Shown: positions 1 to 64,000 of the stretch, in pieces
How positions within the stretch are numbered: the stretch's first letter is position 1
Layout of the letters: each line of letters begins with the position of its first letter
Assembly (NCBI GenBank): GCA_000961655.1
Contig: LADR01000065.1
Location: 1 to 64,000, forward strand
Direction of reading: 5' to 3'
From: Desulfatitalea sp. BRH_c12
Lineage (GTDB): Bacteria > Desulfobacterota > Desulfobacteria > Desulfobacterales > Desulfosarcinaceae
DNA: 64,000 nt
Position numbers and translations under genes: made by a program
The notes under the pieces: model-generated
The model's input: only the letters and a program-made list of their open reading frames with translations
Database searches by the model: none
Told to the model about the DNA's origin: nothing

Positions 1-635
1 CGATGGAACGTTGAATACGGCCAATCACAGAGGCGATCGACTTAAGACAAATGGTGGGCAATGCCCACCCTACATGGCTCCCTTTATCAACAGCATGCAC
101 GTAAAAGCGCGCATCATGGTGGACGATACCATATCAGATCGGACAGGATCCTTCCCTTTACACGCAACACTTCGCCAACAGTAGGGTGGGCATTGCCCAC
201 CACCGCGCTGTTACAACATCAACGGTATCTGACACTGATCCCGCCCAAGCGATGGGATAGACATCTGAGCGAACCTGTCGATGGAACGTTGAATACGGCC
301 AATCACAGAGGCGATCGACTTAAGACAAATGGTGGGCAATGCCCACCCTACATGGCTCCCTTTATCAACAGCATGCACGTAAAAGCGCGCATCATGGTGG
401 ACGATACCATATCAGATCGGACAGGATCCTTCCCTTTACACGCAACACTTCGCCAACAGTAGGGTGGGCATTGCCCACCACCGCGCTGTTACAACATCAA
501 CGGTATCTGACACTGATCCCGCCCAAGCGATGGGATAGACATCTGAGCGAACCTGTCGATGGAACGTTGAATACGGCCAATCACAGAGGCGATCGACTTA
601 AGACAAATGGTGGGCAATGCCCACCCTACATGGCT
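1..635. repeat. 278-bp tandem repeat, about 2.3 copies, with internal palindromes
   Basis: The unit starting CGATGGAACG at 1 recurs at 279 and 557, so the period is exactly 278 bp. The third copy breaks off at 635, right after TACATGGCT. The array probably extends upstream of the window. Each unit carries the pair ATGGTGGGCAATGCCCACC (51-69) and GGGTGGGCATTGCCCACC (185-202). These are inverted copies of one palindromic core that enclose about 110 bp. The segment AGCATGCACGTAAAAGC inside the unit also occurs at about 11532, which ties this array to the dispersed elements further on. Open frames across it (61-462 and 339-674) repeat with the DNA and have no ribosome binding site, so I treat it as non-coding. 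Confidence 0.9.
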
Positions 636-767
636 GTATTCACTGCAATCCTGTGGCCGTTCTCTTTGAAATGAAAAAGGATGCTTTGGCGCGAGTCGCG
701 TATCCGCGCAATTCGCCGGCCTTCCAAAGATGAACCCTTTAGCTTTAAAAAGATCGGCATAAAGTTC

Positions 768-1898
768 ATGCGTACCAACATTTATTTTACCGTTACCGTG
801 GATACCGAAGCCGATGATGCCTGGCGGGTCCAGGATCATATCGGCATGCGTAACCTATCTGTCATACCCCGCTTTCAGGCGCTGTGCGACGCCTACGATA
901 TTGTGCCGACCTATATGCTCACGTATGAATGCACCGCGCGCGAAGAGGCCTTGAGGGTTCTCAAGCCCATTTCGGATCAGGGCCGGTGCGAACTGGGGTA
1001 CCATTTTCACAGTTGGACTACGCCGCCGCTCGAGCAGCCTTCTCCTGAAGGGGTCGATCTGAAGTGGCGCTATGCTTACCAATACGAACTTCCTGATAGC
1101 TTGTTTCAGGAGAAAGCGGAGTGTCTGCTCAAAGCTATTGAGGGTTCTTACGGGGTTCGACCCACGTCGCACAGGGCCGGCAGATGGGGCATCGATCAGC
1201 GCACGGTGGACTGGCTGATCGAGCACCACTTCATAGTGGATACCTCCGTGGTCCCTTTGTGGGATCTTTCAAAACTTCGTGGCCGGCGTTCAGGAGGACC
1301 CTCCTTTTGCGCTTCTCCGCGAACCCTGTTTATATGGCCGCATAGCATCATGGACATCGCGGGACCGCAATCCATCATGGAGGTTCCGGTGACCGTCCAC
1401 CAATCGACGCATTTACTGCCAGCTTTGCTGGCGGCATACATTCAAAATGGGTGGGCCGGCCAAAGAACGGCAGCGCGGATTTATCAAAAGCTGATCGGCG
1501 GCAATGGTCTCCTGCGTCCCAATCCGGCCTATGTGGACGGGTACATGTTGAAGATTATTCGCAGCCATCTCCAAAGTCAGCCCACGATCATCAATATGAT
1601 GATTCACTCTTCCGAACTGATGCTGGGGCAAAGTCCGTTTACGCGAACCCGCGAAGATCTTGAAAAGCTCTGGCATGGCTTGCGGGACGCTTTTGTTTTT
1701 GTTCACCGGAACAATCTCAAAAGCCTTGGTATCACCGCATCCGCCCGGATGCTGGAAGAAATGGTGACCATCTATGAAAGTCCTGATTTTACACCCGGAT
1801 TTGAGAGACGCCGGAGGCGTGGCGGGATACTACAGGAAACTCGACGGCAAATTTTCGATCACAGTCGGGCACCTCATTATCGGAACACGGCCGGGTGA
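768..1898 (+). CDS. polysaccharide deacetylase-like protein
   Basis: This is probably a carbohydrate esterase 4-type (NodB-fold) deacetylase acting on an envelope or exopolysaccharide, 376 residues. The start at 768 (MRTNIYFTVTVD) puts the first catalytic motif VDTEADD just after the N-terminus. The longer upstream frame has no clear ribosome site and overlaps the repeat-flanking region. Visible motifs are VDTE (about residue 10), the metal-type HFHSW (about 80) and the arginine motif SHRAGRWG (about 134). It runs 125 bp into the next gene in another frame. The last 40 residues are arginine-rich and do not look like the rest of the protein, so the original stop may have been lost. The glycosyltransferase next door suggests a small polysaccharide locus. 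The substrate is unknown. Confidence 0.75.
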   Translation: MRTNIYFTVTVDTEADDAWRVQDHIGMRNLSVIPRFQALCDAYDIVPTYMLTYECTAREEALRVLKPISDQGRCELGYHFHSWTTPPLEQPSPEGVDLKWRYAYQYELPDSLFQEKAECLLKAIEGSYGVRPTSHRAGRWGIDQRTVDWLIEHHFIVDTSVVPLWDLSKLRGRRSGGPSFCASPRTLFIWPHSIMDIAGPQSIMEVPVTVHQSTHLLPALLAAYIQNGWAGQRTAARIYQKLIGGNGLLRPNPAYVDGYMLKIIRSHLQSQPTIINMMIHSSELMLGQSPFTRTREDLEKLWHGLRDAFVFVHRNNLKSLGITASARMLEEMVTIYESPDFTPGFERRRRRGGILQETRRQIFDHSRAPHYRNTAG

Positions 1899-2868
1899 GC
1901 GCGGTGGTGTTGACACAGTGCGTCGCATGCTCAGTGATGTGCGCCTTTTCATCAGGAAAATACGCAAAGAAAACTATACCCTGGTGCATGTCAACCCTTC
2001 CCTGGATCCCAAGTCGCTGCTTCGGGATGGATTGTTTTTGATCATTGCAGGTCTCTGCCACAAGCGAACGCTTGTTTTCATAAGAGGCTGGAAAGACCGT
2101 TATGAAAATCTGATCCACAGGCACTGGCGCTGGCTTTTTCGAGGCGTGTTCGGCCGTGCGGATGCCTTCATCGTTCTTTCCCAGGCCTTTAAGCGTACGT
2201 TGGCTTCCTGGATTACCAATAAGCCGGTATACAGTGCGTTCACCGCCTTGGACGACGAGGCCTTAGCCGGGTTCGATATGCGCAGCGCCCTTGAAGCGCG
2301 TCTGAGCGCTCCCCGTTGGCGGGTGCTGTTCATATCGCGTCTGATCAAGGAGAAAGGGCTTTATGAAACCATCGACGCCGTGGGGATGGTGTCGCGGCAT
2401 CTTCCGGGCGTGGACCTGCTCGTTGCCGGAGACGGCCCCGAACTCGCGCCTGCCAGGCAATATGTTCACCGGGCCGGTATACCCAACGTGCGCTTTTTAG
2501 GATATGTCCGAGGTGAAGAAAAGGCGTGGGTGCTGCGTCATGCGCATCTTTTGTGCTTTCCAACCTATGATGAGGGCATGCCCAACACGGTGATCGAATG
2601 CATGGGGTTCGGCCTGCCGGTGATCACGCGTCCGGTCGGTGGGCTGGTGGATTTTTTCCAAGATGGCATTCACGGGTATGTAACCGACAGCAAGGAACCA
2701 GCGGTTTTTGCCGGCTTGATCCGGAGGATTGTGGAAGATAAAGCACTATACCGCAAAATGGCTTTGGCCAATTATGCTTTTGCACAAAAAAACTTCAAAC
2801 CTTGCCAGGCGGCACGTCGTCTGGAAAGCATTTACGAAGCGGTCTCTAATGGCAATCACCGGCTGTAA
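1774..2868 (+). CDS. GT4-family glycosyltransferase
   Basis: A retaining, GT-B-fold glycosyltransferase of 364 residues that would transfer a sugar from a nucleotide sugar to a glycan or lipid acceptor in the cytoplasm. The N-terminus MKVLILHPDL followed by GGVAGYYRKL is typical of the acceptor-binding Rossmann half. The C-terminal half has FISRLIKEKG (about 190), VAGDGPEL (about 219), RFLGYV and then PTYDEGMPNTVIECMGFG (about 268-285), the EX7E-type donor site. The ATG at 1774 lies inside the deacetylase gene, but this N-terminus is too family-like to be moved downstream. The sugar and acceptor cannot be told from the sequence. Confidence 0.88.
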   Translation: MKVLILHPDLRDAGGVAGYYRKLDGKFSITVGHLIIGTRPGERGGVDTVRRMLSDVRLFIRKIRKENYTLVHVNPSLDPKSLLRDGLFLIIAGLCHKRTLVFIRGWKDRYENLIHRHWRWLFRGVFGRADAFIVLSQAFKRTLASWITNKPVYSAFTALDDEALAGFDMRSALEARLSAPRWRVLFISRLIKEKGLYETIDAVGMVSRHLPGVDLLVAGDGPELAPARQYVHRAGIPNVRFLGYVRGEEKAWVLRHAHLLCFPTYDEGMPNTVIECMGFGLPVITRPVGGLVDFFQDGIHGYVTDSKEPAVFAGLIRRIVEDKALYRKMALANYAFAQKNFKPCQAARRLESIYEAVSNGNHRL

Positions 2869-3012
2869 GTCTGCAACGATTCCAAGAGAGGATGGGTAAT
2901 CGCTTCTTCGGCATGTTGCTGACGAGCGGCAGGCTTTTCGGAGCCGGCATGAAAACGGAAAGCAAAACGGCTGACCCGGCGGGCGGCTAATAGAACGGCG
3001 GGGTGCATTATG

Positions 3013-3049
3013 GCCCGTCCATATCCGAAGGTATGGACGGGCTTTTTTT
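3013..3049. terminator. rho-independent terminator
   Basis: GCCCGTCCATA and TATGGACGGGC form a strong stem with an 8-nt loop, followed on the plus strand by a run of seven T. It lies after the glycosyltransferase and just beyond the stop of the convergent pectate lyase gene. It would stop the plus-strand transcript. Confidence 0.88.
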
Positions 3050-3061
3050 CAGGCCGGCCGG

Positions 3062-4426
3062 TTATTGGACAACTTTCAAGGAAGGCGGGGGTAAAAGCGT
3101 TTTTACGGCTTCACCAGCGTAGAAGCTGTTGATATATTCTTCTATATTCGTGTACCCGTCGTTATTGCGGTCGCTATTGGCATCGCCACTGTAATTGGGA
3201 TTCAATCCCCTGGAGGCTTCCCAGCTGTCCGGCATCCCGTCTCCGTCCGAATCGACCGGCGGTGTGCCCGCTGCCAAAACCGGCCAGCCGCCGACATCGG
3301 ATACTTTGTCGATTCTGCGGCCCGTGCCGTTTCTGGTTTCTTTGATCACGCGGGCATCCACGGGATCCGGGTTTGCCGGGTTGGCACCGGCATTCGCGAG
3401 CACCCAGTCAAATACGGTGCTCGCGCTTTTAACGGGAACACCCGAAGAAGTAAAGGGGCTGCTGTTCACGAGGAAAGAGGGGGTGTCGCACAGGCTTCCG
3501 GACGTGTAACTGTTGCCGATATTGTCTTTGGCATAGACGCGCGTGCCGGCTACCGTGTAATTGCGCATCGAGATGGGAAACGCATTGGAGATATAACTTG
3601 GTCCCCTCTTGAAATGGTTGCCGACAACCACGATGTTTTGCGGTTTGGAGCCGCCGCCGATGTCGAGATCCCATTTGCCGCGGTTGTAAACCACGTTGTT
3701 GATCACTTCCGTATTGCTTCCCTGCAGACGTGGATTGCGTTCATTGTTATGGGCGAAAAGGTTTCCGAAAAAGGTCACATTGGAGATGTCCGGGCCGATG
3801 ATGGCCCCCATCGAATGCGGTCCTTTGGGATGAATGGAGTTGTAGAGCGCTTCGGATATGATCGTATTGCTGATGGTGATATCGCGGATACCGCCGTGCC
3901 AGGTAGAAATATTTTCGTCCACCGCCCAACTGATCGAGCAATGATCGATCATGATCTTGCTGACGTCGCCATTCATGTTATCGATGTACAACGCGTCCCG
4001 GTTGTCCAATGCGGCGCCGACCGGATCATCGCCGACGCGGATGCGCATTCCGCGTATGATCACGTTGTGCGTCACGATGCAGATACCTGCGCCACGCAGG
4101 CTGATGCCGCCGCCCGGGGCGGTCTGGCCGGCAATGGTCAGGTAGGGATTGCGAATATTGATGTTGCTGGTCAATCGAATGGTTCCACCGGTGCGGAAAA
4201 CAATGATGCGCGGGCCGGAAGCCTCGCAGGCCGCCCGAAAACTGCCGCTACCGCTGTTGTTGAGATTGGTGACTGCGATTACCTTGCCGCCCCGGCCTCC
4301 CTGGGAGCTGGCCCCGAATCCTGTCGCCCCCGGAAAGGCCGCGGCCCCAGCCGCAGAGACCAGCGGCGACAGACCGAAAAGCAGAAACAATACAGATACC
4401 CATACGCTGATGTAAAATCGATGCAT
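3062..4426 (-). CDS. secreted pectate lyase-like parallel beta-helix protein
   Basis: A polysaccharide lyase family 1-like protein, about 454 residues, that would cleave acidic polysaccharide outside the cell. The ATG at 4426 has AAGGGAAG in front of it and begins a signal peptide (hydrophobic FYISVWVSVLFLLFG, cleavage near VSAAGA). The mature N-terminus FPGATGFGASSQGG RGG and VTNLNNSGSGSFR are characteristic of bacterial pectate lyases of this type. Beta-helix repeats with NNV/NVVYN steps follow, with IDHCSISWAVDE near 160 and the conserved basic site NERNPRLQG near 230. The C-terminus has two calcium-loop motifs, DSDGDGMPDSWE and DANSDRNNDGYTNIEEY, like thrombospondin type 3 or dockerin loops. 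It stands alone, with no sugar transporter or other lyase nearby. A lyase for a non-pectin uronic acid polymer is an alternative. Confidence 0.82.
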   Translation of the reverse strand: MHRFYISVWVSVLFLLFGLSPLVSAAGAAAFPGATGFGASSQGGRGGKVIAVTNLNNSGSGSFRAACEASGPRIIVFRTGGTIRLTSNINIRNPYLTIAGQTAPGGGISLRGAGICIVTHNVIIRGMRIRVGDDPVGAALDNRDALYIDNMNGDVSKIMIDHCSISWAVDENISTWHGGIRDITISNTIISEALYNSIHPKGPHSMGAIIGPDISNVTFFGNLFAHNNERNPRLQGSNTEVINNVVYNRGKWDLDIGGGSKPQNIVVVGNHFKRGPSYISNAFPISMRNYTVAGTRVYAKDNIGNSYTSGSLCDTPSFLVNSSPFTSSGVPVKSASTVFDWVLANAGANPANPDPVDARVIKETRNGTGRRIDKVSDVGGWPVLAAGTPPVDSDGDGMPDSWEASRGLNPNYSGDANSDRNNDGYTNIEEYINSFYAGEAVKTLLPPPSLKVVQ

Positions 4427-4966
4427 AACACTTCCCTTTGGATCGGACATTATCGCAAAATAATGTCACTCTTGGTTTGAACAACAACTTTCGCTTCCGA
4501 AATTATTCAGGAACGAAGTCAACGCTTTTAGTGATGATGCGATTGTCGATTCAGGTGCCATCCTCCCTTGCACCCGGAATTTCCAGGCGTTTTTGGACTA
4601 TCCGCAGAATCAAACAAAACGCAAAGACGATCGCAGTGCCTTGTGAATTCAGGCGCTGCCGTAAAAATTTTGTGTTTGGCCAATGCCCAAGCGCGTATTC
4701 GGCGTTTGGCCTGCCTCAAAGCCCGTTTTTAGAAGACGCGGCAAAGTATATGCAATCAGGATGCCATGGCAGAGAGAGCGTCAGGCGCAGCGGCCCTTTG
4801 ATGTCCAGCTACCGTAAGCACCTCATATCTGGAATAAAAGCGCAAGGTGGCGAGTTTGCCTAAAGGATGGTTGCTGTCTGTTCGTTTCGGATCGTGATAC
4901 GATAATTGCAAGTAGGCCTCAAAAGAGATACTCATGGGAAAAATTTGGTTCACGGAAAGGGCATTT
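4427..4966. other. intergenic region, no gene supported
   Basis: About 540 bp between the divergent pectate lyase and cysQ genes. Open frames here (for example 4438-4863) have no family-like sequence and no clear start. It should hold the promoters of both flanking genes, but I cannot place a convincing -35/-10 pair. Confidence 0.6.
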
Positions 4967-5848
4967 ATGAACGCAAACTGGATGACGACAGCGATTCAGG
5001 CCGCGCATCTGGCCGGACGCCGAATCCTGGAGATATATGCGACCGATTTTGATGTTGAACAAAAATCGGATCATTCCCCGGTGACCCTTGCCGACAAGCA
5101 GGCCCATGGCATTATACAATCGGCTTTGATGCCCTTGGGTTTGCCGGTCTTGAGCGAAGAGGGACGTGACATCGCCCACGAGCAAAGAAAAAGCTGGGAG
5201 CTGTTCTGGTTGGTCGATCCACTGGACGGGACCAAGGAGTTCATCAAGCGCAATGGCGAATTCACTGTCAATATCGCTTTGATGGCGGGCGATGCCCCCG
5301 TAGCCGGCGTGATCTATGTGCCGGTGCGCGATTGTCTCTATTTCGGCGAAAAAGGCATGGGCGCCTTCAAGCTTAACAAAGCGCATCCGTTTATCGCAAG
5401 TTGGGAATCGGATGCCGTCCGGCCCGAAACACTGCTTGAAACGTTGCTGGTGGTTGCGGTTCGTCTTCCGAACCAGACCTCATCCGGGGATTGCCGGATC
5501 GTCGGCAGCCGCTCGCATTCATCCCAGGCCATGCAAGACTATATGGCCCGCCTGCAAGCAGAAAAAAAAGCGGTGGCATTCATGTCGGCGGGCAGTTCTC
5601 TGAAATTCTGCCTGGTGGCCGAAGGGGCCGCGGATCTGTATCCGAGGCTGGCACCGACCATGGAGTGGGATACCGCCGCCGGGCACGCCATTGCCGAAGC
5701 GGCCGGCGCCCGTGTCCTGCAATTCGAAAGTGGGGAACCCCTGCATTACAACAAGGCGTCGTTGCTGAACCCCTGGTTTGTGGTCGACCGGGTGGGTTCA
5801 GCCGGGCTGCCGGACAAGAAGAACGGCCTCGGCGATCTGCCGGCTTAG
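4967..5848 (+). CDS. cysQ: 3'(2'),5'-bisphosphate nucleotidase CysQ
   Basis: An inositol monophosphatase-superfamily enzyme that hydrolyses 3'-phosphoadenosine 5'-phosphate to AMP, clearing the by-product of PAPS-dependent sulfotransfer. It is about 293 residues long. Visible motifs are LSEEGRD (metal-binding glutamates), the signature WLVDPLDGTKEFI (about residues 85-97) and EWDTAAGHAIAEAAG near the C-terminus. I chose the ATG at 4967 because GGAAAGGG lies 5 bases before it and the protein then starts like other CysQ. An ATG at 4934, 11 codons earlier, also has a weak site. The 3' end overlaps the convergent pqiC gene by 51 bp. Confidence 0.9.
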   Translation: MNANWMTTAIQAAHLAGRRILEIYATDFDVEQKSDHSPVTLADKQAHGIIQSALMPLGLPVLSEEGRDIAHEQRKSWELFWLVDPLDGTKEFIKRNGEFTVNIALMAGDAPVAGVIYVPVRDCLYFGEKGMGAFKLNKAHPFIASWESDAVRPETLLETLLVVAVRLPNQTSSGDCRIVGSRSHSSQAMQDYMARLQAEKKAVAFMSAGSSLKFCLVAEGAADLYPRLAPTMEWDTAAGHAIAEAAGARVLQFESGEPLHYNKASLLNPWFVVDRVGSAGLPDKKNGLGDLPA

Positions 5849-6409
5849 CGCCGCCCATAGTCGGCTTTGCGCAGCCACCAGGTCGGAATAGTCGCTGCCG
5901 CCCGCCTTTTCTTGCAGATCGACCGTCCACGTCCGTGATTCTCCTCCGGCGCGCCGGTCGGTGAGTGTCACGGCTGTGACCAGGCGGACAAGCCCATCGG
6001 AAAAGCCTTCAAAACGATAAATCTGCAGGCTCACGAGTATCTCGGGTTGGAAACCTACATCCCACGGTTGCCGCGCAATTCGCACGGACCCGGTCAGGAC
6101 CATCAGGTTTTCGGCCAGAACGCGTGGCAACGTTTCGCTCAAAGGGCCTGCCCATCGATGAAATTCATCGATGCGTAAGGCGTTGGGCGTCGTGCGCATG
6201 ACCAGTTGCGGGCGGTCCAGATAATCGGGCAACATCACCGCGCCAATGCCAATGGCCGGCGCCGCCGCCGATGGCATTGGCGTCGTCTGTGCGGTCAGCG
6301 CATCAAGCGTATAGTAGGCCACGCCCGAAGAGGCCGAGCGGCACCCGGAGAGCACCGCAAGCGTTAAGATCACGGCGACCCAGCCGCGCATAGAAGGTGC
6401 TGATATCAT
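5798..6409 (-). CDS. pqiC: PqiC-like outer-membrane lipoprotein (ABC-type transport auxiliary)
   Basis: A 203-residue lipoprotein of the DUF330/PqiC family. In the Pqi system PqiC sits on the inner face of the outer membrane and receives the PqiB tube that carries lipids between membranes. The N-terminus is a lipoprotein signal ending in the lipobox LSGC (Cys about 22). After that come the family features YYTLDAL, VMLPDYLDRPQLVMR and DEFHRWAGPL. It starts in a 4-bp ATGA overlap with pqiB, so the two are translationally coupled. Its 3' end overlaps the end of cysQ on the other strand. Confidence 0.88.
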   Translation of the reverse strand: MISAPSMRGWVAVILTLAVLSGCRSASSGVAYYTLDALTAQTTPMPSAAAPAIGIGAVMLPDYLDRPQLVMRTTPNALRIDEFHRWAGPLSETLPRVLAENLMVLTGSVRIARQPWDVGFQPEILVSLQIYRFEGFSDGLVRLVTAVTLTDRRAGGESRTWTVDLQEKAGGSDYSDLVAAQSRLWAALSRQIAEAVLLVRQPG

Positions 6410-8085
6410 GGTTGGGGGGCTCCTTTTCCAAAGACCAGGGCTTCCGGATGGCGTTGCAGGTAGTCGGCCAGCACGCTGACCGCACGGCCTGCTTTGGCCA
6501 GTTCACGCATCATTTGTTGGATATCGTAGCCCAGGGGGGCATTGCCGCTGACCATGCCTTCGGCTGCGGACAAGGTTTTTTCGGTCTGCTCCAGGGTTTG
6601 GCGCAACTGGTCGATTGCGCTGTTGATCTGCGGTCCGGTGTCCTTGTTGAGCGTTGTGGTGAACTGTTGCAACTGCGTCAGGCTTCGGTTCAAGGCTGTC
6701 ATGGAAGATTTCAGATCATCGGAGCCGACCAAGCGGTTGATCTGCCTGAGACTGTCGCGCAATTCCGTGCCGATCTGCTCCATGGGCAGTTTTTCCAGCC
6801 GATTGACAAAACTGGCGATGCCTGCGGTAATCTCCTGAGTGGCGCCGGGAACAGTTGGTATCACGGTATACGGGCCGTGTTGGGAGACCTTTTGGATAGG
6901 CGCGTCCGGCTGCATGTTCAGGTTGATGTAGAGCAAACCGGTCAGCAGCACGCCGGTGCGCAACTGGGCGCGCAACCCTTTTTGGACGAGTTTGACGATC
7001 AAGGCTTCCTGGTCGGCTTTACCGTTTTCCCGGACGCTGATGCGTTCGGTTTCGATGGCCATCAAGACTGGAATGCGGAAATTGACCTTTTTTTCATCGA
7101 ACTCAAGGCGCACATCCACCACTTCACCGACTTTGATCCCCCGGAACTCAATGGGTGCCCCCTTGTTCAATCCATGCACCGTCTCGTCGAAATAGGCCAC
7201 GAAATAGGATTTGCGGGTATACACCGGTTCATCGATCTCATCCTTGTTGTTGTACAAAACAAACGACTGGCCATCCGAGGCGGGATCACCGGGCTCCAGA
7301 TCGGTGGGCGTTTGAAAGGCGATACCGCCGATCAGCAGCGCCAGGACAGACTCGGTGTTGACCTTGACCCCTTCGGCATCCACGGAAACATCCAGGCCGC
7401 TGGCGATCCAGAAGCGCGTATTCTGGCGCACCCGATTGTTGTGAGGCGCTTGTATGAAGATTTGAATGAGTACGGCCGAGCCATCGGTGGTCATTTCATA
7501 ACCGACCACCTGACCCACTTTGATCTGGCGATAGTAGATCGGTGAGCCGATATCCAGTGACCCCAATTGTTCCGAACGCAACATGAAGTAGCTGCCGGGG
7601 GTGTCCATGCTGACGGCGGGTGGCGTTTCCAGGCCCGTGTAGCTGTCGGAAGGCTTGCCTGGTTGGCCCGGATCCATGCCGATGTAGACGCCTGAAAAAA
7701 GGGTGCTCAAACCAGACACTTCGCCGCCGGCCACCCTTGCCCGGACCACCCAGAAGCGGGTGTTCTCAGTCAGATAATGGTCGATGTCCTTGACCATGGC
7801 CGCCGTGACGATCACGTGCGACAAATCCTCGCTCAAGTGAATCGATTCGACTTGCCCGACTTCCACATCCTTGTATTTGATCTTGGTTTTGCCGGCCGTG
7901 AGGCCTTCGGCCGATTTAAAGGTGATGGTAATGGTCGGCCCGGCCTGGACAATCGCCTGGACGGCCAGCCAGGCACCGACCAAGGCCGCCACCAGCGGAA
8001 TAAGCCACACCAGTCCGAGCCGTCTGGAGTGGCGGACCACTGCCTGGGGGATTTCATCGAAACTGTGTTCGGATGTTTCGGTCAT
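6406..8085 (-). CDS. pqiB: intermembrane transport protein PqiB (MCE protein)
   Basis: A 559-residue MCE-domain protein anchored in the inner membrane by one segment near residues 24-45 (LVWLIPLVAALVGAWLAV). Three MCE domains follow. Each is marked by a strand-turn motif of the type KTKIKYKDVEVGQVESI (about 70), GSPIYYRQIKVGQVVGYE (about 180) and GAPIEFRGIKVGEVVDVR (about 310). The C-terminal third is helical (LEKLPMEQIGTELRDSLRQI onward) and would form the coiled needle. PqiB hexamers form a periplasm-spanning channel for lipids. It overlaps pqiA by 4 bp upstream and pqiC by 4 bp downstream. Confidence 0.93.
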   Translation of the reverse strand: MTETSEHSFDEIPQAVVRHSRRLGLVWLIPLVAALVGAWLAVQAIVQAGPTITITFKSAEGLTAGKTKIKYKDVEVGQVESIHLSEDLSHVIVTAAMVKDIDHYLTENTRFWVVRARVAGGEVSGLSTLFSGVYIGMDPGQPGKPSDSYTGLETPPAVSMDTPGSYFMLRSEQLGSLDIGSPIYYRQIKVGQVVGYEMTTDGSAVLIQIFIQAPHNNRVRQNTRFWIASGLDVSVDAEGVKVNTESVLALLIGGIAFQTPTDLEPGDPASDGQSFVLYNNKDEIDEPVYTRKSYFVAYFDETVHGLNKGAPIEFRGIKVGEVVDVRLEFDEKKVNFRIPVLMAIETERISVRENGKADQEALIVKLVQKGLRAQLRTGVLLTGLLYINLNMQPDAPIQKVSQHGPYTVIPTVPGATQEITAGIASFVNRLEKLPMEQIGTELRDSLRQINRLVGSDDLKSSMTALNRSLTQLQQFTTTLNKDTGPQINSAIDQLRQTLEQTEKTLSAAEGMVSGNAPLGYDIQQMMRELAKAGRAVSVLADYLQRHPEALVFGKGAPQP

Positions 8086-8744
8086 CTTTGATTCTCCATC
8101 TCATCCCAGATCAAGCGTGGATCGAAACTTCTGACCGCGAACATGGTAATCACCACGACGGCACCGAAGTAAAAGGCGCCCCAACCGGCCTCTACGGAGG
8201 CCAGTACGCCCAGGTTCATAAGGGCGACCATCACGGTCACCACGTAAATATCCACCATCGACCACCGGCCGATGGACTCGATGATGCGGTAAAAACGCGT
8301 GCGTTCCTCGCGGCGGCTGGTCGCGTGCTGTTTGACGGAAATCAGCAGATACGCCAGCACGATCAGCTTGAGGGCGGGGACAACGATGCTGGCCACGAAA
8401 ATAATGATGGCGATATGCCAGCTGCCGGTGGTCATAAAGTAAATAACGCCGCTTAGAATGGTATCCGACTGTGTTTTTCCTAGATAGGTCGTGTGCATGA
8501 TCGGCAGTACGTTGGCAGGCACGTACAAAATGATCGCGGTGATCAACAATACCAGGGAAAGGGTCATGCTGTCGGGCTTGCGCCAATGCAGCGGTGCGCC
8601 GCAGCGCGGACAGTGCGCATGCCCCTTTGGGTCGGCAATCATCCGTGCGAGCAAACGGCAATCGTGACAAGCCATAAGGCCGGCGCGGGCGGCCGTGGGT
8701 GCCGCCGTCCCAGATTTTAGTGATCGACCGTTAATTGTTCCCAT
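8082..8744 (-). CDS. pqiA: PqiA-type inner-membrane protein, second copy
   Basis: A 220-residue membrane protein with a zinc-ribbon pair, CHDC (about 26) and CPRC (about 45), then four hydrophobic segments: LSLVLLITAIILYVPANVL, HIAIIIFVASIVVPALKL, MVDIYVVTVMVALM and GAFYFGAVVVITMFAV. This is one half of a classic PqiA, which has two such domains in one chain. Here the halves are separate genes, and this one overlaps the preceding half by 28 bp. It works with PqiB in membrane lipid homeostasis. The start at 8744 has only a weak ribosome site and a later ATG (8675, MACHDC) is possible. Confidence 0.85.
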   Translation of the reverse strand: MGTINGRSLKSGTAAPTAARAGLMACHDCRLLARMIADPKGHAHCPRCGAPLHWRKPDSMTLSLVLLITAIILYVPANVLPIMHTTYLGKTQSDTILSGVIYFMTTGSWHIAIIIFVASIVVPALKLIVLAYLLISVKQHATSRREERTRFYRIIESIGRWSMVDIYVVTVMVALMNLGVLASVEAGWGAFYFGAVVVITMFAVRSFDPRLIWDEMENQR

Positions 8745-9325
8745 ACAATATCCGGATTGAGGGATGCACTTGTCGCGGCCACGACAAAGATCAGAATCAG
8801 AAAAGCATACAGCGCCAACCCGGGAACAAGGGTGGCCATGTCGGCCAGCTTGACGATGGATACCAGGATGCCCAGCAAAAAGACCTCGGTCATGCCCCAG
8901 GGTTGCAGGTTGCGGATGACCCTAAAAATCGGCGCCATGCCCCAGGGCTTGCGATTGTATTTCAAGGGCAGAAGAATATAGGTCAATCCGACCAGTTCCA
9001 ACAAGGGAAAAAAAATGCCGGTTGCCAGCACCAGCAGCGCCAGCACGGGCATCCCCTGATGGTACAGCGCGATGATGCCGCTGATCAGGGTGGTTTCCTG
9101 CTCCTGGCCTTCGTAGGTAAGGGTCAGAAAAGGATACACGTTGGCGACGATGAATAGGATGACACCGCAGATGGCCATTGCCAAGGTGCGGTCCAGGCTG
9201 TTGCGCCGCGTGCGATACAATAAAGCACCGCATCGCGAACAGGTGGCCACGCCGTTGGGCGGTAAAGGCCGCCGGCGGTGCAGCAGGTCGCATTCAAGGC
9301 AGGCTATGTACGCATCCGGATTCAT
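8717..9325 (-). CDS. pqiA: PqiA-type inner-membrane protein, first copy
   Basis: A 202-residue PqiA-domain protein and the first gene of the pqi operon. The zinc-ribbon cysteines CLEC (about 9) and CSRC (about 30) precede four membrane segments, including LAMAICGVILFIVANVYPFL and VLALLVLATGIFFPLLELVG. The PqiA signature PFLTLTYEGQ lies after the first segment. It resembles the N-terminal half of E. coli-type PqiA, with the C-terminal half encoded by the next gene. With PqiB and PqiC it would form an envelope lipid-transport system. Confidence 0.85.
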   Translation of the reverse strand: MNPDAYIACLECDLLHRRRPLPPNGVATCSRCGALLYRTRRNSLDRTLAMAICGVILFIVANVYPFLTLTYEGQEQETTLISGIIALYHQGMPVLALLVLATGIFFPLLELVGLTYILLPLKYNRKPWGMAPIFRVIRNLQPWGMTEVFLLGILVSIVKLADMATLVPGLALYAFLILIFVVAATSASLNPDIVWEQLTVDH

Positions 9326-9394
9326 ACATTCTAAACTGGGGCTAAGCCTGGTTGATTGTCAAATAAAAAACTGCCCCGCTTGGGCGGTAAGTTC

Positions 9395-11230
9395 TCAGGC
9401 ATTCTTATCGCCGCGCATCCGATAACGCTGTTGTGCATTAAGGGCCGTCTTGCGCAAACGGATCGACTGGGGAGTGACTTCCACCATTTCGTCTTCTCGG
9501 ATGAAATGGATGGCCCACTCCAGAGTCATGGGCTTTACCGGCGCCAGGATGACATTTTCATCATGGCCGGAGGCGCGCATATTGGTCAGTTTTTTCTCCT
9601 TGCACGGATTGGCGTTCAGGTCGGTGGCGCGGTTGTGTTCACCAAAGATCATGCCCTCGTAAACCGGCTCTCCAGGGCGTATGAACAGCAGGCCGCGCGG
9701 CTCCAGGTTGAACAGGGCGTAGGCCACGGCCGCGCCTTGGCGGTCTGAAACGATCGATCCTGAAAAGCGGCTGGGAAAGTCGCCCCGATAGGTGTCATAC
9801 CCGGCAAAATAGGAGTTGAGCAGGCCGGTGCCCTTGGTGTCGGTCAAAAACTCGTCGCGATAGCCAATCAAACCGCGCGATGGGGTGCTGAATTCGATGC
9901 GCACCCGGCCGCTGCCGTGATTGATCAAGTTGGTCATCTGGGCCTTGCGCGAGGACAATTTTTCGGTCACCACGCCCAGGAAAGGCTCGTCGCAGTCAAC
10001 GAACAGCCGTTCCATGGGTTCCATTTTTACGCCGTCCTGCATTTTATAGATGACTTCCGGGCGACTCACGGTCAGTTCAAAGCCCTCCCGGCGCATGGTT
10101 TCGATGAATATGGCCAATTGAAATTCGCCCCGGCCTTTGACCAGAAATATTTCGCGGTTATCGGTCTCTTCCACCTGAATGGCGACATTGCGCAGGGTTT
10201 CCTTGAACAAGCGCTCGCGCAAGTTGCGCGATTGCGAAAACCGTCCTTCACGGCCCGCAAAAGGCGAGGTGTTGACGGTAAAGCGCATGGCAACAGTGGG
10301 TTCGTCCACGCGGATACGTTTGAGTGCCTTCGTGCTGCCGCGCGTGCTGATGGTGTCGCCGATGCGCACCTCGTCGATGCCGGCCAGAACAATGATTTCG
10401 CCCGGATCGGCCGCTTCCACCTCTTTGAGGGTGGGGCCTTCGTAGGTTTGCAGACAGGCCACCTTGAGCGGCCGTTGGACCCCATCCACCCCGATGCATA
10501 CCAGGGCGTCCTTGTTGTGCGCCCGGCCGTTGGCGACTTTACCCACGGCCAGACGGCCGAGGTAGTCGGAATAGCCCAGATCCGACACCAGCATTTGAAA
10601 AGGCTCTTCCGGTTGATGAGTCGGGGCGGGAATTCTTTCCAGGATCAGGTCCAGGAGCGGGTCCAGGTTTTTTCCGCGTTCTGCGAGAGTGGTCTGCGCA
10701 ATGCCGTCACGCCCGATGGCGAACATGTAGGGGAAATCCAACTGCGCCTCGTTGGCGTCCAGATCGATGAACAGATCGTACACCTGATCGAGCACCTCCG
10801 CCGCGCGGGCATCCTTGCGGTCGATCTTGTTGATGACCACAATCACCTGCAGGCCGGCTGCCAGGGTTTTTTCCAGTACAAAGCGTGTTTGCGGCAGCGG
10901 CCCCTCAGAGGCATCCACCAGCAGGAGGGCGCCGTTGGCCATGGAGAGGGCGCGTTCCACTTCGCCGCCGAAATCGGCATGGCCAGGTGTGTCGATGATA
11001 TTGATTTTGACCCCATGCCAATGCACGGAACAGTTCTTGGCGGCGATGGTGATCCCGCGTTCGCGTTCCAGGTCCATGTTGTCCATGAGCCGTTCATTGA
11101 CTGCCTGGCCTTCGCGGAAAAGGCCGCTTTGTCGGAACATGGCATCCACCAGCGTGGTTTTGCCATGGTCAACATGGGCGATAATGGCCACATTGCGAAT
11201 ATTTTCGTTTGGGATACGGGTATTGCTCAT
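9395..11230 (-). CDS. typA: translational GTPase TypA/BipA
   Basis: A ribosome-associated GTPase of the EF-G superfamily, about 611 residues, which helps 50S assembly and growth under stress. The G motifs are [10 protein letters not shown] (G1, about 15), RERGITI (G2), DTPGHADF (G3) and NKID (G4). The elongation-factor domain II and the TypA-specific C-terminal domain follow ([19 protein letters not shown] and [22 protein letters not shown]). I chose the ATG at 11230 ([13 protein letters not shown]) because it matches the family N-terminus. A longer frame upstream adds 15 unrelated residues. It is a single gene with no operon partners in view. Confidence 0.96.
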
Positions 11231-11650
11231 CCTGCTATAAACTCCTTCAGCCCAACAATGGGCATTTTTAATCAATGGATTAAAAACAGTAAGCGGAAAA
11301 TTTTAGGTATCAAGCTGGGGAATTGAAGGGAAAACTCTCCGATATGGTCATTTTGGTTATTCTCGCTCAATGCCGGATCAGGCTAACGGCGGCGGGAAAC
11401 GTCCACATATAGAGCTATTAAACCGAAAAGTCCACATTTTTGTTATCTGGTTATGCACTTCGCTCCAGTAATACACAGGTATGAGGTGTCATAAGAAGTT
11501 AGGTTGTGATTTTTAGAACCTTTAATAAAAGCATGCACGTAAAAGCGGTAGGTGAGCATGTCAAATCGACAGAATGCCTCCCTTTACACTTTAAACTTTA
11601 CACTTAACACTTCGCCCATAATCACTGGAGTTTCTTCGGCCGCATTTCAC
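11231..11650. other. intergenic region holding a repeat element
   Basis: About 420 bp upstream of typA and downstream of the SLC13 permease gene. It carries a MITE-like copy at 11449-11630, annotated separately. The part next to typA is AT-richer and should hold its promoter. No gene is supported. Confidence 0.6.
11449..11630. repeat. MITE-like dispersed element, family 1, copy A
   Basis: It begins GGTTATGCACTTCGCTCC and ends ACTTCGCCCATAATCACTGGAG. The interior reads CGACAGAATGCCTCCC then TTTACACTTTAAACTTTACAC. The reverse complement of 15473-15643 matches it along most of its length, so the two are inverted copies. It seems to lack the last few bases of the terminal repeat seen at 39776-39798. 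It shares AGCATGCACGTAAAAGC with the tandem array at 1-635. Confidence 0.8.
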
Positions 11651-13423
11651 TTAAAAGGGCCAAAAATGCGGGATCAGAACAGTGCCTGCGATGACCACCA
11701 TCAGATTGAGCGGAATGCCCAGCTTGAAATAGTCGCTGAACCGATAGCCGCCTGGGCCGTAGACGAGCAAATTGGTCTGGTATCCAATTGGCGACGCAAA
11801 GCAGGCACTGGCCCCAATACAAACGGCGACGATGAAGGGCTTGGGATGTACACCCAGTCCCAGTGCGGTTGAAATTGCAATGGGCAGCAGCAAAACAGCT
11901 GTGGCATTGTTGCTCAGCACGTGGGTGCAGATGCTGGTCAACAAGAGGATGCCTCCCAGCACCATGGCGGGCGACCAGCCCTGCAACATCCCGAGAAAAA
12001 GCTCGGCATAATAGCGACTGGCACCGGTTTTTTCCATGGCTGCACCCAATGCGATCGTTCCCACGATCAACAGCAGGACATTGCTCTGCAAGGCCCGGTA
12101 CGCTTCGCGCAGGGGCAGACAGCCCGTGAGAACCATCAGGCATAAGGCGGCCAGGGCGCAGACCATGATATCGGCCAGTCCGCTGGTGGCGGCGATCACC
12201 ATGGCGGCGAAAATCATGCCGGCCAGAGGCGCCTTGCGGGTGTGTACGATCTGATGATGCACATCTTCCACAACAATCCAGTCGCTGCGCCCACGGAATT
12301 TATCGACGCGGTCGGGTCGGCACCACACGAGCAAAATATCCCCGATGCGCAAGCGAATGTCCTTAATCTGTTTTTCGCTGTAATGCAGACCACTGCGTTC
12401 GATGGCCACAATATGCAGATCTTCGTCATTGGCGAGATCCGTCTCGCGCAAGGTCTGACCGAGCAATCGGGATTGCGGCGGAATGATCAGTTCGATGATC
12501 AAGGATTCGCCCGGAGTGTTGAAATTGAGGCCCTTTTCGGTCGCAGGCAGGTTCACCTCCTTGCCTTGCAGCAGGTGGGTCAACTCGTTGGGCGAGGCTT
12601 TGACCAGCAGCAGATCGTCCGGCGCAATCCGCACCGCATCACGGCAAGGGTGAAATATGTGGGAGGAGCGGATCAGTTCCAGAAACTCGAACCCTGGATA
12701 TTTAGCCCTCAGATCGTTGCAGGGGTCCATGCCGATCCATGCGCTGCCGCGCGGAACGATCAGTTCGGCCAGGTAGCGGCGTTGGGCCTGGTTCTCCAAC
12801 TCGCACGTCGGATGGACCAGTTCGGGCATCAGGCGCGGTGCCGCGATAATGATAAAAAGGATGCCCGCCACGGCCAGCGGCACGCCCACGCTGGACAATT
12901 CGAACATGCTCAACGGTGCGTAGCCGTAGCTGGCCGAAATGTTGCTGGCGATGATGTTGGTGGAGGTGCCGATGAGCGTGCAGGTGCCGGCCAGAATGGA
13001 CGCATAGGAGATCGGGATCAGGTATTTGGATGGGCTGACGCCCAGACCGCAACCCATCCCCAGGATGACGGGAATAAAGATCACCACCACAGGGGTGTTG
13101 TTGATAAAAGCGGATGCCACCGAGACGATCAGGAGCACGACCAGCAGCGCCAACCAGGTGCGGCCGCGGGTGACGGCGATCACTTTTTGTCCGATGAAAC
13201 CGACGATGCCGGTGCGGATCATGCCTTGGCTGATCAGGAACATGGCAGCCACGGTGATTACGGCCGGGTTGGCGAAACCGGCGACCGCCTGCTCCGGGGT
13301 GAGAATGCGCGTCACAATCAAGGCCACCATGATCCCGATGGCGGTCAGATCAATCGGAATCCGTTCGCTCATCAAAAGATACAGCGTGACCGCCAGGAGG
13401 ACGGAAACAACGGCTATTTCCAT
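11651..13423 (-). CDS. SLC13-type (DASS) permease with two TrkA-C domains
   Basis: A 590-residue integral membrane transporter of the divalent anion/Na+ symporter type, probably for a carboxylate, sulfate or similar anion. It has an N-terminal membrane block (MEIAVVSVLLAVTLYLLMSE, then NPAVITVAAMFLISQGM). The family motif VGTSTNIIAS lies near residue 150. A cytoplasmic insert of about 200-400 holds two TrkA-C (RCK-C) domains (ELIVPRGSAWIG, ELIIPPQSRLLG). A second membrane block ends in SPIGYQTNLLVYGPGGYRF, the second repeat of the substrate/Na+ motif. The start has AGGAAGAAG before it. Proteins of this layout in sulfate reducers are often proposed as sulfate transporters, but specificity cannot be read here. 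Confidence 0.88.
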   Translation of the reverse strand: MEIAVVSVLLAVTLYLLMSERIPIDLTAIGIMVALIVTRILTPEQAVAGFANPAVITVAAMFLISQGMIRTGIVGFIGQKVIAVTRGRTWLALLVVLLIVSVASAFINNTPVVVIFIPVILGMGCGLGVSPSKYLIPISYASILAGTCTLIGTSTNIIASNISASYGYAPLSMFELSSVGVPLAVAGILFIIIAAPRLMPELVHPTCELENQAQRRYLAELIVPRGSAWIGMDPCNDLRAKYPGFEFLELIRSSHIFHPCRDAVRIAPDDLLLVKASPNELTHLLQGKEVNLPATEKGLNFNTPGESLIIELIIPPQSRLLGQTLRETDLANDEDLHIVAIERSGLHYSEKQIKDIRLRIGDILLVWCRPDRVDKFRGRSDWIVVEDVHHQIVHTRKAPLAGMIFAAMVIAATSGLADIMVCALAALCLMVLTGCLPLREAYRALQSNVLLLIVGTIALGAAMEKTGASRYYAELFLGMLQGWSPAMVLGGILLLTSICTHVLSNNATAVLLLPIAISTALGLGVHPKPFIVAVCIGASACFASPIGYQTNLLVYGPGGYRFSDYFKLGIPLNLMVVIAGTVLIPHFWPF

Positions 13424-13528
13424 CTGCTTCTTCCTTCTCCTGCTCAGCTTCCAGAATTCAGTCGTTCACGCAACGGAGTGCCGGCGGGTTGAACCTGTCG
13501 GGTCATCGTTGGCAATGCCCGATCGACC

Positions 13529-14635
13529 TTACAGCCGAACCAGGTCATAGGTCCGGGATCCCAAGCCCAGGTGTTGGGCATAATCGAGTTGAATGGCCCA
13601 GTCCACGTTGGGGTAAAGCCCTTTGAATTTGTCGCCGCCGGCTTCGGTATTGACCGACAACCGGCAGTTGCTCAAGGCCGGCTCGGCATTGACCAGATCC
13701 ACCGACGCCTGGTCGAGGGCGACCGGATCGCGTGAAGCCACCACGCCGATGTTTTTGACGATCGGTGCATCGTTGGCCGGGTAACAATCGCAGGCGGGCG
13801 ATACATCGGTGATGAAATTGACGAACAACGATTTGCCGGCTTTTTGGCGGAGCAGGGCGGCGCTGTACTCCACCATGCTTTCCAGAAAACGCGGGATTTC
13901 CCGATCCCATTTGATCTCGATGGCTTCGTTGGAACAGATCAGGATACACTCGCCGCAGCCGATGCAGCGCTCGTCATCGATGGTGGCTTTATCATTGTTG
14001 AGCGCCAGGGCATGCTGCGAGCAATGTTCCACGCACTCGCCGCAGCCGATGCAGTGCTCGGCGTTGACCTGCGGCGAGACGGTCGAATGCATGGCAAGCT
14101 TGCCTTTGCGCGACGCGCTGCCCATACCCACATTTTTGAGGGCCCCGCCGAAACCCGACAGCTCATGGCCCTTGAAGTGGGCCACCGATATAAAAACGTC
14201 GGCCTCGACGATCTCCTTGCCGATGTAGGCGCTTTCAAAATGCTTGCCGTAAACCGGCAGCGCCACCTCGCTTTTGCCGCGCAGCCCGTCGGCAATGACC
14301 AATGGGGCGTCGACCACCGCATAGGCGAACCCGTTTTGAATGGCGGTGGTCAAATGATGGGGCGCATCGCTGCGCGTGCCGGCGTAAAGCGTATTGGCGT
14401 CGGTCAGAAAAGGCACGCCTCCGCTTTTCTTTATGGTTTTTAAGATGGAACGCATGTAAATGGGTCGTATGAAAGCAGCATTGCCCAGTTCACCAAAATG
14501 GATTTTAACGGCGACCAGGTCGCGTTGTTTGATCACCTCCGGAAGGCCTGCGGTTTCGATCAAGTTTTCGAGTTTGGCCATGATGTTGGTTTGCACGTCG
14601 GCCCGAAAGTCGATAAAGTATACTTTGCTGGACAT
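13529..14635 (-). CDS. DUF362 iron-sulfur protein with two [4Fe-4S] motifs
   Basis: A 368-residue protein of the DUF362 family, of no settled function. The start at 14635 (MSSKVYFIDFRAD) follows a strong GGGAGG site. An upstream extension of 53 residues has no support. The DUF362 part is about 1-180 and 255-368 (VKIHFGELGN, GFGGALKNVGMG, RDPVALDQASVDLVN). Between them sits a bacterial 2[4Fe-4S] ferredoxin insert with CIGCGECVEHC (about 190) and CIGCGECILIC (about 219). It is presumably cytoplasmic and redox active. Its gene is divergent from the YkgJ-type gene across about 130 bp. Confidence 0.87.
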   Translation of the reverse strand: MSSKVYFIDFRADVQTNIMAKLENLIETAGLPEVIKQRDLVAVKIHFGELGNAAFIRPIYMRSILKTIKKSGGVPFLTDANTLYAGTRSDAPHHLTTAIQNGFAYAVVDAPLVIADGLRGKSEVALPVYGKHFESAYIGKEIVEADVFISVAHFKGHELSGFGGALKNVGMGSASRKGKLAMHSTVSPQVNAEHCIGCGECVEHCSQHALALNNDKATIDDERCIGCGECILICSNEAIEIKWDREIPRFLESMVEYSAALLRQKAGKSLFVNFITDVSPACDCYPANDAPIVKNIGVVASRDPVALDQASVDLVNAEPALSNCRLSVNTEAGGDKFKGLYPNVDWAIQLDYAQHLGLGSRTYDLVRL

Positions 14636-14768
14636 GAGTCGCCTCCCGGCATGTTGGTTGGGCAAAGGTTGATGCGGACGTTTTGTTTCCCGGCAAAAGA
14701 GATGTTTCACCCTAACGACAGATCGGTCTTTCGTCAAGGTGCGGTATCGCTCTGCGAGGAGGTAATCC

Positions 14769-15437
14769 ATGCCTAAGGACGCGCGCGGCGACATCCTTCA
14801 AAATCTATACGCGTTATACGATCGCTTTTGTGCCGAGTTTGCGGCAGCGTGCCACAAAGGGTGCGCGCATTGCTGCACGGCCAACGTGACCTTGACGACC
14901 CTTGAAGCATCGTTGATTATTGATTACTGGTCCTGCCCGGGACAGCCGGGGGCGCCGCTGGACGCTTTGCGGGCGACTGTTGCGCGGCCGCATTTTCAAC
15001 CCATCCTGACGATCAATCAAGTGGCGGAATACTGTGTCCGAGGCCTGGACATCCCCGATGAGGCTGCCGATCCGTCGGCAGGCCCCTGTCCGCTGCTCAA
15101 GGATCGTCTCTGTTCAATTTATTCCGTGCGGCCCTTCGGGTGTCGCGCCATGCACTCGCAGAGCGACTGCGCAGGCGAGGGGGCAGCCGAAATGCCGGAA
15201 TGGCTGCTTGCCGCCAACAATCTCATGCTGCAATATGTCGAAGGCCTCGACGCCCAAGGGGTGACCGGCAACTTGAGCGCCCTGCTGCTGTTGCTGTCTC
15301 AGCCGCAGCCCGCGGCGGCCCCCGCTGGAATGCCGGCCAACCGATCCATCCCGGTCCTCATGATCCCGCCTGATCTGCGCCAGCGCCTGGACCCGTTGCT
15401 TCGCGGCATTCAGAGGATGTTTCGTTCGCCCTGTTAG
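14769..15437 (+). CDS. YkgJ-family cysteine cluster protein
   Basis: A 222-residue protein with the YkgJ (UPF0153) cysteine cluster, thought to bind a metal or Fe-S cluster. The motifs are CHKGCAHCC (about residues 22-30) and, further on, CPLLKDRLCSIYSVRP followed by GCRAMHS and a further Cys (about 98-133). AGGAGGTAATCC precedes the ATG at 14769. The C-terminal third is rich in leucine, proline and alanine and shows no motif. Family members have been linked to metal or Fe-S handling without a proven reaction. Confidence 0.8.
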   Translation: MPKDARGDILQNLYALYDRFCAEFAAACHKGCAHCCTANVTLTTLEASLIIDYWSCPGQPGAPLDALRATVARPHFQPILTINQVAEYCVRGLDIPDEAADPSAGPCPLLKDRLCSIYSVRPFGCRAMHSQSDCAGEGAAEMPEWLLAANNLMLQYVEGLDAQGVTGNLSALLLLLSQPQPAAAPAGMPANRSIPVLMIPPDLRQRLDPLLRGIQRMFRSPC

Positions 15438-15472
15438 CCGTGCCCGCTTTTAGCAAGATATCACACAAGTAT

Positions 15473-15643
15473 GGTTATGCAGTTCGCTCAAGTGAACTAT
15501 TGGCGAAGTGTTAAGTGCAAAGTTTAAAGTGTAAGGGAGGCATTCTGTCGATTTGATATGCTCACCTCAAGACGTGCCGATCCCGAGAGTTGAGGTAACC
15601 TTCTTATGCCATATATGTGTTTTACTGGAGCGAACTGGATAAC
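15473..15643. repeat. MITE-like dispersed element, family 1, copy B
   Basis: The ends are GGTTATGCAGTTCGCTCAAGT and ACTGGAGCGAACTGGATAAC. These are near-perfect inverted terminal repeats of about 20 bp enclosing about 130 bp. The interior matches copy A (11449-11630) in inverted orientation. No open frame is credible. The two copies flank the SLC13, DUF362 and YkgJ genes. Confidence 0.82.
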
Positions 15644-15697
15644 AAAAACAGAAAAATGGACACATCAACGGTGGGCCAACAGGCCAAACGGCAAACG

Positions 15698-16420
15698 TCA
15701 TTGGGGGTCGATGCGCTCGATGTAATAGAGGGTGGCGCCTACGGGGGCGAAGGCCAGCAGCACCAGATTAAGGCCGGGAACCAGGAAAAGAATGCCGAAA
15801 CCCAGGTGAAAACCGAGATGACTGCGCAAAAATGCAAAGCGCTGACCGAACGGCACCATCCGCCGCGCCGGTACCAGATCGGTGTTGTCCCAGGCCAGAA
15901 AAAGCCCTGCGGCCAGTGACGCGACAATCGTCAGTACAGGGCCTGCCGGAGTAAACCACCCGAGGATCAGCAACAGCAAAGAGATGGTCACCGGCAGGAT
16001 GGCGCGCGGAATCTCCTGGCGCAGCAGATGGAAAAAGTAGGTGAACCATGGCAGCGTGTTGGCGGTGCGTACCTTTCCGGAAGACAGGCGTTCGGTGATC
16101 TGGGACATGATGTCCATGATGACGATGCTGAACAGGAGCTGGGCCAGCACGAAGCCCATCACAGCCGACAACGCCACAAGGACCAGGGCCACCACCCATG
16201 ACACCAGATGCCACAGCCAGACAACCCACATGCTTTCGGGCCGTTGCCACAGCAGCGCCAGAATCTCCTGGTACTTCATCAGGATAATTGTCGCGGCGGC
16301 CACGGCAATCACCGCCATGATCAAAAATCGCAACAGGCCCAGCAGCAGCAGCCGCGTAGAGCCCAACCCCATTTTCACGCCCCGGATATTATAAGCGATG
16401 CCCTGGAAAAAACCCTTCAT
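15698..16420 (-). CDS. EI24/CysZ-like membrane protein
   Basis: A 240-residue polytopic membrane protein of the EI24 family, which includes the sulfate permease-like CysZ. Hydrophobic segments are seen at about 25-50 (LLLLGLLRFLIMAVIAVAAA), 65-105 (VVWLWHLVSWVVALVLVALSAVM), 145-185 (AILPVTISLLLLILGWF) and 205-235 (GFGILFLVPGLNLVLLAFAPVG). The last contains the GLNLVLLAFAPVGA stretch typical of the family. The ATG at 16420 is preceded by AAGGAGAATAGAGAAT. A TTG seven codons earlier is less likely. A role in sulfate uptake is possible but not shown, because no cys genes adjoin it. Confidence 0.8.
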   Translation of the reverse strand: MKGFFQGIAYNIRGVKMGLGSTRLLLLGLLRFLIMAVIAVAAATIILMKYQEILALLWQRPESMWVVWLWHLVSWVVALVLVALSAVMGFVLAQLLFSIVIMDIMSQITERLSSGKVRTANTLPWFTYFFHLLRQEIPRAILPVTISLLLLILGWFTPAGPVLTIVASLAAGLFLAWDNTDLVPARRMVPFGQRFAFLRSHLGFHLGFGILFLVPGLNLVLLAFAPVGATLYYIERIDPQ

Positions 16421-16442
16421 ATATTCTCTATTCTCCTTCAAT

Positions 16443-16715
16443 TTTCGGGTTCCAAACGCCGGTGATCCGGGCGGGTGGTCCGCGCCACACCCCGTTGCGC
16501 TCGAGTGAGGCTAAAGGTGTGCGCAGGGTCGGGCGCGAACTCGCTGGCGCTCAAAATTCTCATTTGTTTTGATCTTTGTCGATTCATTTTTACTTTATTC
16601 GCTGGAAATAGAATTTACCATAGAGATCTTTGAGATCACAGGGTCAAACAAATTTTCGGGTTTGGTACGGACCACCCGCCCGGCTCACCTCACTGCGTGC
16701 CAATCCCGAAAGTTG
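16443..16715. repeat. MITE-like dispersed element, family 2, long form
   Basis: The left end, TTTCGGGTTCC then GGTGATCCGGGCGGGTGGTCC, is matched by the inverted right end, GGACCACCCGCCCGGCTCACC then GTGCCAATCCCGAAAG. The terminal inverted repeats are about 40 bp around an insert of roughly 190 bp. The same layout is seen at 58584-58835. Short forms with almost no insert lie at 30337-30405 and 45111-45175. No coding potential is evident. Confidence 0.8.
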
Positions 16716-16735
16716 AGATATAAAGGAGGTAAATT

Positions 16736-18172
16736 ATGTTGGATAAACAGTATCCTTTATTCGTGGGCAATCGCCCGGAACGGCCCAATGCCGATCTGGC
16801 TGTCATCGACAAGTACACGGGCGAGGTGGCGACGCACGTGCCGCTGGCCGATCGCGCCACGATCGATCGCGCGATCGCGCTGGCGCAACAGGCCGCGCCT
16901 GCCATGGCCGCCCTGAAACCGTTCGAGCGCCAGCGCATTTTACAGCATTGCGTCGATGCCTTCACGCAACGCCGTGACGAGCTGGCTATGACCCTGTGCA
17001 TCGAGGCCGGCAAACCCATTGCCGATGCCGAAGGAGAAGTGGCGCGCCTGATCGACACCTTTCGCGTGGCCGCCGGCGAAGCCCTTCGCATCGAGGGCCG
17101 GACCATACCCTTGGAAATCGGACCCAAATCGGCCGGATACCGCGGCATGACCCAGCGTGTGCCGCTGGGGCCATGCGTCTTCATCAGCCCATTCAATTTC
17201 CCTTTGAACCTGGTGGCCCACAAAATAGCGCCGGCCATTGCGGCCGGCTGCCCTTTTGTGCTCAAGCCGGCCAGTGCCACACCGCTGGGAGCCCTGATCA
17301 TCGGCGAGGTATTGGCGGCTGCCGACCTGCCAGCGGGCGCTTTTTCCATAGTGCCGTGCCCGCGTGACGGCGCCGACCAGTTGATTACGGACGATCGTCT
17401 CAAGCTGCTCAGCTTCACCGGTTCGGACGCCGTTGGCTGGCGCCTCAAAGCCCAAGCCGGCAAAAAAAAGGTGATCCTGGAACTCGGCGGCAATGCGGCC
17501 TGCATCGTGGATGAAACAGCCGATCTGGAGGATGTGGTGCAACGTCTGGTGTTTGGGGCCTTTTATCAATCCGGCCAAAGCTGCATCAGTGTGCAGCGCA
17601 TTCTGATCCATGCCGCGGTGTACGAAGACCTGCGCGCGCGACTGGTTGAAAAGGTCAAAGCACTGCGTGTCGGAGATCCCAAGGATCGCCGGACCTTCAT
17701 CGGCCCGCTGATTGCCGAAAAAGAGGCGGTGCGTCTGCAGGAGTGGATTGACACGGCTGTTTCCGTCGGCGGACGGGTGTTGTGCGGCAACGAACGCCAG
17801 GGGGCCGTGCTTTCCGCCACGCTGCTGGAGAACGTGCCCGCCGACCAGAAAATCTGCCGGGAGGAAGCCTTCGGCCCGGTGGCGGTACTGTCTGAATTCG
17901 ATGACTTCGACAGTGCTCTGCGGCAAGTCAATGATACGCGTTACGGCCTGCAAGCCGGCGTTTTTACGCGGGATCTGTATCGTGCCCAAATGGCCTGGGA
18001 TCGGCTGGAGGTCGGCGCCGTGATCGTGGGAGACGTGCCTTCCTGGCGCGTGGACCACATGCCCTACGGCGGTGTGAAGGATTCCGGCCTGGGGCGCGAG
18101 GGTTTGCGCTACGCCATCGAAGACATGACCGAAATCCGTCTGCTGGTGGTCCGCACACCATCGACCCAATAG
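16736..18172 (+). CDS. NAD(P)-dependent aldehyde dehydrogenase
   Basis: A 478-residue member of the aldehyde dehydrogenase superfamily that oxidises an aldehyde to an acid with NAD(P)+. TATAAAGGAGGTAAATT precedes the ATG. Motifs are FISPFNFPLNLVAHKIAPA (about 153), KPASATPLG (cofactor lysine), FTGSDAVG (about 225), ELGGNAACIV (general-base Glu, about 248) and GQSCISVQR (catalytic Cys, about 282). The late EEAFGPVAVL and MPYGGVKDSGLGREG are also present. It is nearest in look to the lactaldehyde/GAPN-like group of anaerobes. The gene stands between a MITE-like element and a convergent ACT gene, so no pathway is implied. Confidence 0.92.
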   Translation: MLDKQYPLFVGNRPERPNADLAVIDKYTGEVATHVPLADRATIDRAIALAQQAAPAMAALKPFERQRILQHCVDAFTQRRDELAMTLCIEAGKPIADAEGEVARLIDTFRVAAGEALRIEGRTIPLEIGPKSAGYRGMTQRVPLGPCVFISPFNFPLNLVAHKIAPAIAAGCPFVLKPASATPLGALIIGEVLAAADLPAGAFSIVPCPRDGADQLITDDRLKLLSFTGSDAVGWRLKAQAGKKKVILELGGNAACIVDETADLEDVVQRLVFGAFYQSGQSCISVQRILIHAAVYEDLRARLVEKVKALRVGDPKDRRTFIGPLIAEKEAVRLQEWIDTAVSVGGRVLCGNERQGAVLSATLLENVPADQKICREEAFGPVAVLSEFDDFDSALRQVNDTRYGLQAGVFTRDLYRAQMAWDRLEVGAVIVGDVPSWRVDHMPYGGVKDSGLGREGLRYAIEDMTEIRLLVVRTPSTQ

Positions 18173-18213
18173 GCTGCAAGCATAGCGGCAAAGCGCAACA
18201 CTGCCAACCGGGT

Positions 18214-18747
18214 TCAGCTCTTGTGCCCGGGATCCTGCGTGACAGTCCCGGCCACCTCCGGATCCTTGAAAATGCGCGCCGCGCGATCGATGTCGTCCGG
18301 GCAGAAAACCAACAGGCAGCGTTGGTCGGGGTCTGGCGCTGAACCGTAGACGTAATGGATGTTGATACCTTCCCGTCCCAGTCGACCGGCCACTTTGGCC
18401 AGTTCACCGGGCCGGTTGGCAAACGCAATGGCAATCACCGGCAGGATGTCGAACAGATACTCATGCTGCGATAAAAGGTCGATGGCCTGATTGATCATGC
18501 CGTTGCAGGGCAACAGGCGGATCAGGGCAAAATCAGCCGAATCCTTGCTCATGGAGTCGTAGCTGGCCGCCGAGGCGATCCGCTTGAGCGATTTTCCGCG
18601 CCCTTTGAATAGCTCCCGCACATAATTGGAAGCGTCCTGAATGGTGATGGCATCGATGTTGATGCCTGCCTGGGCAAAGAGCGCGGTCAATTTGCCGAGC
18701 TCGCCGGGGGCGTTCTTCAGAAAAAGAGAGATCTCGGTACGAACCAT
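18214..18747 (-). CDS. tandem ACT-domain protein
   Basis: A 177-residue protein made of two ACT domains, about residues 3-75 (RTEISLFLKNAPGELGKL) and 100-165 (PVIAIAFANRPGELAKVAG). Each has the PGEL loop that usually binds an amino acid at a domain interface. The first domain is followed by SAASYDSMSKDSADFALIRLL. There is no catalytic domain, so it is likely a stand-alone sensor or regulator subunit. CCAGGAGTTACC precedes the ATG. It is encoded just downstream of the acyl-CoA dehydrogenase on the same strand. Confidence 0.82.
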   Translation of the reverse strand: MVRTEISLFLKNAPGELGKLTALFAQAGINIDAITIQDASNYVRELFKGRGKSLKRIASAASYDSMSKDSADFALIRLLPCNGMINQAIDLLSQHEYLFDILPVIAIAFANRPGELAKVAGRLGREGINIHYVYGSAPDPDQRCLLVFCPDDIDRAARIFKDPEVAGTVTQDPGHKS

Positions 18748-18814
18748 GGTAACTCCTGGCCGGCTGCGCCGGCGTTGAAAGTGAAATAAGTCACTGGCGC
18801 GAAGTGGATAACCT

Positions 18815-19966
18815 TTATTTTTTGCGCTGGTCTTTGAAGATGTGATTTGAAATCACGACCCGCTGAATCTCCGAAGTGCCCTCGTAAATTGTAAACACGC
18901 GCGCATCGCGATAATAGCGTTCCACTGGGTAATCCTTGGTATAGCCATAACCGCCGTGCAGCTGGATGGCTTGCGCGGTGACGCGGTTCACCATTTCCGA
19001 TGCATACAGCTTGGCCATGGCCGCCTGCATGGTGAAATTTTCCCCGCGATCTTTCATCGCGGCGGCCGCCAGCATCAACTGGCGGGCGGCTGCGATATCG
19101 ACCGCCATATCGGCAACCATCCAGCGCAATCCCTGGAACTTGGCGATGCTCTGCCCGAACTGCGTTCTTTTCTGAGTATACTTGACCGTGGCATCAAGGG
19201 CCGCCTGGGCCACGCCCACGCTCTGGGCCGCAATGCCGATGCGGCCGCTGTCCAGGCCCTGCATGGCGATCTGAAATCCCTGGCCCTCCGCGCCCAGGCG
19301 CTGCTCTGCGGGCACCCGGCAATTTTCGAAAATCAGGTCTGTGGTGTCCGAGGCCCGCAAACCCAATTTATCTTCCACATGGCCCACCTGGAAGCCGGGT
19401 GTGCCTTTTTGGACCACGAAAGCGGAGATGCCTTTATGGCGTTTGGCTTCATCCGTCTTGGCGGTGACGATGACCGTCTGGGCGTTTTTGCCGGACGTGA
19501 TGAAGCGCTTGGTGCCGTTGAGGATGTAGCTGTCGCCATCACGTTCGGCCGTGGTCGTCTGGCTGACCGGGTCCGAGCCGGCGTCCGGCTCGGTCAATCC
19601 AAAGGCGCCGATGACCTCCCCGTTGGCCAGGGGCACCAGAAAACGCTGCTTTTGCTCGGGCGTGCCAAAGTGAAGCAGGCTTTCGCAGACAATTGAATTC
19701 TGGACCGACATCACCACTGCAGTGGCGGCGCAGGCATAGGCGATTTCCGACAAGGCGGACACGTAACTAATCGCATCGGCGCCGCTGCCGCCGTATTCGA
19801 GGGGCACCATCATGCCCATCAACCCCAGCTCGCCCATTTGTTTGAGCACATCGCCGGGAAACGATTTGGTACGGTCCCTATCGGCAGCCCCGGCAGCCAC
19901 TACCCGGCGCGCGAACTCCCGGACCATGCTTTGAATCATGAGCTGTTCTTCGGTCAGTTTCGGCAT
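18815..19966 (-). CDS. acyl-CoA dehydrogenase
   Basis: A 383-residue FAD flavoenzyme that puts the trans-2,3 double bond into an acyl-CoA and passes electrons to ETF. The length and FGLTEPDAGSD (about 127), GTKRFITSGK (about 152) and IQLHGGYGYTKDYPVERYYRDA (near 340) are of the short/medium-chain type. The catalytic base is the Glu of YEGTSEIQ (about 368). I take the ATG at 19966, which follows CAGGAGCCGTG, over the GTG one codon earlier. It belongs to beta-oxidation set 1, together with the 3-hydroxyacyl-CoA dehydrogenase and thiolase about 3 kb upstream on the same strand. Confidence 0.93.
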   Translation of the reverse strand: MPKLTEEQLMIQSMVREFARRVVAAGAADRDRTKSFPGDVLKQMGELGLMGMMVPLEYGGSGADAISYVSALSEIAYACAATAVVMSVQNSIVCESLLHFGTPEQKQRFLVPLANGEVIGAFGLTEPDAGSDPVSQTTTAERDGDSYILNGTKRFITSGKNAQTVIVTAKTDEAKRHKGISAFVVQKGTPGFQVGHVEDKLGLRASDTTDLIFENCRVPAEQRLGAEGQGFQIAMQGLDSGRIGIAAQSVGVAQAALDATVKYTQKRTQFGQSIAKFQGLRWMVADMAVDIAAARQLMLAAAAMKDRGENFTMQAAMAKLYASEMVNRVTAQAIQLHGGYGYTKDYPVERYYRDARVFTIYEGTSEIQRVVISNHIFKDQRKK

Positions 19967-19990
19967 CACGGCTCCTGTGAATAGATGGCA

Positions 19991-20539
19991 TCAGGGATTG
20001 TAGACCACGACCAGCAGCTCGGCGTCCTCGTCGGCGGTGTTGCGCATGTGGTGCTGAACGCCGGAATTGAAATGCAGGGATTGGCCCGTTTCCAGGCGAT
20101 TGACATGTTCGCCGACGGTTACTTCGATATGACCTTTGAGCACGTAGACGAACTCTTCACCTTCATGTTGATACCCCACGCCCTGGTGCTCCTGCAAGGC
20201 CTTGATCTGGATACGAAAGGCTTTCAGGTGCTTGTGCTCGGCGCCGGGTGTCAACGTGGTGTAGGCGTAATTCTGAGTGCGCTTGGCGTAGGCATCCGCG
20301 CGCTGATCGCGGGCGGTTTGCTGATCTTTCAGAAGATCGCCCGAATCGATATTCAAGGCACGTGAAAGTTGTAACAGGGTGCCGACAGGCGGCATCTCGT
20401 CACCGCTCTCAACCTGCTTAAGATAGTCGATGCTGTAACCGGTTTCATTGGCCAATTGCTCCAGGGTCAATTTTTTGCGGGTGCGGAAAGACTTGATGCG
20501 TTGACCGATGGGGACAGGAACTTTGGGCTTCTTCGGCAT
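19991..20539 (-). CDS. XRE-family regulator with C-terminal cupin domain
   Basis: A 182-residue DNA-binding protein. Residues about 10-65 form a helix-turn-helix of the Cro/C1 type (LTLEQLANETGYSIDYLKQVESG). Residues about 105-175 form a small beta-barrel cupin (HQGVGYQHEGEEFVYVLKG, LETGQSLHFNSGVQHHMRN) that could bind a small ligand. The ATG at 20539 follows CCAAAGGAGCCCGC. A longer frame adds 35 residues without support. It lies 24 bp upstream of the acyl-CoA dehydrogenase gene, so it probably controls that operon. Regulators of this layout are known for fatty-acid, polyamine and propionate genes. Confidence 0.88.
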   Translation of the reverse strand: MPKKPKVPVPIGQRIKSFRTRKKLTLEQLANETGYSIDYLKQVESGDEMPPVGTLLQLSRALNIDSGDLLKDQQTARDQRADAYAKRTQNYAYTTLTPGAEHKHLKAFRIQIKALQEHQGVGYQHEGEEFVYVLKGHIEVTVGEHVNRLETGQSLHFNSGVQHHMRNTADEDAELLVVVYNP

Positions 20540-20699
20540 GCGGGCTCCTTTGGTCGGGGGTATCCATTCACCGAAAATCAGAATATCTGTAAAAACAGGT
20601 CTACCATAATCCAGAGATCGTCGCTGAATCAAGCCCCAATTCAAAAATAAATTTATTTTTGTGAATGCGGTTCATATCTATCCTGGACCCCGGGGTCAT

Positions 20700-21608
20700 T
20701 CAATTGGCTGGTTCGCGGAAAAGGGTGCTTAAATGCGCGAGCGCGGCGCGCACGCGGTCAAGGACAGGAGCCCACTGGCCGCCTTGGGCCTGGCGGAACA
20801 AGCGCATGGTGGGGTACCACGGGCTGTGATCGATGCCCTCCATCCAACGCCAATCCGGATCGTGCTGCAACAGAGTCCAGGTTCGAATGCCGAGCGCCCC
20901 TGCAAGATGGGCGGCCATGGTATCGACCGAGATCATCAAGTCCATGGCCCCCATTGCCCTGGCCACATCCAGCAGATCGTCGGATTCGATCACATGTCCG
21001 ATCGTTTCGCGCATGTCGTTCAAGCCGGGCCCATGCTGGAATATATACCAGTTCACGCTGGGCAATGACGTTAAAGGGCCTATCAGGTGGAAAGGCACCG
21101 AACGGCGCTCATCCCAATCACCGGACTGCCATACGAGGCCGACCCTGAGACGGTGGTCCCTGGGGAACGCGGCCGGGAGAACATGCAGATAGGGCACCTG
21201 GGCGGGAGTGGAAGCCAGTGTCGTGCGGAACACATGGGGCAGTTCCATGATTTCGACATCCAAATCGCGATCGACCGGCGGTGGGTCGTCCTGCAAGGGA
21301 AGCAGGCGGTCGATTCCGCGGGCGGTTTGCAAAAGGTTAAGGAGCGCTGGCTGGGCCCATACCGTTGTGTGGGCGGCGACACGTCTGACCATGGGCATGT
21401 AGCGGATGAACTGGATGGTGTCCCCCAGACCGTGCAGGCAGCGCCCCAGGACCCTTTTGCCAGCCAGCGGTGTGCCGTCCCAAAAGTACTGCAGGTGAGG
21501 CGGCAGATGCCGGCTCGAGGTTCCCGCCCGCTCACGTAAAACCGCGTCGCTGATACGCCAGGCCCGTTCGAAGCGGCCCTTTTTCATATGGATGACCCAG
21601 GGGTCCAT
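20700..21608 (-). CDS. GT9-like glycosyltransferase domain protein
   Basis: A 302-residue protein that resembles the C-terminal glycosyltransferase part of TPR-type proteins related to ADP-heptose:LPS heptosyltransferases. The N-terminus (HMKKGRFERAWRISDAVLRE) looks like a single leftover TPR repeat. Later come GRCLHGLGDTIQFIRYMPM (about 55-73), VGLVWQSGDWDERRSVPF (about 157) and the signature SVDTMAAHLAGALGIRTW (about 230) with LLQHDPDWRW. The start is uncertain because the ribosome site is weak. It is short for such proteins, which suggests loss of the TPR region. Its acceptor is unknown. Confidence 0.65.
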   Translation of the reverse strand: MDPWVIHMKKGRFERAWRISDAVLRERAGTSSRHLPPHLQYFWDGTPLAGKRVLGRCLHGLGDTIQFIRYMPMVRRVAAHTTVWAQPALLNLLQTARGIDRLLPLQDDPPPVDRDLDVEIMELPHVFRTTLASTPAQVPYLHVLPAAFPRDHRLRVGLVWQSGDWDERRSVPFHLIGPLTSLPSVNWYIFQHGPGLNDMRETIGHVIESDDLLDVARAMGAMDLMISVDTMAAHLAGALGIRTWTLLQHDPDWRWMEGIDHSPWYPTMRLFRQAQGGQWAPVLDRVRAALAHLSTLFREPAN

Positions 21609-21625
21609 CGCCGCGCATTCAGAAA

Positions 21626-21904
21626 TTAAAGTCCTTTCCCCGAAAAGAAAACGACTTTTTCGCCCAAAAAGTTGATATTAATGTTTTTCTTGTCGCCGCC
21701 CCATGTGCAGTTCTTCATCCCGACCGCAGCATCACATTCATCCGGTGCGCCAAGAAATTCGGTCACCTCGGCATACCGCATGCCTATTTTCAACTTGGTA
21801 TAATTCTCTTGACTGAGTTTACTGCCGCACCCCATGACTATCCATGCGGCTGCCAGCAAAAGACCGATCCACGTGTATTTGATTTTCTTGAATGCGAGGT
21901 CCAT
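21626..21904 (-). CDS. small lipoprotein, SmpA/BLIP-like fold
   Basis: A 92-residue predicted lipoprotein. The N-terminus (KKIKYTWIGLLLAAAWIVMGC) ends in a lipobox-like VMGC. The short mature domain has KLKIGMRYAEVTEFLGAPDEC and NCTWGGDKKNININF, the strand-helix pattern of the SmpA/OmlA or DUF3862 type of small beta-lactamase-inhibitor-like folds. The ATG at 21904 follows GGGAGCGGAT. The partner is unknown. A membrane-anchored chaperone or assembly role is a guess. Confidence 0.6.
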   Translation of the reverse strand: MDLAFKKIKYTWIGLLLAAAWIVMGCGSKLSQENYTKLKIGMRYAEVTEFLGAPDECDAAVGMKNCTWGGDKKNININFLGEKVVFFSGKGL

Positions 21905-22094
21905 ATCCGCTCCCGTAACGCAGCAGTGACGGCAGAGGGCTGCATGCCTCAATGCACACTGTACTGCAAGATTCGAATGAAGCAATACGGGCGATGCCGG
22001 CAAATGGTTGATTTGTCCGAACACCGCCCGTCCAAGTGCATCGCTAGTGAAAAGCGTCTGAAGGGTGGTTTCGTCTCATAGCGGCGTTCGTCCG

Positions 22095-22946
<852 letters not shown>

Positions 22947-23025
22947 CGATGCACTCCTTTACCGTTACCCGTTTAAGAACCGCCAACCAATGCATTTTCA
23001 AAAACACGGTGGTCCGCGCCACCAT

Positions 23026-24201
23026 CTATCGTTTGACAATCAGCGCCACTGCTTCCCCGCCGCCCAAGCACAGCGAGGCGAGACCGGTGCGGCTGTTACG
23101 GCGGATCATTTCGTGGAGCAGGGTGACCAGTACGCGGCAGCCGCTGGCGCCGATCGGATGACCCAGGGCCACGCTGCCGCCATTGACGTTGGTCTTGTCG
23201 GGGTCGATTTTCAATTCCTGCAAAACAGCGCAGGTCGATCCGGCAAAAGCTTCGTTGATTTCGAAGAGATCGACCTGGTCCAGCGAGAGCCCTTCCTTGG
23301 CCAGGCATTTGGGAATGGCCAGAATGGGTGCCACCAGCACGTATTTCATGTCGATGCCGGCGGAGGCTTGCGCACCGACCGTGGCCATGATGGTGCATCC
23401 GAGGGCTTCGGCTTTTTCGCGCGACATCACCACCACGGCGGCCGCCCCGTCGCTGATCACCGAGGCATTGCCGGCGGTGGTCACACCGCCTTTCTTAAAG
23501 GCACCCGGCATTTTGGCCAGGGCCTCCAGACTGGTCGGGCGCGGGCACTCGTCCTGAGCGAAAAGTTTGGGCTCGCCTTTGCGCTGGGGTACCGGCACGG
23601 GCATAATTTCGTCTGTGAAGCGGCCGTCGGCGATCGCCTGAAGGGCGCGTTGATAGGAACGATCCGTGTAGTAATCCTGGGCCTCGCGCGAAATGGCGTA
23701 TTTATCCGAGCACAGCTCGTTGGAGATGCCCATGTGAAAATCGTTGACAATGTCCCACAAACCATCGTGCACCATGTGGTCCTGCAACTGACCCGGTCCC
23801 ATGCGGTAGCCAAAGCGGGCCTTTTCCAGGTAATAGGGCGCCATGCTCATGGTTTCCATGCCGCCGGCGACCACCACCTCGGCATCGCCGACCTGAATGG
23901 CCTGCGCGGCCAGCATCACGGCTTTCAGCGCCGAGCCGCAGACTTTGTTGATCGTGACGCATTCGGTCTCCGATGGCATGCCGGCTTTGGTTGCGGCCTG
24001 TTTGGCCGGATTTTGTCCGTATCCGCAGGGCAGCACGTGGCCCATGATCACTTCATTGACGCTGACGGCATCGATTCCCGCTCGCTTCACGGCTTCGGCG
24101 ATGATCAGTCCGCCCAATTCGGTAGCGCCCATGGTGCCCAGGCTGCCGTTGAAACTTCCCAGGGGTGTGCGTACCGCACTGACAATAACAGCTTCGCGCA
24201 T
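23026..24201 (-). CDS. acetyl-CoA acetyltransferase (thiolase)
   Basis: A 391-residue thiolase that cleaves 3-ketoacyl-CoA or condenses two acetyl-CoA. The acylated cysteine is in [12 protein letters not shown] (about residue 88). The His is in [16 protein letters not shown] (about 348) and the second Cys in [10 protein letters not shown] (about 378). AAAGGAGAACCAGTT precedes the ATG at 24201, and an upstream extension of 24 residues is not supported. It precedes the 3-hydroxybutyryl-CoA dehydrogenase gene. A short family-2 repeat core (GGTGGTCCGCGCCACC) sits at 23009-23024, just past its stop codon. Confidence 0.95.
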
Positions 24202-24321
24202 AACTGGTTCTCCTTTTCGGATGGTCGCTTGCGGATGGTTCGAAGTATCGCACCCGCCGGTTGGTGTTTTCAAGGTACAAGGCCTTATTACGAACCAGAC
24301 GGTTGCAATGCAAGCCTCTTT

Positions 24322-24960
24322 TTAAGGCTCTATCAACCCGTTCTGGATGGCATAGCGTGACAATTCGGCATTATTGCGCAGGTTGAGCTTTTTCAACAAT
24401 CGAAAACGGTAGGTGTCCACGGTTTTAATGCTGATGTTGTAAGCTTCGGCGATTTCGCGGTTGGTGTGGCCCAACGCCAGGCGGCGCAGCACTTGCAATT
24501 CGCGTGTGGACAAATCGTCCAAGCCGGTGCCGCCACGGCTGCCTCTGGACACCCGCAGCGCCAGCGACTCTGTCGCATCATCGGTCAGGTAACGCGAGCC
24601 GCCGAGGACTTTGCGAATGGCTGTGACCAGCTGTTCCGGCGCGGATTGTTTGGTGATGTAGCCCATGGCGCCGGCTTCGATGGCCCTGACCACATATTGG
24701 TTTTCCGCATGCATGGTCAGCACGATGATCGGCAAGGCCGGATACTCAGGGTGGATGCGGGTGATCACCTCCAGGCCATCGACATGCGGCATGGAAAGAT
24801 CGATAACGGCGACATCCGGATGCCGCTCACGGATGAGGCGAATGGCTTCGTTGCCGTCGGCCGCTTCGGCCACCACCTCCATGTCGCCGCTTTCTTCGAC
24901 CAGCCGGCGCAGGCCGGCGCGCACGATACCATGGTCGTCGGCCAAAAGGACTCTGATCAC
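24322..24960 (-). CDS. NarL/FixJ-type response regulator
   Basis: A 212-residue two-component regulator. Residues 1-120 are a receiver domain with acidic pocket LLADDHG, phosphoacceptor Asp in VAVIDLSMPHVDG (about 54), Thr in IIVLTMHAENQ and Lys in GYITKQSAPEQL. Residues about 145-208 are a LuxR-type helix-turn-helix (LSTRELQVLRRLALGHTNREIAEAYNISIKTVDTY). It overlaps the histidine kinase gene by 4 bp, so the pair is co-translated. Targets are unknown. Confidence 0.94.
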   Translation of the reverse strand: MIRVLLADDHGIVRAGLRRLVEESGDMEVVAEAADGNEAIRLIRERHPDVAVIDLSMPHVDGLEVITRIHPEYPALPIIVLTMHAENQYVVRAIEAGAMGYITKQSAPEQLVTAIRKVLGGSRYLTDDATESLALRVSRGSRGGTGLDDLSTRELQVLRRLALGHTNREIAEAYNISIKTVDTYRFRLLKKLNLRNNAELSRYAIQNGLIEP

Positions 24961-27422
24961 AGCTTACCTCCAATGGGTTGCAGCGGTACGGTGAGCGCAA
25001 CCTGGGTACCGCTGCCGGGCTGCGATGCAACTGTGAGCGTGCCGTCCACCAGCATGGCCCGCTCGCGCATGCCGGCCAGACCCAGCATCCTTGTTTCGGA
25101 AAGGGTTTGCGGATTAAATCCGCGTCCATCATCCCAGACGGTCAGCACCAGGGTCTCGCGGTCCAAGCGCAAACTCACTTCAGCACGGGAGGCCAGGGCA
25201 TGGCGGGCGACATTGGTCAAGGCCTCCTGGGCGATTCGGTAAGCGGCCGTTGCGATGGTGCCTTCCACGATCGGTATCGTATCATGGGTGAAGATACAGG
25301 CAATTTCCGCGCGACGCTCGAATTCGGTCGTGTACCACTCCAGGGCATCGACCAAACCCAGATCGTCCAGAACCCCAGGCCGCAGCCGAATGGCCATGGC
25401 CCGGACCTCGTCGATCGTGGTGTCCACCAGGGCGCACACCGCACCGGCCCGAGCCGCGGCCAGGTCGTCGTTTTCCTTAAGGCGGTTCTGCAGCCAGACG
25501 GCATCCATGCGCAAGGCCGTGAGCAGTTGCCCAAGTTCATCGTGCAGCTCGCGGGCAATGGCCGCGCGTTCGTTTTCCTGGTTGGCCATAATGGAGGCGG
25601 ACAGCCGTCGCAATTGCTCCTGCGCGTTTTTCAAGGCAGTGATGTCGGACGCAATACCGCAGACACCGAGAATGATGCCGGATTCATCGTAAATTGGAAA
25701 TTTGACGGACAGAAACATTTGAAATCCGTCACCGGAGGGAATTTTCTCTTCGACGTGCAGCGATAACCCCTCGGACAAAACCTTTTGATCATTGGCACAC
25801 ATCTGGTCGGCCACGTGCGGCGGCAGCAGGTCGGCATCGCTTTTTCCGCGCACGGTTTCGGCGGGCACACCGAAGAGTTTTTCGAAGCGGGAGTTGACCA
25901 GCAGATAGCGGCCCTGTGCATCTTTCATGTAAATCACGGCCGGTGTGTACTTGAGGATGGCGGTGATTTCACTGGTGCGCTCGCGTACCTGGCGCTCCAG
26001 CTCCTTGGAGTAGCGGCTAAGCTCTTCTTTGGCGATGTGCAGGGCCGCCGTGGCCCGGTTGCGTTCGGTCACATCAATGGAAACTGCCAAGGAGCGCTGG
26101 ATCGTGCCGCCCGCATCCCGGTCGGCAATGGCCGAAAGCAATACGTCGATGGTGTCGCTGTTTTTTTTGAGCAGGCGGTAAGGGATGTCCTTGACGTAAC
26201 CACGGCTGAAAAATTGCGGAATTCCGATGCTCAGGGCATACTGCCGGGATTCGGGAGAGAGAAAGTCAGCCAGCGGGCGTCCCAGCACTTCGTCGCGGCC
26301 GTATCCCATCGTTTCTACCCAGAAATCACTGACACTGAGCAGGTTGCCCTGAATATCGATGGAATGCAGCATGGCCGGCGTGTGATGGTACAGCGAGCGG
26401 TAGCGGGTTTCGCTCTGGCGCAGGGCTTGTTCGGCATTGCGGCGGCGCAGGATGTCGCGGTTGGCTTTCTGGTAGAGCACGAAAACCGCCAAGCCGATCA
26501 GGATCGTCAGCAAGGCGGCCGCGGGCCGTACGATGCTCAGCAAGGGACCCGAGATGGTCTGGGCGATCATGTGGGTGTTGCGCAGGTAAAGGATCTGCCA
26601 CTGTGGAAACCGGTCGACCGGAGCGCTGTGAAGCAAATAGCGCCGGCCTTGGGCGTCAAGCACTTGGCCCTTGCTGTTTTTATGAAAGCCGATCCAGTTC
26701 AGGGGACCGGAACCGAACTGGCGTGTCTGGCGGATCTGTTCGATCGTTTCGGCGGGCAGCGGCCAAACGAGTTGAAAGAGCCATTCGGGCCGATTGGACA
26801 TAAAGATGACCCCTGATGGATCGGTAACAAAAACCATGTCTTCCGAAGGCAGACCCAGTTCGATACCGCTTTTTTCAACGGAGGATTTGATCACGGCAAC
26901 ACCTGCCGGACGATTTTCCGGGGTCGTGAGCACAGGGTAGCTTTGATAAATTCCCCGCTCTTCCGAGGTGATGCCCAATGCCAGATAGGCGCCGTGCAGT
27001 CCCTCCAGGGCCTGCTTAAAATAGGGGCGGAAGGCGAAGCTTTGGTTGACGAAGCTGTCGGGCGCATGGCGGTTGCTGGAGGCAATCGTGAGGCCATGGG
27101 CGTTCATCAGATAGCACACATCGGCGCTCAGAGAGGCTGCGAAATGGTCGAGCATCCGGTTGGCGTCTTCATGGGCCGCGGGCGATGGCGACAAGAGGGC
27201 TGTGCGCAGCTCAGCCATGCCGGCCAGCGTGACCACCGTATTGTGATGCTCGGACAGCAATGAGCCGATGCTGTTGTGAATCAGCTCGGTTTTGGCGGCA
27301 GCCTGGCGTTCGGCTTCCTGAAAAGCGGCTTGGCGCAGGGCGGAGTAATAAAGAATGCCACCGGCTGAGACCGAGAGGAAAGTCAATAACGACAATATGA
27401 TCAGAATGTGGCGCAGACCCAT
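24957..27422 (-). CDS. membrane-bound PAS sensor histidine kinase (HisKA_3 type)
   Basis: An 821-residue kinase that should phosphorylate the NarL-type regulator downstream. The order is membrane segment 1 (about 5-28), a periplasmic Cache-like sensor (about 30-285, with DVCYLMNAHGLTIASSNR), membrane segment 2 (about 292-316) and two PAS/PAC domains (about 335-460 and 475-605). A HisKA_3 dimer follows with the phospho-His in ERAAIARELHDELGQLL (about 625), then a HATPase domain (VWDDGRGFNP, GLAGMRERAMLVDG). The Cache-type extracellular domain points to a small organic ligand. The NarL/NarX-like kinase type is often used for nutrient or electron-acceptor sensing. Confidence 0.92.
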   Translation of the reverse strand: MGLRHILIILSLLTFLSVSAGGILYYSALRQAAFQEAERQAAAKTELIHNSIGSLLSEHHNTVVTLAGMAELRTALLSPSPAAHEDANRMLDHFAASLSADVCYLMNAHGLTIASSNRHAPDSFVNQSFAFRPYFKQALEGLHGAYLALGITSEERGIYQSYPVLTTPENRPAGVAVIKSSVEKSGIELGLPSEDMVFVTDPSGVIFMSNRPEWLFQLVWPLPAETIEQIRQTRQFGSGPLNWIGFHKNSKGQVLDAQGRRYLLHSAPVDRFPQWQILYLRNTHMIAQTISGPLLSIVRPAAALLTILIGLAVFVLYQKANRDILRRRNAEQALRQSETRYRSLYHHTPAMLHSIDIQGNLLSVSDFWVETMGYGRDEVLGRPLADFLSPESRQYALSIGIPQFFSRGYVKDIPYRLLKKNSDTIDVLLSAIADRDAGGTIQRSLAVSIDVTERNRATAALHIAKEELSRYSKELERQVRERTSEITAILKYTPAVIYMKDAQGRYLLVNSRFEKLFGVPAETVRGKSDADLLPPHVADQMCANDQKVLSEGLSLHVEEKIPSGDGFQMFLSVKFPIYDESGIILGVCGIASDITALKNAQEQLRRLSASIMANQENERAAIARELHDELGQLLTALRMDAVWLQNRLKENDDLAAARAGAVCALVDTTIDEVRAMAIRLRPGVLDDLGLVDALEWYTTEFERRAEIACIFTHDTIPIVEGTIATAAYRIAQEALTNVARHALASRAEVSLRLDRETLVLTVWDDGRGFNPQTLSETRMLGLAGMRERAMLVDGTLTVASQPGSGTQVALTVPLQPIGGKL

Positions 27423-27600
27423 CAGGTAACCTGTGTTGACCGCTGGCCCGTCTGCCCGGCCCGTGTAGAAACATTATCCGGGTGTCCGCACGTTGTCACT
27501 CTGCAGGGGCGAACCATTGTGTTCGCCCGGTGCAAGCGACAGCAATCCGTATTCGCACCGTGTGCGGTCTTCTCAAACGGGCAAACAGACCAACGCCCTC

Positions 27601-30006
27601 TCACATATCCAGCTTGAAAAATTGTTCAGGCTCTTCCACGCTTCCCGGCTTGGGCGTATAGCGCTCGGGCACGGTATTTTCCTTGAAACATTCAAAAACG
27701 GTTTCCTTGGATTCCGGGATGGGCAGAAGACCGGTTTTGGCATCGATTTTGGCGAAAACCACGCCCTCGGGCACCTGGAATATGCGCACCGGTTCGTTTT
27801 TCAAAGCTTCCTGCATGAAGCCGAGGAAAATGGGCGCGGCAGCGCGCGCGCCTGTCTCGCCCTCGCCCAGGGAACGTTCCTGGTCGAAGCCGACCCACAC
27901 GCCGGTGATCAAATCCGGCGTATAACCGACAAACCAGGCATCGAAAAGGTTGTTTGTGGTGCCGGTCTTGGCCGCGACCGGCCGGCGCAGGGCCCGTAGG
28001 CGTTGTCCGGTGCCGAACTTGACGACGCCTTCAAGCAGGCTGGTCATGATATAGGCGGTGCTTTCGTCAATCACCTTCTGCCGCGTCGGATTCATCTCTT
28101 CCAGAATGTTTCCTTCACGGTCTTCGATTTTCGTGATGAACGCCGGTTCCACCAGATACCCTTGGTTGGCGAAAACCGAATAGGCCTTGACGATTTCCTG
28201 CAAAGACACGCCCGAGGCACCCAGGGCCAACGACAAGGTGCGCGTCAAATCGGATTCGATGCCCATTTTGTGCGCATAATCGATAGCATAATCGATCCCG
28301 ATATCCTGAAGAATTTTGATGGTCACCACGTTGCGGGATTGCGCCAGGGCATCGCGCAGCAAAGTGGGGCCATGAAATGTTTTTCCATAGTTTTTGGGCT
28401 TCCAGGTGGTATCGTTGCTTTCATCCGCAAACACGACCGGGGCGTCGATAATTACGGTGGCCGGGGTATAGCCCTTGTCGAGGGCGGCTGCGTAAATGAT
28501 GGGCTTAAATGCGGACCCCGGTTGCCGACGCGATTGTGTCGCACGGTTGAACTGGCTCTCTAAAAAATCCCGGCCGCCGACCATGACCTTGACCAGGCCG
28601 GTCCCCGCTTCGATGCACATCAAGGCGCCCTGCGCTTCGGGTGTCTGATCCAGGAACAGGGTCCAGTCGTTGGTTTTTTCATCTTTTTCAGCCAACGCTA
28701 CCAGGATCACGTCGCCGACGGTCACGGCCTGACCCGGCCGGCGCAGATTGGCCAACGCCCCATCTTCATTCGGATTGAACTTGCGCGCCCAGCGCATCGT
28801 ATCCATCTGAATGAGGCCCTGTTCATCGCCCATGCGGACGCTTACCGTCCCCTTCTTGTCGTCCACGGCAGTGACCACCCCCTGGACGCTATCGCCTTGC
28901 GCCGGCGGCTTGCTGGTAAAGGTTTGCCGCTGCTCCTCCAAAAAAAAATCGATTTGATCGCCGGATAAGTGTTGCAAGGGTCCCCGGTATCCCTGGCGGT
29001 GATCCAACTCCTTTAGTCCCTTTTGAATCTCCGCGACGGCCGCTTTTTGCATTTCGATATTGACCGCCGTGTGTATTTTTAAACCGTCGGTGTACAGAGC
29101 CTCTTCGCCATATTTTTTTTCCACATAGCGGCGGACATGTTCCGTATAAATCGGCACCTCTTCCATGTAGTAGTTGCGGCGCGGCTGAATGTCCAGCGGC
29201 ATGCTGATCGCTTCGGAGGCTTCAGTCTGGCTGATGAATCCCTCATCGACCATGCGGGTGAGCACATAGATCTGGCGTTGTTTGGCCCGTTCCGGAAAGT
29301 GAAACGGTGAATACCGGCTGGGCGCTTGGGGCAACCCGGCCAATATCGCGCACTCGGACAAGTTCAGCTCGCTGACCGATTTGCCGAAATAGTTTTCCGC
29401 CGCGGCTTCCACTCCATACGCACCATGACCCAGATAGATCTGGTTCAAATACAGATAAAGGATTTCGTCTTTAGAAAAATCCTTATCGATCTGGTATGCC
29501 AGGATGGCTTCCTTGATTTTGCGATCGTAGCTGCGTTCGGGGGTCAACAGGAAGCTTTTGGTGACCTGCTGCGTGATGGTGCTGCCCCCCTGAACGATCG
29601 TCCCGGCCACGAGGTTTTTTGAGAACGCCCTCAGGATACTGACATAATCGATGCCCCCATGCGTATAGTAGCGGGCGTCCTCGGCGGCGATGAAAGCCTC
29701 GCGGAGTTTTAGCGGTATCTGGTCCAGCGGCACGACGATCCGGCGCTCTTTGTAAAATTCTGCGATTTTGCGATTATCGTCGGAGTAGACCGTGGTGATG
29801 ATCGAAGGGCGGTAATCCTTGAGTGAGCTGATTTGGGGCAGATCACGGCTCAAGTAGTAAAAAAGACCCGCGGTGATGCCGGCGGCCAGCAGCACCACGG
29901 ACAGCGTCAGCCACAAAGACCACTTGATGATCCGAGGCCACCTGCTGCGTTGTTGTTTGAGCGCGCGCTTCTTCAGGATTTGCGAGTTTGTAACGGGTTT
30001 TGCCAT
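27601..30006 (-). CDS. class A penicillin-binding protein (PBP1A type)
   Basis: A 801-residue bifunctional peptidoglycan synthase. It has one membrane anchor near residues 25-50 (WSLWLTLSVVLLAAGITAGLFYY). The glycosyltransferase 51 domain carries AFIAAEDARYYTHGGID (catalytic Glu, about 105) and GGSTITQQVTK. An OB-fold insert (about 310-440, VTAVDDKKGTVSVRMGDE) is typical of PBP1A. The transpeptidase has SAFK (about 500, in QPGSAFKPIIYAAALD), SRN and KTGTT (about 690). The ATG at 30006 is preferred over a TTG three codons before. It is a single gene with the divergent hisI region upstream. Confidence 0.95.
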   Translation of the reverse strand: MAKPVTNSQILKKRALKQQRSRWPRIIKWSLWLTLSVVLLAAGITAGLFYYLSRDLPQISSLKDYRPSIITTVYSDDNRKIAEFYKERRIVVPLDQIPLKLREAFIAAEDARYYTHGGIDYVSILRAFSKNLVAGTIVQGGSTITQQVTKSFLLTPERSYDRKIKEAILAYQIDKDFSKDEILYLYLNQIYLGHGAYGVEAAAENYFGKSVSELNLSECAILAGLPQAPSRYSPFHFPERAKQRQIYVLTRMVDEGFISQTEASEAISMPLDIQPRRNYYMEEVPIYTEHVRRYVEKKYGEEALYTDGLKIHTAVNIEMQKAAVAEIQKGLKELDHRQGYRGPLQHLSGDQIDFFLEEQRQTFTSKPPAQGDSVQGVVTAVDDKKGTVSVRMGDEQGLIQMDTMRWARKFNPNEDGALANLRRPGQAVTVGDVILVALAEKDEKTNDWTLFLDQTPEAQGALMCIEAGTGLVKVMVGGRDFLESQFNRATQSRRQPGSAFKPIIYAAALDKGYTPATVIIDAPVVFADESNDTTWKPKNYGKTFHGPTLLRDALAQSRNVVTIKILQDIGIDYAIDYAHKMGIESDLTRTLSLALGASGVSLQEIVKAYSVFANQGYLVEPAFITKIEDREGNILEEMNPTRQKVIDESTAYIMTSLLEGVVKFGTGQRLRALRRPVAAKTGTTNNLFDAWFVGYTPDLITGVWVGFDQERSLGEGETGARAAAPIFLGFMQEALKNEPVRIFQVPEGVVFAKIDAKTGLLPIPESKETVFECFKENTVPERYTPKPGSVEEPEQFFKLDM

Positions 30007-30572
30007 AGTTCCCAACCAAAGCCGGCTAGGCCGGAATGTAAGGTGTAACGTTTAAAATTAAGTGCACGCGGCGCGCGTGTCTGCGCTGCCCACAAAGAGT
30101 CGTCAATTTTATCTAATCCATCTCAACCTTTCTCGAGACGGCACGCTTTTGCGTGAATATGATGCGGTTTTCATCCCGGTTTTGGGGATGATGTTTTCAT
30201 CAGCACCATAAAACCTATCAAAAACAGATCACGACAGCAAGAGAGGGTTCGTTGCGCCAGGGCAATCGCATGTAAACCTTGGCACACAGCGTGCTATTAT
30301 GAGTTCTTTGCTTGGCTCCATATCGTGCTGAAATCCGGTGATCCGGGTGGGTGGTCCGCGCCACCCGGATCACCTCTTCCGTGCTAACCCCCGAAAAGGT
30401 TTTGCCGCGCAAGGGGCGGTGATAATCCCCGCCACGCAGATCTTCCGACACAGGCGGCGGGCTCGAGCGCGGGTCTATATCCCTGGGCCATCGAGAAATT
30501 ATTTGACGTCATGGGCAAGAATCGTTAAGGGAATGAGTTTCTACAAAGTTCGCTGGCAAAGAGGAGCGATAA
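30007..30572. other. intergenic region with a family-2 repeat
   Basis: About 565 bp between the divergent PBP and hisI genes. It holds a short family-2 palindrome at 30337-30405 and promoter sequence for both sides. Open frames here have no family resemblance. Confidence 0.6.
30337..30405. repeat. short family-2 palindromic element
   Basis: CCGGTGATCCGGGTGGGTGGTCC and the partly overlapping GCGCCACCCGGATCACC form a long hairpin with core GGTGGTCCGCGCCACC. Behind it stands GTGCTAACCCCCGAAAAG. It matches the ends of the longer elements at 16443-16715 and 58584-58835, so it is the short or insert-less form. Confidence 0.75.
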
Positions 30573-30956
30573 ATGAAAGCGACACTTGATTTCGATAAAT
30601 TGAATGGATTGGTCCCGGCCGTCGTGCAGGACCATGTGACCGGCGAAGTGTTGATGGTCGGTTTTATGAATCCCGAAGCATGGGAAACGACCCTGCGCAC
30701 CGGCAAAGCGACCTTTTACAGCCGGACCCGTCAAACGCTGTGGACCAAAGGCTTGACCTCGGGCAATGTCCAACTGGTCAAGGAGATCCGGATCGACTGC
30801 GACGACGACACCGTCGTGCTCAAAGTCGCCCAGGTCGGCGGCGCGGCCTGCCACACCGGACATCGCAGCTGTTTTTACAAACGCGTGGACAATGACCGTA
30901 ACATCGAAGTGGTCGGCCAGCCGATCTTCGATCCAAAGGAGGTTTACAAGAAATGA
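30573..30956 (+). CDS. hisI: phosphoribosyl-AMP cyclohydrolase HisI
   Basis: A 127-residue zinc/magnesium enzyme that opens the purine ring of phosphoribosyl-AMP in histidine synthesis. It is the stand-alone (non-HisE) form. Motifs are [24 protein letters not shown] (in parts, about 28-50), WTKGLTSGN, the DCDDDTV acidic site (about 77) and [10 protein letters not shown] (about 95), the zinc cysteine/histidine motif. CAAAGAGGAGCGATAA precedes the ATG. It ends in a 4-bp ATGA overlap with hisG, so the two are coupled. Confidence 0.96.
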
Positions 30957-31828
30957 GTTTACCGTTGAAGTTGGGCATACCCAAGGGGAGCCTGCAAAAT
31001 GCCACGATTGCATTGTTCAAGCGTTCGGGGTGGTCGATCGATGTCAATGGCCGCAGCTATTTTCCCGAAATAGACGATGATGAAGTGGAGTGCGCCATCT
31101 GCCGTGCGCAGGAGATGTCCCGCTACGTGGAAAACGGCACCCTGGATGCCGGCCTGACCGGCAAAGACTGGATTGCCGAGAACACGTCCGATGTGCATGT
31201 GGTCGAAGACCTGGTGTACTCCAAAGTCAGTTCGCGCCCGGCGCGCTGGGTTCTGGCGGTCCCTTTCGATTCGGACATCAAGAAACTGGAAGACCTGCGG
31301 GGTAAAAAAATCGCCACCGAACTGGTCGCCTTTACCAAGCGGTTCTTTGCCGAACGCAATATCGACGTGACGGTCGAATTTTCATGGGGCGCGACCGAAG
31401 CCAAAGTGGTCTCCGGGCTGGCCGACGCCATCGTGGAGGTCACCGAAACAGGCAGCACGATCAAGGCCCACGGCTTGCGCATCATCTACGATCTGATGCA
31501 GACCAACACGCAGCTGATCGCCAACCACGAGGCCTGGAAGGACCCGGCCAAGCGGGAAAAGATCGAACAGATCGCCCTTTTGCTGCAGGGGGCTTTGCGC
31601 GGCGAGAAGCTGGTCGGTTTGAAGATGAACGTTTCCAAAGAGAACCTGGAGGCGGTGGTGGGCTTGCTGCCGAGCCTGAATGCCCCCACGGTTTCCCCGC
31701 TGTACCAATCCAAATGGTTCGCAGTGGAAAGCGTGATCAACACCCATGTCGTGCGTGAACTGATTCCCAGGTTGCTCAAAGCCGGTGCTGAAGGAATCAT
31801 CGAATATCCTTTGAATAAAGTAGTGTAG
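30953..31828 (+). CDS. hisG: ATP phosphoribosyltransferase HisG, long form
   Basis: Catalyses the first step of histidine synthesis, joining ATP and PRPP. At 291 residues it is the long form with a C-terminal ACT-like regulatory domain (about 215-291, [19 protein letters not shown]), so it should be feedback-inhibited by histidine without HisZ. The catalytic domain shows [32 protein letters not shown] (about 63) and the PRPP loop [17 protein letters not shown] (about 162). It follows hisI with a 4-bp overlap. The rest of the histidine pathway is not in the window. Confidence 0.96.
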
Positions 31829-31846
31829 GAAACCGCGGCTTGGCAG

Positions 31847-31890
31847 TCTCGTAAACAGGCATCTCGAATGGATTACGACTGTTTACGAGA
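31847..31890. terminator. hairpin between hisG and the aminotransferase gene
   Basis: TCTCGTAAACAG and CTGTTTACGAGA form a perfect 12-bp stem with a 20-nt loop, starting 19 bp after the hisG stop and ending about 30 bp before the next ATG. There is no T run, so it may be an attenuator, processing site or protein site, not a simple terminator. Confidence 0.5.
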
Positions 31891-31920
31891 TCATCCGGCT
31901 TAGTGAGGGAAAATTCAAAA

Positions 31921-33072
31921 ATGACAACCCGCCGTTGCGAACAGATGACGTCGTTTATCGTCATGGATGTCCTGGAAAAAGCCTGCGAAATGGCCTGCCA
32001 GGGCATCGACGTGATTCATCTGGAGGTCGGCGAACCCGATTTCGATGCGCCGGCCTGCGTCACCGAGGCTGTCACCGGCGCGCTCAAGGCCGGCTTCACC
32101 CACTATACCCACAGTTTGGGAATTCGCGAACTGCGTGAAGCCATCAGTGCCTATTACCTGGACACCTACCAGGTCGCGGTCGACCCGGACCGGATTGTCG
32201 TGACCTCGGGCAGCTCTCCGGCGATCTTCATGGCCTGTGCGGTTTTGCTGGAGGCGGGCGATGAAGCGATTCTGCCGGATCCATACTATGCCTGCTATCC
32301 TAATTTTATCAATTTCGTCCAAGGCCGCTGCGTGACCGTGCCCGTTTACGAAGATGATGGTTTCCAATACCGCCCGGAGGCGATTGCGGAGAAGCTGACC
32401 GCGCGGACCAAGGTCATCTTCGTCAATTCGCCCGCCAATCCGACCGGCACATTATTATCGTCCGAACGCATGCAAACCATTGCCAATATGGGGCCTTATG
32501 TGCTTTCGGACGAGATTTACCATGGATTGGTCTATGAGGGCCGGGCGCATTCCATCCTGGAATTCACCGACAAGGCTTTCGTGGTCAACGGGTTTTCTAA
32601 ATTATTCGCCATGACCGGTCTGCGTTTGGGGTACATGATCGCGCCTCCGCAATTCATGCGATCGATTCAGAAAATGCATCAAAACTTTTTCATTTCAGCC
32701 AATGCCGCGGTTCAGAAGGCCGGTATCGCGGCACTTACCCAATCCCAGGCGGACGTCGCGCGCATGACCGCGATTTATGACGAGCGGCGGCGTTACATGA
32801 TCCAGCGCCTGCGGCAGCTCGGCTTCCGGATTGCCGTCGAACCCACCGGCGCATTTTATGTGTTCGTCAATGCCCGCCACTTGTCCAACGATTCGTATGC
32901 CCTGGCTTTCGATATCCTGGAAAATGCCCATGTCGGGGTCACCCCCGGGATCGACTTCGGTCCGAACGGCGAAGGTTATCTGCGTTTTTCCTATGCCAAT
33001 TCCATTGAAAATATCAAAGAGGGGCTCGACAGGCTCGAGAGATATCTCCGCCTGCGCGTTAAATCCATCTGA
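31921..33072 (+). CDS. class I/II PLP aminotransferase
   Basis: A 383-residue fold-type I aminotransferase of the AspC/ArAT group that moves an amino group between an amino acid and a keto acid. The PLP lysine is in VVNGFSKLFAMTGLRLGY (about residue 229). NSPANPTGT (about 170) and VLSDEIYHGL (Asp and Tyr of the PLP site, about 196) are clear. The substrate-binding Arg is in YLRFSYAN (about 360). GAGGGAAAATTC precedes the ATG. It sits 92 bp after hisG, so a role as HisC is possible, but the sequence is of the general aspartate/branched-chain type. Confidence 0.88.
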   Translation: MTTRRCEQMTSFIVMDVLEKACEMACQGIDVIHLEVGEPDFDAPACVTEAVTGALKAGFTHYTHSLGIRELREAISAYYLDTYQVAVDPDRIVVTSGSSPAIFMACAVLLEAGDEAILPDPYYACYPNFINFVQGRCVTVPVYEDDGFQYRPEAIAEKLTARTKVIFVNSPANPTGTLLSSERMQTIANMGPYVLSDEIYHGLVYEGRAHSILEFTDKAFVVNGFSKLFAMTGLRLGYMIAPPQFMRSIQKMHQNFFISANAAVQKAGIAALTQSQADVARMTAIYDERRRYMIQRLRQLGFRIAVEPTGAFYVFVNARHLSNDSYALAFDILENAHVGVTPGIDFGPNGEGYLRFSYANSIENIKEGLDRLERYLRLRVKSI

Positions 33073-33096
33073 TGGCCTCGCGTTCGCTTGATTGAA

Positions 33097-34644
33097 TCAT
33101 ATTTTTGCTTTTCGCCCAAAGGGAATGCAAAGTTTTTCCATGCGCTTTCTGAGCGTGGGCGGCTTGATGTCAAGCAGCCGGGCCGCCCCATGTTCTCCTT
33201 CCACACGACCGCCGCACAGCTGAAGAACCTGCTGAATGTGACGGGCCATGACGCTGTCCAGGGCCAGTGATTCAGACGATCGGAGCGTCACCGGAACCGG
33301 GCTTCCCACTGTTTTTCCCATGAGCCTGGTCCCAATCTCTTTGAAGTAAAGCCGGCTGCCCTGATTGAGAATCAAGGAGCGCTCAACGGCATTCTCCAAC
33401 TCCCGCACGTTGCCGGGCCAATGGTAGGCCATCAGGCGATCGATGGCATCCGCGGCTGGGATGGGCACGGTCACACGCTTCATTTCACGCGATTTTTTTA
33501 ATATAAAATGTTGCACCAGGGCCGGGATATCTCTTTTGCGCTCTCTGAGCGGGGGGATGGCAATGGGGAAAACCCTGAGCCGGAAATACAAATCCTGTCT
33601 GAATTTTCCCATGGCCATCATTTCCTCCAGGTTCCTGTGGGTCGCTGCAATGATCCGGATATCCACCTTGATGGCGTGGGTTCCGCCGATGCGGTCGATC
33701 TCTTTCTCCTGGAGCACGCGCAGCAGTCTCACTTGCGCCTCGGCCGGCAGCTCTCCGATTTCATCGAGAAACAGCGTTCCCCCATGGGCGCGCTCGATAC
33801 GGCCGCGTTTTTGCGACATCGCACCGGTGAACGCCCCTTTTTCATATCCGAACAGTTCGCTGTCCAACAGCGTTTCGGGGATGGCCCCGCAGTTCACCGC
33901 AATGAATGGTTTGTCTCTGCGGGTGGAGAATTTATGGATGGCATTGGCGATCACCTCTTTGCCTGAACCGGTCTCTCCGAGCAATAATACCGGACTGTCC
34001 AGCGGCGCCACTTGGCGCACCAGTTCCATCACCCCCTTCAAACCAAAGTCCGCACCGACAACATCTTCGCCGGACAACCGGCGCAGTTCGTCCTGCAGGT
34101 AGCGGTTGTCATCTGCCAGATGGTCCCTGAGTGTCACAAGCTCCCGGTACCTGAGAAAATTGGTCAACGCCACAGCGCAGGGTTCGTTGAGCAGGCTCAA
34201 GAGCTGGACATGGTCAGCAGTGAACGTTTCCTTGCCATTGTTGAAAACGGAAAAGACCCCCAGCATTTTCTTTTCCAGCACCAGATCCATGATCACCGAC
34301 GATAGATCAAGGGCATTGAATTTTTCAGCAACCGGGCGTGTCACCGGGTTATCCCTGAGTCGGTCGAACACGCGGACGCGAATAGAGCGCTGGGCCTCTA
34401 TTTGTCGACGGGCTTTTTGGGAAAGCGGGGTTTTAAGGGACATGGCCTCGCCGGAAGCCAGCGTCGCATGGGCCACCGTTTCCACAATACCAAGGTCCCG
34501 GTGGTAGAAGTGCAAACTCATTTGGCCGGCCGGCATGAAATTGCGTATATACAGCAGGCTTTGCCACAAGGCCTTTTCAATCTCGAGGCTGCCGCAGATT
34601 CTCATGGTAAATTCACGGAAAAAATCTTTCTCATCCACCGCCAT
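33097..34644 (-). CDS. sigma54-dependent activator with GAF domain
   Basis: A 515-residue enhancer-binding protein. Residues about 15-165 are a GAF-type sensor (LEIEKALWQSLLYIRNFMPA, LGVFSVFNNGKETF). Residues about 185-415 are the AAA+ domain with Walker A GETGSGKE, the sigma54 loop GAFTGA (intact), Walker B GGTLFLDEIGELP and VRELENAVERS. The C-terminus is a Fis-like helix-turn-helix (GEHGAARLLDIKPPTLRKRME). It is divergent from the small orphan and beta-oxidation set 2. That arrangement, with an inverted repeat and a possible -24/-12 site between them, suggests it activates the operon. Confidence 0.93.
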   Translation of the reverse strand: MAVDEKDFFREFTMRICGSLEIEKALWQSLLYIRNFMPAGQMSLHFYHRDLGIVETVAHATLASGEAMSLKTPLSQKARRQIEAQRSIRVRVFDRLRDNPVTRPVAEKFNALDLSSVIMDLVLEKKMLGVFSVFNNGKETFTADHVQLLSLLNEPCAVALTNFLRYRELVTLRDHLADDNRYLQDELRRLSGEDVVGADFGLKGVMELVRQVAPLDSPVLLLGETGSGKEVIANAIHKFSTRRDKPFIAVNCGAIPETLLDSELFGYEKGAFTGAMSQKRGRIERAHGGTLFLDEIGELPAEAQVRLLRVLQEKEIDRIGGTHAIKVDIRIIAATHRNLEEMMAMGKFRQDLYFRLRVFPIAIPPLRERKRDIPALVQHFILKKSREMKRVTVPIPAADAIDRLMAYHWPGNVRELENAVERSLILNQGSRLYFKEIGTRLMGKTVGSPVPVTLRSSESLALDSVMARHIQQVLQLCGGRVEGEHGAARLLDIKPPTLRKRMEKLCIPFGRKAKI

Positions 34645-34768
34645 TATTCCTCCCGACGTAAGTCAAACGAGCTCCCTTTTCACCCCACATCGTTATGCGG
34701 TTCGCTTTCGAAGAAAAAGTGGAGAGTAGAAAGGTCCCCACGTCTAATCAGATGTTCGAGCCATTTTG

Positions 34769-34820
34769 AAAACTGTATTATGTTACAGATTCTGAATCAA
34801 CTTGAAAATAATACAGTTTT
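34769..34820. promoter_or_regulatory. paired 13-bp inverted repeat, likely activator binding site
   Basis: AAAACTGTATTAT at 34769-34781 is a perfect inverted copy of ATAATACAGTTTT at 34808-34820, with 26 bp between. The left arm runs on into CTGTATTATGTTACAG, itself a CTGTA-N6-TACAG repeat. The pair lies in the gap between a sigma54 activator gene and the beta-oxidation genes, about 70-120 bp before the candidate -24/-12 promoter. That is a usual place for an upstream activating sequence. Confidence 0.6.
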
Positions 34821-34889
34821 TCCTTTGCTATAGGACAGAAATTATCGATCATTTGGGGTAAGGGTCCGTAACATTAGTCATAAAACTTA

Positions 34890-34905
34890 TGGCATGGTTC
34901 ATGTA
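34890..34905 (+). promoter_or_regulatory. candidate sigma54 (-24/-12) promoter
   Basis: TGGCATGGTTCATGTA matches the -24 element TGGCA-G well and the -12 element in part (ATG where TTGC is expected, with T in place of the conserved C). It lies 33 bp before the ATG of the small orphan gene. The support comes mainly from context, the divergent sigma54 activator and the inverted repeat upstream. Confidence 0.4.
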
Positions 34906-34937
34906 CATATAACGGCAGTCAATCAAAGAGGTTGCAC

Positions 34938-35216
34938 ATGGAATGGCTGGAAATCATAAAATTGCGGACGGGCGGGGCCGGTGACCGGGTCATCGATACC
35001 GAGTACCTGCAGCAGTTGAAGATGCGTTTGACAGCGCCTGCCCTGGTGAGCGCCAGAGTGTGTGCCAATGTCTCCATACCCAACGACCTGGTGATCATCC
35101 TGACATGGCTCAACGGGATTCCCGCACCCTGGGGAAGCGATCTGGCGGGTCGCCTCACCCAGGAGCTTAAACAGTACGGACTGGTGGATTACTCCGCCTG
35201 GTCGGACATGGCGTGA
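34938..35216 (+). CDS. small conserved-looking protein of unknown function
   Basis: A 92-residue protein that I do not recognise. AAAGAGGTTGCAC precedes the ATG at 34938. It begins MEWLEIIKLRT, has VIDTEYLQQLKMRLT and then a hydrophobic strand SIPNDLVIILTWLNG followed by PAPWGSDLAGRLTQELKQYGLVDYS. There is no signal peptide, membrane segment or cysteine pair; a single Cys is near 43. Composition and length suggest a small soluble alpha/beta protein. It is the first gene after the sigma54 promoter region, 81 bp before the acyl-CoA dehydrogenase, and may be an accessory or regulatory partner of that pathway. Confidence 0.65.
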   Translation: MEWLEIIKLRTGGAGDRVIDTEYLQQLKMRLTAPALVSARVCANVSIPNDLVIILTWLNGIPAPWGSDLAGRLTQELKQYGLVDYSAWSDMA

Positions 35217-35297
35217 CGGTCGGCAAAACGATTGGCACGGAAGAGGCGATCCGGGGGTTGGACCCCGGACTAAACAAGAAAACGGAGTAAAATCATC

Positions 35298-37112
35298 ATG
35301 GCACAAGTCCTTGTAGACCGAAGAGATGTGGATTTTGTTCTTCACGAACAGTTAAAGATCGAAAAGATCAGCGAGCACGAGAAGTTTGCAGAGTTCACCC
35401 GCAAGACGGTGGACCTCATCCTTTCCGAAGCGCGCAACCTGGCCATCAAAGAAATGCTTCCTACGCTCAAACTGAGCGACGAGCAAGGATGCACCTTTGA
35501 AAAGGGCCAGGTAAAGGTTCCGGACTCGTTTCACAAGCTTTACCACCTTTTCAGGGAGGGCGAATGGATCGCCATGTGCGACACGCCTGAATTCGGCGGA
35601 CAAGGAATGCCCACCACGGTGGCGATGGCTGCGATGAACTATTTCAATGCCGCCAATTTTCCTTTCACGCTGAATGCCATTCTTACCCACGGGGCCGGTA
35701 AATTGGTCGAAAAGTTCGGCACGGACGCGCAAAAAAAAGTTTTCCTCAAAAAAATGTACACCGGACAATGGGGCGGCACCATGCTGCTCACGGAACCGGA
35801 AGCCGGTTCGGATGTGGGCGCCCTGACCACCACGGCTGTCAAAAACGATGACGGCACCTATTCGATCAGCGGCAACAAGATTTTTATCTCCAGCGGTGAC
35901 AGCGACCTGGTGGAAAACACCATCCATCCCGTCCTGGCACGGATTGAAGGCGCACCGGCCGGCACTTCGGGCATTTCCCTGTTTCTCGTGCCCAAGATAC
36001 GGGTCAACGACGATGGCAGTCTGGGCGCAGCGAACGATGTCGTCTGCACCGGAATCGAAGAGAAAATGGGGCTGCATGGCAGCGCCACCTGTTCACTGAC
36101 CCTCGGCGGAAAAGGGCAGTGCCGGGGGACCTTGCTGGGCGAGGTCAACAAAGGCATGCGCGCCATGTTCGTCATGATGAACGATGCGCGCCTGAACGTT
36201 GGGGCGCAGGCTATGGGGTGCGCATCGGCCTCCTTTATGAATGCGCTGAATTATGCCCGGGAAAGAGTTCAGGGAAGAAATCTGCAGGCCACGGGCAAAG
36301 ACGCGCCCGGGGTGCCGATCATCCAGCACCCGGACGTGCGTCGCATGCTGTTGACCATGAAGGCCTACACCGAGGGGATCCGCAGCATCTTGTACTATAC
36401 CGGCTATTGCGAAGACATGATCCGCATCAGCGCTGACGCCGGTGAAAAAGCCCGTTATCAGGGACTGATCGATGTGTTGATCCCCATTGCCAAAGGATAT
36501 GCCTCGGACCGGGCTTTTGACGTCTGCAACATGGGGGTGCAGCTCTACGGCGGCTATGGCTACACCAAGGAATATCCCCAGGAGCAGCTTCTCCGGGATT
36601 GCAAGATCACGCACATCTACGAGGGCACCAACGGCATTCAGGCAATGGATCTTCTGGGAAGAAAATTGGGTCTGAACGGGGGCCAGGCGTTCAAAGATCT
36701 TCTGGACGAAATGACCCGCTGCGTCAGCGGCACCCAGGCAACCGGCGGCCTGGAAGGGGCGGCCTCTTCCCTGGCGCACGCGATCGGCATACTCAGTGAG
36801 GTGGCCCAGCACCTGGAAGCGGCGTCCAGGTCCGCGAAGATGATGGACGCCTTTGCCGCCGCCTATCCATTTATGGACGTCACCGGCGATACGATTCTGG
36901 CCTGGATGTTGTTGTGGCGGGCCTCTGTCGCCGCCCGCAAGCTGGAAGACGGTGCAAAGAAATCCGATGTGCCCTTTTATGAAGGTCAGATCAAGAGCGC
37001 CCGGTTTTTTATTAACGCCATGCTGCCTGTCACGGTCGGAAAAATGAGTGCGATTCTTACGGACGAGGGAACGGTCATGGACATCTCCGATGAGGCCTTC
37101 GGAGGAAAGTAA
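35298..37112 (+). CDS. large acyl-CoA dehydrogenase (three-domain, C-terminal extension)
   Basis: A 604-residue acyl-CoA dehydrogenase of the long type with an extra N-terminal segment (QVLVDRRDVDFVLHEQL) and a C-terminal helical extension, as in DmdC-like enzymes. Motifs are TLKLSDEQGCTFEKG, LLTEPEAGSDVGALTTTA (about 155), GNKIFISSGDSDL, GYGYTKEYPQEQLLRD (about 415) and the catalytic-loop IYEGTNGIQAMDLLGRK (about 440). It would oxidise an acyl-CoA and reduce ETF. It heads the beta-oxidation set 2 operon, with a thiolase and a 3-hydroxyacyl-CoA dehydrogenase downstream. The substrate chain length is unknown. Confidence 0.93.
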   Translation: MAQVLVDRRDVDFVLHEQLKIEKISEHEKFAEFTRKTVDLILSEARNLAIKEMLPTLKLSDEQGCTFEKGQVKVPDSFHKLYHLFREGEWIAMCDTPEFGGQGMPTTVAMAAMNYFNAANFPFTLNAILTHGAGKLVEKFGTDAQKKVFLKKMYTGQWGGTMLLTEPEAGSDVGALTTTAVKNDDGTYSISGNKIFISSGDSDLVENTIHPVLARIEGAPAGTSGISLFLVPKIRVNDDGSLGAANDVVCTGIEEKMGLHGSATCSLTLGGKGQCRGTLLGEVNKGMRAMFVMMNDARLNVGAQAMGCASASFMNALNYARERVQGRNLQATGKDAPGVPIIQHPDVRRMLLTMKAYTEGIRSILYYTGYCEDMIRISADAGEKARYQGLIDVLIPIAKGYASDRAFDVCNMGVQLYGGYGYTKEYPQEQLLRDCKITHIYEGTNGIQAMDLLGRKLGLNGGQAFKDLLDEMTRCVSGTQATGGLEGAASSLAHAIGILSEVAQHLEAASRSAKMMDAFAAAYPFMDVTGDTILAWMLLWRASVAARKLEDGAKKSDVPFYEGQIKSARFFINAMLPVTVGKMSAILTDEGTVMDISDEAFGGK

Positions 37113-37148
37113 CCGGCATCGCCGGTTTAGAGGGAAAAGGAGCTTATC

Positions 37149-38399
37149 ATGAAAGAAGTTGTCATTGTGTCAGCCTGCAGAACAGCTATCGGAACGTTTG
37201 GCGGGACCTTAAAGGATATGAACGGTGCGGCCATTGCCAGTGTTGCTATGAAAGAGGCTGTGAAACGCGCCGGGATCGACCCGGTCATTATCGATGACGT
37301 GCGCTTCGGATGCTGCCTGGAACATCACGACACCCTTAACGTCAGTCGCGTGGCCGCGCTGCTGGCCGGGATACCGGACAGCGTGACCGCCGTCACCATC
37401 AATCGGGTATGCATCTCCGGTATGGAAGCGGCCCTTTCCGGTATGGCCATGATCCAGGCCGGCATGGCGGATGTTATCCTTGCGGGCGGCGTCGAACATA
37501 TGTCCGGTGTGCCGTATTCTGTTCCCAATGCCCGGTGGGGATGCCGGCTTCAGGATCAAGTATTTGTCGATGCCATGATTCACGCGCTCGAATGCGGTTC
37601 CCGGATCATCCCGTTTGCCGCGGACGCCCCTGTCGACACGCAGGAAGCGCCGGCGCGTCATTTTCTGGGCAAACCTTACATCATGGGCCACACGGCCGAG
37701 TTTGTGGCCCAGCTTCTGAATATCAGCCGGGAAGAGATGGACGAGGTGGCGCTCAGAAGCCATAACAACGCCGAAAGAGCGACTCGGGACGGTTCTTTCA
37801 AGGAAGAGATCGTGCCGGTCGAGGTGCCCCAGCGGAAAAAAGCGCCCCTGATTTTCGATAAAGACGAACATTTTCGAGCGGGCATCACCTTGAAAGATTT
37901 GCAGGGCCTGCCGGCGGCCTTTATCCCCAAAACCGGCAAAGTCACGGCCGGCAATGCCAGTGGCCTCAATGACGGCGCATCGGCCATGGTGATCATGTCG
38001 GCGGAAAAAGCCAAAGAATTGAATCTTGCCCCCCTTGCCAGGATCAAAGCGATCGGAAAGGGCGCCTGCCATCCTGCCGTGATGGGACTCTCCCCCGTTC
38101 CGGCCGTAAAAGACCTGCTGAAACGAAGCGGTCTGGCGATCGCCGATTTTGAAATGGTCGAGGTCAACGAGGCCTTTGCGGCGCAGTACATCGGCTGTGA
38201 AAAAGAGCTCGGCCTGAAGCGGGAGATCACCAATGTCAACGGATCGGGCATTGGCTTGGGACACCCCGTCGGATCGACCGGCGCCAGAATCATGGTCACG
38301 CTGATGCATGCCATGAAAAAACAGGGTAAAACCCTGGGCTTGGCCACTCTTTGCGGCGGCGGCGGGGTTTCGATGGCCTGTGCCTTGGAGATGATTTAA
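37149..38399 (+). CDS. acetyl-CoA acyltransferase (thiolase)
   Basis: A 416-residue thiolase, the third gene of beta-oxidation set 2. The N-terminus EVVIVSACRTAIGTFGG is typical. The acyl-cysteine motif is INRVCISGMEAALSG (about residue 91), where Ile replaces the usual Gly/Ala after Cys. Other motifs are GGVEHMSGVPY, GHPVGSTGARI (about 376) and a final CGGGGVSMACALE. It differs clearly from the thiolase at 23026-24201 (VCGSALKAV), so it is not a recent duplicate. AAGGAGCTTATC precedes the ATG. Confidence 0.94.
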   Translation: MKEVVIVSACRTAIGTFGGTLKDMNGAAIASVAMKEAVKRAGIDPVIIDDVRFGCCLEHHDTLNVSRVAALLAGIPDSVTAVTINRVCISGMEAALSGMAMIQAGMADVILAGGVEHMSGVPYSVPNARWGCRLQDQVFVDAMIHALECGSRIIPFAADAPVDTQEAPARHFLGKPYIMGHTAEFVAQLLNISREEMDEVALRSHNNAERATRDGSFKEEIVPVEVPQRKKAPLIFDKDEHFRAGITLKDLQGLPAAFIPKTGKVTAGNASGLNDGASAMVIMSAEKAKELNLAPLARIKAIGKGACHPAVMGLSPVPAVKDLLKRSGLAIADFEMVEVNEAFAAQYIGCEKELGLKREITNVNGSGIGLGHPVGSTGARIMVTLMHAMKKQGKTLGLATLCGGGGVSMACALEMI

Positions 38400-38441
38400 G
38401 AAAGCAACCCGCACATAGCGATCTGTAAAGAAAGGAATTTT

Positions 38442-39299
38442 ATGGAAATCCAGAAAGTTGGCGTTGCAGGCTGCGGACTGATGGGCGGTGGCATTGTACA
38501 AACATGCGCACAGGCAGGCTACCAGGTGGTTGCCTTGGAAGCTGAAGAGGCGTTTCTGAAAAAGGGACTTGGCGCGATTGAAGCCAATCTCTCCAAAGCC
38601 GTGGCCAAGGAAAAAATCCAACAGGGAGATATGGATGCGACATTGAGCCGTATCCAGGGAACCACAGCGCTCAAGGACCTTGCCGGTTGCGACATCATCG
38701 TGGAGGCAATCATTGAAGATCTGGACGTGAAGAAAAAACTCTTTTGCGACCTCGATGCGCTCTGCCCGGCACACACCATCTTTGCCTCCAATACCTCCTC
38801 GATTCCGATCATCGCGATGGCCGCGGCCACCCAGCGGCCGGATCGGTTTGTCGGACTTCACTTTTTCAATCCCGTGCCTGTAATGAAACTTGTGGAAGTG
38901 ATCTCCACGATCCGTTCGAGCAAGGAGACCGCCCGTCAGGCGACAGTCTTCACCGAGTCACTGGGAAAGAGTGCGATCCAGGCCAAAGACCGGGCCGGTT
39001 TTATCGTCAACCTGCTGCTCGTACCGTATCTTTTGGACGCCATCCGGGCGCTTGAAATGGGACTGGCCACCAAGGAGGACATCGACACCGGCATGATGCT
39101 CGGGTGCGGTTATCCCATGGGACCGCTCACATTGCTCGATTTTGTCGGGTTGGATACGATTTACGCCATCACCAAGATCCTCTTCGAGGAGTTTAAAGAT
39201 CCGAAGTACGCCTCGCCCCCGCTGCTCAAGCAGATGGTCACGGCCGGTTTTTACGGCAAGAAAAGTGGCAAAGGGTTTTATGATTACAGCGCGGCGTAG
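38442..39299 (+). CDS. 3-hydroxybutyryl-CoA dehydrogenase
   Basis: A 285-residue NAD-dependent 3-hydroxyacyl-CoA dehydrogenase closing beta-oxidation set 2. The Rossmann motif is [20 protein letters not shown] (about 6-25). The catalytic site is in [17 protein letters not shown] (about 139-155). The C-terminal domain includes [19 protein letters not shown] and [17 protein letters not shown]. It is related to, but distinct from, the copy at 22095-22946. A ribosome site (AAAGGAATTTT) precedes the ATG, 42 bp after the thiolase stop. Confidence 0.94.
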
Positions 39300-39982
39300 G
39301 CATCCGTATGTCAACCTGCCGCGACACTGTCCATGCTGGGAGCGCCCGGAAAGACGCGGGCGCTCCCGCAAACAGCCCCAGCGTTAAAGAAAAGTGGGCG
39401 GATTGGGCTCACTGGACCATATGGCTGATGCGGCGCAGACCACCCACCCGGAGCACCTCCGCCGTGCCAATCCCGAAATGGGTAACCGCACTTGCTATTA
39501 TAACAAGGCCCATAGAATCCGATTTGCGCAGTGCGTCCACCTGTAGGGGCGACCGGCGGTCGCCCGCGGCAGCAAAAGATAAGTCGCTCCCCCGATGTGC
39601 GCGCCCCCGTGGATCCGCACGTTCGTGCCCGAGCCGGAAATGCCTTCAAATGCCCTCTATTTTTCTTTTCTGGGGATCCACTTCGGTCAAGTATGCGGGC
39701 GTGGGGTGACGTAGGTAAAACCCCGGCGCTCCGGGTGGGTGGTCCGTGCCAATCCCGAATACACTTCGCCCATAATCACTGGAGCGAACTGCATAACCCA
39801 ATAATGTCTTTACCTTGCACCGTGCGATACAGGCGTAGAGGATTGACATTTGCGCCCTACTCATATAGGTCCATCGTGAGACGGTGAGACAGTCGTTCAC
39901 TCTGCATGCCAACTGCTGAGTGGACGAAGATCTCGCGCCTGCAGGCGAATGCCTGATGTTGTCGATAGCAGTGATGGTGCCG
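39300..39982. repeat. intergenic mosaic of dispersed repeats
   Basis: About 680 bp without a supported gene. It holds a family-2 right end (GACCACCCACCCGGAGCACC, 39436-39455, then GTGCCAATCCCGAAA). It also has a GGGGCGACCGGCGGTCGCCC hairpin (about 39545), a family-2 left end (CTCCGGGTGGGTGGTCC, about 39729-39745) and a family-1 end (ACTTCGCCCATAATCACTGG then GAGCGAACTGCATAACC, 39762-39798). The stretch from about 39680 to 39798 resembles 45077-45210. It probably also holds the promoter of the downstream activator gene. Confidence 0.7.
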
Positions 39983-41338
39983 ATGTCCGATAGTACACTT
40001 GTCCATACGCTGGCCAGCCAGGAAAACCTGATCCGGATTCTGGATAATCTGAAAGAAGGCATCATTGCCCACGATCTTCAACGGCGCATTTTTTTCTTCA
40101 ATGCCGAAGCCGAGCGGATCACCGGTTTTCGGCGCGGCGAGGTGCTGGGGCGCGATTGTCACGATGTCTTCGGCGCCCCTTTTTGTGGCCAGCACTGTTC
40201 ATTCTGCAGCGGCGCCCCGATTGTTCAGGAACATATCGCGTATCCGCTCAATATCGTCACCAAGAATGGCGAACCGCGGCGGATCGAGTTCAAGGCCACC
40301 ATGATGCGCGGCGATCAAGGTGATTGGGCCGGGGTTTTGGCGGCCTTCAGCGATGTGACCGAACTGGCCGAATTGCAGCGGCGCAGCGGCGACATGAACC
40401 GTTTTGCCAATATTATTGGCGGCGATCCACGGATGCGCAACGTTTACCAGCAGATCGTCGATGTGGCCCATTATGATTTTCCGGTGCACCTTTTCGGCGA
40501 AACCGGGACGGGCAAAGATTTGGTCGCCAATGCGATTCACAACGAAAGCCGCCGCGGCGGGGCGCCGTTTGTGCCGATCAATTGCGGGGCGCTGCCCGAA
40601 GGATTGATCGAGAGCGAGCTGTTCGGCCATGTCAAAGGCGCTTTTTCAGGGGCCATCCGCGACAAAAAAGGCCGTTTCGAGCTGGCGGATGGTGGCACCC
40701 TGTTCCTGGACGAGATTGGCGATTTGCCCAAGCCCTTGCAGGTCAAGCTGTTGCGTTTTCTGCAGGAGGGCACATTGGAGAAAGTCGGCGGCGAGCGGAG
40801 CATTTCGGTCAATGTCAGGGTGATCAGCGCCACCAACAAGGACTTGCGCAAAGAGGTGCAGCGCAACGCCTTTCGTGAAGACCTGTATTATCGCCTCAAT
40901 GTGATTCCGATTCATATTCCCGCCTTGCGCGATCGGGCCACGGATATTCCTCTGCTGGTCGCCCATTTTTTGCAGCAAATCGCCGATCGCAGCCGCCAGG
41001 CGGTGCCGAGGGTTTCCGATGCGGCCATGTCCCTGCTGATGGACTATCCTTGGCCCGGCAATGTGCGGGAGTTGCAGAATGCGATTCAGTTCGCGATTGT
41101 GAAATGCAATAAAAAGATCATCACGCCCGCTGATTTTCCGATGGAATTGCGCCGGTTGGCCGGTATGCCGGTGCGGGTTGACCGCCTTAGAAGGCTGGAC
41201 GCCGAGGCCGTGCGGGACGCGCTGGTCAAAACCGGCGGCAATAAAGCCGGTGCGGCGCGTATGCTGGGCGTGGGACGGGCGACGCTGTATCGTTTTCTAG
41301 GGGATCATTCGGATATTGCGGCGTCGGCATCCAATTAA
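39983..41338 (+). CDS. sigma54-dependent activator with cysteine-bearing PAS domain
   Basis: About 451 residues. Residues about 12-130 are a PAS domain (LIRILDNLKEGIIAHD) with four cysteines, C59, C68, C72 and C75 (DCHDVFGAPFCGQHCSFCSG). These could hold an Fe-S cluster or act as a thiol switch. Residues about 140-375 are AAA+ with Walker A GETGTGKD, FLDEIGDLP and PWPGNVRELQNA. The sigma54 loop reads GAFSGA (219-224) instead of GAFTGA. The C-terminus is a Fis-type helix-turn-helix (GGNKAGAARMLGVGRATLYRF). The start is uncertain, and ATGs at 39956 and upstream are possible. It is convergent with cooS and a candidate redox-dependent regulator of that neighbourhood. Confidence 0.88.
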   Translation: MSDSTLVHTLASQENLIRILDNLKEGIIAHDLQRRIFFFNAEAERITGFRRGEVLGRDCHDVFGAPFCGQHCSFCSGAPIVQEHIAYPLNIVTKNGEPRRIEFKATMMRGDQGDWAGVLAAFSDVTELAELQRRSGDMNRFANIIGGDPRMRNVYQQIVDVAHYDFPVHLFGETGTGKDLVANAIHNESRRGGAPFVPINCGALPEGLIESELFGHVKGAFSGAIRDKKGRFELADGGTLFLDEIGDLPKPLQVKLLRFLQEGTLEKVGGERSISVNVRVISATNKDLRKEVQRNAFREDLYYRLNVIPIHIPALRDRATDIPLLVAHFLQQIADRSRQAVPRVSDAAMSLLMDYPWPGNVRELQNAIQFAIVKCNKKIITPADFPMELRRLAGMPVRVDRLRRLDAEAVRDALVKTGGNKAGAARMLGVGRATLYRFLGDHSDIAASASN

Positions 41339-41385
41339 AATATGCCTGCATCTTTGCGTTGGAAGAGAATCACGGGTCATGAATA

Positions 41386-41413
41386 ACAAAGGGCGCCTTG
41401 CGGCGCCCTTTGT
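41386..41413. terminator. bidirectional hairpin terminator between the convergent activator and cooS genes
   Basis: ACAAAGGGCGCC, loop TTGC, GGCGCCCTTTGT form a perfect 12-bp stem. It lies 48 bp after the activator stop and 17 bp beyond the cooS stop. A T run is missing, but the position and strength suit a two-way terminator. The 13-mer GGCGCCCTTTGTA recurs in the hairpin at 60311-60352. Confidence 0.7.
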
Positions 41414-41429
41414 ACGTATGGCGAAGTGA

Positions 41430-43406
41430 TCAAGCAGCGTCGATGGCGCGCCGATCCTGCATATCCATCAGGACACGCTCGCGGCCCTTATCCAAGCCCA
41501 GCGCGGCGCGTTTTTTGTCAATGTGTGCAATCATCAGGCGGGCGATGTCATGGGGATGCACCGCAAAACCCCATTTACCGAAGCCCATGCTCTCATACTC
41601 TTCAAAAAGATGTTTGTGGAATTTGGTGCCTTCGACAATCGGGAAGGTGACCCCGAAAACGGTGTACACCCCAGACGCCACAAAGTACTGCCCAATACAG
41701 ATCGCTTTTTCACTCATGTATTCAGGCGCGCACCCGGCCACCGGCAGATCGGCAATGCTGTCGCCCAGACCGCCGGTTCGCACCATCTCCGAAGCGGCGA
41801 TAAGGATGCGGCTGTTGTCGACACACGAGCCGAGGCCCAGCACCGGCGGCATGCCAACGGTTTCGCAGACCTCCTTCAGGCCCGGCCCCGCAAGGTGAGC
41901 GGCTTCGGGGGTGGTCAGTCCGGCTTTGGCCAAGGCGATCTGGGCACAGCCGGTCTGAAGGACCAGAACGTCATTCTTGATCAGCTCTTTGACCAACTCC
42001 ACGTGCACCCAGTCCTGTTTGATGCGTGCATTGGTGCACCCGACCACGCCGGCCACGCCACGAATGCGGCCATTGATAATGTTGTCGTTCAACGGAGTGT
42101 AAGAGCCGCGGAAAGAACCGCCCAGCATGTAGTTGATGTACTCGTGTGAAAAGCCGTGGACGCCGGTGTTGACGTTGCGCGGAATTTCGACTTTGGCGGT
42201 GCGGTTTTTGAAACGTGAAATGGCCTTGATCACGATCTCGTCCGTGCTTTTCTTGGGATCGTGATCGTGGAACTCGATATGCATGGCCCCTTCGATTTTG
42301 CAGCGCGGGTTGGTGGTGATCAAGTGCGTGCCATAGCATTGAGCGACTTTAACCAAACCCTGTTTGATGCATTGGACATCCACGGCCATGGCGTCGACAG
42401 CACCGGTGATAAGGATGGCTTCGGTCGACATGAAGCTGCCGGCGTGCGGAATGCCATGACGCACCAGCACTTCGGCGCCCGAGCAGCACATTCCGGCCAA
42501 GTTGATGCCTTTTGCGCCGGCCGCCTTCGCAGCCGCGATCAAGGTGGGTTCGTGGACCGATTCGATCATCGACTCAAACAGATTGGGCTCATGGCCATGG
42601 ATGATGATATTGACCTGATCTTCCTTGAGCACGCCCATATTGACTTCGACACTGACCGGAGAAGGGGTGCCGAACAGAATGTCGGAGATTTCGGTGGCCA
42701 CCATCGAGCCGCCCCATCCGTCGGCCAGGGCCGTGCGGCTGATCTGCCGGGTGATGTTGGTGTAATCCTGGTCGACACCCATGTGGGTGCGATGCATCAG
42801 ATCCATGATTTCGCGCATCGCCCCGCGTGGCACAACTCCCTGTTTTCGCCAGGTTTCCAGTGTCTTGGGCGGAACGCGCTTGGCAAACGGGATTTCGCCA
42901 TCCACCGCGGTGTAGGTGCGCTCCAGCGCCTCATACAGATCGATGGCGATTTCCTTGGTGGAACGTCCTTCGGTTTCGATGCCAATGGATTGCGCGACCG
43001 ATTCCAGCTTTTGAACATCCTTGATGACGTAATCTTTAATATTGCCGTTGACCACTTCGCGGAACAGATCGAGCATGCTCATGCCATGGTCGGTGTGCGC
43101 GGCGCCGCCGGCAGCGACCATACGGGCAAAATTGCGGGCCATGATCGTGTCGATGGTTGCGCCGCAGACACCCACTTTGCCATAAGGGTCCTTGGCATTC
43201 AGGCGGCAGGGCCCCATGAAGCAATGTTTGCAACAGGCCGAATCGGCACCGATCGGGCATGCCTTCATGTTCACGGCGCGATCAAAGGCCGTTTCCACGC
43301 CATCACGCCGTCCTTTGGCGATCATTTGTTGGGTGGCGTCACAGGTGGTCAGGTCCCCCACCGGGACTTCTATTTTCTCTGCAACGATTTTTTTCTTGAT
43401 GTCCAT
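41430..43406 (-). CDS. cooS: anaerobic Ni-Fe carbon monoxide dehydrogenase CooS
   Basis: A 658-residue Ni-Fe CO dehydrogenase, oxidising CO to CO2 with ferredoxin as likely acceptor. The D- and B-cluster cysteines are all present and correctly spaced (ACPIGADSACCKHC, then MGPCR, then GVCGA). The C-cluster ligands are HGHEPNL, CCSGAEVL, DVQCIKQGL, VVGCTNARI, QTGCAQIAL and LGSCVDNSR. So the enzyme should be active. AAGGAGGCTTT precedes the ATG. No cooC, cooF or acetyl-CoA synthase gene lies within several kb, so it is a stand-alone cooS. The convergent PAS activator and the glutaredoxin/FTR pair are its nearest neighbours. Confidence 0.97.
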   Translation of the reverse strand: MDIKKKIVAEKIEVPVGDLTTCDATQQMIAKGRRDGVETAFDRAVNMKACPIGADSACCKHCFMGPCRLNAKDPYGKVGVCGATIDTIMARNFARMVAAGGAAHTDHGMSMLDLFREVVNGNIKDYVIKDVQKLESVAQSIGIETEGRSTKEIAIDLYEALERTYTAVDGEIPFAKRVPPKTLETWRKQGVVPRGAMREIMDLMHRTHMGVDQDYTNITRQISRTALADGWGGSMVATEISDILFGTPSPVSVEVNMGVLKEDQVNIIIHGHEPNLFESMIESVHEPTLIAAAKAAGAKGINLAGMCCSGAEVLVRHGIPHAGSFMSTEAILITGAVDAMAVDVQCIKQGLVKVAQCYGTHLITTNPRCKIEGAMHIEFHDHDPKKSTDEIVIKAISRFKNRTAKVEIPRNVNTGVHGFSHEYINYMLGGSFRGSYTPLNDNIINGRIRGVAGVVGCTNARIKQDWVHVELVKELIKNDVLVLQTGCAQIALAKAGLTTPEAAHLAGPGLKEVCETVGMPPVLGLGSCVDNSRILIAASEMVRTGGLGDSIADLPVAGCAPEYMSEKAICIGQYFVASGVYTVFGVTFPIVEGTKFHKHLFEEYESMGFGKWGFAVHPHDIARLMIAHIDKKRAALGLDKGRERVLMDMQDRRAIDAA

Positions 43407-43720
43407 AAAGCCTCCTTATCAGGAATGATTACTAATATTTTTAAGATAGATCGTGCCTGTCTGTCAACATGTTTTCAGAGGCGCACTCAATTTAATCCTC
43501 GCCGGCGATCCGGAAAATGATACCCATATAACGCAACTGCCGGGTACCAACACCGGGGCCCCTCTTCAGTGCTGAATTCAGAATGTTGGGGGGTCTTTGT
43601 CCGCTCGGCGTTTGCAATCTCGACACACCTGTATTATTGAGAATGAAAGGCCCGCCCTTCCGACCGTGTTACCTGAAGAGTGGACCGCATACCTTACCTG
43701 CTGATGAAAGGACAGGACAT

Positions 43721-43975
43721 ATGACCGACGATCCGGTGAAAGTGTATAGTCTGAGCACATGCAGCCATTGCAAATCCACCAAGCGTTTACTCAACGAGTG
43801 CACAGTGAAATACGAGTTTGTAGATGTGGATCTGCTCGAAGGCGATGAGCGCAGAGCGATCCTGGAAGATGTCAAAAAGTTCAATCCGAAATGCTCCTTT
43901 CCCACGATCATCATCGGTGAAAAAGTCATCGTGGGATACAAGGAAAACGAAATCAAGGAGGCCCTGGGATTGTGA
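43721..43975 (+). CDS. glutaredoxin-like thiol protein
   Basis: An 84-residue thioredoxin-fold protein. The redox motif is YSLSTCSHCKSTKRLL (CSHC, about residues 14-17). It is followed by a strand-helix VKYEFVDVDLLEGDERRAI and the cis-Pro SFPTIIIGEKVIVGYKE (about 61-77), all typical of glutaredoxin-like proteins. GAAAGGACAGGACAT precedes the ATG at 43721, and an upstream extension is not supported. The stop codon overlaps the FTR start by one base. The pair suggests that FTR reduces this glutaredoxin with ferredoxin electrons. Confidence 0.88.
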   Translation: MTDDPVKVYSLSTCSHCKSTKRLLNECTVKYEFVDVDLLEGDERRAILEDVKKFNPKCSFPTIIIGEKVIVGYKENEIKEALGL

Positions 43976-44307
43976 TGGATGTACCCCAGCTTTACGAAAA
44001 GCTAAAAAAGATTCAGGAGCCCAAGGGCTATTACTTCAGCAATGACATGGAGCGCGTCACCGAGTTGCTGGAAGGCCTCTTGCGCAACAAAGAACGCTAT
44101 GGCTACATGGTGTGCCCCTGCCGATTGGCTGCCGGCGACCGTGAGGCAGACAAGGACATCATTTGTCCCTGCGTGTACCGCGAACCGGACGTCAAGGCGT
44201 TTGGCAGTTGCTATTGCAATCTGTACGTGTCCAAAGCCTGGAATGATCGAACGATTCCGCATGAATACGTTCCGGAACGACGTCCGCCGGAGAAAATGGG
44301 TTTCTGA
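43975..44307 (+). CDS. ferredoxin:thioredoxin reductase catalytic-type protein
   Basis: A 110-residue FTR catalytic-domain protein that uses a [4Fe-4S] cluster to reduce a disulfide in a thioredoxin-like partner. The three cysteine motifs are CPCRLAAGDREADKDIICPC and GSCYCNLYVSKAW. The gaps are 14 and 12 residues, while plant/cyanobacterial FTR has 16 and 8 (CPC-X16-CPC-X8-CHC). The last motif is CYC where the classical His is replaced by Tyr. No variable (alpha) subunit gene is next to it. The start ATG overlaps the stop of the glutaredoxin gene (TGATG). Confidence 0.87.
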   Translation: MDVPQLYEKLKKIQEPKGYYFSNDMERVTELLEGLLRNKERYGYMVCPCRLAAGDREADKDIICPCVYREPDVKAFGSCYCNLYVSKAWNDRTIPHEYVPERRPPEKMGF

Positions 44308-44366
44308 TAGCCACGCCATTCCCACTGAACGGGTACTTTGTTGCGCACCTCGCAAGATTGGGGCTC

Positions 44367-44389
44367 AAGGGGGAGAACCGTTCCCCCTT
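44367..44389. terminator. hairpin after the FTR gene
   Basis: AAGGGGGA, a 7-nt loop and TCCCCCTT form an 8-bp GC-rich stem 60 bp after the FTR stop and 34 bp beyond the flavodoxin gene stop on the other strand. No T run is present, so termination is likely but not certain. Confidence 0.5.
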
Positions 44390-44423
44390 GGTGCGTATGT
44401 TCTTTACTGACGCTGTGGTCCCA

Positions 44424-44876
44424 TCACTGCACGACTGTGAGTTTTTCCGCCAGTGCTTTTCCATAATCCTGACATGCCTTAATGCCCTCCGGTGAGTCAA
44501 TGATGTGTTCTTTCAGGTTGAGCGCCCCCAGATCGACCATGTCCATCTTGTAGACGTGCTGCATGGTGTCGTAAATCATCGGCCCGGATTCGCCACTGTG
44601 CGTGTAGGAGCAAAATGCGGCTCCCATTTTGCCGGTTAAATTGGCTTTCTGGGCCAGGAACAGGAAGTTCTTCATGCCGGTGGTCATATCACGGTGGTAC
44701 GTGGGGCATCCGAATACAAAGCCATCATAGCCACTCAGTTCGCTCTCGCTGCTGATGTCGGCAATTTTGCGGATTTCGGTCTGCAATCCGGTCATTCGAA
44801 TGCCCTCAGCGATGAAGTTGGCCATTTTCTCCGTCATACCGGTCCTGCTGATATACGCGACAAGAATCTTACTCAT
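44424..44876 (-). CDS. flavodoxin-like protein
   Basis: A 150-residue flavodoxin/FMN-binding protein. The FMN phosphate loop is SRTGMTEKMANFIAEG (about residues 10-25), with FGCPTYHRDMTTG (about 58) and FCSYTHSGESGPM (about 92) forming the rest of the FMN pocket. The ATG at 44876 follows AAAGGGAGAAACATTT. A 34-residue upstream extension is unlikely. It would carry low-potential electrons in place of ferredoxin, or act as a quinone/FMN reductase. The gene stands alone and convergent to the FTR gene. Confidence 0.9.
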   Translation of the reverse strand: MSKILVAYISRTGMTEKMANFIAEGIRMTGLQTEIRKIADISSESELSGYDGFVFGCPTYHRDMTTGMKNFLFLAQKANLTGKMGAAFCSYTHSGESGPMIYDTMQHVYKMDMVDLGALNLKEHIIDSPEGIKACQDYGKALAEKLTVVQ

Positions 44877-45402
44877 AAATGTTTCTCCCTTTGGATGGAT
44901 GGTGAATGGAGAGACCAAATGACTGCTCCATACCGTGTGGGCTATCAATAAGTATGCCATCGTCTGTGCGCGGTCCAAAAGCCGGTGAGCTTCGCCGGGC
45001 GCATTTCATCAGGTGCGGTTAACCGCGGGGGCTCCGCGCGCAACCTGAAAAAGCAAAACTGGTTATCATCTTCGGTCAAGCGAGATACGGTTAGGGGTGA
45101 CGTAGAAAAACCCCCGGTGATCCGGGTGGGTGGTCCGCGCCACCCACCCGGATCACCTCCTGCGTGCCAATCCCGAAAACGTTAATAGTCACTGAGCGAA
45201 CTGGATAACCAAAAAGTCAAAATGACGAGACGGCTATGCCAAGTGTATCAGACGTTGTGCATCGTGAGACACAGCTGTCTCAGGTGAGTCGCACATTGGG
45301 AGACGGCATTCTTTTGAATACGCCGAGGATGCCGGCCCCTGGCGGATCGTGCAGGAGGTTCGAGGCGGTTTTAATATGGGCAAACCGAAATCGACCGGTT
45401 CG
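44877..45402. repeat. intergenic region with family-1 and family-2 repeats
   Basis: About 525 bp with no supported gene. It has a family-2 short palindrome at 45111-45175 (GGTGATCCGGGTGGGTGGTCC, CGCGCCACCCACCCGGATC). It is preceded by a segment GGGGTGACGTAG-AAAACCCCCGG, also found near 39700. Directly after it comes a family-1 end (TAGTCACTGAGCGAACTGG then ATAACC, 45187-45210). The order of parts is the same as in the gap at 39680-39798. Confidence 0.75.
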
Positions 45403-46629
45403 TCACCCGAACTTATCGTAGGCGACCATTTCCGGTTCCACGCCCAGGTCATACAGCATGCTTTCCACGGCGGCGATCATGGGCGGTGGGCCGCAAAGAT
45501 AATATTCAATTTCAGTCGGGTCGGGGTGCTTGGCCAGATAGGTGTCCCTGGCCACCTGATGGATGAAGCCGACCGGCCCCTGCCAGTTGTCCTCGGGCAG
45601 TGGATCAGACAAGGCGACACAGTAGGTGAAGTGGGCGAATTTATTTTCGAGAGCCTGAAACTCTTCATGGTAAAACATCTCTTGGCGCGAGCGCGCGCCG
45701 TACCAGAAGCTGATGCGTCGGTGGGTGTTATCGGCCAGCAGTTGCTGGCGCACATGGCTGCGTAGCGGTGCCATGCCTGCGCCGCCGCCGATAAAGCACA
45801 TTTCGCGCTCGGTCGGCCGGGCGAAAAAGTCACCATAAGGACCGCTGATGGTGATGCGGTCGCCCGGTTTGAGATTGAAGACATAGGAGGAGCCAACGCC
45901 GGGGGGCACATCCTTTTTGCCGGGCGGCGGCGTGGCAATGCGAATCGTGAATTTGAGCGTATCGGTTTCGATGGGTGGGTTGGCAAGAGAGTAAGCCCGG
46001 TTGACCGGCTGGTCCGATTTGGCTTTGAGGGTCAGCAGATTGAATTCTTTCCAGGCGGCCTTGTACTTTTCGGCCACGCTGAAGTCCCTGAAATCAGCTG
46101 CATATTCAGGGATGTCGATCTGGATATAGGCCCCGGCTTTAAAGTGAATGGTCTCGCCCGGATCAAGTTTGAGAACCAGTTCCTTGATGAAGGTGGCCAC
46201 ATTGTCGTTGGATACCACGGTGGCATGATATTTCTGGATGCTGAAGATGTCGTCGGGAATGCGGATGGCCATGTCCTGCTTGACCTTGACTTGGCAGGCC
46301 AAACGGATTTGCGCGGCGCGCTCCTTGCGGCTGACCAGCGCGAGTTCGGTGGGCAGGATGTCGCCGCCGCCGTCGAGTACCTTGCATTTGCAAGTCCCGC
46401 AGGTTCCTTTGCCGCCGCAGGCGCTGGGCAGATAGATCTGGTTATCGACAAGGGCGCCCAGCAGGGTTTTGCCGGCCGGGGTCGTGACTGCTTTGGCGTC
46501 ATCCCCGTTGATCACGATGCGTCGGTCGCCTTTGACGGTCAGACGCGCCTCTACCAGCAGCAGGATGCCCACGAGCGTCAGGACGACGCTTAAAAACACA
46601 GCCAGACTGATCAGGAATATCATCGGCAT
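45403..46629 (-). CDS. nqrF: Na+-translocating NADH:quinone reductase subunit F
   Basis: A 408-residue membrane-anchored subunit where NADH gives its electrons. One membrane segment sits at about 4-26 (IFLISLAVFLSVVLTLVGI). A [2Fe-2S] ferredoxin domain (about 35-125) has cysteines in ACGGKGTCGTCKC and RLACQVKV. An FAD/NADH domain of the ferredoxin reductase type (about 130-400) has RAYSLANPP and GPYGDFFARPTE and the pyridine-nucleotide stretch MCFIGGGAGMAPLRSH. The C-terminal CGPPPMIAAVESMLYDLG is typical. It is the last gene of nqrABCDEF. Confidence 0.95.
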   Translation of the reverse strand: MPMIFLISLAVFLSVVLTLVGILLLVEARLTVKGDRRIVINGDDAKAVTTPAGKTLLGALVDNQIYLPSACGGKGTCGTCKCKVLDGGGDILPTELALVSRKERAAQIRLACQVKVKQDMAIRIPDDIFSIQKYHATVVSNDNVATFIKELVLKLDPGETIHFKAGAYIQIDIPEYAADFRDFSVAEKYKAAWKEFNLLTLKAKSDQPVNRAYSLANPPIETDTLKFTIRIATPPPGKKDVPPGVGSSYVFNLKPGDRITISGPYGDFFARPTEREMCFIGGGAGMAPLRSHVRQQLLADNTHRRISFWYGARSRQEMFYHEEFQALENKFAHFTYCVALSDPLPEDNWQGPVGFIHQVARDTYLAKHPDPTEIEYYLCGPPPMIAAVESMLYDLGVEPEMVAYDKFG

Positions 46630-46683
46630 ACGCAGGTGCTCTTTTCTATGCGGTTGGGGTCCTTAAGGTTGTCATCCTATTTT

Positions 46684-46735
46684 GGTCGTCCAATTCGCTC
46701 AAACGCCAGTCGGCGAAGCGTCAAGTGTAAAGGTC
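46684..46735. repeat. partial family-1 element between nqrF and nqrE
   Basis: The stretch GTCCAATTCGCTCAAACGCC and GGCGAAGCGTCAAGTGTAAAG matches the left part of copy B (15473 on). The element sits in the only sizeable gap of the nqr operon (46630-46739) and looks like a half copy. Confidence 0.6.
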
Positions 46736-46739
46736 GACG

Positions 46740-47348
46740 TTACAGCGTAATGCCCGAAAAGAGCATGAACGCCATGGCCATCAGGCCGGTTACGATCATG
46801 CGGATGCCAAATCCCTGCAGGCCGGTGGGGATGTCGGCATAGCGCAGTTTTTGCATTATGGTGGCCATGGCCACGATAGCCATCAGCCAGCCGACCCCCG
46901 ATCCGAATCCATACACCACGGTTTCGACGAAAGTGTAGCGGCGTTCGACCATGAACAGGGCCGCGCCTAAAATAGCGCAGTTCACGGTGATGAGCGGTAG
47001 AAAAACCCCTAACGCATTGTAAAGCCCCTGTGAATAACGGTCGATGACCATTTCGACCACCTGCACAATGCCAGCGACCGTAGCGATAAACAGCACCAGC
47101 TTCAAAAAGCTCAGGTCGATCTGGGGCAGTCCGGCCCACGCCAGGGCGCCGGGCGCCAGCAGGTAATGGTACAGCAGCCAGTTGACCGGTGTGGTGATGG
47201 TCATGACAAAGGTGACCGCCAACCCCAATCCCAAGGATGTGCGCAGGTTGTTGGAAACCGACAGATACGAGCACATGCCTAAAAAGTAGGCCAGCAAAAT
47301 GTTTCCGACAAAAACGGAGTTGACGAACAAACTGATCAGGTTTTCCAT
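46740..47348 (-). CDS. nqrE: Na+-translocating NADH:quinone reductase subunit E
   Basis: A 202-residue inner-membrane subunit with about six hydrophobic helices. Cys in [11 protein letters not shown] (about 26) and Cys in [12 protein letters not shown] (about 120) are two of the four residues, shared with NqrD, that hold the intramembrane [2Fe-2S] centre of NQR. The membrane repeats [10 protein letters not shown] and [14 protein letters not shown] match NqrE/RnfA. The gene is 2 bp downstream of nqrD. Confidence 0.95.
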
Positions 47349-47349
47349 T

Positions 47350-47973
47350 TTATTTGTCCTTCAACAGAGCATGTTCGAGCCACACAAACAGACCGATCAT
47401 AATGAAAGCGCCCGGAGCCAGCAGCAGCAGCCCCATGTTGTGATAGCCGGCCTGGTAGAAGCTTTCCGGGATAACCGGATAGCCGAACAGTTTGCCGGAA
47501 CCCAGCAACTCCCGAAAAAAGGCCACGCCGCATAAGATGGCGCCATAGCCGATGCCATTGGCCAGGCCGTCCGCGAAACTGCGCCCGGGCGAATTGCTCA
47601 TGGCAAATGTTTCCGCGCGGCCCATCACGATGCAGTTGGTGATGATCAATCCGACAAAAACCGACAGTTGTTTGCTGATGTCGTACATAAAGGCGCGCAG
47701 GAACTCATCGGCAAGGATCACCAGGGTGGCGATGACGGCCACTTCCACGATGATGCGGATATTGCGCGGAATATGATTGCGCAAAAGCGAAATGATCAGG
47801 TTTGAGAAGGCGACGACCAGGGTCAGCGCGATGCCCATGACCAGCGCCGTCCTCAGCTGGACCGTAACGGCCAGGGCCGAACAGATTCCCAGGATCTGCT
47901 TGGATATGGGATTGGATTGCCAAAGCGCTTCGGAAATGGCTTTGTACGTGAAACTTTTGCTGAGCATGCCCAT
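47350..47973 (-). CDS. nqrD: Na+-translocating NADH:quinone reductase subunit D
   Basis: About 207 residues, an inner-membrane subunit homologous to NqrE. Cysteines [11 protein letters not shown] (about 28) and [11 protein letters not shown] (about 113) are the other ligands of the NqrD/E [2Fe-2S] centre. I take the ATG at 47973, which has GGGAG 11 bases upstream. A longer frame toward nqrC is not supported. The gap of about 160 bp to nqrC holds a CTGCAGGGGCGACAGGCGG hairpin-like piece near 48101. Confidence 0.93.
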
Positions 47974-48132
47974 TGCAGTCCGAACTCCCTTTGCTGAATT
48001 ATCCTTAAAACGCCTGGCCGTAGCTTGGCGACTTGCCAATGATTCGATTCTCTGTGAGGTTCCTTCCTTAACGAAGCGGCCCCTTGACGGCGGCATTCAC
48101 CTGCAGGGGCGACAGGCGGTCTCCCGTTGCGG

Positions 48133-48834
48133 CTATAACCCCACGTCCTTCTGACGGAACTGAACCGCTATCGGTTCATAGGCCTCGAGGATTTCTTGCA
48201 TGCCTTCACTTAGAAATTTACCGGTCAATGTGGCGCCGCTGATGCCATCCACATAGTTGCTGCGGATGTCGGAAGGCATGCGATCGTCCACACTGCCTTT
48301 GGCGATGCGGACCGATACGAAATCACCTCCGGCGTTGACAATCTTTTTGCCTGCGAAATTCTTGCGAAACCAGCGGCTCTCTATCTCTCCGCCAAGTCCG
48401 GGCGTCTCCTGATGCTGGTATACCGTGAAGCCGCGAATGGTACTGCCGTCGTTTTCGATGGCCAGATACCCGTGGATGGTACCCCACAAGCCCCTGCTGT
48501 CGATGGGCACAACATACGCCTGTACTGTATCGTTTTTAGAAAAGATGTACAGCGGCAGCGCGCGGGGGCCGCGCAAATTTTCAGCGACGCTGCGCCCGCT
48601 CTCGTCGACCCAGACGCTGCGCACATTGTGACGATACAGCTGTTGTGTCTCGGCTGCCGATATGGTTTGCGCGTCATCGATGATGCCAAAGGCTTTGAGA
48701 ATGTTTTTTTGGCGGTCCACTTCCATGTTTTGCTGCTGGCGCGCCTTGAGCCCAGTGCTGGCGGCCGTGAGCAGAAGGCTGCAGACCACGCATAAAAGGG
48801 TTGCAAAAAGCAGTGATTTCATTCTGTTGGGCAT
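48133..48834 (-). CDS. nqrC: Na+-translocating NADH:quinone reductase subunit C
   Basis: About 233 residues. One N-terminal membrane segment (LLFATLLCVVCSLLLTAAS) anchors a periplasmic domain with covalently bound FMN. The FMN-attachment motif SGATLTGK is near residue 205, with Thr at the end of the SGATLT. Family motifs TIHGYLAIENDGSTIRGFTVY and HQETPGLGGEIES are clear. The start MPNRMKSLL at 48834 is chosen for the membrane segment placement; the ribosome site is weak. Confidence 0.93.
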   Translation of the reverse strand: MPNRMKSLLFATLLCVVCSLLLTAASTGLKARQQQNMEVDRQKNILKAFGIIDDAQTISAAETQQLYRHNVRSVWVDESGRSVAENLRGPRALPLYIFSKNDTVQAYVVPIDSRGLWGTIHGYLAIENDGSTIRGFTVYQHQETPGLGGEIESRWFRKNFAGKKIVNAGGDFVSVRIAKGSVDDRMPSDIRSNYVDGISGATLTGKFLSEGMQEILEAYEPIAVQFRQKDVGL

Positions 48835-48906
48835 TTTACACCGATTCCGGGGTTGCCGGTGTTGAAAAGTAAAAGTGGAAACCATACTGACGAATGCGAT
48901 GCCACC

Positions 48907-50091
48907 TTACACATTGGGTATTCTCTGGCGAATGCGCGTCGCGACCACCAGTTGATCGAGCAGCGGGGCAAAGACATTCAAGAACAATATGGCCAGCATG
49001 ATCCCTTCGGGAAACGCCGGATTGAACACCCGTATCAGTACCGTCAGAATGCCGATCAGCAATCCATAGATCCAGCGCGCCGCATGGGTATGCGGGGCGG
49101 ATACCGGATCGGTGGCCATGAAGACGATACCGAAGGCGGCCCCGCCGATCACCAGATGGTAAAATGGATTAAGGCTCAAGTAGGGCAGGGCGGTCGGTCC
49201 CGAGAATAACATGAGCAGGTATCCGGCAGCCAGCACACCCAAGGTGCCGCCGAGAATGATGCGATAACTGGCGATCCCCAGCAGGATCAATCCCATGGCG
49301 CCGATCAGGCACAGCAAGGCGGAGGAGGCGCCGATGCTGTCGGGATAAAAGCCCAAAAAAAGGGTCCGCCAATCATACCCGGCGGCAGCCAAGGTCTCTT
49401 CCACGGTGCCGGCGGTCGATGCAACCGAGGCGATCACCAGCGGTGTCGCGGCCGTGACAGCATCGACAGCTTGCGATCCGGCGTTCAGGACAGCCGTCCA
49501 GACGGCATCTCCCGACATCTGGATGGGATAGGCGAAGTATAAAAAGGCCCGCCCGGTCAGGGCCGGATTGAGGAAGTTGCGTCCGGTGCCGCCGAACACC
49601 TCCTTGCCGATGACAACGCCGAAAGAGATGCCCAACGCAGCCTGCCACCAGGGTGTGGTCGGTGGCAATGTCAGCGGAAAGAGCATGGCGGTGACAAAAA
49701 CCCCTTCGCTGATCGGGTGCTTGCGAACGGCGGCAAAGACGATTTCCCACCCGAACCCGAAAACATAGGAGATGATCACCAGCGGCAAAACCGTTTGGGC
49801 ACCATACAGGAACATGGGCCAGAACGAGGGCGGTTGGCCGCTGGCTTTGAACGCCTGCAAACCGACATTGTACATGCCGAAAAAGAGACACGGCAACAAC
49901 ATGACAATCACCAGCATCATGTAGCGCTGAAGGGTGATGCTGTCGCGCGCATGTGGCGCGAAGGCCGTTACTTGGTCCGTGCCGAAGAAAACCCTTTCCA
50001 TTGCTTCGAAGAAGGAATCCAGTCGTGCCAGCCGGCCGCCGGGACGGAAATGCTTTTTCTGACTGTGAAAAAAATGTCGTATCGGATTCAT
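48907..50091 (-). CDS. nqrB: Na+-translocating NADH:quinone reductase subunit B
   Basis: A 394-residue polytopic membrane subunit carrying FMN and riboflavin. The FMN threonine motif is VDAVTAATPLVIAS (about residue 220), where most NQR have SGATPL. The membrane helices include VLPLVIISYVFGFGWEIVF and ILLLGI-type stretches, and the Na+-pathway region is about 320-380 (FMATDPVSAPHTHAARWIYG). It lies between nqrA (27 bp) and nqrC and belongs to the operon. Confidence 0.94.
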   Translation of the reverse strand: MNPIRHFFHSQKKHFRPGGRLARLDSFFEAMERVFFGTDQVTAFAPHARDSITLQRYMMLVIVMLLPCLFFGMYNVGLQAFKASGQPPSFWPMFLYGAQTVLPLVIISYVFGFGWEIVFAAVRKHPISEGVFVTAMLFPLTLPPTTPWWQAALGISFGVVIGKEVFGGTGRNFLNPALTGRAFLYFAYPIQMSGDAVWTAVLNAGSQAVDAVTAATPLVIASVASTAGTVEETLAAAGYDWRTLFLGFYPDSIGASSALLCLIGAMGLILLGIASYRIILGGTLGVLAAGYLLMLFSGPTALPYLSLNPFYHLVIGGAAFGIVFMATDPVSAPHTHAARWIYGLLIGILTVLIRVFNPAFPEGIMLAILFLNVFAPLLDQLVVATRIRQRIPNV

Positions 50092-50118
50092 GGTCCCATC
50101 ATCATCGTGGCGAAAGGG

Positions 50119-51477
50119 TTATTCGGATCTTTTCATTTGTTCGCGGGCATAAGACGCCTTGGCATTGCCGAAAATACGGCTCAACTCGATTTTGGACGGA
50201 CACACGTACGAACATAGTCCGCAATCCACGCAGTCCAGCAGTCCAAGCTGGAGATACTCTTCCACTTCCTCGACGGCGATGGCCTTGAACACCATATGGG
50301 GCAGCAGATCCACCGGGCAGACATCGGCACAGTGCATACAGGCAATGCAGGCGCGGGCATCGCCATGCAGATTACAGTCGTACAGCAGTGGTGCGGGGTT
50401 GAGTTTGGAAAGGAAGATGCGCGAATAACTGGGTTTGCGGAAACCGGGCGTGAACAGGGCCAGAAATTCAGCCTGCCCGCCCGCAGGCACCAGGTTCAAA
50501 GCGGTTTCGTACAGCCCCATGAAATCTTCCTGCGAAGCGGTGTGTCCGCGCAGCATGCCGCCCACGATCCAGCGCGCGGGCTGGATTATTTGGCTTGGAT
50601 CGGCCAAGTGGGACAGTGGGGTTCCCAGGCGTGTCAGAAAATGTCCGGGTGCGGGCGCGGCGCTGCCGCCGACGGTCATAACCCGTTGGGTGGGATAGCG
50701 GCCGTCGCGCAACAGTTCGGCCAGTAGCATCAGATCCTGCCCGGCAACGTACCAGGCACGATTCTCGGAGGCTTGGGTCTTGATACTGTACAAGACGGCG
50801 CCCGGGTCGTCACTGGGGTAGGCCCCCTCGACGGTATGGGTCAGCCAGTCGCGGCCGCGCGCGATCAGGGCGTGATCGGCGGCATCGGCGAAAACAACCA
50901 GCTTGCCGCCGCATAATTTGGATAGAACCTTCAACCCAAACGCGAACAGATCTTCCCGGCCGTGAAGATAGACATCGGCCGCGGGCGAGAACGGTTCTTT
51001 GGCATCCAGTCCCACCAAGATAAGCGGCGGACTGTTTTCGGGTGCGGGCAGATCGCGAAAGGGCAACTCTCGAAAGACCCACCACAGGCCGCCGTCCAGA
51101 ATGCGAGCGACCAGAGCCTTGCGATCGATCGTCGCCAGGGCGTCGTTGGAAAGGGCCTCGAACCCGACACGCGGCTCTTGTCCAGATTGCCGTTCGATAA
51201 TGATGGCCTGGATTGTGCGGCGCGGACCGAACCGTATGCGGCGCACCGTGCCGCCCGCTGGGGACAGGAACTTGAAGCGCGGTTCGCGTTTGTCCTCGAA
51301 CAAGACCGACCCGATGCGCACAGGATCTCCTTCGGCAACATGCAGGCGCGGTTTTATATGCGGAATCTTGTCCGGTAAAGCCGCCAGTTGTTCCGGGTCG
51401 GGGAGGCACTTCAGTGTGGTCGAGGGACGTCCGGCAATGTTGAACCGATAACCTCTTTTTACAATCACATTATCCAT
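50119..51477 (-). CDS. nqrA: Na+-translocating NADH:quinone reductase subunit A with two [4Fe-4S] motifs
   Basis: A 452-residue cytoplasmic subunit. The NqrA core is clear: VKRGYRFNIAGRPS, HVAEGDPVRIGSVLFEDK (about 50), FLSPAGGTVRRIRFGPRR and DGGLWWVFRELPFRDLPAP (about 137). The C-terminus carries two full cysteine motifs, C377/C380/C383/C387 (CIACMHCADVCP) and C416/C419/C422/C426 (CVDCGLCSYVCP). The known NqrA proteins lack these, but RnfC has them. The RnfC glycine-rich NADH/FMN motif is absent here, so it is NqrA-like in its core and RnfC-like at its end. The ATG at 51477 matches the usual NqrA start. It is the first gene of the nqr operon. Confidence 0.94.
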   Translation of the reverse strand: MDNVIVKRGYRFNIAGRPSTTLKCLPDPEQLAALPDKIPHIKPRLHVAEGDPVRIGSVLFEDKREPRFKFLSPAGGTVRRIRFGPRRTIQAIIIERQSGQEPRVGFEALSNDALATIDRKALVARILDGGLWWVFRELPFRDLPAPENSPPLILVGLDAKEPFSPAADVYLHGREDLFAFGLKVLSKLCGGKLVVFADAADHALIARGRDWLTHTVEGAYPSDDPGAVLYSIKTQASENRAWYVAGQDLMLLAELLRDGRYPTQRVMTVGGSAAPAPGHFLTRLGTPLSHLADPSQIIQPARWIVGGMLRGHTASQEDFMGLYETALNLVPAGGQAEFLALFTPGFRKPSYSRIFLSKLNPAPLLYDCNLHGDARACIACMHCADVCPVDLLPHMVFKAIAVEEVEEYLQLGLLDCVDCGLCSYVCPSKIELSRIFGNAKASYAREQMKRSE

Positions 51478-51495
51478 AGGTGCTCTGTTTCTCAT

Positions 51496-52011
51496 TCAGA
51501 TCATTGGCACAACAAGGCGTCGCAATCGTCGATTCAAGCCCTTTTCATACCTTTTGAAGCTTAAAACCGTTCAATCGTTCCGGTTCCGATTGGATTCAAT
51601 TGTTTCTAATGTCTTCAGGAGCGGACTGCCGCACCTTTGGGATGACAGCTCGGTTAGCACTTTTAAGTTTTATTTTCAACTGACGCATGATAATCATTCC
51701 TAATTATGGTGTGCCTTAAAGGCATGAAACGGAACACAGGCTGCCCCTTGCGTACCCGGATCACAATGCTCATTTTCTAAAAGTAGTGTTCTTAGGAAAT
51801 GCCGGTTTTTCTTTTGCACTTTTGCAGTTTGCATGCCAGTAAACCGCCGTCGGAGACATACCCGGGGTTCGGATGCGCTTTATAAAGTCGATTGACTGAT
51901 TCACCCACGGGCCTGCAAGGCTGGCGCTGCCGGGCGGCCGCGTATGCGGATCACTCGAGCGCCGCGGTCGTACTTAATCCGTTTTATCGATGAAGACTAA
52001 AGGAGGCACTG
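51496..52011. other. intergenic region between nqr and citrate synthase
   Basis: About 515 bp between the divergent nqrA and citrate synthase genes. It is AT-rich near 51600-51830 and should hold promoters for both. A Fur-box-like site at 51687-51705 is annotated separately. I saw no gene. Confidence 0.6.
51687..51705. promoter_or_regulatory. Fur-box-like site
   Basis: TGATAATCATTCCTAATTAT contains TGATAATCATT, a good match to the central part of the Fur consensus GATAATGATAATCATTATC. It lies 210 bp before nqrA and 307 bp before the citrate synthase ATG. That distance and the imperfect right half make the regulated gene uncertain. Confidence 0.4.
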
Positions 52012-53193
52012 ATGGAAGATGATTGCAAACCGGCACTTAATACCGGTTTACGCGGTGTGACCGTTGCCAGCACCAAAGTCAGCGACGTGATTGGTGATCT
52101 GGGCAAATTGATCTACCGCGGCTATTTGGTATCCGACTTGGCCAACAAAGCGAGTTTTGAAGAGATCGTGCATCTGTTGCTGTTTGAGAAGTTGCCCAGC
52201 CACAGCGAACTGGATGATATGAAAGCACGCCTGGTGGCCGAACGGGACATCCCGCCCGCCATCATAGATGCGCTCAAGACGCGACCGGCGGATGCCCTGC
52301 CAATGGATATTTTGCAGGCAGCCGCGGCCATGCTGGCCAATCATGACAAGGACGTAAACGATCCTTCGCACGATTCGGTGATGCGCATGGCCATCCGTTT
52401 GATTGCCAAGCTGCCTACCGTTTTGGCTGCCTGGGAGAGAATCCGCAATGGCAAGGCGCCGATTGCACCGGACCCGGAGTTGGATCATGCGGCCAATTTT
52501 CTTTACATGTTGTTCGGCGAAAGACCTACCCCCGAACTGGTTCATTTCTTCGATGTCACCCTGCTCCTGCATGCCGAGCATTCGTTCAATGCATCGACTT
52601 TCGCCGCGCGGGAAGTCGCTTCAACACGGGCCCATATTTATGCGGCGGTATCGGCCGCCATCGGGTCGCTCTCAGGAGAGCTGCACGGCGGCGCCAATGT
52701 ACGCGTCATGCGCATGCTGCTGGAAATCGGCAGTCCCGAAAACGCTGAAACCTATGTTGAACAGATCCTGAGTGAGGGCAAAAAAATCATGGGCTTAGGG
52801 CATGCGGTGTATAAAACTGATGATCCGCGGGCGCATATCCTGGCGCCGATGTCCAAGCGGGCCGGCGAATTGGCCGGCGATACACGCTGGTACGAGATCT
52901 CCAGGATTCTGGAAGAAAAGGGGAAAAAGGCTTTTAAGGAGCGCAAGGGCACCGATATTTTCGTGAACGTCGATTTTTACAGTGCTTCTCTTTACTACTC
53001 CATGGGGATACCGGTGGACCTGTATTCGCCCCTGTTTGCCATAGCGCGGGTGGCCGGCTGGACTGCGCATGTTCTTGAAGAGCAGTTTGCGGGGGCGGCG
53101 CCCAAACCCATGCTCTACCGGCCCGAATCCAGATACATTGGCGAATACTGCGGACCGGCCGAATGCAGTTTCGTTCCAATTGAAAAACGCTGA
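52012..53193 (+). CDS. gltA: citrate synthase
   Basis: A 393-residue citrate synthase joining oxaloacetate and acetyl-CoA. The three active-site residues are seen: His in LLHAEHSFNAS (about 190), His in GLGHAVYKTDDPRA (about 264) and Asp in IFVNVDFYSASLYY (about 322). Its length is like that of the short (type II/archaeal or 2-methylcitrate-like) enzymes, so a methylcitrate synthase role cannot be excluded. AAAGGAGGCACTG precedes the ATG. It is followed at once by a strong palindrome and the PerR-like gene. Confidence 0.93.
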   Translation: MEDDCKPALNTGLRGVTVASTKVSDVIGDLGKLIYRGYLVSDLANKASFEEIVHLLLFEKLPSHSELDDMKARLVAERDIPPAIIDALKTRPADALPMDILQAAAAMLANHDKDVNDPSHDSVMRMAIRLIAKLPTVLAAWERIRNGKAPIAPDPELDHAANFLYMLFGERPTPELVHFFDVTLLLHAEHSFNASTFAAREVASTRAHIYAAVSAAIGSLSGELHGGANVRVMRMLLEIGSPENAETYVEQILSEGKKIMGLGHAVYKTDDPRAHILAPMSKRAGELAGDTRWYEISRILEEKGKKAFKERKGTDIFVNVDFYSASLYYSMGIPVDLYSPLFAIARVAGWTAHVLEEQFAGAAPKPMLYRPESRYIGEYCGPAECSFVPIEKR

Positions 53194-53199
53194 TGTGAC

Positions 53200-53226
53200 G
53201 TTGCCCACGCCCAGGGCGTGGGCAAC
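53200..53226. terminator. hairpin between citrate synthase and the PerR-like gene
   Basis: GTTGCCCACGCCC and GGGCGTGGGCAAC form a perfect 13-bp palindrome with a one-base centre, starting 7 bp after the citrate synthase stop. There is no T run. The next gene starts 36 bp on. It could be a terminator or a partial block. Confidence 0.6.
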
Positions 53227-53261
53227 GCACGCATATTACACAGCTGGTCAGGAAAAATAAG

Positions 53262-53720
53262 GTGCAGGATCTGAATCGAACGGACAAAGTGCGTATGACG
53301 CAACAGCGGCGCGTCATACTTGAGGCGTTGCGCAGGGACAACATTCATCCGACCGCTGATGCGATCTATGAAATGGTACGCAGGCGCCTGCCGCGCATCA
53401 GCCTGGGAACCGTCTATCGAAATCTCGAAATTCTGACGGCGCTAGGCGAAATCCAAACCCTTGAAATGAGCGGCAGTCAGAAGCGCTACGACGGCATTGC
53501 CCAAAAACACTATCATATCAGGTGCGTGCACTGCGGGCGCGTGGATGATGCCCCGATTGCGCCCTTGAACCGACTTGAAGACGAACTTTACGGTGCTACC
53601 GTGTATACGATCATGGGCCACCATCTCGAATTCGTGGGTTTGTGCCCTGAATGCTCTCAAAACGAAGAGGCGCAGCGCTTTGCCGAGCGGCACCTGTCCA
53701 TGCCTTCGGAATCTCCATAA
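53262..53720 (+). CDS. PerR-like Fur-family regulator
   Basis: A 152-residue metal-dependent repressor. The winged-helix part is about 1-80 (MTQQRRVILEALRRD, ISLGTVYRNLEILTALGEI). The metal/Zn part has KRYDGIAQKHYHIRCVHCG (about 76-94) and GLCPECSQNEE (about 127), two CXXC zinc motifs as in PerR. The His-X-His/Asp set also fits PerR, which senses peroxide by His oxidation at its Fe site. It starts with GTG after AGGAAAAATAAG. It precedes rubrerythrin, desulfoferrodoxin and other oxygen-defence genes and may control them. Confidence 0.87.
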   Translation: MQDLNRTDKVRMTQQRRVILEALRRDNIHPTADAIYEMVRRRLPRISLGTVYRNLEILTALGEIQTLEMSGSQKRYDGIAQKHYHIRCVHCGRVDDAPIAPLNRLEDELYGATVYTIMGHHLEFVGLCPECSQNEEAQRFAERHLSMPSESP

Positions 53721-53734
53721 TTATTGATAATGAC

Positions 53735-54094
53735 TCAACTGTTGTTCAGTTCTTTGCGGAGCCACTCTTTCACAATGCCTTCAACTGCATACACGCCCTT
53801 CAGTTGTCCGTTTTCTTTTACGAATGCCTTCTTGATGGCCGCCGGCATTTCAATCTGGGCTAACTCCTTGGCACCTTCGGAATTGCGCCGGATCAGATAG
53901 ATGATCGGCGATTCTTTCCATGTGCTGACGGCGAAATAGCAGGTTTCGTCATTCTTTGATCGAATCACATAGTTTCCGCGCGACCAGTTGTTTCCCCATT
54001 CCAGGTACAGGCGCACGGCTTCTTCCGGCGTCATCTCCCAGTCGATGGCGTTCAACAGGTCGGGATCTTGCTTAAGTTTCTCGAGAGTGCTCAT
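53735..54094 (-). CDS. DVU0772-like small conserved protein
   Basis: A 119-residue soluble protein. It resembles the DVU0772 family of sulfate reducers as I remember it: STLEKLKQDPDLLNAIDWE, MTPEEAVRLYLEWGNNWSRG, ESPIIYLIRRNSEGAKELAQ and GVYAVEGIVKEWLRKEL are all typical. Its role is unknown. The ATG at 54094 is chosen because it matches that start; a longer frame adds 20 residues. It is convergent with the PerR-like gene and its stop lies 15 bp away. Confidence 0.8.
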   Translation of the reverse strand: MSTLEKLKQDPDLLNAIDWEMTPEEAVRLYLEWGNNWSRGNYVIRSKNDETCYFAVSTWKESPIIYLIRRNSEGAKELAQIEMPAAIKKAFVKENGQLKGVYAVEGIVKEWLRKELNNS

Positions 54095-54509
54095 ATCATG
54101 TCCCTTCTGATTCTTTACATCTTTAATAGTAGGTGTGCCCAGGGGGTTGTGCAAGTAGTATGCCTCGCAACCGGCGCCCCCGGAGGGTGAGGGCTACCCG
54201 CCTCGCTGGCCAGACATATAGAAAGCCAAGGGGTAAAGGATATGTATCGAGAGACAGATGTGTATCGAGGCGCTCGCTTGTGTTGTGAGACAGATTGCAA
54301 TCGCTGAAAACATGCGTTGACGCGGGTGACATCCTCTGATTGAATATCAGTCTACGCTACGGCTGAGGCCGATCCGGGCTTTTACGCTGATATGCCGGCA
54401 CTGTTATGGGGCGCTCGTCTACACGCAACCGGGATGTTTTACTTGGCATGGCTTTTGAAACGGGAACGTTGACTATTGGGTCAAGTCCTCTTTCATCGGA
54501 GACAATTGC
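54095..54509. other. intergenic region, no gene supported
   Basis: About 415 bp between the DVU0772-like gene and the next small gene. I see no family-like frame and no RNA gene. It should hold promoters for both sides. Confidence 0.55.
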
Positions 54510-54758
54510 GTGCTGAAAGCGTGTGATCAGAACATCCAGAAAATGCTCCTGCTGACGCAGGAGATGATGCGTCTGGCGGATCAAGGCGACGCCGACCGCG
54601 AAGACACCGGCTGCGGCATTCTTTACGGAATGTTGCGCGATTCGGCATACAAGCTGTCGCGAATGGCGGAAGAAGAGAAAAAAAGACACCAGGAAAAAGG
54701 GTGGTGGCCAGCCGACGGACCGCAATGTCCGGGCGCCTCGGGCGCCCCCACAAGATAA
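54510..54758 (+). CDS. small helical protein of unknown function
   Basis: An 82-residue protein of unrecognised family. It starts with GTG at 54510 after CGGAGACAATTGC. It is rich in Glu, Lys, Met and Leu (NIQKMLLLTQEMMRLADQG, GCGILYGMLRDSAYKLSRMAEEEKKRH) and likely all-helical. The last 15 residues are Pro/Gly-rich. It lies 45 bp before the rubrerythrin gene, on the same strand, so co-transcription is probable and a role in the same stress response can be supposed. Confidence 0.6.
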   Translation: MLKACDQNIQKMLLLTQEMMRLADQGDADREDTGCGILYGMLRDSAYKLSRMAEEEKKRHQEKGWWPADGPQCPGASGAPTR

Positions 54759-54803
54759 TTCAATGAGACAATCAACAAGCTCTTAACCCAAGGAGGAATC
54801 GAA

Positions 54804-55379
54804 GTGGCATCATTGGAAGGAACGCAAACCGCAAAGAATCTGTTGGCCTCTTTCGCAGGAGAATCACAAGCGCGCAACCGGTACACCTATTTCGCAGGCA
54901 AGGCCCGCAAAGAGGGATTCGTTCAGATTGCCGATATTTTCGAAGAAACCGCCAACCAGGAGAAGGAGCATGCCAAACGCTTTTTCAATTTTCTGGAGGG
55001 CGGTGATCTTCAGATCGTGGCCGCTTTTCCGGCCGGCATCATTGCCAGCACGCTGGACAACCTGAAATCGTCGGCTGACGGCGAACGTCACGAACACATC
55101 GAAATGTACCCTGAATTTGCAAAGATAGCCCGCCAAGAAGGGTTTGAAGCCATGGCAATGGTTTGGGAAGCTGTTTGCGTGGCGGAAAAGCAGCATGAAA
55201 AGCGTTTTCGTGATCTGGCGGCCAACATCGCCGCGGGAGCGGTTTTCAAACGCGCCCAACCGGTCGCATGGCGCTGTCGCAATTGCGGGTACGTGCACGA
55301 AGGCCAGGAAGCACCTCAGATGTGTCCGGCCTGCGCGCATCCTCAGGCCCATTTTGAATTGCTCGGAGAAAACTGGTAG
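54804..55379 (+). CDS. rubrerythrin
   Basis: A 191-residue non-haem di-iron peroxidase. It reduces hydrogen peroxide with electrons from a rubredoxin. The ferritin-like di-iron domain has [17 protein letters not shown] (Glu ligands, about 19), [15 protein letters not shown] (about 50), [12 protein letters not shown] (about 97) and [13 protein letters not shown] (about 130). A C-terminal rubredoxin-like domain has [10 protein letters not shown] and [11 protein letters not shown] (about 158-182). It starts with GTG after AAGGAGGAATCGAA. It is the first of a run of oxygen-defence genes. Confidence 0.95.
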
Positions 55380-55414
55380 ATAGTATTAAAACCCTAAACA
55401 CGAAGGAGGCATCA

Positions 55415-55789
55415 ATGACCCAGAGATTGGAAGTGTACAAGTGTAATTTGTGCGGCAATATCGTCGAAGTGCTTCATGCCGGCCCCGGAGAATTGGTCTG
55501 CTGCGGGGCACCCATGGTCTGTATGCAAGAAAATACGGTCGACGCGGCCAAGGAAAAGCATGTACCGGTCATCGAGAAAATCGAGGGCGGGGTAAAGGTG
55601 AAAGTGGGCAGTGCCGCCCACCCCATGGAAGAAAAGCACTATATCGAATGGATCGAGATTGTTGCCGATGGCAAAGTGTATCGCCAATTTCTGAAGCCGG
55701 GCCAGGCACCCGAAGCGATCTTCATGGTCGCGGCGGACAACGTGACCGCCCGGGAGTATTGCAACATTCATGGTCATTGGAAGTCCTGA
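55415..55789 (+). CDS. dfx: desulfoferrodoxin (superoxide reductase)
   Basis: A 124-residue superoxide reductase that reduces superoxide to hydrogen peroxide, with rubredoxin as the donor. The N-terminal desulforedoxin domain has four cysteines (YKCNLCGN and VCCGAPM). The catalytic domain has [14 protein letters not shown] (His ligands, about 68-81) and [16 protein letters not shown] (Cys and His ligands, about 107-122). It is the two-Fe (1Fe-Dx plus 1Fe-SOR) type. AAGGAGGCATCA precedes the ATG. It follows rubrerythrin by 35 bp, so one transcript is probable. Confidence 0.96.
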
Positions 55790-55837
55790 TTCCCCTTGCA
55801 GGCAAACGATCGTTCTTTAGATGAGAAGAACATTCAA

Positions 55838-55869
55838 CCGTCGGGGCGAATCACCGTTCGCCCCGACGG
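55838..55869. terminator. hairpin between desulfoferrodoxin and the rubredoxin-like gene
   Basis: CCGTCGGGGCGAA, a 6-nt loop and TTCGCCCCGACGG form a 13-bp perfect stem. It lies 48 bp after the desulfoferrodoxin stop. The GGGGCGAA/TTCGCCCC core also occurs at about 27506-27530 (AGGGGCGAACC then GTGTTCGCCC), so this may be a dispersed hairpin used as a terminator. Confidence 0.6.
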
Positions 55870-55898
55870 CAAACATTTGATTACAGAAGAGGTGATCC

Positions 55899-56054
55899 AT
55901 GGCAAACTGGAAATGTGCGAATTGCGGCTACGAAATGGAAGCGGAAAAACCGCCGGAGCGCTGTCCTTCTTGTAAACAGGCATGCGAATTTCTGGATAAT
56001 ACCTGCTACACACCTGACTGCCAGGGTGGTGGCAAAGATCCCCGCATCAAATAA
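55899..56054 (+). CDS. rubredoxin-like small protein, six or more cysteines
   Basis: A 51-residue protein. It has the rubredoxin-type knuckles CANCGY (about 6-11) and CPSCKQAC (about 22-29), and more cysteines at NTCYTPDC (about 36-41). The length and the GGY/CGYEME part are like rubredoxin, but the extra cysteines and missing central tryptophan/aromatic region are not. It could carry one iron plus a second site or be a small zinc protein. AGAAGAGGTGATCC precedes the ATG. It lies between desulfoferrodoxin and cydA on the same strand. Confidence 0.75.
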
Positions 56055-56165
56055 ACAACCGGTTGGCTTCGATCCATTTCCCACGGTCCCACGGGGAAAA
56101 GCGTTGGGGTAAATCTATATCACCCCGTAAATTGCATAAAGCCATCATTGTCTGAGGAGGGTTTG

Positions 56166-57509
56166 ATGGATCCCGTTTTTTTATCGCGACTGCAATTTGC
56201 CGCCGCCACCATGTTCCATTTTTTGTTCGTGCCGCTGACGCTCGGCCTTTCCGTCCTGGTCGCTTACATGGAAACCCGCTACGCGCGCAGCGGTGATGAA
56301 ACCTATCTGCGCATGACCAAATTCTGGGGTAAGCTTTTTTTGATCAACTTCGCCTTGGGCGTGGTAACCGGGATCACCCTGGAATTTCAATTCGGCACCA
56401 ACTGGTCGCGATACTCGGCCTTTGTCGGCGACATCTTCGGCTCACTGCTCGCCATCGAGGCAACCGTCGCCTTCTTTCTGGAGTCGATTCTGATCGGTGT
56501 TTGGGTTTTCGGATGGAAAAAACTCTCCCGCAAAGCGCATGCGGCTGTCATGTGGCTGGTCGCCGGTGCCGGAAACATTTCAGCTCTGTGGATTCTGATC
56601 GCCAATGGCTGGATGCAGCAGCCGGTCGGCTATGTGCTGCGCAACGGACGCGCCGAGCTCAACGACTTTGCCGCCGTGGCCTTGAATAAGTTCGCACTGC
56701 TGGAATTCTTCCATACGGTGCCGGCAGCATTCATCCTGGGCAGTTTCTTCGTGATGGGCATCAGCGCCTATCATCTGCTGAAAAAACAGAATATCGATTT
56801 TTTCACCCGCTCTTTTCGGATAGCCTTGGTATTGGGTTTCATCTCTTCCGTATGGGTCATTATCGAAGGCGATCAGCATGCTATCCACGTCACCCAGGTG
56901 CAACCGACCAAACTGGCCGCCATGGAAGCCCACTGGGAAACCAGCCGGGAGGCGCCCATGTTCCTGCTCACGCTGCCCGATGAAGCCAATGAGCGCAACT
57001 ACTTTGAGTTCGGCCGTTTGCCCGGGCTGCTCAGTTTTCTGGGCTATCACGACGTCAATGCCGAGGTACGCGGCTTAAAAGATTTTGCGCGCGACGAGCG
57101 CCCGCCGGTATTGCTCACCTTTATAGCCTTTCGGACCATGGTGATTTTGGGGACGCTTTTCCCGTTGCTGACCCTGATCGGGTGGTTTTTACGACACCGG
57201 CTGATCGAAAACCGTTGGTATCTGATGATCATGGTGGCCGCCATACCCCTGCCTTACCTTGCCATTCAGGCCGGATGGGTCGTCGCGGAAGTCGGGCGCC
57301 AGCCGTGGATTGTCTACGGGCTGCTCAAGACCGCTCAGGCCGCGTCACCCGTGACCGGTGGCCAGGTGCTGTCTTCGCTGATCGCATTCATTCTGGTGTA
57401 TGGCCTTTTAGGTCTGACGGGTTTTTTCCTCATTGCCCAAACAGCGATCAAGGGGCCAAAGGCTGTCCAGCCTGATGCACCCGAGATCCTGCGCGTGAGC
57501 GCACCCTGA
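56166..57509 (+). CDS. cydA: cytochrome bd ubiquinol oxidase subunit I
   Basis: A 447-residue membrane subunit with haems b558, b595 and d that reduces oxygen to water. Haem ligands are visible in FAAATMFHFLFVPLTLG (His about 19) and LEFFHTVPAAFILG (His about 183). The quinol site and charged relay are GDQHAIHVTQVQPTKLAAMEAHWET. GRQPWIVYGLLKT (about 377) is the family signature. It is short, so it is of the short Q-loop type. The ATG at 56166 follows GAGGAGGGTTTG. In an anaerobe it defends against oxygen. Confidence 0.96.
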   Translation: MDPVFLSRLQFAAATMFHFLFVPLTLGLSVLVAYMETRYARSGDETYLRMTKFWGKLFLINFALGVVTGITLEFQFGTNWSRYSAFVGDIFGSLLAIEATVAFFLESILIGVWVFGWKKLSRKAHAAVMWLVAGAGNISALWILIANGWMQQPVGYVLRNGRAELNDFAAVALNKFALLEFFHTVPAAFILGSFFVMGISAYHLLKKQNIDFFTRSFRIALVLGFISSVWVIIEGDQHAIHVTQVQPTKLAAMEAHWETSREAPMFLLTLPDEANERNYFEFGRLPGLLSFLGYHDVNAEVRGLKDFARDERPPVLLTFIAFRTMVILGTLFPLLTLIGWFLRHRLIENRWYLMIMVAAIPLPYLAIQAGWVVAEVGRQPWIVYGLLKTAQAASPVTGGQVLSSLIAFILVYGLLGLTGFFLIAQTAIKGPKAVQPDAPEILRVSAP

Positions 57510-57546
57510 CGACCGAGATAACCCATACCAAATTACGGGGGCATGT

Positions 57547-58575
57547 ATGGAACTGCAAGCAACATGGTTTTTTATCTGGGGATTATTGTGGGCGATCTTC
57601 TTCATGACGGATGGCTTCGATTTTGGTATCGGCGCACTCTATCCTTTCCTGGGCAAGCGCGAGCAGGACAAACGCATGATGATCAATGCCATGGGGCCGC
57701 TGTGGGACGGTAACGAAGTGTGGCTGATCACTGCCGGCGGGGTGACGTTCGCGGCGTTTCCCCTGGTCTATGCCGTTATGTTCTCTTCGCTGTACACCGC
57801 CTTGATGCTGATCTTGTTTGCCTTGATTCTGCGGGGTGTTTCCTTCGAATTTCGCGGCAAAGTGGATCACCCGGCCTGGCGCAACGTGTGGGACGTCTGT
57901 ATTTTTATCGGCAGCACCACGCCGGCGCTGCTGTTCGGGGTGGCCTTTGCAAATATCTTCAAAGGATTGCCGTTGGACCAGGCGCATTTGTTCCAGGGCA
58001 ATCTGCTGACGCTGCTTAACCCCTATGGGCTGTTGGGTGGGGTCCTTTTCATGCTTTTTTTTCTGGTGCACGGCGCTTTGTGGTTGGCGATCCGCACCTC
58101 TGAAGATCTGCACGAGCGGGCGGTCCGCGCTGCCGGCAGATTGTGGTTGCCCTTGCTGCTGACGGCGGTGGCCTTTCTGGCCTACAGTGCGGTGGCCACC
58201 GATCTGTATGCCAACTACCTTGAACGGCCCTATTTGTTCGTCGTCATTTTAGCGGCTGTGTCCGGTCTGGTCGGAATCAAATGGTTCCTGGCCAAAAAAC
58301 AGTATTTCCGCGCATGGTTGGCCTCCGCCCTGGCCATTGCAGGCGCCACCTTTTTTGGCATCGTGGGCCTTTTCCCCAATATGCTGCTGTCCAGCATCAA
58401 CGCCGATTACAGCCTGACGGCGCTGAACGCCTCCTCCAGCCCGATGACGTTGAAAATCATGCTGGTGGTCGTATTGTTGTTCGTACCGCTTGTGCTGGCC
58501 TACCAGATCTGGGCTTACCATCTCTTTCACACCAAGTTGGGGCAAGAGGATCTGGCCTTGGAGGATGCCTACTGA
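57547..58575 (+). CDS. cydB: cytochrome bd ubiquinol oxidase subunit II
   Basis: A 342-residue membrane subunit of cytochrome bd that supports the haem-bearing CydA. The N-terminus (WFFIWGLLWAIFFMTDGFDFGIGALYPFLG) is diagnostic, and GPLWDGNEVWLITAGG (about 57-72) is the family signature. Eight or so hydrophobic helices follow. It starts 37 bp after cydA. No cydCD (haem export) or cydX was seen near it. Confidence 0.96.
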   Translation: MELQATWFFIWGLLWAIFFMTDGFDFGIGALYPFLGKREQDKRMMINAMGPLWDGNEVWLITAGGVTFAAFPLVYAVMFSSLYTALMLILFALILRGVSFEFRGKVDHPAWRNVWDVCIFIGSTTPALLFGVAFANIFKGLPLDQAHLFQGNLLTLLNPYGLLGGVLFMLFFLVHGALWLAIRTSEDLHERAVRAAGRLWLPLLLTAVAFLAYSAVATDLYANYLERPYLFVVILAAVSGLVGIKWFLAKKQYFRAWLASALAIAGATFFGIVGLFPNMLLSSINADYSLTALNASSSPMTLKIMLVVVLLFVPLVLAYQIWAYHLFHTKLGQEDLALEDAY

Positions 58576-58583
58576 GAAGTGTT

Positions 58584-58835
58584 AAGTTTCGGGTTCCAAA
58601 CGCCGGTGATCCGGGCGTGTTGTCCGCGCCACACGCCATTTCGCTCAAGTGAGACTGAAGGTGTGCGTAGGGCCGGGCCGCAAACTAAGCTGGCGCTCAA
58701 ACAGTGCGGCCCAAAACACCCTACGCACACCGTTGTAGGGGCGACCGGCGGTCGCCGCAGAAAGCTCATGGCTGACTGTGGCGCGGACAACCCCCAGGCT
58801 CACCTCACTACGTGCCAAGCCCGAAAGTTGAGGTG
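58584..58835. repeat. MITE-like dispersed element, family 2, long form
   Basis: The left end GTTTCGGGTTCC then GGTGATCCGGGCGTGTTG matches the inverted right end CCCCCAGGCTCACCTCAC then GTGCCAAGCCCGAAAG. Inside are GTGTGCGTAGGGCCGGG-type and GGGGCGACCGGCGGTCGCC repeats, the latter also found at about 39545. It lies just after cydB and before the cytochrome gene. No coding potential is evident. Confidence 0.8.
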
Positions 58836-58979
58836 TAAGGTGAGGGCAAATAGCCTTCCAGATCCGAAGTGGCAATGCACGCAATTGCCAAGCCAGCCAT
58901 GGCTTCGCCGGGCATGAGTTGATCCGGTTTGGGAAAGATGCTAGAAAGAAATAGCGGACATAACCAGCAAGGAGAGATG

Positions 58980-59327
58980 ATGCGCCCCATTTTTTTTGCC
59001 GTGCTAATCGTTCTGGTCACGATGACAGGATCGCTCGCTTTTGCCCAGGAAAACAAGGGGGCCGATCAGATGCGGCTGGAAGGCGGTGGGCAGGGCAGTG
59101 TGCCTTTTCCGCACCACCGTCATCAAACCGCGCTGGGAGACTGCCTGGTCTGCCACTCTTTCTTTGATCAGGAAAAAGGTGCCATCGCCGATGCCATTGC
59201 CGATGGGCGACTGGTCAAAAAGCAGGTCATGAACAAACTGTGCATCCAATGCCACCGTCGCCAGAAGCAGGACGGCAACCCCGGCGGTCCATTGACCTGC
59301 ACCCAATGCCACAAGAAGGAGTCGTAA
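58980..59327 (+). CDS. small periplasmic triheme c-type cytochrome
   Basis: A 115-residue secreted cytochrome. Residues 1-20 form a signal peptide (RPIFFAVLIVLVTMTGSLAFA). Three haem-binding motifs are CLVCH, CIQCH and CTQCH (about residues 53-57, 81-85 and 106-110). PFPHHRHQT (about 40) may supply distal His ligands. It resembles class III-type cytochrome domains, although only three haems are present where cytochrome c3 has four. The ATG at 58980 follows AAGGAGAG. It may feed cytochrome bd or a periplasmic redox partner. Confidence 0.85.
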   Translation: MRPIFFAVLIVLVTMTGSLAFAQENKGADQMRLEGGGQGSVPFPHHRHQTALGDCLVCHSFFDQEKGAIADAIADGRLVKKQVMNKLCIQCHRRQKQDGNPGGPLTCTQCHKKES

Positions 59328-59332
59328 CACCC

Positions 59333-60304
59333 ATGTTCGCACTAGGCCTCCAAGGCAGCCCGCGTAAAAAGGGCAATACCGACATTCTGCTCGCCGAGTT
59401 CATGCAGGCGCTCGCGCAACTGGGCGTGGAGACCCGCACCATAGAGGTCTGCCAACAGCATATAGAGGCTTGCAAGGAGTATACGGTTTGTGAAAAAAAA
59501 GGGTACTGCCCGATCGATGACGATATGAGCCGCGAGATTTACGGGTTGATACGCCGGGCCGATATCGTCGTTGCTGCGTCACCGGTCTTCTTCTATAATG
59601 TTACCGCACAGCTCAAGGCCCTCATCGATCGTTGTCAGACGCTCTGGGCGCGCAAGTACAAACTCAAACTCAACGATCCTGGTCATCGCACGCGGCGCGG
59701 TTTCGTTCTGGCCGTCGGGGCCACCTCCGGCAAGCAGCTCTTCGACGGCATTCACCTGACCGCCAAGTATTTCTTTGATGGTATTTCCGCGCAACCATCC
59801 GGCCATCTGATATACCGGCGCATGGAAGGCCGGGGACAAATCAAAACCCACCCGACGTTGCAGGTGGAAGTGGTCCAGGCGGTTCGGGAATTGACCGACG
59901 GTTTGCTGCAACGCCCTAAAATCCTTTTCGCTTGCCGTGAAAATGCCTGTCGTAGCCAGATGGCGGCAGCTTTTGCCCGCCTGTACGCCGGCGACCGGCT
60001 GGATGTGATCAGTGCGGGCAGCCAACCGGCGGCCCAAGTCAATCCTGTGATGGTGGATGCCATGCAGGAAAAAGGTATCGACATGGGATTTCTTGCCACA
60101 ACCGCCTTGGAAACCGCCATAGCGGTCCATGCGCCGGCGACGATCATTACCATGGGGTGCGGCGAACAATGCCCTGTTGTGCCCGGAGCCAGGATCGAAG
60201 TGTGGGATTTGCCCGACCCGGCCGGTCAATCCATCGATTTCATGCGCGGGGTACGCGATGATATCGAAGCAAGAATCAAAACGCTGATTGACGCTTATGC
60301 ATAA
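59333..60304 (+). CDS. flavin reductase-arsenate reductase (LMW-PTP fold) fusion
   Basis: A 323-residue two-domain protein. Residues 1-185 are a flavodoxin-like NADPH-dependent FMN reductase/iron-sulfur flavoprotein type ([39 protein letters not shown]). It has cysteines C40, C47, C53 and C59, spaced unlike the usual CXXCXXC of that family. Residues 195-323 are an LMW-phosphatase/arsenate reductase: P-loop C201-RENAC-R207, then [11 protein letters not shown] (C276, C280) and [10 protein letters not shown]. The start at 59333 is preferred because the preceding frame has no family-like sequence. It lies 6 bp after the cytochrome gene, in the oxygen-defence island. Confidence 0.9.
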
Positions 60305-60310
60305 TTGGAG

Positions 60311-60352
60311 GCGCCCTTTGTATTTCAGTCACTGTTAAAATACAAAGGGCGT
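60311..60352. terminator. hairpin between the fusion gene and rubredoxin
   Basis: GCGCCCTTTGTATTT and AAATACAAAGGGCGT form a 15-bp near-perfect stem with a 12-nt loop, starting 7 bp after the fusion gene stop. No T run follows, and a rubredoxin gene starts 39 bp further, so it may be a partial terminator. It shares GGCGCCCTTTGTA with the cooS-side terminator at 41386-41413. Confidence 0.6.
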
Positions 60353-60390
60353 CTTCAATCCAACCCACCCCAACCAAGAAGGAGAAACAG

Positions 60391-60549
60391 ATGGACCGAT
60401 ATGTTTGTACAGTTTGCGGGTATGTGTACGACCCTGCGCAGGGCGATCCGGACAATGGCGTGAAACTTGGCACCAAATTCGAAGATGTGCCCGAAGATTG
60501 GGAGTGCCCGGTCTGCGGTGCACCTAAATCCGATTTTGAAAAAGAGTAA
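60391..60549 (+). CDS. rubredoxin
   Basis: A 52-residue one-iron electron carrier. The iron ligands are in [10 protein letters not shown] (about 6-15) and [12 protein letters not shown] (about 39-50). [10 protein letters not shown] is the usual loop. AAGAAGGAGAAACAG precedes the ATG. It is the likely electron donor to the flavodiiron protein and rubrerythrin encoded nearby. The gene is single-rubredoxin length and complete. Confidence 0.97.
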
Positions 60550-60569
60550 AGAACAGTAGCTGGAACCGG

Positions 60570-60599
60570 ATGCCCTTTTTGCCAAAGCGAAAAGGGCAT
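60570..60599. terminator. terminator after rubredoxin
   Basis: ATGCCCTTTTTGCC and GGCAT-side AAAAGGGCAT form a 10-bp stem with a 10-nt loop, beginning 21 bp after the rubredoxin stop. TTGTTATTC follows, only a weak T tract, but the stem and place fit. Confidence 0.75.
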
Positions 60600-60871
60600 T
60601 GTTATTCGAGCGGCAATGCAATCTCGTTCATCGCGCGGCAGCGCCAGGTTTAGTGTCTGGCTTCATTCAATCAAAATGGCATCTCATGCGGGGTGGGCGT
60701 GAGAGGCCTAAAGGCTGAGTCGGGTCTGTTTCCGGTGGTGCTTTCGCGTATTTCGTGTATATCGTGGTATCGCAACCGCGACCTAAACGAAATGCCCAAA
60801 ACCAGTGGCACCTGAATCACACGGCAAGGCCCCCACTGGACAGATATTTACAGTAAAAAGAGGAAGTACGC
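60600..60871. other. short intergenic region, promoter of flavodiiron protein
   Basis: About 270 bp between the terminator and the flavodiiron gene. It has no supported gene. The likely promoter of the flavodiiron operon lies here, because the terminator would stop read-through from rubredoxin. Confidence 0.5.
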
Positions 60872-62065
60872 ATGAAACCAATACAAATTGCCAATGGTAT
60901 TTACGACGTGGGTGTCAATGACTGGAACATCGATGATTTCCATGGCTATTCCACGCCTATGGGAAGCAGCTACAATGCCTTTTTGATTGTGGATGAAAAG
61001 GTGACCCTCATTGATGCCGTGAAAAGGGAATTTGCCGATCAGTTGATCGCCAAGATAGAGCAAATTGTCGATCCGCGCAAAATCGACTACGTGATCAGCA
61101 ATCATACCGAAATGGATCATTCCGGCGGATTGGCGCGGGTCATGCACCGCATCGGTGAAGAAAAGCCTGTTTATTGCTCCAAACTGGGGGCCAAGAACCT
61201 GCCGTTGCATTTTGCCCGCAAACTGAACTATCAGCCGGTGACCGATGGGCAGACCCTGAGCCTGGGTGCCCGTTCCCTGACCTTCCTGGAAACCCGCATG
61301 ATCCATTGGCCGGACAGTATGTTCAGTTACCTCAACGAAGACAAAATTCTCTTTTCCAGCGATGGCTTCGGGCAGCATTATGCCGGTTTCGAAAAATTCG
61401 ACGACATCATCGGCGATGCGATCATGCCGCATGCCAAGAAGTACTTTGCCAACATTTTGCTGCTCTACGCGCCGTTGATCCTCAAGCTGATCGAAAAAGT
61501 AACCACCATGGGACTGGAGATCAAAATGATCTGCCCCGATCATGGCGTGCTGTGGCGTAGCGAACCGTCCAAAATCATCAATGCCTATCTCGAGTGGAGC
61601 CGTCAGACGGCCAAACGCAAAGCGGTACTGGTTTACGACACCATGTGGCACAGCACTGAAAAGATGGCCGATGCTATTGCCGGTGGGTTGTCCGACGAAG
61701 GCATCATCGTGCGACCTATGTATTTGCGCAAATGGCACCGCAGCGACGTGATGACCGAGGTGTTGGATGCCAAGGCCGTGATCGTCGGGTCGCCCACCCT
61801 CAACAATGGCCTGTTCCCGACGGTCAGTGATTTTTTAACCTACATGAAAGGCTTGAAGCCTCTCGGCAAGATCGGCGCTGCCTTTGGCTCTTATGGATGG
61901 AGCGGCGAAGCGACCAAGCTGATCACCCGGGAACTGGAAGGGATGAAGTTCGAGATGCTCGAACAGGTTCGGAGCCAATATGTGCCCAATGCCAGCAGCC
62001 TGGAAGAGAGCTATGCTTTTGGCCGCGCCATCGGACAGGCCATCAACGCCCAGGTGCCTGCATGA
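60872..62065 (+). CDS. A-type flavodiiron protein (rubredoxin:oxygen oxidoreductase)
   Basis: A 397-residue soluble oxygen (or NO) reductase. The N-terminal metallo-beta-lactamase domain holds the di-iron site: NHTEMDHSGG (about 80), MIHWPDSMFSYL (about 147) and DGFGQHYAG (about 165). A C-terminal flavodoxin domain (about 250-395) has YDTMWHSTEKMADA and SPTLNNGLFPTVSDFL and FGSYGWSGEATKL. AAAAGAGGAAGTACGC precedes the ATG. It ends in a 4-bp ATGA overlap with a ferredoxin gene. With rubredoxin it would reduce oxygen to water. Confidence 0.97.
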   Translation: MKPIQIANGIYDVGVNDWNIDDFHGYSTPMGSSYNAFLIVDEKVTLIDAVKREFADQLIAKIEQIVDPRKIDYVISNHTEMDHSGGLARVMHRIGEEKPVYCSKLGAKNLPLHFARKLNYQPVTDGQTLSLGARSLTFLETRMIHWPDSMFSYLNEDKILFSSDGFGQHYAGFEKFDDIIGDAIMPHAKKYFANILLLYAPLILKLIEKVTTMGLEIKMICPDHGVLWRSEPSKIINAYLEWSRQTAKRKAVLVYDTMWHSTEKMADAIAGGLSDEGIIVRPMYLRKWHRSDVMTEVLDAKAVIVGSPTLNNGLFPTVSDFLTYMKGLKPLGKIGAAFGSYGWSGEATKLITRELEGMKFEMLEQVRSQYVPNASSLEESYAFGRAIGQAINAQVPA

Positions 62066-62253
62066 AACGGCCCTTAGTGGATATGGCCGCCTGCACCATG
62101 TGCATGGGGTGTGTGGCGGTCTGTCCTGAGGTGTTCAGTGAGAACGATGCGGGGTATATCACGGTGGCCGACCTGGACGCCTATCCGGAAGCGTGCGTCG
62201 CCGAAGCCATCAAATATTGCCCCGAAGATGCCATCGGCTGGGAAGAAGAGTGA
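62062..62253 (+). CDS. single-cluster [4Fe-4S] ferredoxin
   Basis: A 63-residue ferredoxin. The first motif is ACTMCMGCVAVCPEV (Cys at about 11, 14, 17 and 21). The second, KYCPEDAIGW near residue 54, supplies the fourth ligand of one cluster, so a single cubane and perhaps a disulfide are expected. The short length and acidic tail are typical. It starts in a 4-bp overlap with the flavodiiron gene. It may pass electrons between ferredoxin-linked reductases and the flavodiiron protein. Confidence 0.9.
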   Translation: MKRPLVDMAACTMCMGCVAVCPEVFSENDAGYITVADLDAYPEACVAEAIKYCPEDAIGWEEE

Positions 62254-62969
62254 CGGGCAAAATGTCCTTTCGTCGGCTGAAAATAGAGGTGCTCAGCCTG
62301 TTGCGGCAAGCCGACCTGGCGCCCGCTTTGCAGACGATCGCCGCGATGCCGGCGCGCCAGGTGATCAACCCGTTGTTCGGTTTGCTTTATCACACCGACC
62401 TGCGCGTGCGCTGGCACACCATAACCGCCATGGGCACCGTTGTCGCCGGATTGGCCGACCACGACCTGGAAGCGGCCCGGGTGATCGTGCGCCGGCTGAT
62501 GTGGAACCTGAACGACGAATCGGGCGGCATCGGATGGGGATCGCCTGAAGCCATGGGCGAAATTTTGGCCCGCCACACCCGCCTGGCCGAAGAGTATGCC
62601 CCCATCTTGATCTCGTACATCGATCCGCAAGGCAATTTTCTCGAGCACGCGACCCTTCAGCAGGGCGCCTTATGGGCGGTGGGCCGCTTGGCCAGAAGTC
62701 GGCCGCAACGGGTGCAGGCAGGCGCGCCCCTGCTGCTGCCATTTATAGGATCATCGGACAACGCCCTGCGCGGCTTGGCCGTGTGGGCGGCCATTCCGTT
62801 CGAAGATACGCCCCTGACGGAAGCCATTCGTCCGCTGCGCTCGGACCCTTCCATCATCACGCTTTTTTCAGAACGAAGGCTGGTGCAAACCACGATTGCG
62901 GAGTTGGCATCGGCTGCAGTGGATACCCCAAATTCTCTGGTTACCGGCGCGCCATCAGGCAAGCGTTGA
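62250..62969 (+). CDS. DVU0298-like HEAT-repeat protein
   Basis: About 239 residues, probably an all-helical HEAT-type scaffold. It resembles the DVU0298 family of sulfate reducers as I remember it: PARQVINPLFGLLYHTDLRVRW (in part), TAMGTVVAGLADHDLEAAR, RRLMWNLNDESGGIGWGSPE and LQQGALWAVGRLARSRP are typical. The function is unknown. It starts with a GTG overlapping the ferredoxin stop (or an ATG 12 bases later). The three genes flavodiiron, ferredoxin and this one are thus translationally linked. Confidence 0.78.
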   Translation: MTGKMSFRRLKIEVLSLLRQADLAPALQTIAAMPARQVINPLFGLLYHTDLRVRWHTITAMGTVVAGLADHDLEAARVIVRRLMWNLNDESGGIGWGSPEAMGEILARHTRLAEEYAPILISYIDPQGNFLEHATLQQGALWAVGRLARSRPQRVQAGAPLLLPFIGSSDNALRGLAVWAAIPFEDTPLTEAIRPLRSDPSIITLFSERRLVQTTIAELASAAVDTPNSLVTGAPSGKR

Positions 62970-63305
62970 CCGGGTGCCGAAAAAGGTGCAGACGTTCACA
63001 AACCCTCTTTGATTCTCCGACTTTTGCATTATTGTTGAAAAGCCATTTTCCAGACCCGCTGAATCTCTCCGGGAAATTTTTGGCCAAGTGGCAAATGGAT
63101 ATGGCTCGAACGCGACCGGATCGTCCCGCTCCGAGACACCGGTATTTGAACGAACCTGTCGATAAATATACGGAAAGGGGTTATCGAGGAGGAGGAAGAG
63201 GGTGGTGGACCAGCCACCCGGATCGCCGGGGTTTGAAAACCCGAAATTGGACTTTCAACGAAAAACATACCACTCCGGCAAGGGCCGGTTTTATAAAGGT
63301 GGACC
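62970..63305. other. intergenic region, no gene supported
   Basis: About 335 bp. It carries a remnant resembling family 2 (GTGGACCAGCCACCCGGATCG then GGGTTTGAAAACCCGAAA, about 63204-63244) and the short piece CGAACCTGTCGAT seen in the tandem array at the start of the window. No credible frame is present. Confidence 0.55.
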
Positions 63306-63620
63306 ATGGCTAGAGAGAAAAAAGGGTCTCCCAAAGAGACTACTATCGTGGGTTTCATCGAAGAGATAGAGCTCGAGGATGATGAAACCGGACTCCAAAT
63401 CGTGGACGAAGAACATGCCTACCGGGTAGAGATGGACCGGCAGGGTAGAAAACTACTCGATTATGTCGAGGAGGAGGTCGAAGCGACCGGTTTTGTCACC
63501 AAAGGCTCCGATGCGCGTGAGATAAAAATCACACGGTTTCGGCTGGTGGAAGGGTATGATGATGAGGAGGAAGAAGTCGATTTCGATGAGGATTTCCTTG
63601 ATCATCGCGATGATGATTGA
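63306..63620 (+). CDS. small acidic protein of unknown function
   Basis: A 104-residue protein. It begins with a lysine-rich start (MAREKKGSPKETT), then a beta-rich core (IVGFIEEIELEDDETGLQIVDEE, VEATGFVTKGSDAREIKITRFRLV). It ends in a strongly acidic tail of Asp/Glu (EGYDDEEEEVDFDEDFLDH). The core has the pattern of a small OB-like barrel, but I do not recognise a family. ATAAAGGTGGACC precedes the ATG. It lies upstream of the convergent tatD. Confidence 0.65.
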   Translation: MAREKKGSPKETTIVGFIEEIELEDDETGLQIVDEEHAYRVEMDRQGRKLLDYVEEEVEATGFVTKGSDAREIKITRFRLVEGYDDEEEEVDFDEDFLDHRDDD

Positions 63621-63708
63621 TCCGCCTGCTTTGCAGACATAGCCAAAGGGGGTCGTGCAGCAGCCATCGCACTTGGCCGCTCACGGCCCGCTGTGCCCTG
63701 GCTAGCGG

Positions 63709-64000
63709 CTAGGATGCGGGATCGCCCGTGGGCAGGCCGTACAGTCGGCAGGTGTTGGCCCACGTGACCGCCGCTAAACTTTCAGGCGTCGATTGCCGCA
63801 CCTCGGCCAGCTTCATCAGAACTGTACGCACGAAAGCCGGTTCGTTGCGGCGGTATTTGTTGCGTTCAGGGGTCGGTGTCAAATAGGGCGCGTCGGTTTC
63901 GACCAGCAGGCGCTCTGCCTGGATACGCCCGACCATGGCGCGCAGGTTTTGACCCCGGGATTGCACGGTCAGAATGCCCGTAATGCCGATATACAGTCCC
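63709..64000 (-). CDS. tatD: TatD-family metal-dependent hydrolase, C-terminal part
   Basis: The last 96 or so residues of a TatD-type DNase/hydrolase whose N-terminal two thirds lie beyond the window end. The visible part has YIGITGILTVQ, then RLLVETDAPYLTPTPERNKYRRNEP, which is the C-terminal TatD signature with its metal-binding Asp, and VTWANTCRLYGLP at the end. The reading frame is open to the window edge. A stop is at 63709-63711. Confidence 0.92.
   Translation of the reverse strand, partial: GLYIGITGILTVQSRGQNLRAMVGRIQAERLLVETDAPYLTPTPERNKYRRNEPAFVRTVLMKLAEVRQSTPESLAAVTWANTCRLYGLPTGDPAS

What the first reader, a model, noticed from the sequence alone, without database searches (positions are those of the whole stretch)
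50119..51477. NqrA carries two intact RnfC-type [4Fe-4S] cysteine motifs
The C-terminus of this NqrA (452 residues) has C377/C380/C383/C387 and C416/C419/C422/C426, each CXXCXXCXXXCP, coded at about 50200-50349. Well-studied Na+-NQR NqrA proteins have lost these clusters, while the related RnfC keeps them. The operon order (A to F) and NqrF with its ferredoxin and FAD domains show that this is an NQR, not an Rnf. It may be an NQR that kept an Rnf-like electron entry, or that takes electrons from ferredoxin, for instance from the nearby CO dehydrogenase. An evolutionary intermediate is also possible.
Basis: partly seen in the sequence, partly recalled or inferred. Interest (0 to 1): 0.85.

Follow-up and report, generated by a model that had tools for sequence, protein, structure and literature searches.

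The report
Sodium pump subunit keeping iron-sulfur sites
A sodium-pumping respiratory enzyme of sulfate-reducing bacteria still carries two sites for iron-sulfur clusters in a subunit described in print as having lost all its electron carriers, so this bacterial group may run an older, differently wired version of the pump.

Summary
The 452-residue NqrA (50119-51477, minus) has C377/380/383/387 and C416/419/422/426, in a complete nqrABCDEF operon. This is a clade-wide trait, almost all of it in Desulfobacterales. All eight cysteines are invariant in 61 of 61 sequences under 90% alike; the motifs are absent from 35 of 35 distinct classical NqrA, most of which still carry two leftover cysteines. 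The RnfC flavin loop is gone, so the Fe-S pair stays without FMN or NAD. Two deeper genomes hold nqr-type operons (one with NqrF in view) whose A subunit is RnfC-like and Fe-S-bearing. Trees place Rnf first, then those two, then classical NQR and this clade as sisters, but nesting of the clade within classical NQR is not rejected. Best reading: an old NQR that kept the Fe-S exit of Rnf after taking NqrF, used as a second electron port between NqrB riboflavin and an unknown cytoplasmic carrier. Ferredoxin or CO dehydrogenase as partner is unproven: cooS lies nearby in 15 of 25 nqr genomes, but also occurs without nqr. No paper found reports this clade. No iron content, activity or structure has been measured.

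The parts
50119..51477 (-). nqrA, 452 aa, NqrA with a C-terminal 2x[4Fe-4S]-type domain
   Evidence: translation; PF05896, PF24836 and Fer4 dicluster models
50317..50349 (-). codons of C377 to C387, first CX2CX2CX3C motif
50200..50232 (-). codons of C416 to C426, second CX2CX2CX3C motif
48907..50091 (-). nqrB, flavinylation-type motif DAVTAAT at residue 210
   Evidence: NCBIfam nqrB over cut-off; motif search
48133..48885 (-). nqrC, flavinylation-type motif DGISGAT at residue 213
   Evidence: NCBIfam nqrC over cut-off
47350..48096 (-). nqrD (ORF; homology begins near residue 50, so the real start is probably internal)
   Evidence: NCBIfam nqrD over cut-off, match from residue 50-51; alignment to V. 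cholerae NqrD
46740..47348 (-). nqrE
   Evidence: NCBIfam nqrE over cut-off; alignment to V. cholerae NqrE
45403..46629 (-). nqrF with N-terminal hydrophobic stretch, 2Fe-2S, FAD and NAD domains
   Evidence: NCBIfam nqrF 557.9 bits against cut-off 295; Pfam domains; alignment to V. cholerae NqrF from residue 6 to 408
41430..43406 (-). cooS-type CO dehydrogenase, frequent same-strand neighbour downstream of nqrF; link to NqrA not shown
   Evidence: TIGR01702 586 bits, over cut-off; neighbourhood counts
52012..53193 (+). citrate synthase, divergent neighbour of nqrA in many relatives
   Evidence: PF00285; 26 of 48 loci with at least 3 kb upstream

Best explanation
This is a Na+-NQR of an old lineage whose NqrA still binds two [4Fe-4S] clusters inherited from an RnfC-like ancestor. 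Electrons from NADH enter at NqrF and pass through NqrD/E, NqrC and NqrB as in other NQRs (inferred from conserved subunits). At the riboflavin of NqrB they can go to the quinone or, as in Rnf, to the two clusters in the C-terminal domain of NqrA (inferred by homology with RnfC). Because the RnfC flavin loop is lost, the clusters cannot hand over to FMN and NAD+ in the RnfC way; they most likely exchange electrons with a soluble cytoplasmic carrier that is not yet known. The enzyme would then be a pump with three electron ports: NADH, quinone and a cytoplasmic one-electron carrier. Shown: motifs, conservation, pattern of occurrence, loss of the flavin loop. Inferred: cluster binding, the port, its direction and its partner.
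For: Eight cysteines invariant in 61 of 61 dereplicated members, while majority-residue conservation averages 0.58 in residues 1-365 and 0.74 in 366-445. Motifs in 61 of 64 named loci; of the other three one is truncated, one breaks off after the first motif and one is classical. The two clusters of RnfC bridge the riboflavin of RnfD and the FMN of RnfC (review section read). The flavin loop GxGGAxFP is in 27 of 28 RnfC and in 0 of 61 members, 0 of 35 classical NqrA and 0 of 2 deep ones. Classical NqrA keep the last two cysteines in 25 and 31 of 35, as after a loss. AlphaFold2 model with mean pLDDT 88.4, matching V. cholerae NqrA (TM 0.89) and RnfC (TM 0.72). In the same genome a second complex, Rnf2-like, also has an RnfC with both motifs and no flavin loop, and a paper says such an RnfC needs a partner other than NAD (section read).
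Against: No iron, EPR, structure or activity data exist here. Residues 331-380 of the model have pLDDT about 55 and 421-430 have 68, so cluster geometry was not tested. No gene is a constant neighbour that could be the partner. Only 8 NqrB columns set the clade apart from classical NQR, and nothing in them points to a special wiring. Outside the Fe-S domain the clade is no more RnfC-like than classical NqrA: of 123 columns conserved in RnfC, 4 are kept only here and 3 only in classical NqrA. AU tests do not reject nesting of the clade inside classical NQR.
Confidence: 0.5

Rival explanations
1. The clusters are bound but only structural: they hold the C-terminal domain of NqrA together and pass no electrons; NADH to quinone is the only reaction.
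For: Classical NQR works without the clusters, and a published review gives NqrA no redox role. NqrB and NqrF are NQR-like over their length.
Against: All eight ligands are invariant in 61 of 61 and the whole Fe-S domain is better conserved than the rest; V. cholerae NqrA has a solved structure without clusters, so a structural need is not obvious.
Confidence: 0.25
2. NqrA takes electrons from reduced ferredoxin, for instance produced by the neighbouring CO dehydrogenase, and passes them to riboflavin and quinone.
For: cooS lies downstream on the same strand within 15 kb of nqrA in 15 of 25 genomes with an nqrA match (coordinates, counted) and in 12 of 27 dereplicated loci with at least 9 kb downstream.
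Against: cooS over cut-off also occurs in genus members without an nqrA match (G001, G007, G009, G010). Other frames with a CX2CX2CX3C motif lie near in 5 of 61 loci by called ORFs and 8 of 61 by short open frames, none conserved; 2Fe-2S ferredoxins were not looked for. The block also holds glutaredoxin, ferredoxin:thioredoxin reductase and oxygen-defence genes, so the synteny may be general.
Confidence: 0.15
3. The clusters were regained, by exchange of the C-terminal end with an RnfC, rather than kept.
For: Phylogenies do not reject placing the clade among classical NQRs (p-AU 0.40 to 0.48). Outside the Fe-S domain there is no excess of RnfC-like residues over classical NqrA (4 against 3 columns), while inside it there is (10 against 1), which an exchange would also give.
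Against: Classical NqrA keeps two leftover cysteines (25 and 31 of 35), so their common ancestor had the domain; two deeper nqr-type operons also have both motifs; both trees put the clade outside classical NQR.
Confidence: 0.1

Closest known systems
Na+-NQR of Vibrio cholerae (PDB 7xk3, 8a1u)
   Same: Operon order (order of V. cholerae from print); all six window subunits have NqrA-F as best family, and A, B, D, E, F were aligned to V. cholerae chains; NqrF donor module, flavinylation-type motifs, NqrD/E cysteines.
   Different: Its NqrA has no cofactor in print; at the aligned positions six of the eight cysteines are replaced and the last two remain.
Rnf complex, RnfC subunit (PDB 7zc6, 8ahx, 9eri)
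   Same: C-terminal domain with two CX2CX2CX3C motifs, 95.6 bits to the RnfC model over 373-445; similar fold.
   Different: No RnfB, NqrF instead; no flavin loop; RnfC model far below its cut-off.
Rnf2 of Desulfobacteraceae
   Same: RnfC with both Fe-S motifs but without the flavin loop; a paper says the RnfC of this type lacks the NADH-related domains, must have an unidentified partner, and that its RnfB carries NAD sites.
   Different: Large RnfB-like polyferredoxin instead of NqrF; separate branch in the tree.
Divergent nqr-type operons of genomes G082 and G118 (L078, L079)
   Same: nqr-type operon; in L079 a full NqrF (L078 ends on a contig edge before it); A subunit with both motifs and no flavin loop.
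   Different: A subunit closer to RnfC (L079: 221 bits to the RnfC model, 97 to the NqrA model) and branching before the split of classical NQR and this clade.

Membership tests
Na+-NQR | Six genes in order nqrABCDEF, subunits B-F over curated cut-offs | tested here: met
Na+-NQR | NqrF with 2Fe-2S, FAD and NADH domains | tested here: met
Na+-NQR | Flavinylation-type threonine motifs in NqrB and NqrC (motif recalled); cysteine pairs in NqrD and NqrE (role) | tested here: met
Na+-NQR | NqrA without redox cofactor sites, as described in print | tested here: not met
   papers
Na+-NQR | NqrA over the cut-off of TIGR01936 (321 bits) | tested here: not met
   257 bits, but full length; best model NF003761, 381.7 of 450
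Na+-NQR | Quinone reduction and Na+ transport | not testable with these tools
   needs purified enzyme; the G141 position of NqrB is F here, but L in 21, G in 11 and S in 3 of 35 classical NqrB, so it is no guide
Rnf complex | RnfB polyferredoxin subunit in the operon | tested here: not met
Rnf complex | RnfC with FMN/NAD site (GxGGAxFP loop) | tested here: not met
Rnf complex | RnfC with two [4Fe-4S] cysteine sets | tested here: met
Rnf complex | Cluster binding in the protein | not testable with these tools
   needs iron content and EPR

The most novel reading that the evidence does not exclude
Desulfobacterales run a branched sodium pump: an NQR with a second, cytoplasmic electron port made of two [4Fe-4S] clusters in NqrA, so that NADH, quinone and a soluble carrier meet at one riboflavin. 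This lineage and the deeper operons show that NqrF replaced RnfB and the flavin site was lost before the clusters were lost, contrary to the order proposed in print.
Probability: 0.4. Interest if true: 0.8.

Novelty: new variant of a known kind. Interest (0 to 1): 0.62.

Why it matters
[quoted passage not shown] A lineage that keeps working-looking cluster sites in it gives a natural test of what this subunit did and does. It also bears on the published scenario in which loss of RnfB made RnfC useless, its cysteines vanished and NqrF came next (passage read): here NqrF and the cysteines coexist. Desulfobacteraceae are described as main oxidisers of organic carbon in marine sediments (abstract start in the listing), so a second port would change their electron budgets.

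Tried and rejected
Selenocysteine: three NqrA matches were flagged with a TGA inside; reading the frames showed the TGA after or at the very C-terminal end, no Sec at a motif cysteine.

Loss of the quinone site as a partner change: NqrB position 141 (V. cholerae numbering) is F here, and a paper says any residue but G would block quinone. But classical NqrB have L in 21, G in 11 and S in 3 of 35 distinct rows, so I dropped this.

More RnfC-like residues as proof of retention: my first list picked columns conserved in the clade and rare in classical NqrA, which is one-sided. The mirrored count outside the Fe-S domain gives 4 columns kept only in the clade and 3 kept only in classical NqrA, of 123 conserved in RnfC. 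I withdrew the argument and raised the regain rival from 0.07 to 0.1.

CO dehydrogenase as dedicated partner: 14 of 61 loci hold cooS; I first noted this as 14 of 27, and the checked figure is 12 of 27 eligible loci plus 2 with shorter flanks. Kept as a rival only.

Firm rooting: both trees show classical NQR as one clade (92/90 and 94/82), but AU tests do not reject the clade joining either half of the classical set, and the program warned of long branches meeting in the NqrA tree. One loss against two is open.

Other phyla: only Desulfobacterota and Bacteroidota genomes could be sampled, plus one Ruegeria operon. Chlorobiota, Planctomycetota, Chlamydiota and most Proteobacteria were not. The single genome-contig scan used a pattern from the clade itself, so it cannot count classical NqrA fairly.

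Rows dropped: L142, L143, L144 from the conservation set; L025 and L026 lack the C-terminus; a second NqrA-like match in G026 (27% identity) was not fetched; 3 of 33 Bacteroidota matches over cut-off had no locus; L143 and L190 are the same gene and are counted once. The 28 RnfC rows leave out Rnf2-type and short rows. The trees hold 28 of the 61 clade members. L167 (Vibrio campbellii record) gave a lone NqrB and stood only in NqrB sets.

Full report
What is there. The minus-strand gene 50119-51477 codes a 452-residue NqrA with two intact CX2CX2CX3CP motifs at 377-388 and 416-427. Pfam assigns NQRA_N to residues 5-95, NQRA_2nd to 118-260 and several dicluster ferredoxin models to about 373-430. 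The NCBIfam NqrA model covers the protein from 5 to 446 but under its cut-off (257 against 321 bits), and the RnfC model matches only residues 373-445 with 95.6 bits. The five other genes are nqrB to nqrF in order, each over its NCBIfam cut-off. NqrF aligns from residue 6 to its end with the V. cholerae subunit. It is an NQR.

How common. In 40 genomes (own included), 25 gave an NqrA match of the window type; 23 could be read at the C-terminus and all 23 have both motifs, two being truncated. A scan of GTDB species genomes with an alignment of the N-terminal part only, which ends before the Fe-S motifs, gave 64 named loci. Of these, 61 have both motifs, one is cut off before them, one stops after the first, and one, a Cytophagales genome, is a classical NqrA without them. 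Nearly all records are named Desulfobacterales, Desulfobacteraceae or Deltaproteobacteria; one genome of the set, G116, is coded as same phylum but another order. Named isolates with the motifs are Desulfatitalea alkaliphila M08but, Desulfoluna spongiiphila AA1 and Desulfosarcina alkanivorans PL12. The contig of D. alkaliphila has the same length as contig C89 of genome G003, which shares the window's genus code, so the window is probably from Desulfatitalea (inference). After dereplication at 90% identity 61 of 77 sequences remain. All eight cysteines are invariant in 61 of 61; majority-residue conservation averages 0.74 in 366-445 and 0.58 in 1-365.

How different from classical NqrA. In 297 genomes of the phylum, drawn evenly, the NqrA model finds four classical genes, five of the window type (own included) and two deep ones, L078 and L079; the weaker matches for which loci were given are RnfC. 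In 148 genomes of the phylum of the Cytophagales genome it finds 33 over the cut-off; the 30 for which loci were given lack both motifs. With four from Desulfobacterota and one from Ruegeria, 35 of 35 distinct classical proteins lack the motifs. Yet C422 and C426 survive there in 25 and 31 of 35, which looks like a relic. A control against my reading: outside the Fe-S domain the clade is not more RnfC-like than classical NqrA (4 against 3 of 123 RnfC-conserved columns). The difference lies in the Fe-S domain itself (10 against 1).

What was lost. RnfC has a flavin loop, GxGGAxFP, in 27 of 28 sequences; none of the 61 members, of 35 classical proteins or of the 2 deep ones has it. A review section says that the two clusters of RnfC bridge riboflavin of RnfD and the FMN of RnfC. 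So in the window clade the bridge is kept and its former end station is gone.

Deep intermediates. L079 has an A subunit and NqrB, NqrC, NqrD, NqrE and a 368-residue NqrF with 2Fe-2S, FAD and NAD domains. L078 ends on a contig edge before any nqrF. Their A subunits have both motifs and no flavin loop. That of L079 scores 221 bits with the RnfC model and 97 with the NqrA model, below both cut-offs. Both come from one small family, f63; its class held only these two genomes in the collection.

Trees. NqrB with RnfD (62 rows) and NqrA with RnfC without the Fe-S domain (62 rows) give the same order: Rnf outside, then L078/L079, then classical NQR and the window clade as sisters. Each holds 28 of the 61 clade members and 18 or 19 classical rows. 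The window clade has support 100/97 and 100/98, the classical clade 92/90 and 94/82. The program warned that long branches meet in the NqrA tree. Adding four Rnf2-type RnfC to a smaller set leaves this order unchanged. AU tests do not reject joining the window clade to either half of the classical set (p 0.40, 0.46, 0.48, 0.44). So retention is favoured over regain by the leftover cysteines and the deep operons, but one loss or two is not settled. The published scenario has RnfB lost first, RnfC becoming useless and losing its sites, and NqrF recruited next; it also notes early-branching, 'anomalous' Desulfobacteraceae NQRs (passages read). Coexistence of NqrF and intact cysteines in the window clade and in L079 speaks against that order.

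Structure. An AlphaFold2 model from 53 sequences has mean pLDDT 88.4 and pTM 0.89, but residues 331-380 are near 55 and 421-430 at 68. Foldseek ranks V. cholerae NqrA first (TM up to 0.89 by model length) and RnfC next (0.71 to 0.72). Cluster geometry was not tested.

Function. The most likely mechanism is a second electron port between NqrB riboflavin and an unknown cytoplasmic carrier. A parallel exists in the same genome: an Rnf2-like operon (L202) with an RnfC that has both motifs and no flavin loop and a 693-residue RnfB-like protein. A paper on Desulfococcus multivorans says an RnfC of this type must have a partner other than NAD, not yet identified, and that its RnfB carries NAD sites (section read). 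NQR of the window type has the same logic: NAD at one cytoplasmic subunit, Fe-S only at the other. That the L202 complex is this Rnf2 is my inference.

Partner. Frequent neighbours are citrate synthase (26 of 48 loci with 3 kb upstream), a Fur-type regulator (21 of 61 loci), rubrerythrin (14), desulfoferrodoxin (12), and cooS downstream (12 of 27 loci with 9 kb downstream). cooS lies downstream on the same strand, 5.7 to 11.7 kb from nqrA, in 15 of 25 genomes with nqrA. But over-cut-off cooS is found in 35 of 40 genomes, including genus members without nqrA, so the link is weak. No ferredoxin of the CX2CX2CX3C kind is a conserved neighbour (5 of 61 loci by called ORFs; 8 of 61 by short frames). 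Flavodoxin-like genes of 146 to 184 residues follow nqrF in five loci including the window, a possible carrier that I could not test.

Literature. Nine searches listed no paper whose title or opening abstract reports Fe-S motifs in NqrA. I read passages of PMC4014512, PMC12174285, PMC9588780, PMC10643135, PMC11889175, PMC2702500, PMC6037941, PMC5109826 and PMC11887813, and one whole section in each of three of them. Four state that NqrA has no cofactors or has lost them.

Noticed in passing
L079 (G118:C106) 2140-7618 and L078 (G082:C299) 935-5153: Deeply branching nqr-type operons; L079 has a full NqrF. The A subunits are Fe-S-bearing; that of L079 is RnfC-like and falls below both the NqrA and the RnfC cut-offs.
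   Followed up: partly
L202 6309-12604 (G000:C18): Rnf2-like operon in the window's own genome: RnfC with both Fe-S motifs but no flavin loop, and a 693-residue RnfB-like protein.
   Followed up: partly
window 52012-58575: Citrate synthase, Fur-type regulator, rubrerythrin, desulfoferrodoxin and cytochrome bd oxidase subunits I and II lie next to nqr, an oxygen-defence setting for the NADH:quinone pump of a presumed anaerobe.
   Followed up: partly
window 43583-44978: Glutaredoxin, ferredoxin:thioredoxin reductase catalytic chain and a flavodoxin-like protein sit between nqrF and cooS; the first two recur in 10 and 12 of 61 related loci, a short flavodoxin-like gene after nqrF in 5 (window included).
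   Followed up: no
L167 4887-6236 (Vibrio campbellii NZ_CP050465.1): A lone NqrB gene; no nqrA was recognised in the 11 kb fetched and the other large frames do not look like NQR subunits.
   Followed up: no
G026:C17:29074-30384: A second NqrA-like match (27% identity) in a genome that also has a window-type match, truncated before the motifs; not fetched, possibly two NQRs in one genome.
   Followed up: no
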